Below, one piece after another: positions 1 through 39,492 of a stretch of 39,492 nt of DNA. Each line of letters opens with the position of its first letter. The first letter of the stretch is position 1. Source of the DNA: Verrucomicrobiota bacterium (lineage in GTDB: Bacteria; Verrucomicrobiota; Verrucomicrobiia; JAWXBN01); assembly GCA_034440155.1 (NCBI GenBank), contig JAWXBN010000088.1, positions 1 through 39,492 of the forward strand, in the 5' to 3' direction. The translations under genes and the position numbers were made by a program. The notes beneath the pieces are model-generated. The model was not told the origin of the DNA. It saw only the letters and a program-made list of their open reading frames with translations, and made no database searches.

Positions 1-532
1 GCTTTCCCTGTCTTGGGATCAATGTGAGTGTAGACCGAGTTAGGAGTTGCCCCCTGAGTCCAAGGCTTCGCAGTGCCACTAAACCGAGGAACTGCCCCCT
101 TTGCGGCAGGTAATGCAGCAAATTGCTTCAATGCCATCGGCGAGCCCACGCTGTCGAGTTCCTGCGCCGGGACAAGCCGTCGTAGAGGGATTCCTCTTTG
201 GTATTTCCCACGGTGGCGGTCTTGAGCAGGTTTTCCTTGTCGTAGCTATAAGAAACTGTTGGCGAGACGCCACCGGAAACACCCGGGACGGGTGTGCTCC
301 CCAGCAAAGTATTCCCATCCGCATCGTACGTGGGGGCAATTTGCGCGGTGGGTGAAGCAATTTGCGTGTATTGATTCACGTCATTGATCGTACGGTCAAA
401 AAACATCCCGCAGCACGCGGCATAAATGACCATCACAATCAACCCCGCTTTTGAGCAGAAACTTCCTGCCGTAAAAGGTGCGGCCTGCTCGTCCGGCCAA
501 GGGCTGGCCCCGTATGTCGCGGCCCGGTTCAT
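1..532 (-). pseudogene. Rhs/YD-repeat gene, broken 3' portion, runs off the window edge
   Basis: On the minus strand, 532 to about 165 encodes recognisable Rhs/YD-repeat segments: NDVNQYTQI, YDADGN, YSYDKENLL and SLYDGLSRR. This frame stops at 128. From about position 160 to base 1 a different minus frame reads on without a stop and contains PRFSGTAKPWTQGATPNS and VYTHIDPKTGK, which looks like the variable C-terminal tip of an Rhs or polymorphic-toxin protein. The two parts are therefore joined by a frameshift or by deletion of the Rhs core between them. The first 45 or so residues from the ATG at 532 do not resemble Rhs. I infer a decayed or recombined tip cassette. The rest of the tip lies outside the window, so its activity cannot be judged. 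Confidence 0.6.
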
Positions 533-650
533 CTCAATGGGTATTTATCCTGAAAATGCATTGACGTGGATTGTGCCGCAAAGAGCCCTCTGAGGTAAAG
601 AAAAGTTTCACGGTAAAAAGTCCGCGAAGGAACGTAAATTGCTCGGAGTT

Positions 651-690
651 TTAAAATAAGCCAATGGTAGGGATGGATGGCTTAATTTTC
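651..690 (-). terminator. Candidate terminator hairpin downstream of the efflux operon
   Basis: TAAGCCA (657-663) and TGGCTTA (678-684) form a 7-bp stem around a 14-nt loop. Read on the minus strand, the stem is followed by TTTTAAAA (649-656). It lies about 90 bases past the stop of the last efflux gene. The T-rich flank is imperfect, so this is only a candidate. The rest of 533-771 shows no convincing gene. Confidence 0.4.
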
Positions 691-771
691 AGCTGAGCAT
701 TTCATTCTCCAACCACTGCTGGATACCGGAGTCAGGCGGGTCGGGCACACACTCAAATTGCCTTGAAGAGA

Positions 772-2685
772 CTACTGGGCTGCGCCGTTTTTGGTGGGGG
801 CGGTGTTGGTGGTGTTAGCGGAATCGGGTTGGGTAGAGATTTGGGGTTTGTCTTGGGTGTCAGGAGTTGGTTTTTTGGCTGGTGTGGAAGGGGTTTTATT
901 CTGGTCGTCAGCCGGAGTTTTTTTGTTTACGGGCGGGTTTTGAGATTTGGTGGATGAGGAGGAGTTTGTTGTTGAATTCGACTTGGATGTTGAAGCTTTA
1001 GCGGGTTGTTTTTTGGCAGGGGCGGGAGTGGGGGCAGTTTTTGTTTCTGTTGGTTTCTCCGAAGCTTTCACTTTTTGTTCGGTTTTCTGGGTATTTTTAG
1101 TTACGGGAATGGCAGGGGGAGTGGGCTTGTCATTTTTATTAGCTCCTGCATTTTTTGCTGTGGGGGAACCGGTTTTATGCTGGGCAGGTTTTTGAGAGGC
1201 GTTACCGATTTGTGCGGGGGGCACAGGATTCATGGGTTGTGAAGCAGGGGAAAAAGGGACTTGGTTGGGGTTAGAGGGATTCCACCCACCACCGAGGGCT
1301 TTGTAGAGGGAAATGACAGAGCCCAGATACTGGGAGCGGAGCTGGGAGAGCTGGAGCTGGGCATTAAAGAGGGCATTTTCCGCGTCGATGACGTCGAGGT
1401 AACTGACGATGCCCTGGTCATACTGGAGGGAAGCGACTTGGTAAGCCCGGGCGAGGGCGGCGACCTGGATCTGGACGGCCTCGACTTGTCTGCGGTACGT
1501 GCTCACGGCCAAGAGCAAATTGCTGGTTTCATTAAAGGCATTTAGGATGACTTTTTCATATTGGTATAGGGCGGCATCCGCTTGGGCGCGGGCGGCCTCG
1601 ACCTGGGCTTTATTACGGCCAAAGTCTAAGACTTGCACACTCATGCCCAGACCGACGGAAAGGGCGCGGGTAATATCCGGGCTGGCGATGCCGAGGAGGC
1701 TGGTCAGGTCAAATTGGGGAAAACGGTTAGCCACATTAAATCCGATAAAAGCAGTGGCGGCTGCGAGTTCATGCTCGGCGAGCATGATGTCCGGACGACG
1801 GTCGAGGAGTTTGCTCGGGAGTCCGGCAGGCACTTGGGCCGGGAGTTTTTGCTGGTCGATAGGCAGGCCACGGGGTATTTTGCCGGGGTATTGTCCGAGG
1901 AGGATCTGGAGATTATTCTCCTGTTGACCGACCTCGCGTTGCAGGGCTGTGGCTTGGCTGATGACAGCCTGGAGCTCGGCTTCGAAGCGTTTGACATCCA
2001 GATCCGAGACGACGCCGAGGTCACCGCGGGCTTTGGCGATCCGATAGGCTTCGGAACGGGAGACGACAGTTTCTTTGGCGATCCGGTATTGGTTATCCAG
2101 ATCGCGCAGAGTAAAATAGCTGATAGCGACCTCGGAAACCAGGGAGATGATCACCGCCCGTTTAAAGTCTTCCTGAGCAAAATATTGTTCACGCGATACC
2201 TGAGTAGCCCGGCGCAATTTGCCGAAAATATCGATTTCCCAAGAGATCTGGCCCCCGGCAGAATAAGACTTATAAAACCCGTAAGAAAACGGGACTCCGC
2301 CGGAACCATTATTACCGATGGCATTTAGCTGGTCAGCCCCACCGTAACTGCCCACGGCATTAACCTGGGGGAGTTGGTTAGCCTTGGAATTAGCGAGATT
2401 TGCCCGAGCTTGCTCGACACGGGCAGTAGCGATTTTCAGGTCTTTATTTTGTTTGAGTGCGACGTCGATGAGTTTGGTCAGTTCCGGGTCATTAAAAAGG
2501 GTCCACCAATCTTTATTAGCGATATTTTCCTCGGAAACTTTTGTCCCGCTGAAACGCCACGTGTCGGGGGTGCCGGTATCAGGGCGTTTATAGTCAGGCC
2601 CGACAGTACACGACGAGGTAGCCAGTGGCAGGAGGGCTGCTAGTGCGAGCTTTAAAAATGGATTAAACTTTTTGTTAAGCTTCAT
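772..2685 (-). CDS. RND efflux outer membrane factor (NodT/OprM type) with long low-complexity tail
   Basis: This is the outer-membrane channel of a tripartite RND pump. An N-terminal basic-hydrophobic segment ends in SSC (Cys26), consistent with a lipoprotein signal, and is followed by the family's typical VGPDYKRPD. Two OEP repeats follow, containing WEIDIFGKLRR, LDRRPDI and LDFGRN, and the channel domain ends with the usual LYKALGGGW near residue 467. About 170 further residues rich in Lys, Pro, Thr, Ser, Asn and Gln then follow; homologues normally stop close to GGGW. I chose the ATG at 2685 because it lies one base after the pump's TGA stop. An in-frame ATG at 2706 would overlap the pump gene by 20 bases and is the alternative. 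No clear Shine-Dalgarno is visible for either, which suggests coupled translation. Confidence 0.93.
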   Translation of the reverse strand: MKLNKKFNPFLKLALAALLPLATSSCTVGPDYKRPDTGTPDTWRFSGTKVSEENIANKDWWTLFNDPELTKLIDVALKQNKDLKIATARVEQARANLANSKANQLPQVNAVGSYGGADQLNAIGNNGSGGVPFSYGFYKSYSAGGQISWEIDIFGKLRRATQVSREQYFAQEDFKRAVIISLVSEVAISYFTLRDLDNQYRIAKETVVSRSEAYRIAKARGDLGVVSDLDVKRFEAELQAVISQATALQREVGQQENNLQILLGQYPGKIPRGLPIDQQKLPAQVPAGLPSKLLDRRPDIMLAEHELAAATAFIGFNVANRFPQFDLTSLLGIASPDITRALSVGLGMSVQVLDFGRNKAQVEAARAQADAALYQYEKVILNAFNETSNLLLAVSTYRRQVEAVQIQVAALARAYQVASLQYDQGIVSYLDVIDAENALFNAQLQLSQLRSQYLGSVISLYKALGGGWNPSNPNQVPFSPASQPMNPVPPAQIGNASQKPAQHKTGSPTAKNAGANKNDKPTPPAIPVTKNTQKTEQKVKASEKPTETKTAPTPAPAKKQPAKASTSKSNSTTNSSSSTKSQNPPVNKKTPADDQNKTPSTPAKKPTPDTQDKPQISTQPDSANTTNTAPTKNGAAQ

Positions 2686-2686
2686 G

Positions 2687-5600
2687 TCAGGGTTTTGGTT
2701 CTTCATGTTCGGGCCGGGGCTCGGGGTCTTCGGCCATCATGTCATCATGTGTCACGGGAGTATCGATGGGATCATGCGTGGGAGTCACCTCGGTCAAAGC
2801 TCCATCTGCGGGTGTGGGGGAAGGTTCCGCCGTGGCCCTATGCCCCCCGTCCTTTTGTTTATTCTGGTGGGTCACGCTATAGATAAGGAAAAAGAATAAC
2901 GGAACAAAAAAGACGGCCATTAGGGTCGCTGCCAACATTCCACCGAAAACACCTGTTCCGATGGCATGACGGCTATTTGCACCGGCTCCGCTTGCCGTCA
3001 TCAGGGGGACAATACCGAGGATGAAGGCGAATGAGGTCATGAGGATCGGGCGGAAACGCAAACGGGCGGCTTGGATGGCTGCTTCATGGATAGATTTACC
3101 TTCATGCACGAGTTGGTTAGCGAATTCGACAATTAAAATGGCGTTTTTGGCCGCTAGTCCCACGAGGGTGAGCATCCCGATGCCGAAATAAATATCATTA
3201 TCCACACCGCGGATGAATACAGCCAAGAAGGCACCAAAAATCCCGAGTGGCACAGCCAAGAGCACGGCAAAAGGAATCGCCCAGCTTTCATATTGGGCGG
3301 CCAAGACCAAGAAAACCATGACCATACCAAAGGCCATAATCAATCCGGCTTTTCCACTGGCTTCCTTTTCTTGGTAAGAAGTATTACTCCAAGCGTAGTT
3401 AAGTCCTTCAGGAATGAGTTCCTTTTTAGCGAGGTCTTCCAGGGCATTCATCGCTTGGCCGGAGCTGTAACCTTCGCGTGGTGAACCGGTCACCTGTGCG
3501 GTATTAAATCCGTTGAAATTAAAGACCGTATCCGGCCCGCTGACGATTTTGTAGGAAGCCACGGTATTAACCGGCATCATTTGGCCGGATATGTCTGAAC
3601 GCACATAAATATTATTAATATCATCGGGTTTCATACGGTAGTCCATGCTCCCTTGGGCGAGGACTTGGTAGACTTGGCCGGACATAAAAAAGTCGTTAAT
3701 GTAATAAGAGCCAAAGTAGGTCTGGAGGGTATTAAAGACATTCAGGATATTCAGCCCGAGGGATTTTGCCTTGTCGCGGTCCACGTCGAGATAGACTTGG
3801 GGGACATTAATATTAACCATGGTATTTGCCCCGGCGATTTCGGGCATTTCATTAGCCTTGGCGACGAAATCCTTGGATTTACCGACAAAATCTTTGTAGG
3901 GGAGATTAGCGGTATTTTGGAGCTGGAAAGAAAATCCGCCGACACTGGAGAGGCCTTGGATCGCGGGGGCATTAAAGGAAAAGGCGAGAGCCTCGGGGAT
4001 CTGGGCGAGCTCCATGGATGTTTTTTTCAGGATTGCCCAGACATTTTCTGTCTTAAGATTGCGTTTTTTGAAGTCATCGAGGATCACATAGAAGGTCGCT
4101 TGGTTTTGGCCGCGCGAACTGAAAGCAAAATTCTGCCCGGTAAAGGTCAGGACATATTTGATTCCCGGGGTTTTTTCAAAGAGAGTCTCGATTTTTTTGA
4201 CGGTTTCCATGGTTCTTTGCATGGAGGAGCCGTCCGGTAGCTGCACGACAGAGACGAAGTATCCCTGGTCTTCCTCGGGGATGAATGCGGTAGGGACTTT
4301 CCGGGCCAGGAATACGGCGGAGACAACCACGCAGAGGAATACAATGACGGCGATATACCAGAAGCGCAGGACCACACCGACCCCGGCGGTATAGACGTTT
4401 GTTATGGAATCAAAAACACGGTTAAAGACACCAAAGAAACCTTTTTTAGACTCATGTTCGCGGGGTTTGAGGAGGATGGCGCAAAGGGCGGGGGTGAAGG
4501 TCAGGGCGACTATCCCTGAGAGGACGACAGCGATAGCGATGGTGAGAGCAAATTGCTGGTACATTTCCCCGGTGAGTCCGCCCATGAATGCCACGGGGAT
4601 AAAGACCGAACAAAGCACGAGGACAATGGCCACCAATGCGCCGGAAACTTCGTCCATGGCCTTTTTAGCGGCTTCTTTCGCGGAGAGATGCTCGAGGTCC
4701 ATGATGCGCTCGACATTTTCCACGACGACAATGGCATCATCGACGACGATACCGATGGCCAGTACCAACGCAAAAAGGGTGAGGAGATTGATCGAGAAGC
4801 CTAAAATGGCCAACCCAGCCATGGTCCCGATCAAGGAGACAGGGACGGCGATACAGGGGATCAAGGTGGCACGCCAATTCTGCAGGAAGACAAAAACCAC
4901 GATAAAGACCAGGATCATCGCTTCCACCAAGGTGTGGATGACTTCTTCGATAGAAAGATCGACGAAAACGGTGGTGTCGTAGGGGACTTGGTATTTGACG
5001 CCGTGGGGGAAGGCCAGTTGCAAATTGTCCATGAGGGATCGCAGGTTTTTAATGGTGGACAAGGCATTTGCCCCCGGCTCGAGATAGACGGGGATCAGGG
5101 CGATGGGTTTGCTATTCATGCGCCCGGACATTGTGTAGGACTGGGCGCCCATCTCGATAGTGGCGATGTCTTTGAGTAGGACATTCGAGCCGTCGGGATT
5201 AGCGCGGACTATGACGTTTTCAAATTCGGTAATTTTGTTATAGCGGCCTTGGGTGATGACATTCATCGTCATCTGTGTGCTGTCAGGTGCGGGTTGCGCA
5301 CCGACTTGGCCGCCGGGATATTCCGAGTTTTGCTCTTGAATGATATTGGCGATGTCACTGACGGTGATTTTGAGTTTGGCCATCTTGAGCGGGTCGAGGA
5401 TCAGGCGCATGGCGTAGTTAAATGTCCCGTAAACCATGGCGTTACCGACACCTTTGACACGTTTGATGGGGTTAACGATCTGTTGGATAGCGTAGTTCGC
5501 TAGGAAAATCTGGTCGTAACGGGGGTCGTCGGAGGTGATGGCGACGACAGCCAGCATCGCCGTGGACTGTTTGTTGATCTGGATACCTTGTTTGACGACG

Positions 5601-5965
5601 CTTTCTGGTAGCTGGGGCTGGGCGATGGACAAGCGGTTCTGTAGATCGACGGCGGCGATGTCCTGGTCGGCCCCGATATTAAAAAAGGCATTCAGGATCA
5701 TCTGTCCGTCACTGGTATTAAAGGAATTAAAGTAAATGAGGTTTTGAATGCCGCTGACTTGGTTTTCGATGGGGGAAGCGACGGCGAGGGCTACAGTTTC
5801 AGCATCGGCCCCGGGATACATCGCCACGAGCTGGACCGACGACGGGACGATATTTGGGTATTGCTCGACGGGCAAGTTTGTCGCAGCAAGCAGTCCCACC
5901 AGTACGATCACGATGGAAATGACAGATGCGAAAATCGGTCGATCGATGAAAAAACGTGGGCCCAT
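2687..5965 (-). CDS. RND efflux pump, HAE1 (AcrB-like) inner membrane transporter
   Basis: At 1092 residues this is slightly longer than AcrB. The start MGPRFFIDRPIFA and the motif LPVEQYPNI with PGADAETV are typical of hydrophobe/amphiphile RND pumps. The proton-relay aspartates of TM4 are D409 and D410, in GIVVDDAIVVVENVERIM. The expected architecture is visible: TM1, a large periplasmic loop, TM2-6, TM7, a second periplasmic loop, TM8-12. The last 60 or so residues are hydrophilic and acidic/Pro-rich. The pump couples proton import to export of lipophilic compounds together with the adaptor upstream and the outer membrane factor downstream. It starts 9 bases after the adaptor stop. Substrates cannot be deduced. 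Confidence 0.97.
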   Translation of the reverse strand: MGPRFFIDRPIFASVISIVIVLVGLLAATNLPVEQYPNIVPSSVQLVAMYPGADAETVALAVASPIENQVSGIQNLIYFNSFNTSDGQMILNAFFNIGADQDIAAVDLQNRLSIAQPQLPESVVKQGIQINKQSTAMLAVVAITSDDPRYDQIFLANYAIQQIVNPIKRVKGVGNAMVYGTFNYAMRLILDPLKMAKLKITVSDIANIIQEQNSEYPGGQVGAQPAPDSTQMTMNVITQGRYNKITEFENVIVRANPDGSNVLLKDIATIEMGAQSYTMSGRMNSKPIALIPVYLEPGANALSTIKNLRSLMDNLQLAFPHGVKYQVPYDTTVFVDLSIEEVIHTLVEAMILVFIVVFVFLQNWRATLIPCIAVPVSLIGTMAGLAILGFSINLLTLFALVLAIGIVVDDAIVVVENVERIMDLEHLSAKEAAKKAMDEVSGALVAIVLVLCSVFIPVAFMGGLTGEMYQQFALTIAIAVVLSGIVALTFTPALCAILLKPREHESKKGFFGVFNRVFDSITNVYTAGVGVVLRFWYIAVIVFLCVVVSAVFLARKVPTAFIPEEDQGYFVSVVQLPDGSSMQRTMETVKKIETLFEKTPGIKYVLTFTGQNFAFSSRGQNQATFYVILDDFKKRNLKTENVWAILKKTSMELAQIPEALAFSFNAPAIQGLSSVGGFSFQLQNTANLPYKDFVGKSKDFVAKANEMPEIAGANTMVNINVPQVYLDVDRDKAKSLGLNILNVFNTLQTYFGSYYINDFFMSGQVYQVLAQGSMDYRMKPDDINNIYVRSDISGQMMPVNTVASYKIVSGPDTVFNFNGFNTAQVTGSPREGYSSGQAMNALEDLAKKELIPEGLNYAWSNTSYQEKEASGKAGLIMAFGMVMVFLVLAAQYESWAIPFAVLLAVPLGIFGAFLAVFIRGVDNDIYFGIGMLTLVGLAAKNAILIVEFANQLVHEGKSIHEAAIQAARLRFRPILMTSFAFILGIVPLMTASGAGANSRHAIGTGVFGGMLAATLMAVFFVPLFFFLIYSVTHQNKQKDGGHRATAEPSPTPADGALTEVTPTHDPIDTPVTHDDMMAEDPEPRPEHEEPKP

Positions 5966-5974
5966 AGGGATCTA

Positions 5975-7126
5975 TTATTTCTTGGTCTCCGTCGGGGCCT
6001 GATAAGGTACTGTTTTTACTATTGCCCCCGGACGCACTTTTTGAATCCCGTCAACAACAAGGGTTTCGCCTCCATCGAGTCCACCCTCGATTAACCAGTC
6101 ATTGCCGACATAACGCAAGAGCTTGAGTGTGCGGGCCTCGATTTTTGATTCACTATTTACGATATAAACAAATGCCCCTTGAGGCTCTTGGAGAACCGCT
6201 TTTTGTGGGATGACAATCGAGTCATTCCGGGTGGCGCCGACCATGGTCACCTGCAAGTATTGGCCGGGAATAATCAAAAATGAGGGATTTGGAAAAATCG
6301 CACGCAGTGGATAGGAGTCCGTTTGAGTGTCGAGTTGCGTCGCGGTAAAGTCGATTTTCCCCGTTTCAGGATATTCCGTACCGTCTGTGAAATTTGCTTT
6401 GATCGTAAATTGGTCAAAGGGCATGTCGGTGAGTTTGCCAGATTCGGTGAGTTTACGGTATTGAAGCAGGGCACTTTCAGGTACACGGTAGTAGATATAG
6501 ATAGGATCGAGGATTTGGAGGTCGGTGAGCTTGGTATTTTGAGCAGTGACATTACTCCCTTCATTCACCATGGTTTTTCCGATGCGCCCATCCAAGGGGG
6601 CGACGATGAGGGAGTATCCGAGATTGATTTTGGCGTTATCCAGCGCAGCGACAGAGGCCTCGAGGTCAGCTTTTGTGGACTCCACTTGTGCGGTGACATC
6701 ATCGAGGTCTTTGGCGGCCACGGCTTTGGTCGCTACAAGAGGCTCATAACGGGCATAAGTTTTTTTGGCCAGTTCATAACGGGCGGCGGCCTGCTCGACT
6801 TTTGCTTGGGAATCGCGCACAGCCGCTTCGAACGGAGCCGGATCGATCAGATAAAGTTTATCACCCTTTTTAACAAATGTACCTTCTATGTAGAAACGTT
6901 TGGTAATGATCCCGGACACACGCGGGAGGATTTCAATATTTTTAGTGGCATCAGCTTGGCCGATGAATGACTCAGTGATCGGAATGGATTTAGGTACGAC
7001 TTTGATCACACTGACGGTGGGAGTGGGACGCTCGGGGGCAGCTGGCTTTTTATCACATCCGGCGAATACAAGGAGGCAGGCGCAGAGTGCGGCATGCGTG
7101 AGTGGGAAGGATGGCCTGAGTGACAT
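5975..7126 (-). CDS. RND efflux membrane fusion protein (AcrA/MexA-like lipoprotein)
   Basis: This 383-residue periplasmic adaptor belongs to the AcrA/MexA family. The signal peptide ends in the lipobox VFAGC, with lipidated Cys24. Next come a first barrel strand (SVIKVVP...FIGQADA), the lipoyl half-motifs (LPRVSGIITKRF and GYSLIVAPLDGRIGK), and between them a coiled-coil hairpin of about 80 residues rich in Ala, Glu and Lys. The C-terminal barrel and membrane-proximal domain include VVIPQKAVLQEPQGAFVYIV-like sequence. It is the first gene of the efflux operon. The 250 bp upstream carry a duplicated 15-bp element that could be an operator; no regulator gene is adjacent. Confidence 0.95.
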   Translation of the reverse strand: MSLRPSFPLTHAALCACLLVFAGCDKKPAAPERPTPTVSVIKVVPKSIPITESFIGQADATKNIEILPRVSGIITKRFYIEGTFVKKGDKLYLIDPAPFEAAVRDSQAKVEQAAARYELAKKTYARYEPLVATKAVAAKDLDDVTAQVESTKADLEASVAALDNAKINLGYSLIVAPLDGRIGKTMVNEGSNVTAQNTKLTDLQILDPIYIYYRVPESALLQYRKLTESGKLTDMPFDQFTIKANFTDGTEYPETGKIDFTATQLDTQTDSYPLRAIFPNPSFLIIPGQYLQVTMVGATRNDSIVIPQKAVLQEPQGAFVYIVNSESKIEARTLKLLRYVGNDWLIEGGLDGGETLVVDGIQKVRPGAIVKTVPYQAPTETKK

Positions 7127-7148
7127 AGAACTTCATTTATTAAGTGGT

Positions 7149-7163
7149 TTATTAGATGTGTAA
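7149..7163. promoter_or_regulatory. Direct repeat copy 1 (TTATTAGATGTRTAA) upstream of the efflux operon
   Basis: TTATTAGATGTGTAA here recurs at 7299-7313 as TTATTAGATGTATAA, 14 of 15 bases identical and exactly 150 bp apart. The outer TTAT...ATAA bases are symmetric, as in many dimer operators. This copy lies 23 bp upstream of the adaptor start. The regulatory role is inferred. Confidence 0.35.
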
Positions 7164-7298
7164 ATCCAAAAAAGAGTTTTTTTATAAAAAAGAGTAAAAC
7201 ATGCCTGATTTTAAAGGGTAAAAACGATTTTTGATGAGTTTATAATCCGAGATATATAACAATAAAGAAGAAGTATTTATAAAATAATTTACGCAAAA

Positions 7299-7313
7299 TT
7301 ATTAGATGTATAA
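7299..7313. promoter_or_regulatory. Direct repeat copy 2 (TTATTAGATGTRTAA)
   Basis: This is the second copy of the 15-bp element described at 7149-7163, with one mismatch. It sits about 170 bp upstream of the adaptor gene and about 60 bp past the stop of the GlcD-like gene. Confidence 0.35.
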
Positions 7314-7375
7314 CGGAAAACTGTTTGGGCCAGTGTTACGAATGAGAGAATATCAAGAGGAATGCTTGTTATCAC

Positions 7376-8749
7376 TTAAATAAACTTGCCTGGATTCAGA
7401 ATATCTTTGGGGTCGAGAGCGGATTTGACCTGTTTGTGCAATTTGCGCAGGGAGGGATTAGCAGCAATGGGCCACCAGGGTTTTTTCGCTAGACCGATGC
7501 CGTGTTCGCCAGTGATGGCACCTCCCCAGTGGATAATTTGCGTGAAGAGCAGATCGAGCATTTGATCCGATTTCTTGCGTTCGATCCGGCTTTTGTCGTC
7601 GATCATGATATTGACATGGATATTGCCGTCACCGGCGTGGCCGAAGCAGGCCACAGGAATGCCGTTATCCTTTTGCAATTTGCTCGTGAACTTGAAGAGT
7701 TCGACCAATTTACTGCGCGGCACGACGATATCTTCATTGAGTTTATGTAGGCCCGTGGCTTTTAGACTTTGAGAGAATTGGCGGCGGAGATTCCAGATAT
7801 TGTCGCAATTTGCCTCACCGATAGCGGAGCGGATGTCGAACCCCCCGTTTTTCTGGATCAAACTTTGTAGCTCGGGTAATTCGCTTTTTACAGCGGAGTG
7901 GCGCCCGTCGATTTCCACCAAGAGGAAAGCATGGCCCTTGGGGATTTTATCTGAACCGAGGTATTTCCTCGCGGCACGCAGGGTCCATTCATCGGCCAGC
8001 TCGAGGGCGGAGGGCAGGTGCCCGCCGTTCAGGATCGCATCCACGCAATTTGCGGCGGCAGACATGGTTTTAAAGGATACGGCTAAGGCTCCGCGGGTTT
8101 GTGGTCGGGGAATGAGGCGGATGGTGGCTTCGGTGATGACCCCGAGGAGACCTTCTGATCCGACGAAAAGTTCAGTCAGACTAAATCCCGATTTATTTTT
8201 ATGGCAGCGCCCACCTGTCCTGACGATGGTGCCGTCAGCGAGGACTATCTCCATGCCGAGGACGTAATGTTTGGTGACGCCGTATTTGAGACAGTGGGGT
8301 CCCCCGGCATTTGTAGCGATATTCCCCCCGATGGAGCTGTCTGCATAACTGGCCGGATCCGGCGGGTAATACCAGCCTACCGCCGCCGCGGCATCATCGA
8401 TTGATTTTGTAATCACACCCGGTTGGACGACAGCGACCCCGTCGCGTGGGTTCATGTCGAGGATTTCATTCATCCGCGCTGTGGACAGAGAGATGCCACC
8501 CTTTGCCGGGACACACCCACCGACGTATCCGTACCCGGCCCCGCGAGTGGTCACGGGAATATTATTTTTCTGGGCGAAAGCCAGGATAATGGACACTTCC
8601 TTAGTGGAACGTGGCAGGGCCACCGCCTCGGGAAGGTGACGTGCGAACCATTTGTCGCCTGCGTGGGCCTCGAGGGTTTTTGTGTCGAGGCGGATGGTTG
8701 CTTTGGGTAGGAGTCGGGAGAGCTTATGATATAATGAGGGTGTGTCCAT
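7376..8749 (-). CDS. FAD-binding 2-hydroxyacid oxidase/dehydrogenase, GlcD family
   Basis: This 457-residue flavoprotein belongs to the GlcD / D-lactate dehydrogenase (cytochrome) family, oxidising a 2-hydroxyacid such as glycolate or D-lactate to the 2-oxoacid. The FAD_binding_4 (PCMH-type) domain shows RGAGYGYVGG near residues 69-78, and PPDPAS followed by IGGNIATNAGGPHCLKYGVT. The C-terminal domain carries CFGHAGDGNIHVN and GGAITGEHGIGLAKK, the conserved family signatures. I start it at the ATG at 8749, two bases after the alr stop; a longer frame would run into alr. No glcE or glcF partner is adjacent, so the substrate and electron acceptor are open. It contains four of the 25 GCAAWTTGC motifs. 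Confidence 0.9.
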   Translation of the reverse strand: MDTPSLYHKLSRLLPKATIRLDTKTLEAHAGDKWFARHLPEAVALPRSTKEVSIILAFAQKNNIPVTTRGAGYGYVGGCVPAKGGISLSTARMNEILDMNPRDGVAVVQPGVITKSIDDAAAAVGWYYPPDPASYADSSIGGNIATNAGGPHCLKYGVTKHYVLGMEIVLADGTIVRTGGRCHKNKSGFSLTELFVGSEGLLGVITEATIRLIPRPQTRGALAVSFKTMSAAANCVDAILNGGHLPSALELADEWTLRAARKYLGSDKIPKGHAFLLVEIDGRHSAVKSELPELQSLIQKNGGFDIRSAIGEANCDNIWNLRRQFSQSLKATGLHKLNEDIVVPRSKLVELFKFTSKLQKDNGIPVACFGHAGDGNIHVNIMIDDKSRIERKKSDQMLDLLFTQIIHWGGAITGEHGIGLAKKPWWPIAANPSLRKLHKQVKSALDPKDILNPGKFI

Positions 8750-8751
8750 AA

Positions 8752-9885
8752 TCAAGATGCGGTAGTGCCCCGATAGATGCGCGGGACGCGTTTGGTAATG
8801 CCGGTGAAGATCTCGTAGGAAATCGTGTCGCTCCATTTGGCGAGATGATCAGCGGTGATTTCGAGGTTCCCCTGTTTTCCGATCAGGGTGACTTCATCCC
8901 CGGTTTTTACGGCGGGCAATTTGCTCACATCGACCATGATCTGATCCATGGTGACGCGCCCGAGCTGGCGGCAGAGGACACCGCCGACAAGGACACAGGC
9001 CCGGTCCGATGCTTGGCGCGGGTAACCATCGCCGTAACCGATGGCGACGGTGGCCACACGCATTTTTGATTTAGCAGTAAACATGCGTCCGTAACTGATG
9101 GATTGGCCTTTGGCGACGTCTTTGATGAATGTGATCCGGGCTTTTAAACAAAGGGCCGGGCGGAGTTCTTTACGGAATCTGCTCATCGGGGACGCCCCGT
9201 AGATCATGAGCCCGGGCCGGACGAGATTAAAGTGGTTGTCTGAACCGCGAAGCAGTCCGGCGCTATTAGCGCAATGCACCAATGGAAAGTCCAGGCCTTG
9301 GGATAAAAGGGTCTTGCGGACTTTCAGGAAACGCTGCCGCTGGATGCGGGTAAATGCCGGGTCGATATCGGCGCTGGCAAAATGGGTGTAAAGCCCGCGC
9401 AGCTCGAGGTTTTTGAATTCCGTGAGCTGAGGGATATCCTCGCTGGCGGTCTCGTGCCAGAAGCCCAGTCGTCTCATGCCTGTATCCACGACGACATGCA
9501 CCGGCAGGGTGATTCCTTGGCGGAGGGCCTCGTCATTAAAGGAGCGGGCTTCATCGAATGAAGAAAGACTGGGTGAAAAACGATTTGTCACGGCTGATTT
9601 GATCTCGGTGGGAAGGACCGCACTGAGTAAAAGGACACTCCATCCTTTGCCGATGGTGCGGATGGTGAGTGCCTCGGGGATATTCGCCACACCGAAAAGA
9701 TCGACGCCGGACTGCATCAGGATCCCAGCGATTTGCGGCAGGCCGTGTCCGTAGGCATCGGCCTTGACCGAACAAAGGATTTTAACCTCAGGCCCGACCA
9801 GACGGCGCGCATACATGACATTATGGCGGAGGGCATCAAGATCGATCTCGGCCCAAGCCCTCAAGTTTTCTAGATTCGTGCTCAT
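8752..9885 (-). CDS. alr: Alanine racemase
   Basis: This PLP enzyme of 377 residues interconverts L- and D-alanine and so supplies D-Ala to the Ddl encoded at 29051-29986. The PLP lysine is K41 in VKADAYGHG. The second catalytic residue is the Tyr in SYGRMFTAKSK, shortly before VAIGYGDGYPR, the usual C-terminal beta-barrel signature. HFASADID and GLMIYGASP also fit the family. Length is normal for a bacterial Alr. It sits between tsaB, 90 bases upstream, and the GlcD-like gene, 2 bases downstream. Confidence 0.97.
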   Translation of the reverse strand: MSTNLENLRAWAEIDLDALRHNVMYARRLVGPEVKILCSVKADAYGHGLPQIAGILMQSGVDLFGVANIPEALTIRTIGKGWSVLLLSAVLPTEIKSAVTNRFSPSLSSFDEARSFNDEALRQGITLPVHVVVDTGMRRLGFWHETASEDIPQLTEFKNLELRGLYTHFASADIDPAFTRIQRQRFLKVRKTLLSQGLDFPLVHCANSAGLLRGSDNHFNLVRPGLMIYGASPMSRFRKELRPALCLKARITFIKDVAKGQSISYGRMFTAKSKMRVATVAIGYGDGYPRQASDRACVLVGGVLCRQLGRVTMDQIMVDVSKLPAVKTGDEVTLIGKQGNLEITADHLAKWSDTISYEIFTGITKRVPRIYRGTTAS

Positions 9886-9975
9886 GGTTTTATCAGGGGT
9901 TTATCCAACCAGATAACGGGCAAAGCCACAATACACAGTTCATAGAGTGTACGGGAAACTCGGTAGAAAAAAAAC

Positions 9976-10680
9976 CTAGATTGTCTTCTTTTGTAGGTCG
10001 GCGACTTTTACGTAGGAAATGGGGCGCAGGTAAACGGGTTCCAGCGTGGTACAGACAGGGATTTCTCGCCGATGCATTTGCGCGGCGATCTGTGCGACGA
10101 ACCGGGCTTTCGGGAAAAGGGGATCCGGTGCAAATTGCGCGCGGATACCAAAGGTGGTCGTGATTTGAGTGCGGAATCTTTCTATATCAGGACCAGCAAA
10201 AAGCACGGTTTTGTCCGGGGCGATTTGCGGGGCCAGCCCTTCAATCGTGATAATATAGGTGTCTTTAAATGGTAGCCAGCGGCCATCACGGGATGCATAG
10301 ATCGAAGCATAGACCTCGCCCCTGCGCGCGTCGGATATCAGACAAAGGCAGGAGGGGGTCGTGCCGGGGAGGGGGCATTGATTGATCTCGGCGCAAATTG
10401 CGTCGTGGGCATTTATCCCGTAAACGGGTTTTTGGAAGGGGAAATTCAGGCCGCCGACAGCCGCAATGGAGGCGCGGATACCCGTGAATGAACCGGGGCC
10501 GAGATTCAGCGCCCAGAAATCGATGCTGGGGAATCCCGGCGCAAATTGCTGCAGGAGCGGGAAAAGTTCAGATGAATGATTCTTTTCGGATAAAAAGGGA
10601 AGCTCCTGGAGTAGGGAATTATTTACTGTCAGGCAGAGGGAGGCTTTGGCAGTGGAGAGATCCAAGGCGAGGCATTTCAT
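9976..10680 (-). CDS. tsaB: tRNA threonylcarbamoyladenosine biosynthesis protein TsaB
   Basis: This 234-residue protein has the ASKHA fold of TsaB (YeaZ). It starts with MKCLALDLSTAKASLCL, followed by KNHSSELFPLL and the family hallmark LGPGSFTGIRAS. TsaB is the inactive partner that dimerises with TsaD in the complex transferring threonylcarbamoyl to A37 of ANN-decoding tRNAs. It follows tsaE with only 9 bases between. The thiL-tsaE-tsaB order matches a known Bacillus arrangement, but tsaD is not in this window. Three GCAAATTGC motifs fall within it. Confidence 0.92.
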   Translation of the reverse strand: MKCLALDLSTAKASLCLTVNNSLLQELPFLSEKNHSSELFPLLQQFAPGFPSIDFWALNLGPGSFTGIRASIAAVGGLNFPFQKPVYGINAHDAICAEINQCPLPGTTPSCLCLISDARRGEVYASIYASRDGRWLPFKDTYIITIEGLAPQIAPDKTVLFAGPDIERFRTQITTTFGIRAQFAPDPLFPKARFVAQIAAQMHRREIPVCTTLEPVYLRPISYVKVADLQKKTI

Positions 10681-10689
10681 CGGGAGAAA

Positions 10690-11127
10690 TTAATCCGAGA
10701 GGACGCCCTTGAAAATTTGAATTGTCCGGTGAGTTTCGGTCTGGTTATCGAGGGTGATGATGAACATCTTGCGTTTAAAAAGGCTGGTGGCGATCTGGGG
10801 CCATTCGATCAGGGTCACGAAGGCTTTATCAAAAATCTCTTCTAAGGCGAGGCTGGCGAGCTCCTCTTCGGATTGGAGTCGGTGGAGGTCGATATGGTAT
10901 ATTTTACCATTGGGAGAGTCGTATTCATGGACCAGGTTAAAGGTGGGGCTGGTCACTTCCCCTTCAAAACCGAGGCCTTTAGCGACTCCTTTGATAAAAT
11001 GGGTCTTGCCGCTGCCCATCTCCCCGACGAGGCCGACGATGGAATTTGCCGGCAATGACTCAGCAAATTGTGCACCGAGTTTGGCGGTTTCTTCTGCGCT
11101 ATTTGTATCGTAGGTGATCGAAGCCAT
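10690..11127 (-). CDS. tsaE: tRNA t6A biosynthesis ATPase TsaE
   Basis: This 145-residue P-loop ATPase of the TsaE (YjeE) family drives turnover of the TsaBDE complex in t6A synthesis. The N-terminal SAEETAKLGAQFAESL is typical; the Walker A is GEMGSGKT at residues 35-42, followed by VTSPTFNLVHEY and the Walker B-like IYHIDLHRL. LIEWPQ matches the conserved C-terminal IEWPE-type motif. The only reasonable start is the ATG at 11127, so it overlaps the end of thiL by 29 bases. Confidence 0.95.
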   Translation of the reverse strand: MASITYDTNSAEETAKLGAQFAESLPANSIVGLVGEMGSGKTHFIKGVAKGLGFEGEVTSPTFNLVHEYDSPNGKIYHIDLHRLQSEEELASLALEEIFDKAFVTLIEWPQIATSLFKRKMFIITLDNQTETHRTIQIFKGVLSD

Positions 11128-11986
11128 GGGATAGGGTGGTTGAACTTTGCTTATTAGAACCCATTTTGCCGATACAGGTCAACCTCAGTTTTTGATAAAT
11201 GTCTTTCCAAGCCTTTTGAAGGTTTTGGCTTTTGGAGGGGGGCAGGGTGAAAAGAAGCTCGTAATCTTCGCCGTCCGAGAGGGCTTCATCTAGAGAGGCA
11301 CCCCTCTGGCGCGGAATATTCCCCGGATCAATCTGGTAAGAAAGTCCGCTGGCCGAGGCGAGGCGCGGGAGGTCTTCACCCAAACCGTCGCTGAGATCCA
11401 TCATGGCCGTCGGCTTAAAATGGCGGACGAGCCATTTTGCCTCATTTAAACGGGGGGTAAAACTCAAATGTTTACCTTTGATACTGCCGCCGAGTGAACC
11501 CGTCACAAAAACCAGGTCTCCGGTTTTGGCTGTGCTGCGTAGGGTGAGATGTCTTTTGTCCGCTTCACCGATGGCGGCGATATTTAAGGCAAAGTCAGTG
11601 GCCCGGGTGGTCTCGCCCCCGACGAGATTCATGCCATACGCGCGGGCGGTCTTGTCCATCCCTGCATAGATCGCGGTTAATCTTTTGAGGTTAAAACTCG
11701 GTGGGATAAAAAGGGTGACCACTGCAAATTGCGGGATCCCACCCATTGCGGCAAAGTCACTGATGACCCGAGCAATGGCTTTATGCCCGATTTTTGCCGG
11801 GGCAGCCTCAGCGGTAAAATGTCGGCCTTCGACGATCGCATCGGTTTTGAGCAGGATATAGCGTCCGGGCGAGGCTCCCGCGATGACCGCGCAATCATCC
11901 CCGACACCACAGACGACTTTCGGGGAGTACCGCCATTTACCTGTCAGCAGTTTGATTAATTCATTTTCATTCCGGGGAAGGATCAT
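11099..11986 (-). CDS. thiL: Thiamine-monophosphate kinase
   Basis: This 295-residue protein phosphorylates thiamine monophosphate to thiamine pyrophosphate. It begins with NENELIKLL, followed by GVGDDCAVI (family: GIGDDAAV), LLKTDAIVEGRHF, and the conserved DFAAMGG and MDLSDGLGEDLPRLA segments, the Mg-binding and substrate regions of ThiL. I chose the ATG at 11986 because it overlaps the stop of the upstream CPBP gene as ATGA; a start 33 bases further upstream is possible but would sit inside that gene. The last 29 bases overlap tsaE. Confidence 0.94.
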   Translation of the reverse strand: MILPRNENELIKLLTGKWRYSPKVVCGVGDDCAVIAGASPGRYILLKTDAIVEGRHFTAEAAPAKIGHKAIARVISDFAAMGGIPQFAVVTLFIPPSFNLKRLTAIYAGMDKTARAYGMNLVGGETTRATDFALNIAAIGEADKRHLTLRSTAKTGDLVFVTGSLGGSIKGKHLSFTPRLNEAKWLVRHFKPTAMMDLSDGLGEDLPRLASASGLSYQIDPGNIPRQRGASLDEALSDGEDYELLFTLPPSKSQNLQKAWKDIYQKLRLTCIGKMGSNKQSSTTLSHGFDHLRYK

Positions 11987-12867
11987 AAGCCGGTTTTCAG
12001 TGCGAACATCAGGATACACTGAGAGAGGTTAAATGTCGCATGCATAATCACAGGAGCCCAAAGAGTGCGTTGGTGCTCATAGATCATGACAAATCCGCAA
12101 CCCAGCAAGGTCAGGGGGATGAGATTAAAAAATGGGGCATCGTGCATACAGGCGAAGGCTACGGAACTGGTCACCATGGCGGCCTTCCACGAGATACGAG
12201 TTTTGAGAAAACGATAGAGGAAATGGCGGAAGACAAGCTCTTCGACCACAGGGGCCATCACGACGGCCATGACCAAGAGTATACCTAAAACCGTTACTGA
12301 GTCGGTGTGGAGCAGGATTCTGACCATTGTTTGCATTTCTTGCTCGCGGCCCAGGAGGAACATGATTTCTGTATTAGCTTTTCCGGCGACCAGAATCACT
12401 GGCCACAACGCAAATTGCGCGGTAATGCCAATAAAAAGAAGCAGGGCGATGCGTTTGCCCCGGGATCGGGGGTGGTGCGTGTGGTGGGGCTCTTCCAAAC
12501 TAAAGGGACAGGGTAAATGATCTGTTTTTCGCCGGATACCGATGAGAAGGAAGAGACCACCCAAAAGGATCACCTGAAAAATAAATCCGGTATAAACAAT
12601 GACCATATCCTTGGAAAACTGAGGGAAGGAGGTGAAACCGGATTTGATGAATGGAGTCAACAATATGGCAAAGATAAAAATCGACAGGACTAGGCCCATG
12701 TCCGGACCAGTCCACCCGGAGGGGGCCAAACGCGGTGCCAGGAAGTGGGCGTAATGTTTAACCTTCGACAAATATAGGACGTAAAAAACAAGGCAAATGA
12801 GTGAAAGGATTATTTGGCAACCAATGATTACAGCGGCGGTATTGGAGATTTGATCGAATTCACTCAT
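11983..12867 (-). CDS. CPBP family intramembrane protease (CAAX protease/YdiL-like)
   Basis: This 294-residue polytopic membrane protein has about seven or eight hydrophobic segments. The C-terminal half carries the CPBP (ABI) motifs of glutamic intramembrane proteases: EELVFRHFLYR (E209, E210, R214), FACMHD (H242) and HATFN near the C-terminus, so the active site appears intact. Its substrate cannot be inferred. Its stop overlaps the start of thiL as ATGA, making it the first gene of the minus-strand thiL-tsaE-tsaB-alr-glcD-like run; the shared operon looks positional rather than functional. Confidence 0.88.
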   Translation of the reverse strand: MSEFDQISNTAAVIIGCQIILSLICLVFYVLYLSKVKHYAHFLAPRLAPSGWTGPDMGLVLSIFIFAILLTPFIKSGFTSFPQFSKDMVIVYTGFIFQVILLGGLFLLIGIRRKTDHLPCPFSLEEPHHTHHPRSRGKRIALLLFIGITAQFALWPVILVAGKANTEIMFLLGREQEMQTMVRILLHTDSVTVLGILLVMAVVMAPVVEELVFRHFLYRFLKTRISWKAAMVTSSVAFACMHDAPFFNLIPLTLLGCGFVMIYEHQRTLWAPVIMHATFNLSQCILMFALKTGL

Positions 12868-13066
12868 GGCAGGACAGGTTGACTCACAGCCGCATTCTTC
12901 CCCTTATCGGGTAAATCTTCCAGCAAAAAGCGGCAGAGCCTGGATTTTCAGGCCAACAGGGGTGAGTAGAGTGAGTATCGGGCCCTTTGGATTTAAGTGG
13001 TGAGGTGCAAATTGTCTCGCGGGGAGAGTGAATGCGCTTTGACAGGGGGGAGGGTGAGTTGGTAGG
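12868..13066. promoter_or_regulatory. Divergent intergenic region between the CPBP gene and trmB
   Basis: These 199 bp separate divergently transcribed genes, so promoters for both must lie here. A perfect TTGACA is present on the plus strand at 13039-13044, with only a poor -10 (TAGGGT, 13063-13068) at the right distance. That arrangement would place transcription start inside the annotated trmB start region. Exact promoters are not resolved. Confidence 0.3.
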
Positions 13067-13690
13067 GTGCGGAGGATGATCTCCGAGAGTGGAAAAAAAA
13101 TTGAAACCGCCCAGATTCAACATCCTGATTATTTATGGCCGATGCCATGGACGGATGTTTTTCCTGTGTCCAGGCCGGTGGAAATCGATATCGGGGCGGG
13201 TGATGGGGGCTTTATTATCCAGGCAGCAAAAAAATTCCCAGGGATTAATTTCTATGCTATCGAACGATTATTGGGGCGGGTCCGAAAAATCGCGAGGCGA
13301 ACCAAGGCAAACGGGCTGGATAACGTCCGGGTCCTCAAGCTAGAGAATAGTTATACGGTCAAATACTTGATCCCGAAAAAATCGGTTCATGCCGTTCATC
13401 TTTATCATCCTGACCCTTTCCCGAAGAAAAAGCAGCAAAAGAGGAGGTTGGTCACCGTGGGCTTTATTCATACCGTGGCAGACCTCTTGGAGGCAGACGG
13501 CATCTTCTATGTGCGGACTGACCATGAGGAATACTTCCACATTATAGAGGAGTGTATCCGGGAAAGCGGGCGTTTTGAGTCTTCCGGGGCCGAAAATCCG
13601 TATCGTGACCTGGTTACTGACTTTGAGAAGGAATACAGGGACCGTGGTGTAAAGATAAATTTCTCTCAATATCATCTCATAAATAATTAA
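13067..13690 (+). CDS. trmB: tRNA (guanine-N7-)-methyltransferase
   Basis: This 207-residue SAM-dependent methyltransferase makes m7G46 in tRNA. The SAM-binding motif is EIDIGAGDGGF. The TrmB hallmark HLYHPDPFPKKKQQKRRLV follows, corresponding to the DPWPKKRHHKRRL-type sequence of the family. FYVRTDHEEY matches the conserved TD(x)xxY region near the end. The start is uncertain: GTG at 13067 or ATG at 13076, since GGAGG directly abuts the latter and the better-spaced purine run is further upstream. It is not linked in function to the dcw cluster that starts 260 bp downstream. Confidence 0.92.
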   Translation: MRRMISESGKKIETAQIQHPDYLWPMPWTDVFPVSRPVEIDIGAGDGGFIIQAAKKFPGINFYAIERLLGRVRKIARRTKANGLDNVRVLKLENSYTVKYLIPKKSVHAVHLYHPDPFPKKKQQKRRLVTVGFIHTVADLLEADGIFYVRTDHEEYFHIIEECIRESGRFESSGAENPYRDLVTDFEKEYRDRGVKINFSQYHLINN

Positions 13691-13801
13691 CAGGCAAAGA
13701 CTTACTTTATTTATGTCTCGTTTTGGTTTAATACCACCGCCTTTCAGGGGACCGCAATTTTTCAGAAACTAGGGGGCTCGACTTCAGCCGACTCTCAGGC
13801 G

Positions 13802-13850
13802 GTGAAAAATCAATCCACCTTCTTCCCAGACGGTGGCTGGTGAATTTTTA
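13802..13850 (+). terminator. Candidate rho-independent terminator after trmB
   Basis: CCACC (13815-13819) and GGTGG (13832-13836) form a short GC stem that can extend through partly paired flanks (GTGAAAAAT on the left, ATTTTTAC on the right) and ends in AATTTTTA at 13843-13850. It lies between trmB and the mraZ promoter, so it could insulate the dcw cluster. The stem is interrupted. Confidence 0.35.
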
Positions 13851-13917
13851 CATAATAAAACTTATTATATCTTCCTAATTTTCAACAACTAACATAAAAA
13901 TTTCTATAAATAACATA

Positions 13918-13953
13918 TTGACTATTGGTGGGGCATAGTGGTAGAAAATGGGA
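13918..13953 (+). promoter_or_regulatory. mraZ/dcw promoter with MraZ-box repeats
   Basis: TTGACT (13918-13923) is a good -35; TAGAAA (13942-13947) is a weak -10 at an 18-bp spacing. Overlapping them are three TGGKN repeats, TGGGG (13929-13933), TGGTA (13939-13943) and TGGGA (13949-13953), at exactly 10-bp period. MraZ is known to bind TGGGN-type direct repeats spaced by one helical turn upstream of its own gene. I infer an autoregulated dcw promoter. Confidence 0.6.
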
Positions 13954-13983
13954 AGAATTGTAAATTTAGGTATATTTATCCCG

Positions 13984-14460
13984 ATGAGCGCGCTTAATCA
14001 AGTCAAGTTTACTGATACTTATCATCTGCCCTTAGATGATAAGAAGCGCATTACATTGCCCTTCCGTTGGAGGGATGTGGGGGAAGAAAAAGTCGATGTC
14101 TTTCACGGCCTCTTTGATGAGCGCGACAATACCTTTACCGTAATGCCTGCAACGACTTTTAATACATTGGTTCAAAATTTCGGTGTGGGTTCTACTCTCT
14201 CTCCGAGCCAAATTACAAAGGCCAAGCAACGGCTTACGAGTAATGCCAAGCAATTATCACTGGATAAAAATGGTCGGATCAGCCTCTCGGTATTCCGTGA
14301 TGAGAAAAATGATTTTTTGGTGACAGCAGCAATCGGGGGACAGGTCGTACTTTTGGGTGGGGGTGACCGCTTTAAGATCATGAGTCCTGCCCAATACGAG
14401 GCAGAGCAAAAAGCGGTTGATTTACCAATGGGGCAGATCATGGAGATGATCGGGCTCTAA
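13984..14460 (+). CDS. mraZ: Transcriptional regulator MraZ
   Basis: This is the DNA-binding regulator that usually heads dcw clusters. Two AbrB/SpoVT-like halves are visible: YHLPLDDKKRITLPFRWRD near the N-terminus and LSLDKNGRISLSVFRDEKND in the middle, followed by QVVLLGGGDRFKIMSPAQYE. An in-frame ATG also exists at 13948. I prefer 13984, giving 158 residues, because the first DxKxR motif then sits near the N-terminus as in the family and because the MraZ-box repeats (13929-13953) would otherwise lie partly inside the gene. Neither start has a strong Shine-Dalgarno. Confidence 0.9.
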   Translation: MSALNQVKFTDTYHLPLDDKKRITLPFRWRDVGEEKVDVFHGLFDERDNTFTVMPATTFNTLVQNFGVGSTLSPSQITKAKQRLTSNAKQLSLDKNGRISLSVFRDEKNDFLVTAAIGGQVVLLGGGDRFKIMSPAQYEAEQKAVDLPMGQIMEMIGL

Positions 14461-14478
14461 ACTTAGAGGATTTTTTTT

Positions 14479-14691
14479 ATGTCAACATCCAGACAATATT
14501 TGTCGGAAGCAAATGTATGCCGCGGGAGTTTCCGCAGCCATTCAGAGCAGTCAGAGTTCCGCCGGGAATTCTGGCAGTACATCAGTATGCGGAGCAAAAA
14601 GCATCGTGGACAGACTGCGACCATTGAGAATTCGAAAAGATCCCAGTGGTTTATGGCGCAGCCGCGGGCATCTACTCATGCAGGTGAATGA
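14479..14691 (+). CDS. Small ORF of unknown function between mraZ and rsmH
   Basis: This 70-codon frame starts 18 bases after mraZ with a good ribosome-binding site (GAGGA at 14466-14470, 8 bases before the ATG) and ends in an ATGA overlap with rsmH. The product is basic and Ser/Arg/Gln-rich, with no recognisable domain or membrane segment. A second frame through the same bases, from the ATG at 14513, is also open and more Ala/Ser-rich, so the coding frame is not certain. It may instead be a short leader whose translation feeds ribosomes into rsmH. Confidence 0.4.
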   Translation: MSTSRQYLSEANVCRGSFRSHSEQSEFRREFWQYISMRSKKHRGQTATIENSKRSQWFMAQPRASTHAGE

Positions 14692-15623
14692 AGATGGACG
14701 GATTTTATCATCAGCCCGTTTTATTACAGGCGGTCGTCGAGGCACTGGTGATACGGCCCGGGACAGTGATTGTGGATGGGACACTCGGTGGTGGAGGCCA
14801 TAGTGAAGCTATTTTGAGGTCAAATGACAGTGTGAGGGTGGTGGGCCTCGACCAGGATGATGACGCTTTGGAGGCGGCCGCCCGCAGATTAATTGAATTT
14901 CAAGACAGGATCATGATTAAAAAAACAAATTATCAGGATGCAAAAACGGTATTAGGACAAATGGGTCTCGATACTGTCGACGGCGTTTTGCTTGATTTGG
15001 GGGTTTCATCCCACCAGCTCGATACCGGGGAACGGGGCTTTTCCTTTAACCGGGATGGGGCATTAGATATGAGGATGAACCGTTCCTGCGGGATGACTGC
15101 TGCCCATGTGGTTAATACTTATACGGAGTTCGAGCTTGAAAAGATATTCCGGGAATATGGTGAGGAGCACCAAGCCCGAAAAATCGCGCGGGAAATCGTT
15201 CGCCGCCGGGAAGATAAGCCTTTTAGCAGCACCCTTGATCTAGCCGGATTTATTGAAAAAATTTGTGGTGGTCGCCATGGAAAAATCCACCCGGCCACAA
15301 AAGTATTCCAAGCATTACGCATTGAGGTCAATAACGAGTTAGGCGCACTGCAAAATGGACTGGAAGGATTTTCGGGATTGTTAGCTAAAGGCGGGCGTTT
15401 CGCCGTCATTACCTTTCATTCATTAGAAGACAGGATTGTGAAGCATTACTTCCGAGATTGCAGCCAAGAGATGATCGATCATCCGACGTGGGCATCCGCG
15501 CGTAAGAATCCCCGGCATCTCTTCAGTCTCGTGACCCGCAAACCCGTGGAAGCCACTGATGACGAGATCAGGGCTAATCCCCGAGCCCGCAGCGCCAAGC
15601 TCAGGATCGTGGAGAAAATATAA
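14688..15623 (+). CDS. rsmH: 16S rRNA (cytosine-1402-N4)-methyltransferase
   Basis: This 311-residue RsmH (MraW) methylates C1402 in the decoding centre. The SAM motif VDGTLGGGGHSEAIL is followed by LDLGVSSHQLDTGERGFSF, DMRMN, KVFQALRIEVNNEL and FHSLEDRIVKHYF, all family signatures. It starts with ATG 14688 (overlapping the stop of the small ORF) or ATG 14694, two codons later. It occupies the canonical position after mraZ in the dcw cluster. Confidence 0.97.
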   Translation: MKMDGFYHQPVLLQAVVEALVIRPGTVIVDGTLGGGGHSEAILRSNDSVRVVGLDQDDDALEAAARRLIEFQDRIMIKKTNYQDAKTVLGQMGLDTVDGVLLDLGVSSHQLDTGERGFSFNRDGALDMRMNRSCGMTAAHVVNTYTEFELEKIFREYGEEHQARKIAREIVRRREDKPFSSTLDLAGFIEKICGGRHGKIHPATKVFQALRIEVNNELGALQNGLEGFSGLLAKGGRFAVITFHSLEDRIVKHYFRDCSQEMIDHPTWASARKNPRHLFSLVTRKPVEATDDEIRANPRARSAKLRIVEKI

Positions 15624-15626
15624 TTT

Positions 15627-16019
15627 ATGTCACGGAACCGCCGCAATAATACTAATTCCATTAACCTCACAACGCTGATTGTGGCAGGAACTTTTATTTT
15701 TATCGTGGGGGCACTGGCTTTCTTCTACGTGCACCAGAAGAACCGTCTTGTATTTTTAGGGAATGAACTCAGGAAGATGGAACAGCAAATCCAGGTCTCC
15801 CGTGAGAAAAACGAGGTGCTCGCCGGTGCTGTGGCGAATCTGAAAAGCCCGCGGATCGTAAACTACAAAAATATCCAATGGGGATTAGGCCTAGTACAGC
15901 CGCACGACTCGCAATTCGTCGTTTTTGAGCAGACCCCTTCATCGGGCGCTTCTTCCCTGAATGTGGCTTCTGGAACTGTAAAAGCAACGCCGGTAAGAGG
16001 GGCGATACAAGGACAATGA
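15627..16019 (+). CDS. ftsL: FtsL-like bitopic division protein
   Basis: This 130-residue protein has a short basic cytoplasmic N-terminus (MSRNRRNN), one membrane segment at about residues 15-36, then a predicted coiled coil (about 38-70, rich in Glu, Lys and Gln) and a Ser/Thr-rich periplasmic tail. FtsL is poorly conserved in sequence; the assignment rests on this topology and on its place between rsmH and ftsI. FtsL acts with FtsB and FtsQ to activate FtsW-FtsI. Its stop overlaps the ftsI start as ATGA. Confidence 0.75.
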   Translation: MSRNRRNNTNSINLTTLIVAGTFIFIVGALAFFYVHQKNRLVFLGNELRKMEQQIQVSREKNEVLAGAVANLKSPRIVNYKNIQWGLGLVQPHDSQFVVFEQTPSSGASSLNVASGTVKATPVRGAIQGQ

Positions 16020-17836
16020 TCCAATGGAATGCCTATACGCGGGCGATGACGGTCAGTCTTATTGGCTTGACCGCCTTTACCGTTTTGTCGGCGCGTCTTG
16101 TCCAGCTCCAGGTCCGGGATCATGAGAAATATTATGAATTAGCCATCAATAACCACATGCGGAAAATCCCGATCGAGGCCCAACGCGGGGAGATCTATGA
16201 TTGTAATGGGGAGATACTGGCGACGAGCCTGCCATTGAAGAAAATCACCATTGATCCGGTGGGGTTGAGGGAGGCTTATGAGTTCCAGATAAAAAGGATT
16301 CGGTCCAAAGCTAAAAAAGATCCCTCGGTGATTGTGCCCAAAGAAGGTGCTTTGGTGAAGGAATTTGGTCTATCACTGGCAAAAACCCTAGGACTACCTC
16401 AGGGGGAGGTTTTAGAAAAGTTAAACCGGAAAACCCGTTATGTGGAAATCGCCCGGCGTGTGTCCCCGGAGATGGTAGAGAACATCCGTGAGCTCAAGGC
16501 TCCACAAATCTTTTTTGACGAGGATTACCTGAGGAGTTATCCCCAGGAAACACTCGCGAGCCACATACTCGGTTACGTTGATTTTGACCAAAAAAGCGGT
16601 TTGCAGGGGATCGAAGAGCGTTTCCAGCATGTCCTCCGGGGACAGGATGGATGGCGGCGTATAGTCCGCGATTCTGCCGGACGCGAGATTGTGCCCTATC
16701 GTGCCCAGGATGTCCCCCCACGTAACGGGTACAATGTTATTTTGACGGTGGATAGCATTATCCAACACATTGTCGAAGATGAGATGGACACAGCCATGGC
16801 GGAACTCCAACCAGTGGGAGCGGTGGCGATCGTCACGAGGCCCAGGACCGGGGAAATACTGGCGATGTCCAGCCGTCCGACTTATAACCCAAATCTCCCC
16901 AAGACCGATCTTGACTCCATGCGCAACCGGGCGATCTCGGATATTATCGAGCCGGGGTCGACCTTCAAGATTGTCGCGATTTCCGGCGGGCTCAATGAGG
17001 GGCTAGTCACCTTGGATACAAAATTCTTTTGTGAGAACGGTGATTTTTTTTACGGGGGTCACTCTTTAAAGGATCATGATCCTTATGGCACATTAACCGT
17101 GAAAGAAGGTGTGCAAAAATCCAGTAACATCCTGACGGCCAAAGTGGCTTTGGAACTCGGGGAATCCCGGATGTATGATTACACAAGGAAATTCGGTTTT
17201 GGTGAGAGAACCGGGGTGATTCTCCCCGCAGAATTACGGGGCATACTCAACCCATTAAATAAGTGGTCGAAAATCAGCATTACGCGTATTCCCATGGGCC
17301 ACGAGATCGGCACCACTCCTTTACAGATGCTCATGGCCATGAATGTCATCGCTAACGGGGGATTACTCATGAAACCCATGCTTGTGTCAAAAACAACCGA
17401 CAGCCAGGGTCGGGTGATGGAACAAAACTATCCCCAGACCGTCCGCAGGGTTATTAGCCCGTATGCATCGGAACTCATGAATGAAGCCCTGAAAGCCGTT
17501 ATTGAAAAAGGGGGAACCGCCCAGAAAGCCGCTGTGGAAGGATTCACTGTGGCAGGAAAAACAGGGACAGCCCAGAAAATCGATCCTAAGACAGGAAGAT
17601 ATTTCCAGGGAAAACGCGGGAAAGTCGTGGCCTCATTCGTGGGGTACATGCCTGCCGAGAATCCTGAGTTTAGTATCATCGTGATCCTCGACGAACCCCA
17701 ATCAAAAGTGACGTATGGTGGGCAGACTGCGGCCCCGATATTCAGCCGGATGGCCCAGAGGATCGCCCAGCATATGGCCCTGCGCCCTTCACCGCAAACC
17801 ACGCCAGAAAACCTTAACATGGCATCAAGTTTATAA
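16016..17836 (+). CDS. ftsI: Septal peptidoglycan transpeptidase FtsI (PBP3), class B PBP
   Basis: This 606-residue protein has an N-terminal membrane anchor (about residues 11-30), a class-B dimerisation region (RGEIYDCNGEILATS) and a transpeptidase domain. The catalytic motifs are STFK at 315-318, SSN at 369-371 and KTG at 515-517, so the active site is complete. There are no PASTA domains. It cross-links septal peptidoglycan with FtsW. The gene overlaps the FtsL-like gene by four bases, and its stop shares one base with the murE start. Confidence 0.96.
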   Translation: MIQWNAYTRAMTVSLIGLTAFTVLSARLVQLQVRDHEKYYELAINNHMRKIPIEAQRGEIYDCNGEILATSLPLKKITIDPVGLREAYEFQIKRIRSKAKKDPSVIVPKEGALVKEFGLSLAKTLGLPQGEVLEKLNRKTRYVEIARRVSPEMVENIRELKAPQIFFDEDYLRSYPQETLASHILGYVDFDQKSGLQGIEERFQHVLRGQDGWRRIVRDSAGREIVPYRAQDVPPRNGYNVILTVDSIIQHIVEDEMDTAMAELQPVGAVAIVTRPRTGEILAMSSRPTYNPNLPKTDLDSMRNRAISDIIEPGSTFKIVAISGGLNEGLVTLDTKFFCENGDFFYGGHSLKDHDPYGTLTVKEGVQKSSNILTAKVALELGESRMYDYTRKFGFGERTGVILPAELRGILNPLNKWSKISITRIPMGHEIGTTPLQMLMAMNVIANGGLLMKPMLVSKTTDSQGRVMEQNYPQTVRRVISPYASELMNEALKAVIEKGGTAQKAAVEGFTVAGKTGTAQKIDPKTGRYFQGKRGKVVASFVGYMPAENPEFSIIVILDEPQSKVTYGGQTAAPIFSRMAQRIAQHMALRPSPQTTPENLNMASSL

Positions 17837-19323
17837 TGTTACTCTCGGAGATCATACCCCACATTGATGTGGAGAAGGTGACCGGAAACACGAGCGTCCC
17901 GGTGAGTGGTATAGCCCATGATTCGCGTAAGGTGCTTCCCGGTAATGTTTATATCGCCATTACAGGGTTAAAATTAGATGGTGCGCAATTTGCACAGCAA
18001 GCGATAGACCAAGGAGCCGTGGCGATTGTCCAAGAGGCTCCCGTTCCAGACTCATCGACGACCGCCCATCTCCGAGTCAGCCACGCCCGCCGTGCCATGG
18101 CGCAAATAGCGCAGGTATTCCACGGATATCCGGACGGGAAACTTAAAGTCGTGGGTATTACCGGGACAAACGGCAAAACCACCACCACTTTTATTATTAA
18201 ACACCTCCTAGCCGGAACCGGGTGTAAGTCGGGTCTGATCGGGACAGTAGTATATGATGACGGTGAAAAGGAGATGCCCGCTGCCCGTACGACCCCTGAA
18301 TCCACGGAAGTCTTTGCCATGATGTCCCGGATGATCGAATCAGGTTGTAAGGCCTGTGTGATGGAAGTCTCCTCACACGCTCTTGATCAGGGACGTGTGG
18401 AAGGAATTGATTTTGATGTGGCGATCTTTTCGAACCTCACTCAGGACCATTTGGATTATCACCAGACTTTCGAGGCATACTTCGATGCCAAGAGCCTACT
18501 TTTCAGGAATCTCGGTAAAGGTAAAAAAGAGCCAACCGCCTTGATTAATCTCGATGACAGTCGTGCTACAGAATTAATTTCACGGGTCAATCCTGTAGCC
18601 AAAGTCCTGACATACGGTTTTGCAGAGTCCGCCGATATGCGTGCGGTACTTGTCACACTCAAGAGCCGGGAAACAAAATATAAACTCCATTATGCGGGGG
18701 CTATATACGAAGTATTCCTGCCACTGGCCGGCCGACATAATATTTATAATAGCCTCGCGGCCCTGGGGACGGCGGTGGCACTCAAAATGGATATTAATGC
18801 GGCAGTAAAGGCTTTAGCGAATATTCCATTTGTGCCCGGACGCCTTGAGACTGTTGTGACGGGGATGCCGGTTGATATTTTTGTTGATTATGCGCACACG
18901 GATGATGCTCTGAAGAATGTGCTTTCGACTTTGCGTGAGACTTCCACGCGCCGGGTCATTACGGTTTTTGGCTGTGGCGGTGACCGTGATTCCAAAAAAC
19001 GTGCTTTGATGGGTCGAGTGGCAGCGGAATGGTCCGACCATACGGTAGTGACCAGTGACAATCCACGGAAAGAGAATCCGTCAGAAATTATTGCCGCAAT
19101 TTGCCTCGGGTTTGACGGGAAAAAGAATTTTGAAGTGTTAGAAGACCGTCGTGAAGCGATTTATCGTGCGCTGCAAATTGCTCAGGATGGTGACACGGTC
19201 CTGATCGCAGGCAAGGGGCACGAGACATATCAGGAATTCGCTAATGAAGTGGTCCCTTTCGATGATCGTGAGACGGTTCGTGAATTGGCTGCTATACTTT
19301 TGGCCAGCAAAGGAGACTTATGA
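17836..19323 (+). CDS. murE: UDP-MurNAc-L-Ala-D-Glu:meso-DAP ligase
   Basis: This 495-residue Mur ligase adds the third residue of the stem peptide. The P-loop is GTNGKTTTT at 110-118, with the carbamylated-Lys region and TQDHLDYHQTFEAYFDAKSLLF downstream. The amino-acid selectivity motif is DNPR at residues 408-411, which marks meso-diaminopimelate ligases, so this organism is expected to have meso-DAP peptidoglycan. It ends in a four-base ATGA overlap with murF. Confidence 0.96.
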   Translation: MLLSEIIPHIDVEKVTGNTSVPVSGIAHDSRKVLPGNVYIAITGLKLDGAQFAQQAIDQGAVAIVQEAPVPDSSTTAHLRVSHARRAMAQIAQVFHGYPDGKLKVVGITGTNGKTTTTFIIKHLLAGTGCKSGLIGTVVYDDGEKEMPAARTTPESTEVFAMMSRMIESGCKACVMEVSSHALDQGRVEGIDFDVAIFSNLTQDHLDYHQTFEAYFDAKSLLFRNLGKGKKEPTALINLDDSRATELISRVNPVAKVLTYGFAESADMRAVLVTLKSRETKYKLHYAGAIYEVFLPLAGRHNIYNSLAALGTAVALKMDINAAVKALANIPFVPGRLETVVTGMPVDIFVDYAHTDDALKNVLSTLRETSTRRVITVFGCGGDRDSKKRALMGRVAAEWSDHTVVTSDNPRKENPSEIIAAICLGFDGKKNFEVLEDRREAIYRALQIAQDGDTVLIAGKGHETYQEFANEVVPFDDRETVRELAAILLASKGDL

Positions 19324-20708
19324 ATGGAGTGAAGTTTTCTGAAGCAGCATCATTTTGTCATGGGAAAATCTCCGGGACCAATCCGGACGCGTTCTTTACT
19401 GGAGTATCCACAGACACCCGTAAAGTCGGACAGAAAAGCCTCTTTGTGGCGCTCAAGGGGGATCGTTTTGATGCCCATGATTTTGTCGGAGCAGCCATCG
19501 CCCAAGGAGCCGCGGGGGTCGTGGTCGAGGAGTCCCGGGGTATCGAGGTGCCTGCCGGAGCGATTAAAATCGAGGTTACTGATACATTAATAGCTTTGCA
19601 GCAAATTGCTGAGGGATACCGTCGCAAATTGCCTGTTAAAACCGTGGCGGTGACAGGTAGTAATGGGAAGACATCGACGAAGGAATTTACCGCGGCCGTA
19701 TTATCCAAAGGATTTGTAACGCGCAAAACACTGGGGAACTTAAATAATCATATTGGTGTCCCACTGACCATTTTCCAACTCGATACGGATACACAGATGG
19801 GAGTCATCGAAATGGGCATGAATCACGCAGGGGAATTAGCCCCGCTCATGGAAATCGCACAACCGATCATCGGGATTGTGACAAATGTCAGTCCGGTCCA
19901 TATTGAGAATTTTAAAGATGAAAACGGGATTGCCGAGGAGAAGGCGACAGTGGTTCGTGGTATCCCGGCGGACGGGCATGCGATTATTAATCTTGATGAC
20001 AAATGGTGCCCGATCGTTTCAAAGGGGGTCACTGCAAAAATCATGACTTTTGGGATCAATAACCAGAGCGCGACGCTCTGGGCGGATGCGATGAGTACAG
20101 GAAAAGACGGTATCCGGTATACCCTGCACCATGAGGGTAAATCATACCCGGCCTTCAGTCCGATTTTTGGTGAGCACATGGTTTACAATGCCATGGCAGG
20201 AAGTCTCGCGGGACTAATCAGTGGATTGTCGTGGGAAGCGATTTGCGCCGGGTTAGCAGAGGTGCAGTTACCCGGTATGAGAATGCAGCAACTCCAGATC
20301 AAGGGAGTAAATCTAATCAATGACGCCTACAATGCCAATCCTGTCTCAATGGCCGCCGGATTAAAAACTCTCAAGACTGTTGGTGCAGGCACAAATTGTT
20401 TTGCCGTAGTGGGAACAATGTATGAGCTGGGTAGCTTGGCCGTCGAAGAACACAAAAATGTCGGACGTTTGGCTGCTGAATTAGGCCTAGACGGTCTTTT
20501 TGCCCGGGGTGAATTTGCCACGCAAATTATACAAGGTGCCCGTGAGGCGGGGATGAAACCCGGACAGGTCAGTGCAGTAAATGAAGCCTTAGAAATTGCC
20601 ACTTTATTGAACCAACAATGTAAACCGGGGGATCACGTGCTCATAAAGGGTTCACGTGGTGCCAAAATGGAGGAGGTTGTGGCCGCATGGCAACAACTCG
20701 CGCAATAA
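19320..20708 (+). CDS. murF: UDP-MurNAc-tripeptide:D-Ala-D-Ala ligase
   Basis: This 462-residue Mur ligase adds D-Ala-D-Ala to complete the pentapeptide. It shows the MurF N-terminal motif VSTDTRKVGQKSLFVALKGDRFDAHDF, the P-loop TGSNGKTSTKEF, TLGNLNNHIGVPLT and MGMNHAGEL, then LINDAYNANPVSM and KGSRGAKME at the C-terminus. It sits between murE (four-base overlap) and mraY, which begins directly at the base after its stop. Two GCAAATTGC motifs lie only 14 bases apart here, in different codon phases. Confidence 0.97.
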   Translation: MNGVKFSEAASFCHGKISGTNPDAFFTGVSTDTRKVGQKSLFVALKGDRFDAHDFVGAAIAQGAAGVVVEESRGIEVPAGAIKIEVTDTLIALQQIAEGYRRKLPVKTVAVTGSNGKTSTKEFTAAVLSKGFVTRKTLGNLNNHIGVPLTIFQLDTDTQMGVIEMGMNHAGELAPLMEIAQPIIGIVTNVSPVHIENFKDENGIAEEKATVVRGIPADGHAIINLDDKWCPIVSKGVTAKIMTFGINNQSATLWADAMSTGKDGIRYTLHHEGKSYPAFSPIFGEHMVYNAMAGSLAGLISGLSWEAICAGLAEVQLPGMRMQQLQIKGVNLINDAYNANPVSMAAGLKTLKTVGAGTNCFAVVGTMYELGSLAVEEHKNVGRLAAELGLDGLFARGEFATQIIQGAREAGMKPGQVSAVNEALEIATLLNQQCKPGDHVLIKGSRGAKMEEVVAAWQQLAQ

Positions 20709-21806
20709 ATGTTATACTATTTGCATAACCTAGCAGACTTTTTCGGGGGATTTAATGTTTTCCAATATGGGACATTTCGGATGCTGATGTCTGCACTGAC
20801 AGCCCTTTTACTTTCCTTATTTATGGGGCCATGGGTCATCCGTCAGCTTCTCGCCCTGAAAATCGGTCAGCCGATTCGGTCAAAAGAAGAAGTGCATAAA
20901 CTTTTTGAATTGCATGGTAAAAAGATGGGAACCCCGACAATGGGAGGAGTATTGATCTTAGCATCAGTGATTATCTCGACTCTCCTCTGGGCCCGTCTGG
21001 ATATTCATTTTATTTGGTTGGGATTGTTCGTTTTGATTGTTTTGGGCGCACTGGGGTTTGCGGATGATTATATGAAGGTGGTCAAAAAGAATTCGAAAGG
21101 TGTATCCGCCCGGCAAAAGTTAGTTGTTCAATTTGGTCTGGCAGTCGTCGTCGGGATATTTTTGATTACAAACAATGATAGCGGGGATAAGATCCGTAAT
21201 CTTTTCCTTCCGATGATCAAAACCCCTGTCATGGATATGGGGATACTCTCACTGGGCTTTTTTGCATTGGTCATGGTTGGTTCATCCAACGCGGTAAATT
21301 TAACGGATGGACTGGATGGGTTGGCCATTGGATGCACGATTACTGTCGCCGGCTCCCTTGCAATATTTGCTTATTTGTCAGGGCAACTGACGTTAGCTAC
21401 CTATCTTTTGATTCCTCATGTAAGGGGAGTGGAGGAGTTATCGATCATGTGTGGGGCCATGGTTGGTGCGGGGTTAGGATTCCTTTGGTATAATTGCCAT
21501 CCGGCAAAGGTATTTATGGGGGATACAGGTTCCTTGGCCATCGGTGGATTCCTTGGTTACGTGGCAATATGCATCAAGCAAGAGTTCGTCTTGGTGATTA
21601 TCGGGGGTATTTTTGTAATTGAAGCCCTCTCGGTCATCCTCCAAGTCGCCTCTTTCAAGCTCACGGGAAAACGGATTTTTGCTATGTCCCCGATCCATCA
21701 TCATTTTGAACTCAAAGGCTGGAATGAATCCACGGTGGTAATCCGGTTTTGGATTCTTTCGATCATTTTTGCACTCATGGGATTTGCCACGTTAAAACTG
21801 AGATGA
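20709..21806 (+). CDS. mraY: Phospho-MurNAc-pentapeptide translocase MraY
   Basis: This 365-residue polytopic membrane enzyme transfers phospho-MurNAc-pentapeptide to undecaprenyl phosphate, forming lipid I. About ten transmembrane segments are visible. The family signatures are KMGTPTMGGVLI, FADDYMKVVKKNSKGVSARQK (the DD Mg site), NAVNLTDGLDGLAIG and FMGDTGSLAIGG, and the HHH motif SPIHHHFELKGW. No Shine-Dalgarno is needed to explain its position, since it starts immediately at the murF stop. It ends in ATGA overlap with murD. Confidence 0.98.
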   Translation: MLYYLHNLADFFGGFNVFQYGTFRMLMSALTALLLSLFMGPWVIRQLLALKIGQPIRSKEEVHKLFELHGKKMGTPTMGGVLILASVIISTLLWARLDIHFIWLGLFVLIVLGALGFADDYMKVVKKNSKGVSARQKLVVQFGLAVVVGIFLITNNDSGDKIRNLFLPMIKTPVMDMGILSLGFFALVMVGSSNAVNLTDGLDGLAIGCTITVAGSLAIFAYLSGQLTLATYLLIPHVRGVEELSIMCGAMVGAGLGFLWYNCHPAKVFMGDTGSLAIGGFLGYVAICIKQEFVLVIIGGIFVIEALSVILQVASFKLTGKRIFAMSPIHHHFELKGWNESTVVIRFWILSIIFALMGFATLKLR

Positions 21807-23182
21807 AACCCGACCTTAAAAATTATAATATTGTTGTTCTCGGTGCCGGCCGTAGTGGTTGCGCAGCCGCACGGTTCCTTTTGTCCAAAGGGGCCAGAGT
21901 GACAATTCAGGATGAGGGCACTATCCGTGATGCCCAAGACCTTGTCCGAGCCGGATGCCAGGTACAGTCAGGGGGGGCAATCGATTTTGAAGGACGATTT
22001 GATCTGGCTGTGGTCAGTCCAGGAATCGATCCCCGTAAACTCTGGATTCAATCTTTAATAAAAAGAAATATCCCGATCTGGAGTGAGCTCGAGTTGGCAT
22101 GGCAATTTTGTGAATGCCCGATCATAGCCATCACAGGGACCAATGGCAAAACGACCACGACAGAATTGCTGGAGTCCGTATTTCGCACGGCCGGGAAAAA
22201 GACTGTGGCTAGCGGGAATATCGGCCTGCCATTCACCGAAGCGATTGCAGAAAGCGGATCGCTGGATGTGATGGTCATAGAGGTCAGCTCTTTCCAGCTT
22301 GAACAAATCAAAGGGTTTCGCCCCGTCACCAGTGTGTACCTGAATCTTTCACCAGACCACCTTGACCGTTATGATTCCATGGAGGATTATCGTGCAGCAA
22401 AAAACCGTATTTTTGAGAATCAAAGGGCCGATGACAGTGCCGTGGTAAATGCTGACTTTCATTGTGACGAAATCACCGCCCGCAAAATAACATTTAGCAC
22501 GACGCAAAAAAATGCCGATTATACTTTTGATGCGGGGATGATATTTAAATCCGGGGAGCCTTATTTTGATACGGGCCGATCCCTCTTGCGCGGTGTCCAC
22601 AATGCTGAAAATATTATGGCGACACTGGCTGTGGCTGCTGAATGGGGTTTACCTTTTGAAAAAGTGACAGAAGCGATTTGCGCCTATCAACCGGCCCCGC
22701 ACCGTTGTGAGCTTGTCGCAGTCATTAATGGAGTGAGTTTTATTAATGACTCCAAGGCGACGAATATTGATGCCTTAGGAAAGGCACTGCTGTCACAGTC
22801 CGGGAAAGTAATCCTGATCGCAGGTGGTAAAGATAAAGGGTTTTCTTTTGATTCACTCGCTCCTTTGATCGCTCAAAAGGTGAAGAAGGCATTTTTAATC
22901 GGCGAGACGGCAGGTAAAATAGCCGGTTCTTGGATGGTCTCGACGGAGATAGAGGATTGTGGCGACTTGGCCACCGCCACACGAAAAGCCAGTGCAATGG
23001 CTAGTGCAGGTGATGTGGTCCTATTTTCCCCAGCCTGCTCGAGCTTTGATCAATTCAAAAACTACGAAGACCGCGGGAACCAGTTTAAAAATTTCGTACT
23101 CCCTCAACAAGGGTATGATGAAGCAAACAACAAAACAACAAGAAGCCCCTTAGGGGTTAATCAGGAGATAAAAATCATATGA
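21803..23182 (+). CDS. murD: UDP-MurNAc-L-Ala:D-Glu ligase
   Basis: This 459-residue Mur ligase adds D-glutamate. It has a Rossmann-like N-terminus (NIVVLGAGRSGCAAARFLL), the P-loop TGTNGKTTTTELL, VSSFQLEQI, LNLSPDHLDRYDSMEDYRAAKNRIF, and SKATNIDALGKAL with FSPACSSFDQFKNYEDRG at the C-terminus. I start it at ATG 21803, which overlaps the mraY stop as ATGA; an upstream in-frame ATG at 21749 lies well inside mraY and is unlikely. The stop overlaps the LysM gene start. Confidence 0.97.
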   Translation: MKPDLKNYNIVVLGAGRSGCAAARFLLSKGARVTIQDEGTIRDAQDLVRAGCQVQSGGAIDFEGRFDLAVVSPGIDPRKLWIQSLIKRNIPIWSELELAWQFCECPIIAITGTNGKTTTTELLESVFRTAGKKTVASGNIGLPFTEAIAESGSLDVMVIEVSSFQLEQIKGFRPVTSVYLNLSPDHLDRYDSMEDYRAAKNRIFENQRADDSAVVNADFHCDEITARKITFSTTQKNADYTFDAGMIFKSGEPYFDTGRSLLRGVHNAENIMATLAVAAEWGLPFEKVTEAICAYQPAPHRCELVAVINGVSFINDSKATNIDALGKALLSQSGKVILIAGGKDKGFSFDSLAPLIAQKVKKAFLIGETAGKIAGSWMVSTEIEDCGDLATATRKASAMASAGDVVLFSPACSSFDQFKNYEDRGNQFKNFVLPQQGYDEANNKTTRSPLGVNQEIKII

Positions 23183-24483
23183 AACTCGGTAAGATATTCA
23201 TCATCGTGCTGGCTCTGCACGTTGTGGTGATCGGTGGCATCCTTGGATACCACTTCCTCAAGAGTAAAAACAAAGGAGTATCTGCGGATATGGCGACACA
23301 AAACGTCATTGAATCGGCTCCTTCATCCATCAATAATAAAGTAGTGGCCGACATGGACAGTGCTTCCACGGCTATTCCTACCACCGACGCCTATGCGACG
23401 GAGATTATTACGGAACCGGCCTCTGTGGCGCAGTCCACTCCACCGTCCCAGACTACCCCTGTGGCCAAAGCTCCTGTAACTGCAACCCATCCAGTAGCGG
23501 TAGTCGTTCCAGAAACAGCTCCGGCTGTGGCGACTGCACAGCCTGTTCCTTCTGTGGCCCCTGAAGTTGTAGAATCTGTGACGCCCACGGCATCCGTGCC
23601 TGAAGTCATTGCCGAGTCTCAACATGTCGATGTGGCTACCAGTGTTGTGACTTATAAGGTTCAAAAAGGTGACACGCTGATTAAAATCGCCAAGAAAAAT
23701 AATGTCTCCGTGTCCAGCCTGAAGACTGCTAATAAACTTTCGGGCGATAATCTCAAGATTGGGCAAGCTTTGACAATCCCCGGGAAAATGACAGAGGTTA
23801 TTACAGAGCAAGTTGCTGTGGTGGCATCTAATCCTGCGACCGGCACGGTCATCGAAAAGAGTGCAGAGATTAAGGAAACCATTGTCACGGAAAATGTCAG
23901 TCATACGGTTAAAAAAGGGGATACACTCTATCGCATCTCCAAACTTCAGAATGTTTCCGTGGATGCAATCAAGTCAGCGAATAAGCTGACCGGTGAAAAC
24001 CTCAAAGTAGGTCAAAAGCTTGTGATCCCGGGTAAAACAAAGACAGTCACTAAAGCCCCTGCCCTCCAGACGGCCAAAGTGTCGGCACAGACCACTTCAA
24101 CAGGAAATATGAATGTTTATGTCGTACAAAAAGGTGACAGCATTTATGGAATAGCCAAAAAACACAATGTACCCGTCCAAGAACTTGTTTCTGCTAACAA
24201 TATCAAAGACGTGACAAAAATCAGTGTCGGGCAAAAACTATCCATCCCTGCGAAAGAAAGTACGACAGCAGCCCCTAAAGTCGTGGCTCCGGCAGTCATT
24301 CCCGCAGGTGCGACAGCCGTTCCCTCAACCCCTGTTAATGGTGTCGCCGCGATGGCTACAGCGAAGGTTGATGAAGCTGTCAAGACTGTGGTGCCTGTCC
24401 AAAATACGGAAAGTGCCTCGTCACCCGCTGCAACAGTGCCTGCGAGCCAGATGCAAATGGCTAACAGCGAAAAGCTCGACTAA
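23179..24483 (+). CDS. Membrane-anchored triple-LysM protein inside the dcw cluster
   Basis: This 434-residue protein has one N-terminal membrane segment (about residues 5-25), a Pro/Ala/Val/Thr-rich linker to about residue 155, three LysM domains at roughly 157-202, 241-286 and 312-358, and a low-complexity tail. Each LysM has the YxVxKGDTL...I(A/S)K...LKxANxL...LKxGQxLxIP pattern. LysM binds GlcNAc-containing glycan, so the protein should tether the inner membrane to peptidoglycan. No catalytic domain is visible. It overlaps murD by four bases and precedes ftsW, so it is cotranscribed with the septal genes; a septal glycan-binding role is inferred. Confidence 0.85.
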   Translation: MKLGKIFIIVLALHVVVIGGILGYHFLKSKNKGVSADMATQNVIESAPSSINNKVVADMDSASTAIPTTDAYATEIITEPASVAQSTPPSQTTPVAKAPVTATHPVAVVVPETAPAVATAQPVPSVAPEVVESVTPTASVPEVIAESQHVDVATSVVTYKVQKGDTLIKIAKKNNVSVSSLKTANKLSGDNLKIGQALTIPGKMTEVITEQVAVVASNPATGTVIEKSAEIKETIVTENVSHTVKKGDTLYRISKLQNVSVDAIKSANKLTGENLKVGQKLVIPGKTKTVTKAPALQTAKVSAQTTSTGNMNVYVVQKGDSIYGIAKKHNVPVQELVSANNIKDVTKISVGQKLSIPAKESTTAAPKVVAPAVIPAGATAVPSTPVNGVAAMATAKVDEAVKTVVPVQNTESASSPAATVPASQMQMANSEKLD

Positions 24484-24525
24484 CCTTGTTGTAAATTAAA
24501 AATTCCTGATTAAAGGCCGTCCGTA

Positions 24526-25668
24526 ATGTTTTCCACCAAACAAAGTGCCATCACCCTCGTTGTCGTCGTATTGATACTGACGACATTGGGGTTAGTGATG
24601 CTTTTCAGCACCAGTGCATTTGCCATGAAACAAAGTGGGGACCCCTACTATTTCATCGAAAGGCAGGTTGTCTTTCTGTTGCTGGGTGGGGTGGGATGCA
24701 TTGCGGCGGCTTGCTTAAATTACCAAAACTACGAAAAGTATGCTTGGTGGATATTAGGGGCGACGATATTGGCTCTCATTCTATGTTTGATACCGGGTTT
24801 AGGAATAAAGGTCGGAGGAGCCAGGCGTTGGTTGAATCTTGGATTTACACGTTTACAACCAGCGGAATTCGCAAAGTTAGGTGTCATCATCTTTCTTTGT
24901 TTTTGGATGGCGAAAAATTATAAATTGGTTCCAAAATGGGATTGGGGGTTTATCTATCCCGCACTCATTGTTTCTGTGCCACTGGCCCTGATTTTTCTAC
25001 AACCTGACTTAGGAACGGCTTCATTAATCGGTTTAGTCATGATCATACTGATGTTCATAGCGGGGACGAAAATGAGGTATATACTCCCGAGTGTTATTCT
25101 CCTGCCTTCGATCGTTTTGACGATCGCATTAGCGATCCCCGAAAGGCGTGCACGACTGCTTTCATTCCTAAATCCAGAAAATGACAAAGACGGGAAAGGT
25201 TATCAAGTCTGGCAAGCCCTGATTGCCTTGGGCTCGGGGGGGATTGATGGTTTAGGCTTGGGTAATAGCCGCCAGAAAATGATGTATCTGCCGGAAGCAC
25301 ATAATGATTTTATTTTCCCTGTTATCGGCGAAGAGCTTGGACTCTGGTGGACGCTCGGGATTGTGTTTTGTTACATCCTGATCATGGTCTGTGGATTCAT
25401 GATCGCCGTCTGTGCCAAGGACAAATTCGGTCTATACCTGGCTTCAGGGATTACCCTTCTGATTTGCCTACAGGCCGTTATTAATATTGCCGTTGTCACA
25501 AACCTTTTGCCGAATAAGGGAATGCCCTTGCCTTTTATCAGTTACGGGGGATCTAATTTATTGGTCTGTCTGATTGGCATCGGTATCTTAATCAATATTT
25601 ATAGGCATGGGGTTTTTATCGAAAAACATGACCCTTTCGCGATAGCGGAATACACACCGAAGGTCTAA
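24526..25668 (+). CDS. ftsW: Septal peptidoglycan glycosyltransferase FtsW (SEDS)
   Basis: This 380-residue SEDS protein with about ten membrane segments polymerises lipid II together with FtsI. Motifs include GLVMLFSTSAFA in TM1, GGARRWLNLGFTRLQPAEFAKL, FLQPDLGTA, and PEAHNDFIFPVIGEELG, which contains the conserved catalytic-loop Asp of SEDS proteins. KGMPLPFISYGGSNLL is the usual C-terminal signature. Its position between murD/lysM and murG is canonical for ftsW rather than rodA. Confidence 0.96.
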   Translation: MFSTKQSAITLVVVVLILTTLGLVMLFSTSAFAMKQSGDPYYFIERQVVFLLLGGVGCIAAACLNYQNYEKYAWWILGATILALILCLIPGLGIKVGGARRWLNLGFTRLQPAEFAKLGVIIFLCFWMAKNYKLVPKWDWGFIYPALIVSVPLALIFLQPDLGTASLIGLVMIILMFIAGTKMRYILPSVILLPSIVLTIALAIPERRARLLSFLNPENDKDGKGYQVWQALIALGSGGIDGLGLGNSRQKMMYLPEAHNDFIFPVIGEELGLWWTLGIVFCYILIMVCGFMIAVCAKDKFGLYLASGITLLICLQAVINIAVVTNLLPNKGMPLPFISYGGSNLLVCLIGIGILINIYRHGVFIEKHDPFAIAEYTPKV

Positions 25669-25675
25669 GAATTAT

Positions 25676-26755
25676 ATGAACTTTGTCATTGCATGTGGCG
25701 GTACAGGAGGACACCTTTTCCCGGGATTAGCCGTGGCAGAGGTGCTCAAGGATCGTGGACATGAGGTGACTCTCTTTATTTCCAGTAAGGAAATCGACAG
25801 GCTCGCACTAAAAGATTATCCAGGATTGCATGCAGTGAGCCTATCGGTGGTTGGTTTGCCGCCGATTTTCTCACTGAGGATGATTACATTTATCAAAGGA
25901 TTTATTAGCTCGATTTTCAAATGCCTGTCGATTTACCAGACTGATGCTCCCTCATGCATACTTTCTATGGGCGGGTTTACGGCTGCACCTCCCGTGATTG
26001 CCGGGTGGCTCAAAGGAGTGCCCAGTATTGTCCATGATTCAAATGCTATCCCGGGTAAGGCAAATGTATTGGTATCTCGGTTTGTCTCCAAAGTAGTTTT
26101 AGGCTTGGATGAGTGTAGGTCATATTTTCCACATAAACCTGTGGAAATAACAGGCACACCACTGAGAAAATCATTGAAGTCGGCCACTGAAAAGCATTAT
26201 GAATATTTCGGTTTGAATCCTTTGAAAAAAACGATTTTGGTCATGGGCGGTAGCCAAGGGGCGGGGGGAATAAATGAAGCTGTCCTGAAAGTCTTGCCGA
26301 TCATGAATGAAGCCCAAAAAAGGGAATGGCAATTCATCCACATTACCGGCTCCAAGGATGAATCCAAAGTGCGTGAAATATACAGCAAGACCGGTGTGGT
26401 GGCATTTCTAGCCCCATTCAGTCATGAGATGGGCGAGATGTACCGAGTGGCAGATATCGCCATTTCACGCTCGGGAGCAGCGTCGATGACAGAACTTTCA
26501 TTCTTTGGTATTCCGGCGGTTTTTATCCCATACCCTTATGCCGCCGAAGATCACCAAACCAAGAATGCCCGTATCTTTGAAAGGGCCGGTGCCGCACAAC
26601 TTGTTTCACAAGAGGAAGCCACCCCCCAAAAGTTAGTCGATGATATTAATAAACTTTTGAGTCATCATGATGAATTTTCGAAAAAAGCACGTGCACTTTT
26701 TGTCGAAGATGCTGAAATAAAGGTAGCAAACGTTATGGAGGCATTATGTCGTTAG
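25676..26755 (+). CDS. murG: Lipid II synthase MurG (GT28)
   Basis: This 359-residue peripheral membrane glycosyltransferase adds GlcNAc to lipid I to make lipid II. The glycine-rich N-terminal loop is CGGTGGHLFPGLAVAE (from Gly8); SMGGFTAAPPVIAG and VHDSNAIPGKAN follow; the second glycine loop is VMGGSQGAGGINEAV; donor-site residues lie in ISRSGAASMTELSFFGIPAVFIPYPYAAEDHQTKNA. It starts 7 bases after ftsW. Its last ten bases overlap the start of murC-murB. Confidence 0.97.
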   Translation: MNFVIACGGTGGHLFPGLAVAEVLKDRGHEVTLFISSKEIDRLALKDYPGLHAVSLSVVGLPPIFSLRMITFIKGFISSIFKCLSIYQTDAPSCILSMGGFTAAPPVIAGWLKGVPSIVHDSNAIPGKANVLVSRFVSKVVLGLDECRSYFPHKPVEITGTPLRKSLKSATEKHYEYFGLNPLKKTILVMGGSQGAGGINEAVLKVLPIMNEAQKREWQFIHITGSKDESKVREIYSKTGVVAFLAPFSHEMGEMYRVADIAISRSGAASMTELSFFGIPAVFIPYPYAAEDHQTKNARIFERAGAAQLVSQEEATPQKLVDDINKLLSHHDEFSKKARALFVEDAEIKVANVMEALCR

Positions 26756-29058
26756 ACATGAATCATATTCAAAAATTAATTAATGAAAAAAATGGACGCA
26801 TCCACCTGATCGGGGTGGGGGGGTCGGGAATGAGTGGGATCGCCCGAATCCTCCTCCAGAAAGGTTGCCCAGTCAGTGGCTCTGACCTGCTACAGAATAA
26901 CGAGATTGAAAAACTCCAGGCGCTGGGATTAAAATTCCAGAACCGCCATCATGCCAGCCATGTAAAGGATGCGGCCTTGGTGGTTTATTCATCGGCTATC
27001 CGTTGTGAAAATGAAGAGTATAAAGCCGCACAAGAAGAGGGTATTCCCTTGGTTCGTAGGGCTGAGGCATTGAGTGTATTGATGGGTTCGCAAAAGTCTG
27101 TGGCGGTAGCTGGAATGCATGGGAAAACCACCACGACGTCGATGTTGGCATTTGTCTTGAAAGCTTGTCACCAGCAACCCAGCTACTACGTGGGTGCCGA
27201 AGTGCCTGACCTTGGCGCGAGTGCGGAGCTGGGTATGGGCGAGCAATTTGTTGCGGAGATTGATGAAAGCGATGGTACGGTGACATTGTTTGAGCCGGAG
27301 TATAGTATTGTGTTGAATATTGAGGAAGAGCATCTCGATTATTACAAAGATATCAGGGCTATCCTCTCGGCCTTTGAGACGCTGGGGAGTAATACCCAGA
27401 AGAAAATTTTCTACTGCGCAGATGACACTGAAACTTTCCTGCTCTTTGCGAAAAGTGACAAGGCGGTCAGTTTTGGATTTGGTGATGTGTCGACTATTAG
27501 GGCTATTGACGTGCAGCCGGGGCAATTCAGCTCGACATTCAAGGTTATGAATAATAACTGTTTGCTCGGATCTGTGACGCTGAATGTCCCCGGCAGGCAG
27601 AATATTTCCAATTCCCTTGCGGTGATTGCTGTTGCCCTTGAGTTCAACCTTTCATTTGAAAAAGTCGCCAAAGCATTGGGCGGATTTTGTGGTGCCAGAA
27701 GGCGTTTTGAAGTGAAGCTCAAGACAAATAATTTTGTTGTTGTCGATGATTACGCCCACCATCCTACTGAGATTAAAGCGACTTTAGCAGCGGCCAAAAG
27801 CGGTCATAGCCAGAGGATTATTGCTCTCTTTCAACCGCACCGTTACAGCAGGACCATGCATTTCAGGGATGAGTTTGCCAAGGCATTTAGTGATGCAGAC
27901 CTGCTTTTCCTGACCGATATATATGCGGCCAGTGAAAAGCCCGTTGACGGGGTCACTGGAAAAACAATTTATGATGCCGTCAAGCTGGAGTCTGGTATCC
28001 AAGTGGATTATGAACCAAATTTCCGCAAGTTACTCTCAAAGGTTTCGCAAATTGCTCAGCCTGGGGACATGATTATCACTCTCGGGGCAGGGAATATCCA
28101 TGAGGTGGCGGCTAAAATTGCGGATGAACTCAAGACTTTTGAAGGCATCCGGGCTGTGACAAAGCCTGAAACAAAAATTCTCCGCCAAGAACCAATGCGT
28201 AAACATACCACCATGCATGTGGGTGGTCCGGCACAATTTTGGATTGAACCAGCTGACGAGGTGGACCTGAAGGTTATTCTAGAGTACGCAGCCTCCCATG
28301 ATATTCCACGCATTGTGGTCGGACGCGGGAGCAATTTGCTCGTCAAGGAAGGGGGGATTAATGGGTTTGTGCTCCATCTTGGTTCCCCGTATTTTAAACG
28401 GGTTGAAATTCTTGAAGGTAACAGGATCCTTACAGGTGCCGGTGCGCGTAATAAGGAAGTCGTGATGCAGCTCAAGCGGATGAATCTCGGAGGATTTGAG
28501 TATTTGGCCGGAGTTCCGGGGAATATAGGCGGCGCATTAAGGATGAATGCAGGAGCCATGGAGGGGAGCACATTTGATGTCGTCGAGAGTGTCCGCTTTA
28601 TGGATGACCGAGGAATCATTTATGACAAAAAGAAAGAGGAGCTGGAAGTTTATTACCGTAATGTTCCTGTATTCAGGACTCACATAGCCCTTTCCGCAGT
28701 TTTGAAAGCCAGTGTCGATACGACTGAGCAGATTACCCAACGCCTCAAGGTGATGGATACAAAACGCTGGACGACACAGCCGGCGGCCCCTAGTGCCGGG
28801 TGCATTTTTAAAAATCCCGCAATGTGTGGGGCAGGGAAATTGATTGATGAGCTCGGACTGAAAGATACGAGGGTCGGAGGCGTGCGTGTCTCCGATATCC
28901 ACGGTAATTTTATCATCAATGATGCCAAAGGCACCGCCAATGATGTCTTAGAATTGATCGAAATCATCAAACAAAAAGCCAAGGAAGTCCGGGGTATCGA
29001 ACTCGAAACGGAAGTGATGATCTTGGGCGAGGATGAGGATGGAGTGATTTATGAATAA
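26746..29058 (+). CDS. murC/murB: Fused MurC-MurB: UDP-MurNAc:L-Ala ligase / UDP-MurNAc dehydrogenase
   Basis: This 770-residue fusion joins two steps of precursor synthesis. Residues 1 to about 460 are MurC: GVGGSGMSGIA, the P-loop GMHGKTTTTSML at 123-134, EIDESDGT, and DDYAHHPTEIKATL with FQPHRYSRT. From about 475 on it is MurB: MHVGGPAQFW, the FAD-binding GRGSNLLVKEGGINGFV, the GVPGNIGGALRMNAGAM loop, SAGCIFKNP near residues 683-691 and DIHGNFIINDAKGTA. The usual active-site Ser of SAGS is Cys686 here. Start ATG 26746 has GGAGG four bases upstream and lies inside the end of murG. Fusion gives a stoichiometric, possibly channelling, pair. Confidence 0.95.
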   Translation: MSLDMNHIQKLINEKNGRIHLIGVGGSGMSGIARILLQKGCPVSGSDLLQNNEIEKLQALGLKFQNRHHASHVKDAALVVYSSAIRCENEEYKAAQEEGIPLVRRAEALSVLMGSQKSVAVAGMHGKTTTTSMLAFVLKACHQQPSYYVGAEVPDLGASAELGMGEQFVAEIDESDGTVTLFEPEYSIVLNIEEEHLDYYKDIRAILSAFETLGSNTQKKIFYCADDTETFLLFAKSDKAVSFGFGDVSTIRAIDVQPGQFSSTFKVMNNNCLLGSVTLNVPGRQNISNSLAVIAVALEFNLSFEKVAKALGGFCGARRRFEVKLKTNNFVVVDDYAHHPTEIKATLAAAKSGHSQRIIALFQPHRYSRTMHFRDEFAKAFSDADLLFLTDIYAASEKPVDGVTGKTIYDAVKLESGIQVDYEPNFRKLLSKVSQIAQPGDMIITLGAGNIHEVAAKIADELKTFEGIRAVTKPETKILRQEPMRKHTTMHVGGPAQFWIEPADEVDLKVILEYAASHDIPRIVVGRGSNLLVKEGGINGFVLHLGSPYFKRVEILEGNRILTGAGARNKEVVMQLKRMNLGGFEYLAGVPGNIGGALRMNAGAMEGSTFDVVESVRFMDDRGIIYDKKKEELEVYYRNVPVFRTHIALSAVLKASVDTTEQITQRLKVMDTKRWTTQPAAPSAGCIFKNPAMCGAGKLIDELGLKDTRVGGVRVSDIHGNFIINDAKGTANDVLELIEIIKQKAKEVRGIELETEVMILGEDEDGVIYE

Positions 29059-29986
29059 ACCGGTTTCACAAATGAATATTGCAGTCCTTAAAGGGGGGAT
29101 TTCAAGCGAACGCGAAGTTTCCCTCCGCTCAGGGGCTGCCGTCGCAGAGGCATTAGCCGGGGAAGTGGCTTCAGTTGTAGAAGTCGACATCCAGTCGAAA
29201 GATTTTTCACTGCCAGCAGGTATCGATTTTGCCTTTTTAGCGTTGCATGGGGAATTTGGCGAGGATGGACAAATACAAAATATCCTAGAGCATAAAAAAA
29301 TTCTCTACTCGGGGGCGGGTGTAGAAGAAAGTAGGAATGGCTTTGATAAAATCCTGACAAAGTTACTCTTCGAAAAAGCTTCTGTCAAAACCCCCGGATT
29401 TGAACTCCTTGACGAGCCCCAGGCTCGTTTAAGCAAATTGCATGCGCCAATCGTGATCAAGCCGCCATGCCAAGGTTCCAGTGTAGGTATCGAGATTATC
29501 AAGGGAGAGTCTTTAATTGCTGGTGCTATCCAAAGGGGCTACCGCTACGGTTCGCGCCTGTTAGTAGAGGAATTCCACCAGGGGCGTGAATTGACGGTGG
29601 GGGTGATAGGAGGAGAAGTGCTTCCGGTAGTCGAAATCCGTCCAAAGAGTGGTTTTTACGATTACACAAATAAATATACCCAAGGGGCGTCGGAGTACCA
29701 AGTGCCTGCGGATCTTTCTCCGGAGGAAACTGAAATTGTGCAGGCGGAGGCTTTAAAGGCTTATCATGCAATCAGTGGACACCTTGTTTACGGGCGCGTG
29801 GATGTGATCCTCGATTCGAAAAAGAATCCATGGGTATTGGAGGTCAATACCATTCCTGGTATGACGGGGACGAGCCTGCTCCCGAAAGCGGCGGCGGCAA
29901 TGGGCATTAGTTTTCCAGCACTCTGTTTGAAAGTGATTGTCGAGTCGTTAAAAGCCCGGCTATCAGTCAGTGAGGTGTTATTATGA
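29051..29986 (+). CDS. ddl: D-alanine:D-alanine ligase
   Basis: This 311-residue ATP-grasp enzyme joins two D-Ala for MurF. It begins with VLKGGISSEREVSLRSGAAV and shows FLALHGEFGEDGQIQ, the ATP-grasp IVIKPPCQGSSVGIEI, VEEFHQGRELTVGV, and the metal-binding end VLEVNTIPGMTGTSLLPKAA. It overlaps the murC-murB stop by eight bases and ends in ATGA overlap with ftsQ. The D-Ala substrate is expected from the alr at 8752-9885. Confidence 0.97.
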   Translation: MNKPVSQMNIAVLKGGISSEREVSLRSGAAVAEALAGEVASVVEVDIQSKDFSLPAGIDFAFLALHGEFGEDGQIQNILEHKKILYSGAGVEESRNGFDKILTKLLFEKASVKTPGFELLDEPQARLSKLHAPIVIKPPCQGSSVGIEIIKGESLIAGAIQRGYRYGSRLLVEEFHQGRELTVGVIGGEVLPVVEIRPKSGFYDYTNKYTQGASEYQVPADLSPEETEIVQAEALKAYHAISGHLVYGRVDVILDSKKNPWVLEVNTIPGMTGTSLLPKAAAAMGISFPALCLKVIVESLKARLSVSEVLL

Positions 29987-30843
29987 ATTACCGGAGAAGC
30001 ACGGGAATAAACCCGAAACTTTTGAATGTCAAGGTCACTTCCCGTAAGAAGACGACGGTTAAAACCCAATCCTCGGGAAAATTTCTCTTGGTACTGGTGA
30101 TTGTTGTTTTCTCCCTGACGGCAACAGTATTGGCTACAAAATTCCTAGCCCAAAAAATGTTTTATGAAAATGAGAGTTATACGCTCCAGAATATTTACAT
30201 CGATAACCATGCCCAGATGAGCCAAGTCGAAATCCTGCAAATTGCCCAAGTAAAAAAAGGGGATAACCTTTTTGCTCTGGATTTGGAGGAAGTCCGCAGC
30301 AAACTTGAAGGGATCCCTCATATTAAAAATGCAGAGGTTTATCGACAGCTACCGGATTCCTTAACCATCCGGCTCATTGAAAGGCAACCTGTCGCGCGAT
30401 TGGGGCTGTGGTCCGGGAAAGTGGATAATGGGGTGAGGGTTATTGACCAATATTTATTAGATGACGAGTCCGTCGTGATGGGCCGCCGGCCGGCGCAATC
30501 CCCTCATTATCCTTTTTTAGTCGGTCTGAATGAAAAACAGGAAATTAAGGAGGGTATGAAACTGGCTAACCCGGAGGCCATTGCCGCCTGTAAATTATTA
30601 AAAAGAATTGATGTCAGCCCGGCCCGTTCGATTATTGAAATTGTCCAAATAGATGTTTCAAAAAAAGATCAGGTGACGTTGGTCTTGAATGACGGGGCAA
30701 GGATCAAAGTTTTGTCGCAATTTGTGGACGAACACATTGAAAGGCTCGAAGCGATTTTAAATTACACACATCAAAACGAAAAAATCCTGCAAACAGCTGA
30801 TCTGACGGTGGATCGGAATGTGCCGGTGGTATTCCAACCATAG
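29983..30843 (+). CDS. ftsQ: Cell division protein FtsQ/DivIB
   Basis: This 286-residue bitopic protein has a basic cytoplasmic N-terminus (about 32 residues, many Lys and Arg), a membrane segment at about 33-52, then a POTRA domain (TLQNIYIDNHAQMSQVEIL...LEGIPHIKNAEVYRQLPDSLTIRLIERQPVA) and the FtsQ beta domain. In the divisome it bridges to FtsL/FtsB. It is placed between ddl (ATGA overlap) and ftsA, the classical order. One GCAAATTGC motif (30237-30245) lies in the POTRA coding region. Confidence 0.9.
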   Translation: MNYRRSTGINPKLLNVKVTSRKKTTVKTQSSGKFLLVLVIVVFSLTATVLATKFLAQKMFYENESYTLQNIYIDNHAQMSQVEILQIAQVKKGDNLFALDLEEVRSKLEGIPHIKNAEVYRQLPDSLTIRLIERQPVARLGLWSGKVDNGVRVIDQYLLDDESVVMGRRPAQSPHYPFLVGLNEKQEIKEGMKLANPEAIAACKLLKRIDVSPARSIIEIVQIDVSKKDQVTLVLNDGARIKVLSQFVDEHIERLEAILNYTHQNEKILQTADLTVDRNVPVVFQP

Positions 30844-30861
30844 GAAAAGGGGGAGGAAGTA

Positions 30862-32106
30862 ATGAGGAATAAATCAAAAATTATAGTAGGATTGGAAGTA
30901 GGGACTTCCAAAGTGACAGCCATTGTCGGGGAGATAAAACCGGACAACTCGATCCAGATATTAGGATTTGGCAGGTCAAAGTCTGTGGGGATCCGCAAGG
31001 GAGAAATAAATGATTTTGACATGACGAGCGAATGTATTTACCAGGCGCTCAACGAGGCAGAGCTCAAAGCTAATGTCACGATTAATGAATTATATCTGGC
31101 GTGTACGGGTGGACATATCAAAAGCTTTTCACACCGGGGCGATGCAATGATTTCAGGCGAGGAAAGTGAAGTCTGCTTGTATGATCTTGACGAGGTGGAG
31201 GAATCCGCCAAGGAGGCGGCCATCCCAGCAGAGGACACTTTGATCCATGCGGTGCTCCAACATTATTATGTGGATGGAAAAGAAGGAATCCGTAATCCTG
31301 TTGGACAATTGGGTACCAAGCTTGAAGCGGATTACCTCCTGATACACGGGCGCGAACTGAGGATTAAAAATGCCATCAAATGTGTGAAGAGTACAGGGGT
31401 CGAAGTTTATGATGTGGTTTTTTCCCCTGTAGCCGCCGCCCAGACAATTTTGAAACAGGATGATAAAAGGCATGGTGCCATAATGATCGATATCGGGGCG
31501 GGTACCACTGAGTATGTTGTTTATGCGAATGATGCCATAAAGCATGCAGGAGTCATTGCTGTCGGGGGAGAACATATTACTAATGATATTTCGATTGGAT
31601 TAAAGCCCACCTCGGCAGCATCCGAGAGGTTAAAAATCGAGCATGGAAGCCTATTAGTGGAAGATATGGATTCCCAAGAGCTGATCAATTTAAGGGGTGA
31701 GTTAGCCTATGAAGAATGGACCGTTTCTAAGGCTGACCTGACGGCTATCATGAGGGCAAGGGTGGAGGAAATATTTGAACTAGTCCACCAAGACATTGAG
31801 AGCAAGGGATTGATGCCTTATTTAAGGCATGGTGTCTACCTGACAGGAGGATCGAGTATGATTGTGGGAATCGCTGAGCTTGCGGAGGAGGTTTTTGAAT
31901 TACCGGTCAATGTCCTTCAGGGGCCACAAACAAACACGCAAATACCCCTTGATTTGAATCCTGAATATTCTGTGGTCGTGGGGCTCTTGAAATATGCACA
32001 TAAAGTCGAAGAAGAAAAAGCTGAGAGAATGCCGCATCAGACACTTGAACGGATCAGTCGCCGCGTAATGGATTTTATCTACGCGATGAAAAGCTTAATA
32101 TTTTAA
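30862..32106 (+). CDS. ftsA: Cell division protein FtsA
   Basis: This 414-residue actin-like ATPase anchors FtsZ to the membrane. Phosphate-1 is GLEVGTSKVTAIVGE, phosphate-2 is IDIGAGTTEYVVY, and the adenosine motif is YLTGGSSMIVGI; the SHS2 (1C) region lies between (LACTGGHIKSFSHRGDAMIS). The C-terminus ISRRVMDFIYAMKSLIF is an amphipathic membrane-targeting helix. It starts 18 bases after ftsQ behind a strong GGGGGAGGAAG ribosome-binding site, the first clear one for several genes, suggesting a higher translation rate for ftsA. Confidence 0.96.
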   Translation: MRNKSKIIVGLEVGTSKVTAIVGEIKPDNSIQILGFGRSKSVGIRKGEINDFDMTSECIYQALNEAELKANVTINELYLACTGGHIKSFSHRGDAMISGEESEVCLYDLDEVEESAKEAAIPAEDTLIHAVLQHYYVDGKEGIRNPVGQLGTKLEADYLLIHGRELRIKNAIKCVKSTGVEVYDVVFSPVAAAQTILKQDDKRHGAIMIDIGAGTTEYVVYANDAIKHAGVIAVGGEHITNDISIGLKPTSAASERLKIEHGSLLVEDMDSQELINLRGELAYEEWTVSKADLTAIMRARVEEIFELVHQDIESKGLMPYLRHGVYLTGGSSMIVGIAELAEEVFELPVNVLQGPQTNTQIPLDLNPEYSVVVGLLKYAHKVEEEKAERMPHQTLERISRRVMDFIYAMKSLIF

Positions 32107-32130
32107 AATAATAGATCAGAGGGAATAAAT

Positions 32131-33432
32131 ATGATTGAATTCAATAGGGACGGAATCTTGGGTGAACAGGCCTCACTACCGCCAAGCCGTATTAAAATAT
32201 TCGGCGTGGGTGGGGTGGGGATTCATTGTATTGATAAAATGATTATTGAAGGCCTTAACCAAATGCCTTTGGTTTCTTTTGATACCCGTGCACAATCCCT
32301 TGAATCGAGTATTGCTGGGGAAAAAGTACTGTTAGGCAAAAGGATCTTACGCGGGATCGGGGCCGGGGGTGATCCTGAGTCTGGAAAATCGGCAGCCACT
32401 GATGATGAGGGGGTCATCCTCTCACTGATGAAAGATACAGACATTGTTTTTCTGGTCGGCGCACTGGGGGGAGGCACAGCTACGGGAGGGCTCCCTGTAT
32501 TTGCGAAGACGGCCCGTGTCGCGGGAATAAAAACAGTGTCCATAGTGACCCTTCCCTATGACTTCGAAGGAAAACGCAGGATGGATGATGCCCGGCGGGC
32601 ATTGGATCTATTAGAGGAGGTTTCGGATTGTGTCTTGGTTTTGGATCATTCACGTTTATCGGATTTGATCGATGAGATCGGAGGATTGAGGAATTCATTT
32701 GAATCCATGACAGATCTCCATGTCAGGGCTATTTTGGCATTATGGCGGATGTTGTCCTTTAAAAACCTCGCAAAGATTGACTTTGAAACCATCGGCAAAT
32801 GTTTTGAGCAGGATGCACAAACTTTATTTGGTTATGGTGAGGTCAGGGACAGGAATGTGAAGGATGCTTTGGGCCATGTATTTTCCAGTGTTTTAATGGG
32901 GAATAATATCCTTTTACGCCAGGCGGACTCCGTCCTGATGAGTATCACTGCGGGAAAAGAAATGACCATGCAGGATGTCCAGCACATCCTTGATGATGTG
33001 AAACTGCGATTGAATCCGCAAACAAAGATACAAGTTTCAGCCAGTATCCATGAGGATTTTGATGACCGTCTGAATATTTCAGTTTTTGCAATCACTCCCC
33101 ATGGACGCCCGGAAATCAAACCCCTGTCTGTGGTGAAGGATTCAGCCGAAATCGAAATGAACCTCTTTCAACAACCCGCCAAAACGGTTAAAGAAAAATC
33201 CGGTTCAACATCAATGGCATCAGCTTTTCCGAATGGCCTTGTAGAATCCGAGATAACAATTAAACCTGCGGCAACGGTAAAGCCTAAGAAGAAGAGGTTG
33301 GAGAAGCAGGAGTTAATTGAATTCCAAAAGCAAAAAGGCCGTTTCGATAAAACAGAACCCACAATGGTGAACGGAGTGGATCTCGATATTCCCACATTCA
33401 TGCGCAAAAAAATCGCTATAGGAGCGGAGTAG
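32131..33432 (+). CDS. ftsZ: Divergent cell division GTPase FtsZ
   Basis: This 433-residue tubulin-family protein is placed directly after ftsA. The G-box region GVGGVGIHCIDKM, GIGAGGDPESGKSAA, LPYDFEGKRR and the tubulin signature region GGGTATG (residues 113-119; usual FtsZ GGGTGTG) are recognisable but altered. In the T7 synergy loop, KIDFETI (215-221) replaces the usual NxDFADV: the first Asp is kept (D217) while the second, catalytic Asp position is Thr220. The C-terminal peptide LDIPTFMRKK is nearly canonical (LDIPxFLR), so FtsA binding should be retained. A 90-residue Lys/Glu-rich linker precedes it. The 3' end overlaps the convergent GH1 gene by 17 bases. Confidence 0.9.
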   Translation: MIEFNRDGILGEQASLPPSRIKIFGVGGVGIHCIDKMIIEGLNQMPLVSFDTRAQSLESSIAGEKVLLGKRILRGIGAGGDPESGKSAATDDEGVILSLMKDTDIVFLVGALGGGTATGGLPVFAKTARVAGIKTVSIVTLPYDFEGKRRMDDARRALDLLEEVSDCVLVLDHSRLSDLIDEIGGLRNSFESMTDLHVRAILALWRMLSFKNLAKIDFETIGKCFEQDAQTLFGYGEVRDRNVKDALGHVFSSVLMGNNILLRQADSVLMSITAGKEMTMQDVQHILDDVKLRLNPQTKIQVSASIHEDFDDRLNISVFAITPHGRPEIKPLSVVKDSAEIEMNLFQQPAKTVKEKSGSTSMASAFPNGLVESEITIKPAATVKPKKKRLEKQELIEFQKQKGRFDKTEPTMVNGVDLDIPTFMRKKIAIGAE

Positions 33433-34957
33433 TTCCTCGAGTGTATTTCATAATCAAGCGCCGGTAGGTTTCTGAAGGATTGTCGCCGAAGGGATCCACG
33501 GGCATGCGGCGGGTGCCTTGGGTAAAATCAATGGAATAAAGCCCGAAGCGTGGGGCGTATGATCCCCATTCATAATTATCAGTCATTGACCAATGAAAAT
33601 AGCCTTTAACCGGGAAACCTTCTTGAATCGCTGTGTCCACAGCCTCCAAATGAGCAGAGAGGTAAGCACTGCGGTGAACCCTGTCAAAACGGGGATAGAG
33701 TTTGTTGTTAAATGATCTTCTGGTAGCCATCCCGTTTTCAGCAATAACAATGTCAAAGCCTGGAAAAGACTTTGCATAAGACCGGATAAAGAATCCTAAT
33801 CCTTGGGGAAGCATACGCCAATCCCACCATTTACTCGTAACGGCTTGCAACATTTGCATCCTGAGGGACTTTGTCTGGTATTCCCAATCCCACCAGACCG
33901 GCCAGCGAAAAGCGTGTGCGCTGAAGGGATCGTAATAGTCAAATGCCACATAATCAAAAAAACGGGTTTCACCAGATTCATACATCTCTTCCCAGAGTGG
34001 ACGCAGGGAATTTTCTGTAAAGAGTTTGGGTAACAAGGCGAGTTGGAGTTTTCTTGCCAGCATACCGAAAGCGTAGGAGGGATCTTTTTTGAGGGGGAGC
34101 TTGGCATCACGGAAATCGTGATCAAACTCTTTGGCGCGCCGTTTCAGGTAGAGTGGGAGGTCGTGTAATGGTTTTTTACCCTGACCAAAGTGGAGTACAT
34201 CGTACCAGACTCGGTCCACCCAATAAAGATCATGGCAAAAGTTATTTGTCGAAATATTCACCTCGCCCCACTTATTTTTGGCATATAGTTTTTTAAGCCT
34301 GCTGTAGGTACGGACATGGGCAGTGTAGAGGTTGACGAGTGCTTTTTGGGCGTAAAGGGGGCCTCGCTTGAAGGAGCCGGGGAATATTCCCAGAATGTAT
34401 TGGTTGAGGATGAGGATATTGGCCTCATTTATGGTGATAATCCAGCGCAAGGGAGGATGTCCATTTTCGATGAGTTTATGATTGATCCATTCGACCGTAT
34501 CAACGCAATGATTGCTGAGTAAGTCGATATTTTCTGTTTTTAACCAAGGATCGCTCCCGAGCCAATTTGGATGGGTAAAGTGGAAAAGGGTGACCAACGG
34601 GGTTAATCCTTGTTCGTAAGCCGAGGATATCATCCCGGCATAATGGGAAAGGGCCTTCAGGTCATAAGCCGGTATTTGAGTGGACCGGATATCTAAGGAA
34701 GGTTGGAGTCTGGTCCATTCGATTCCCAGCCGGAATGAATTAATGCCCAAGGATCTGGCTAGGGAAAAGTCTTCTGCGTAAATTTTCCAGAAGTCAGCAG
34801 CAAGTCCCGAGGGTGCGACCTCACGCTGTTTTTCCCATTGAGCCCAATTATTAAGAGGTTCACCCTGATTATTGTATCCCCCTTCGTGTTGGTAACCGGA
34901 AGAGGATACGCCCCAAAAAAAGGGAGAAGATTGATTTTGGTCATTCAGATGATTCAT
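33416..34957 (-). CDS. Glycoside hydrolase family 1 protein (beta-glycosidase fold)
   Basis: This 513-residue protein has a full GH1 TIM barrel: FFWGVSSSGYQHEG, GINSFRLGIEWTRLQP, TLFHFTHPNWL, the acid/base motif TINEAN (E178; usual TxNEP, here NEA), the nucleophile motif IAENG (E407) and YFHWSMTDNYEWGSYAPRFGLYSIDF. Both catalytic glutamates are present. No signal peptide is seen, so it is probably cytoplasmic. The ATG at 34957 shares its A with the stop of the upstream glycosyltransferase (TGATG), so the two are translationally coupled; a TTG one codon earlier is an alternative start. Coupling to a lipid-type GT suggests a glycolipid role rather than sugar catabolism, by inference. Confidence 0.9.
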   Translation of the reverse strand: MNHLNDQNQSSPFFWGVSSSGYQHEGGYNNQGEPLNNWAQWEKQREVAPSGLAADFWKIYAEDFSLARSLGINSFRLGIEWTRLQPSLDIRSTQIPAYDLKALSHYAGMISSAYEQGLTPLVTLFHFTHPNWLGSDPWLKTENIDLLSNHCVDTVEWINHKLIENGHPPLRWIITINEANILILNQYILGIFPGSFKRGPLYAQKALVNLYTAHVRTYSRLKKLYAKNKWGEVNISTNNFCHDLYWVDRVWYDVLHFGQGKKPLHDLPLYLKRRAKEFDHDFRDAKLPLKKDPSYAFGMLARKLQLALLPKLFTENSLRPLWEEMYESGETRFFDYVAFDYYDPFSAHAFRWPVWWDWEYQTKSLRMQMLQAVTSKWWDWRMLPQGLGFFIRSYAKSFPGFDIVIAENGMATRRSFNNKLYPRFDRVHRSAYLSAHLEAVDTAIQEGFPVKGYFHWSMTDNYEWGSYAPRFGLYSIDFTQGTRRMPVDPFGDNPSETYRRLIMKYTRGTTPLL

Positions 34958-36153
34958 CAAGTGTGGCTAGCTCCTTTGGAGGTCGCATGTTCACCCCGCA
35001 GGGTGACTTGATTATGCTCTGGCCGCGATTTATCATGGAGTAAAATATCTGTCACTTCTTGGGCTGCATAGGGGCAGCCGAGTAACATCGCCTGACGGCT
35101 CATAGCCTCTAGTTTGCCTTCGGTTTTTAATAACTTTGCGAGACGGAAGTGTATGGTGAGAGTATCGGGACATTTGATTGCAGCGCCGTTCTCGAGGAGA
35201 AAATCACTATTCCTTTCTTCCTGTCCAGGTATCGGTGAAATGATGACAATGGGTAAACCGGAAGCCAGGGCTTCTGAAGTAGTCAGTCCACCTGGTTTTC
35301 CAATATAAAGATCCGAAGCAGCCATCCAGAGATTTATTTCATTGGTATATCCCAGAAGGGTAAAAGCATCTTGCTTTTGATGCTGGGCAACTTGCTTTTC
35401 CACCCCTAGCTTCATCTCGACGGATTTTCCACAGAGGACAATCGTATGGAGGGGGAAGTTAATCCGACAGAGGGCTGCGATCATAGATGCGATATCCTCA
35501 TCCTTGAGGCCACTGAGGTTGAGGAGGATAATTCTTTTACCGGGGGGTAAGTTTTTGAGGGTACGTATTATGATTTTATCGTGGGGTTTGCTGAATACCG
35601 GATCGATCGGAATGCCGGTGGTGCTAATCCTGTCCAAGGGGATGCCGAGAGCCTCTAGGTGGGCGTGGACCTCGTCTCGGGCGACAAAGTAACGGTGAAA
35701 ATTCCGTGCAAGCCACATGGCGTGGAGGTCGTAATCTGTAATGACGATCGATAGGTTTGTGTGGAGTGTCCCATTACCAATCAAGTGGGAGATGATACCC
35801 GCAGGCATAAAGTGGGTGCAGAGACAGATGTCAGGCTCGAATTGTTTAATAAAATTTACCAAGGGCCTCGTATTGAGCCTGTCAAGCATGAGCCGCATCT
35901 TGTCGGTTTTCCATGGTTCATCAGTCTGTTTATACCACCAGCCGAGGAAATCAGGAGCCTTCTCGACGAGTTGCGCGTAAAGTTTCGAGTAAAAATCCCG
36001 GAAAAGTTTATTCGTGAAATCCAGTGCGTCACAATGCCGGACTGCTGCAACATCCGGTTTCAGGGAGAAAGCTTTTTCGAGGGCTGAACCACAGCGGACA
36101 TGACCAGTGCCGGCACTGGTGGAAAGGATAAGGACTTTATGTTTCATGGGCAT
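34957..36153 (-). CDS. GT28-type glycosyltransferase, MGDG synthase / diacylglycerol glycosyltransferase-like
   Basis: This 398-residue protein resembles the MGDG synthase/UgtP/MurG group. It has an N-terminal MGDG-synthase-like domain (VLILSTSAGTGHVRCGSALEKAF, THFMPAGIISHLI, VITDYDLHAMW) and a C-terminal GT-B donor domain (YTNEINLWMAASDLYIGKPGGLTTSEALASGLPIVII, PGQEERNSDFLLENGAA). The likely product is a glycosyl-diacylglycerol or related glycolipid at the inner membrane face; the sugar cannot be told. I start it at ATG 36153; a longer frame to 36219 exists, but a -10-like TATATA (within 36172-36179) lies inside it. It heads the two-gene unit with the GH1 protein. Confidence 0.82.
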   Translation of the reverse strand: MPMKHKVLILSTSAGTGHVRCGSALEKAFSLKPDVAAVRHCDALDFTNKLFRDFYSKLYAQLVEKAPDFLGWWYKQTDEPWKTDKMRLMLDRLNTRPLVNFIKQFEPDICLCTHFMPAGIISHLIGNGTLHTNLSIVITDYDLHAMWLARNFHRYFVARDEVHAHLEALGIPLDRISTTGIPIDPVFSKPHDKIIIRTLKNLPPGKRIILLNLSGLKDEDIASMIAALCRINFPLHTIVLCGKSVEMKLGVEKQVAQHQKQDAFTLLGYTNEINLWMAASDLYIGKPGGLTTSEALASGLPIVIISPIPGQEERNSDFLLENGAAIKCPDTLTIHFRLAKLLKTEGKLEAMSRQAMLLGCPYAAQEVTDILLHDKSRPEHNQVTLRGEHATSKGASHT

Positions 36154-36219
36154 TTCTGTCGAGTGACCCCTCTTATATAGTTCTAAGCACCTGAAAAAAA
36201 AATGATTACAATGTGACAA

Positions 36220-36354
36220 GATGGTGTCATGCCCATGGCGAGAAAAAGGGGGGAACAGGATGTGTTTAGGGTGAAATCAATCTTTATATTATGCATCTGT
36301 ACGAGAATGTATTTGCAAAAAAAAGGAGGCATGAGATAAAGAGTACAGTTCTTT
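36220..36354. promoter_or_regulatory. Divergent promoter region between the glycosyltransferase and the B12-riboswitch transcript
   Basis: No gene is visible. The region is A/T-rich and must hold the promoter for the riboswitch transcript; a TATATT-like -10 occurs near 36283 but no matching -35 is convincing. AAGGAGG (36323-36329) lies one base before an ATG-AGA-TAA mini-frame (36331-36339), too close for normal initiation. Confidence 0.35.
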
Positions 36355-36522
36355 GGAAAAGTAATTACAAAACATCATAAGCACAGGGAAGGCCGTGGGA
36401 GTCGGCTACTGTTGCGCAGCGGTAATAGAGTGACGAATGCTTCAATTAAACCAATCGGTTATGGAACCGGTGAAGGTGCAAGCAGGAGGTTATCAGCTCT
36501 TAAGTCCGAATATCTGTCTTAT
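36355..36522 (+). ncRNA. Cobalamin (adenosylcobalamin-type) riboswitch
   Basis: The aptamer core is unmistakable by comparison with the E. coli btuB leader: GGGAA at 36386-36390, then a P4/P5-like GGCCGTGGGAGTCGGC, then TGCGCAGCGGTAA (36413-36425). Downstream is a GGTGAAGGTGC segment (36469-36479), whose GTGC can pair with GCAC at 36381-36384. The B12 box is AGTCCGAATATCTGTC at 36503-36518, 13 of 16 positions matching the consensus AGYCMGRAGRCCTGCC. Outer boundaries are approximate. It leads into the PEP-CTERM and pseudopilin genes, so these should be repressed or induced with cobalamin status, most often repressed. Confidence 0.88.
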
Positions 36523-36530
36523 GGATGCTC

Positions 36531-36573
36531 ATTCGTTCCCGACGAGTGTCGGAGGAACGAAAAAACTTTTTCG
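36531..36573 (+). promoter_or_regulatory. Hairpins after the riboswitch aptamer (possible expression platform)
   Basis: CGTTCC-CGAC (36534-36543) pairs with GTCG-GGAACG (36548-36559, two-base bulge) around a GAGT loop. It is followed by a second, AT-rich inverted repeat CGAAAAAACTTTTTCG (36558-36573). The U-run (five T) comes eight bases after the first stem, so this is not a textbook terminator. The two stems share bases and could be alternative, as expected for a switch. Confidence 0.4.
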
Positions 36574-36698
36574 CAAAAAAAGAGAATGAGGCATAGTAAA
36601 GAGTTTTTCCGGAGTAGTCTCCGAATATTTCATATTCGCCTTCTTCAAAAGATTCACACTTGCCCTTCGTAAAAAAACAAGAAAGTGAATCAAAGAAT

Positions 36699-37481
36699 AT
36701 GAAAACGAATAAAATATTAACGCTGGCAACCGCTTTGCTGGTGTCAGCCCTGTCAGTCAAAGCTCAAGTAACAAGTTTTAGTGATATTAATTATTGGGTA
36801 GGAAGCGGAACAAATCAATCCGTTTTAGTGATTGACTGGAAAGATGGTAAAGCCCCTCAAAGCATCGCTTGGGGATACCAATGGAATGGTTCTACTACTA
36901 AAGAAAATATGCTTACGGATATCGTTGCTGCTGATACAAAGCTTTATATGAATGCATCCCCTAGCGGTTTTGGTCTAGCCCTTTATGGACTAGGTTATGA
37001 TGTTAATGGTGGCGGATTTGCAACGACAGCGGGAACATCCTTTGATTTACAGGGAATTGCAATGGGCCCATTCAATGGATATCCTGCGAACTCAACTCAA
37101 TCCCTAACGAACCTATCAGTCGATGCCATGGATCACTACAAGCAGGGGTGGACTTACAGCGTAAATCCTGCTGATGGTTATTGGACTGACTTGGTAGGTG
37201 TGGGTAATCCATTCAGTGGAGGTTTATGGCAACAAGGTTTTGGTTTATCCAGCTCTGTCACTGACGGACAATGGCAGGCCCTTACTTTCGATGTAGGATT
37301 TGCGAATTTTTTTGCCGCATTTCCTACCGCAGCTCCCGGGACTTATCCGATTACTGGGACAATTGCTGCGCCTTCCCCAGTGCCTGAACCGAGCACTTAT
37401 CTCATGATTATTTCAGGTCTATTTGTGCTTACTTATGTCGTGACTCAAAGTCGCAAAAACAAAAAGTCCATTACCCAATAA
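36699..37481 (+). CDS. PEP-CTERM-sorted exported protein under B12 riboswitch control
   Basis: This 260-residue protein has an N-terminal signal peptide (MKTNKILTLATALLVSALSVKA) and a C-terminal exosortase signal: VPEPST (about 228-233), a hydrophobic segment and a basic tail (SRKNKK). The mature region is rich in Gly, Asn, Trp and Tyr and contains VLVIDWKDGKAPQSIAWGYQWNG; I recognise no catalytic motif. I chose ATG 36699 because the signal peptide begins there; an in-frame start at 36660 adds 13 hydrophilic residues. It is the first gene after the cobalamin riboswitch. I infer a secreted or surface protein for corrinoid capture or B12-starvation response; the exosortase is not in this window. 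Confidence 0.8.
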   Translation: MKTNKILTLATALLVSALSVKAQVTSFSDINYWVGSGTNQSVLVIDWKDGKAPQSIAWGYQWNGSTTKENMLTDIVAADTKLYMNASPSGFGLALYGLGYDVNGGGFATTAGTSFDLQGIAMGPFNGYPANSTQSLTNLSVDAMDHYKQGWTYSVNPADGYWTDLVGVGNPFSGGLWQQGFGLSSSVTDGQWQALTFDVGFANFFAAFPTAAPGTYPITGTIAAPSPVPEPSTYLMIISGLFVLTYVVTQSRKNKKSITQ

Positions 37482-37513
37482 TTATTAATGATTGAAGTGA
37501 TGAAAGGAACATC

Positions 37514-38284
37514 ATGAAACTCAAGACGGGTTTTACACTGATAGAGTTGCTAGTTTCAGTAGCCATTATTGCAACATTATTTGCGATGAGCCTTCCCGTG
37601 TACCGGAAGGTTAAGATTGCTGCATCAGGTCCTATAGCAGCTAATACTTTGAACCAGCTCCGAATAGCCGGCCAAATGTATCAATCTGATAATAATGGTC
37701 AATACTGGAAATATGTCGATCCTGTGGCAGGAGGAAATGCTTGGTGGTTTGGTTTTGAAACCTCAGCAAGTGCATCCCTTCCTGAGGGCCAAAGAAGTTA
37801 TGATGTTAAAGGGGGGACACTCGGAAGATATATTGGTGGGGCGACTAGCGGGGTAGGTGTTGATCCTGCTTATTCCATGTATGGGGGTACATTAAAAGCT
37901 AAATTTAAAAATGGTCCGATCGGATATGGATATAATGTACTTTTGGCCAGGAGTGGTTCTGAGCCAAGCATGTTTGGATGGATTGGGTTTGGATCTCCCC
38001 AAACAGTGGACTCCATTCAAAATCCTTCACAAGTTGTTGTGTTTTGCACGAGTGCCCAGGTGAATACCTTTCAAGCTCCTGCAAGTACTTCAAATCCCAT
38101 GATTGAAGAATTTGTTGGAATAGATGAGTACAATCCGACAATACATTATCGTTTCGGGGATAGGGCCATGGCTGTTTTTGCCGATGGGCAAATTGGCTAT
38201 GTTCCAATCGACCTATCAACTTTGGATAATAAGATGCCGAATGCAAAAATTGGGAAGCTTGCGGCAAAATATCTAGGTTTATAA
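37514..38284 (+). CDS. Type II secretion/type IV pilus pseudopilin (GspG-like)
   Basis: This 256-residue protein starts with a class III prepilin signal, MKLKTG followed by FTLIELLVSVAIIATLFAM; prepilin peptidase would cut between Gly6 and Phe7 and methylate Phe. Glu at +5 (E11) of the mature helix is present. The C-terminal part is globular, rich in Gly, Tyr and Asn, with HYRFGDRAMAVFADGQIGYVP resembling the end region of the Planctomycete/Verrucomicrobial H-x-G/ADGH prepilin group. It follows the PEP-CTERM gene by 32 bases with AAAGGA as ribosome-binding site, so it is probably on the same riboswitch-controlled transcript. The assembly machinery is not nearby. Confidence 0.85.
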   Translation: MKLKTGFTLIELLVSVAIIATLFAMSLPVYRKVKIAASGPIAANTLNQLRIAGQMYQSDNNGQYWKYVDPVAGGNAWWFGFETSASASLPEGQRSYDVKGGTLGRYIGGATSGVGVDPAYSMYGGTLKAKFKNGPIGYGYNVLLARSGSEPSMFGWIGFGSPQTVDSIQNPSQVVVFCTSAQVNTFQAPASTSNPMIEEFVGIDEYNPTIHYRFGDRAMAVFADGQIGYVPIDLSTLDNKMPNAKIGKLAAKYLGL

Positions 38285-38948
38285 TCTTCATTCAGTAGAT
38301 TAATTTGATCGAATAACGGCTAATTTAGTTCAATATGCAGGAAACAGGCTTTCACGACTGATGCAGTCCGACAATAGATGATTTGGATCATTGCTATGTC
38401 AAAATGATGTTTGTTTTAATGCCTGTTGAGGAAATAATTTTGGAAAAGGATTTCCAGACGATTAGGGCCGCCACTTTTGATTTTCGCTGGACAAGCGGAT
38501 TTGAACTCCTTCCTATCAAGATTCATGGATTTAATCCTCATTATAGGAGTGGCTTGGTGGGTGGTAAGGTGGGGGAATATAATCTTGATCTTATTTATTG
38601 TGAATGAGCTTGGGCGACCTGGGTATTGTCTGATATTGAGGCATTATCACGGGTGTCTATCACTCCAAGAGGAAACAACATCTTTTCTTTGGTCGCAAGT
38701 GCAGATAATAATGATTCGATCAGGTTACGCTCACACAACCGTATCAACATTAATCGAGCCCCAGAAATCGCCATGGATCCTGCAGGTTGAACAAGCAGAT
38801 TCACATAATACTCTGAAGAATCAAAGGTTGAGTATTTTTTTACAATCTTGTCTTTCGAGTCTTCTTTTTTCCTGACGAATGGAAAATTGCGGACGGTTTA
38901 AAGGTGTAGCTCCTCACCCCTGTGTAAGGATATAAAGGTTTAGCGACT
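38285..38948. other. Gene-poor stretch after the pseudopilin
   Basis: About 660 bases without a well-supported gene. Plus-strand frames at 38383-38607 and 38477-38875 lack ribosome-binding sites and have unlikely compositions. The only stretch with protein-like composition is on the minus strand at about 38595-38908, listed separately as a remnant. Confidence 0.5.
38595..38908 (-). pseudogene. Unidentified coding remnant
   Basis: On the minus strand an open frame of about 104 codons reads from just after a TAA near 38909 to a stop at 38595. It contains the phrases NFPFVRKKEDSKDK, SSEYYVNLLVQPAGSMAISG and LLSALATKEKMLFPLGVIDTRDN. The composition looks like genuine protein, but there is no ATG or ribosome-binding site near its beginning and the tail (ASISDNTQVAQAHSQ) looks like out-of-frame read-through. 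I cannot name the family. A 5'- and 3'-truncated gene fragment is the best reading; a small protein starting at GTG 38804 (69 residues) is the alternative. Confidence 0.35.
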
Positions 38949-39332
38949 TTATCGGGCTTGTTTTTTAAGCAAGCGTCCAACCACAAAAGAGCGAATACAC
39001 AGGATCAGGAAAATCAGGCAGAGGGTGAACATGATGGACATGCTAATGGCAGCCTCCGGGCGTGCGACCTCAGCGGCACTGCTGCCGAGTAGTTTGAAGG
39101 CATTGAGAGTCCCCTTGAAAGTGGCGATCATCGAGATCAGAGAGAGGGTAGCTGCTGCGTGCATGACATGTTTGCGTAGGGCATCTTTATATCCCAGTGC
39201 CCCTAGGATCATAAATGGGATACCGAAACAGGCAGGGATGAGGGCAGTCATACTTTGCCTTCCTGTGAGAATATAGGAAGCGGCTCCGAGGATAATCATT
39301 AAAAATCCGGTGATAAGTGTGATTTTTGGCAT
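38949..39332 (-). CDS. Small four-helix membrane protein, unknown function
   Basis: This 127-residue protein has four hydrophobic segments (about residues 5-22, 28-47, 56-77 and 95-116), with a conserved-looking FGIPFMILGALGYKDALRKH between TM2 and TM3 and a basic C-terminus (RLLKKQAR). It resembles short conserved hypothetical membrane proteins of PVC bacteria in size and layout, but I cannot assign a domain. It appears to be a single gene with its own upstream region. Confidence 0.7.
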   Translation of the reverse strand: MPKITLITGFLMIILGAASYILTGRQSMTALIPACFGIPFMILGALGYKDALRKHVMHAAATLSLISMIATFKGTLNAFKLLGSSAAEVARPEAAISMSIMFTLCLIFLILCIRSFVVGRLLKKQAR

Positions 39333-39412
39333 AGGGCTCTAATCTAACTTTGGTTTTAACTTCTGCAAGCAAGGAATTTGGGATTCACGCATGCCGAATT
39401 GCCTCATAAGTT

Positions 39413-39492
39413 ATGACACCGGGGAGAGGGAAGGTGGGCGGGGTCAAAAAGAACGTTGACTCAAAAGAAATGACACCGGAACAAAGGAGTCA
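39413..39492. other. Intergenic edge with short repeats
   Basis: ATGACACCGG occurs at 39413-39422 and again at 39470-39479. TGACTC (39457-39462) is mirrored by GAGTCA at 39487-39492. AAAGGAG near the right edge could be a ribosome-binding site for a plus-strand gene starting just outside the window. Confidence 0.3.

Follow-up and report, generated by a model that had tools for sequence, protein, structure and literature searches.

The window, the whole 39,492-nucleotide stretch of DNA analysed here, carries on its forward strand a dcw cluster that Pfam assignments show to be complete and to end in ftsZ. Its upstream part (13948-23182) comprises mraZ, mraW, a small DivIC/FtsL-like ORF, ftsI, murE, murF, mraY and murD, and is followed by a LysM protein gene, ftsW (24526-25668), murG (25676-26755), a murCB fusion holding murC and murB domains (26746-29058), ddl (29051-29986), ftsQ (29983-30843, with POTRA_1 and FtsQ_DivIB_C domains), ftsA (30862-32106, with FtsA and SHS2_FTSA domains) and ftsZ (32131-33432). 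The normal ftsQ-ftsA-ftsZ order, already noted in an earlier sequence-only reading of this DNA, was thus seen by Pfam within the longer run murG-murCB-ddl-ftsQ-ftsA-ftsZ. The gene between murD and ftsW (23179-24483) encodes a multi-LysM protein, and a glycosyl hydrolase family 1 gene on the reverse strand (33416-34960) is convergent with ftsZ, overlapping its 3' end by 17 bases.

A divergent FtsZ as the only one found in its genome

The ftsZ open reading frame translates to an intact protein of 433 amino acids and is preceded by a Shine-Dalgarno-like sequence, AGAGGGAATAAATATG. Its product harbors a Tubulin/FtsZ GTPase and an FtsZ_C domain (PF00091, 1.9e-28, and PF12327, 6.6e-9, both above the Pfam cut-off), and the gene lies in the dcw cluster, 3' of ftsQ-ftsA. 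Its match to TIGR00065 reached 210 bits and remained below the equivalog cut-off of 295 bits, a cut-off that is too strict for this phylum, where just 35 of 388 genomes score above it. AlphaFold2, run on an alignment with 60 FtsZ, gave a model with an overall pLDDT of 80 and most of the core above 90 (a single-sequence structure model reached a pLDDT of 35), and among the best 50 PDB chains that Foldseek listed for this predicted model, all were FtsZ (E ~1e-34, TM by target 0.77-0.88, ~0.85 for the best).

The C-terminal FtsA-binding-type peptide LDIPTFMRKK, which the sequence-only reading had described as retained, was found in the translation, where it forms part of an extended C-terminal motif typical of the phylum (GRFDKTEPTMVNGVDLDIPTFMRK; 33337-33408, forward strand, residues 403-426). 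Phylum-wide, this block can be written as G[RKx]F(D/E)K-x-EPT-x3-G-x-(D/N)-LD-x-P-T, and its upstream G-x-F part was present in 219 of 228 FtsZ of the phylum versus 3 of 32 others, counting recognisable tails only. This is possibly a second partner-binding site. Taken together, its domains, fold, gene order and tail identify the window protein as FtsZ.

No other member of the tubulin/FtsZ family was found in the genome. A single PF00091 match, and hence no second FtsZ, was found in the whole genome (2.76 Mb, 97% complete, 132 contigs), and a profile search of the same 97%-complete assembly yielded no PF13809 (Tubulin_2) gene. The assembly thus showed no second ftsZ or FtsZ-like gene of the kind that the sequence-only reading had named as evidence against itself.

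Active-site residues in the window FtsZ and its phylum

The T7 synergy loop of the window FtsZ (NLAKIDFETIGK; 32764-32799, forward strand, residues 212-223) aligned without gaps both in phmmer-to-PDB and in MAFFT alignments, each of which placed K215, D217, E219 and T220 opposite E. coli N207, D209, A211 and D212 (E. coli residue numbering, used below, was verified against NC_000913). The loop therefore reads K215-I-D217-F-E219-T220 where that of E. coli reads N207-V-D209-F-A-D212, and of the two catalytic aspartates it keeps the first (D217, equivalent to E. coli D209 and S. aureus D210), a point that the sequence-only reading had missed; Thr stands in place of the second and Lys in place of the Asn, just as that reading had stated. 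The same reading had pointed to the tubulin signature GGGTATG (32467-32487, forward strand, residues 113-119), and this too was borne out, the change corresponding to G109A and setting the protein apart from the PS00227-type pattern [SAG]GGTG[SAT]G by one Gly to Ala exchange. The T2 loop region LVSFDTRA (32269-32292, forward strand, residues 47-54) carries Asp for N43 and Arg for D45; Q47, E138 and R142 are retained. An Arg at D45, as in this DTR, was seen in 3 of 183 FtsZ of the phylum, and together with N207K it puts positive residues at the usual Mg2+/K+ positions.

Structures of the S. aureus filament show D210 swinging in to position the catalytic water, while D213 stays in place and shapes the surroundings; N208 touches the shells of K+ and Mg2+, and D46 that of Mg2+ (PMC8936486). 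Aligned to these residues, T220 does occupy the position of D212, but the catalytic centre still has an acid, as D217 matches the swinging Asp. A conserved Asp at this position speaks in part against the sequence-only reading, by the terms that it had set itself.

To place these changes in context, we aligned 183 FtsZ of the phylum, one per genome and drawn from 73 family codes, and tabulated them at the active-site positions, alongside 77 FtsZ from a wide range of other bacteria and archaea that had been found by the pattern G[LM]GGGTG[ST]G and the C-terminal peptide, and were thus selected for an intact signature and not for T7. The sampled phylum is probably Verrucomicrobiota, to judge from near relatives named 'Opitutae bacterium' and 'Verrucomicrobia bacterium', and family f12 was assigned to Opitutae by the 94% identical FtsZ of an 'Opitutae bacterium'. 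N207, D209 and D212 were all kept in 34 of the 183 phylum FtsZ (34 genomes of 13 families) versus 77 of 77 from other phyla; D212 was missing from 85 of the 183 and D209 from 69, and G109A was present in 23. At the T2 positions, the FtsZ from outside the phylum had N43 in 76 of 77 cases and D45 in all 77. The alteration of T7 loop and signature in the window FtsZ is thus real but not peculiar to this protein, most FtsZ of the phylum being altered in T7.

The losses follow clades. D212 was lost throughout the Opitutae-type FtsZ, and a well-supported clade of six families (f12, f40, f43, f60, f8 and f35) lacked it in 37 of 37 rows, with D209 kept; in Verrucomicrobiales-like FtsZ it was D209 that was mostly lost, and another large clade mostly carried Gly at 209. 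Parsimony on a tree from which the T7 columns were excluded required a minimum of 25 changes for position 212 and 14 for position 209. The window FtsZ and Opitutae may share a single loss of D212, as a clade joining the two was not rejected by the AU test (p = 0.315). The K-D-T combination of the window was also seen in a distant FtsZ of another class (ELLKIDFSTMYN; family f85). Three very divergent FtsZ of family f7, from compact genomes that are 99% complete, had an unrecognisable or missing T7 loop and may be natural FtsZ that do without a catalytic loop. In family f78, five mostly complete genomes gave no FtsZ match and two relatives held very divergent FtsZ, a pattern that would fit a possible loss of FtsZ within the phylum.

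Mutual avoidance of losses at the two acidic positions

The joint distribution of the two acids was analyzed in a first set of 178 rows that could be aligned (177 from the phylum, plus E. coli), with either Asp or Glu counted as an acid at 212 and with families f7, f78 and f82 left out because their T7 loop is missing or not confidently alignable. Both acids were kept in 48 rows, D209 only in 65, the 212 acid only in 64, and neither in one. A Pagel-type likelihood ratio test favoured dependent over independent evolution of 209 and 212 (28.2, 4 df, p = 1e-5), on a tree that was built on FtsZ itself and has long branches, and when independent evolution was simulated, one double loss or fewer arose in 0.17% of runs (P = 0.0017). 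Independent-pair tests on the tree offered few informative pairs.

The pattern recurred in a hold-out of 63 further genomes with 18 new family codes, in which both acids were kept in 23 cases, D209 only in 22 and the 212 acid only in 18, with no double loss where 6.3 were expected (hypergeometric P = 8e-5, uncorrected for kinship). Pooling both sets gave 241 rows, 240 from the phylum and one from E. coli; the respective counts were 71, 87 and 82, with one row lacking both acids versus 30.3 expected. In other words, among 240 alignable phylum sequences 82-83 lack D209, 88 lack the 212 acid and one lacks both. Of the 45 pairs formed from active-site and control positions, 209-212 alone withstood Bonferroni correction (p = 1.8e-6), with 212-142 the next-best (p = 4.6e-3). 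FtsZ of this phylum may therefore lose D209 or the 212 acid, but hardly ever both, exceptions to this either-or rule being L185 of family f67 and the left-out families f7, f78 and f82. It would appear from these sequence data that in this phylum the composite site needs one acid and can do with one, though double losses could also be avoided because the interface requires an acid for structural reasons and not for catalysis.

The sequence-only reading had further suggested that another acidic residue, such as E219, might serve in the window FtsZ. The window FtsZ and four other rows of the first sample, these forming one clade (f79/f69), combine an acid at 211 with a non-acidic residue at 212, and no dependent evolution of 211 and 212 was detected (p = 0.39, 241 rows); a general role of this residue is thus not supported. 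An acid at 211 (as in GLDDL) was common among FtsZ lacking D209 (46 of 83, versus 7 of 158 with D209), largely in one clade and with an LRT p of 0.29 on the tree. Acid at 211 is accordingly not supported as a general compensation for either loss.

A probable one-aspartate GTPase and its alternatives

Our preferred reading is that the window FtsZ is probably a working divisome FtsZ, tethered by FtsA, that acts as a one-aspartate GTPase with slower turnover and belongs to the either-or pattern of its phylum. Such a protein would bind GTP and assemble into head-to-tail filaments, its C-terminal peptide would tether these to FtsA, and GTP would be hydrolysed by the single T7-loop aspartate D217 instead of two, with hydrolysis and filament turnover presumably slower. 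The alignment of D217 with the swinging catalytic Asp (PMC8936486) and the retention of E138 and R142 support hydrolysis by one aspartate. The phylum-wide distribution, the near absence of double losses, and the setting of the gene as the sole FtsZ found, in a complete dcw cluster and with its FtsA tail kept, also speak for this reading. Both aspartates do matter in E. coli and S. aureus: D213N abolishes the assembly of S. aureus FtsZ (PMC8936486), and E. coli D212G has a roughly tenfold lower GTPase activity (~90% lost, in a membrane-targeted fusion), forms static rings in vitro (PMC7320174) and complements only when a suppressor is present (PMC5405962). Because D212G, which also keeps D209, loses this much activity and needs suppressors, turnover of the window FtsZ is expected to be slow unless compensated, and a different turnover of the polymer, as the sequence-only reading had put it, is a fair inference by analogy. 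We may speculate that K215 and R53 provide such compensation, bringing positive charge to the places that usually hold K+ and Mg2+; conversely, with N207K, N43D and D45R all at the usual Mg/K site, the window FtsZ may be weaker than an ordinary single-Asp FtsZ. In the phylum, Verrucomicrobium spinosum ftsZ is essential by TraDIS (PMC12283558), which indicates that the divergent FtsZ of these bacteria can be a working division protein, an argument from essentiality and not from T7 type.

Alternatively, the window FtsZ may be GTPase-dead, its GTP-bound, long-lived filaments forming a stable ring that is remodelled by FtsA, accessory proteins and septal peptidoglycan synthesis without treadmilling. 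T220 at the position of D212 would fit such a protein, given the static rings of D212G in vitro (PMC7320174), as would the positive charge that N207K and D45R bring to the Mg/K site. A few FtsZ of the phylum (f7, f78 and L185) that have neither acid, or no T7 loop at all, point the same way. An E. coli strain carrying ftsZ2 (D212G), which is reportedly viable, also counts on this side. Yet dispensable hydrolysis would predict common double losses, and these were seen in one of 240 alignable phylum sequences and in none of the 63 hold-out genomes, making this alternative unlikely, albeit one that deserves to be kept in mind. We find it more doubtful still that E219, beside T220, replaces D212 in its role and that two acids therefore remain. 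E219 is present, and the f79/f69 clade independently combines D209 and E211 with Arg or His at 212; however, across the phylum an acid at 211 was not associated with loss of D212, and none is found at this position in the large Opitutae clade. In the window FtsZ itself, E219 may be regarded as a weaker candidate for compensation.

That this is a decaying or accessory FtsZ in a cell divided by another system is very improbable: the low TIGR00065 score and the long branch could be read this way, but it is the sole FtsZ found, with an intact ORF, a good ribosome site, a complete dcw operon and a conserved extended C-terminal motif. Least credible of all is an artefact of sequencing, assembly or alignment at the T7 loop, for although the assembly is of metagenome type, in 132 contigs, and the genome is the single one of its family and order in the comparison, the frame is open across the gene, the T7 flanks are gap-free in independent alignments, and the same kind of change recurs in many independent genomes of the phylum.

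Compared with known systems, the window FtsZ, read here as a one-aspartate GTPase, shares with canonical FtsZ (E. coli, S. aureus and B. subtilis) its fold (Foldseek E 1e-34), GTP pocket framework, gene order, FtsA-binding-type tail and D209, but differs at D212, N207, N43 and D45 of T2, and G109, with a core identity of 27-31% in the fold comparison. The T7 loop of beta-tubulin, which faces the GTP of alpha-tubulin, likewise keeps its first acid and has Lys for the second; unlike the window FtsZ, whose interfaces are all identical, tubulin is an obligate heterodimer, and hydrolysis continues at its neighbouring interface. E. coli D212G resembles the window FtsZ in keeping D209 and losing D212, but is a laboratory mutant needing suppressors (PMC5405962), whereas the proteins found in nature differ at many further positions. 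Nitrosopumilus maritimus FtsZ is also a natural FtsZ without a canonical T7 loop, but it lacks the GTP-binding motif as well and does not polymerise, its host dividing by Cdv proteins (PMC3684127). With FtsZ of Verrucomicrobiota, the window FtsZ shares the long branch, the dcw cluster with a murCB fusion and the extended C-terminal block. Verrucomicrobiota FtsZ are known as the most divergent in bacteria (Santana-Molina 2023, PMC9871819), and their divergence, domain layout and essentiality, including those of V. spinosum FtsZ, have been covered (PMC9871819, PMC1845146 and PMC12283558); a term search of these three papers found no discussion of the T7 loop. Thus, the divergence of the phylum's FtsZ is already published, and the repeated, mutually exclusive loss of its catalytic acids appears to be new to the literature searched.

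Implications of the either-or pattern

For the phylum as a whole, we lean, more cautiously, towards the view that FtsZ has relaxed many times from a two- to a one-aspartate GTPase, in two alternative ways, with the remaining acid presumably still hydrolysing GTP in cells and the protein still dividing them with slow or differently driven turnover. If true, the two catalytic acids would be partly redundant and not jointly essential. The need for FtsZ hydrolysis and treadmilling in division is an open question that has so far been approached mainly with laboratory point mutants, and the phylum supplies natural single-aspartate FtsZ in cultured groups, the Opitutae type with D209 only and the Verrucomicrobiales-like type mostly with the 212 acid only, so that the pattern predicts the catalytic residue for each group. 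The altered T7 loop also qualifies the description of division in these bacteria as relying on a 'classical' FtsZ (PMC12283558), and is relevant to inhibitors aimed at T7.
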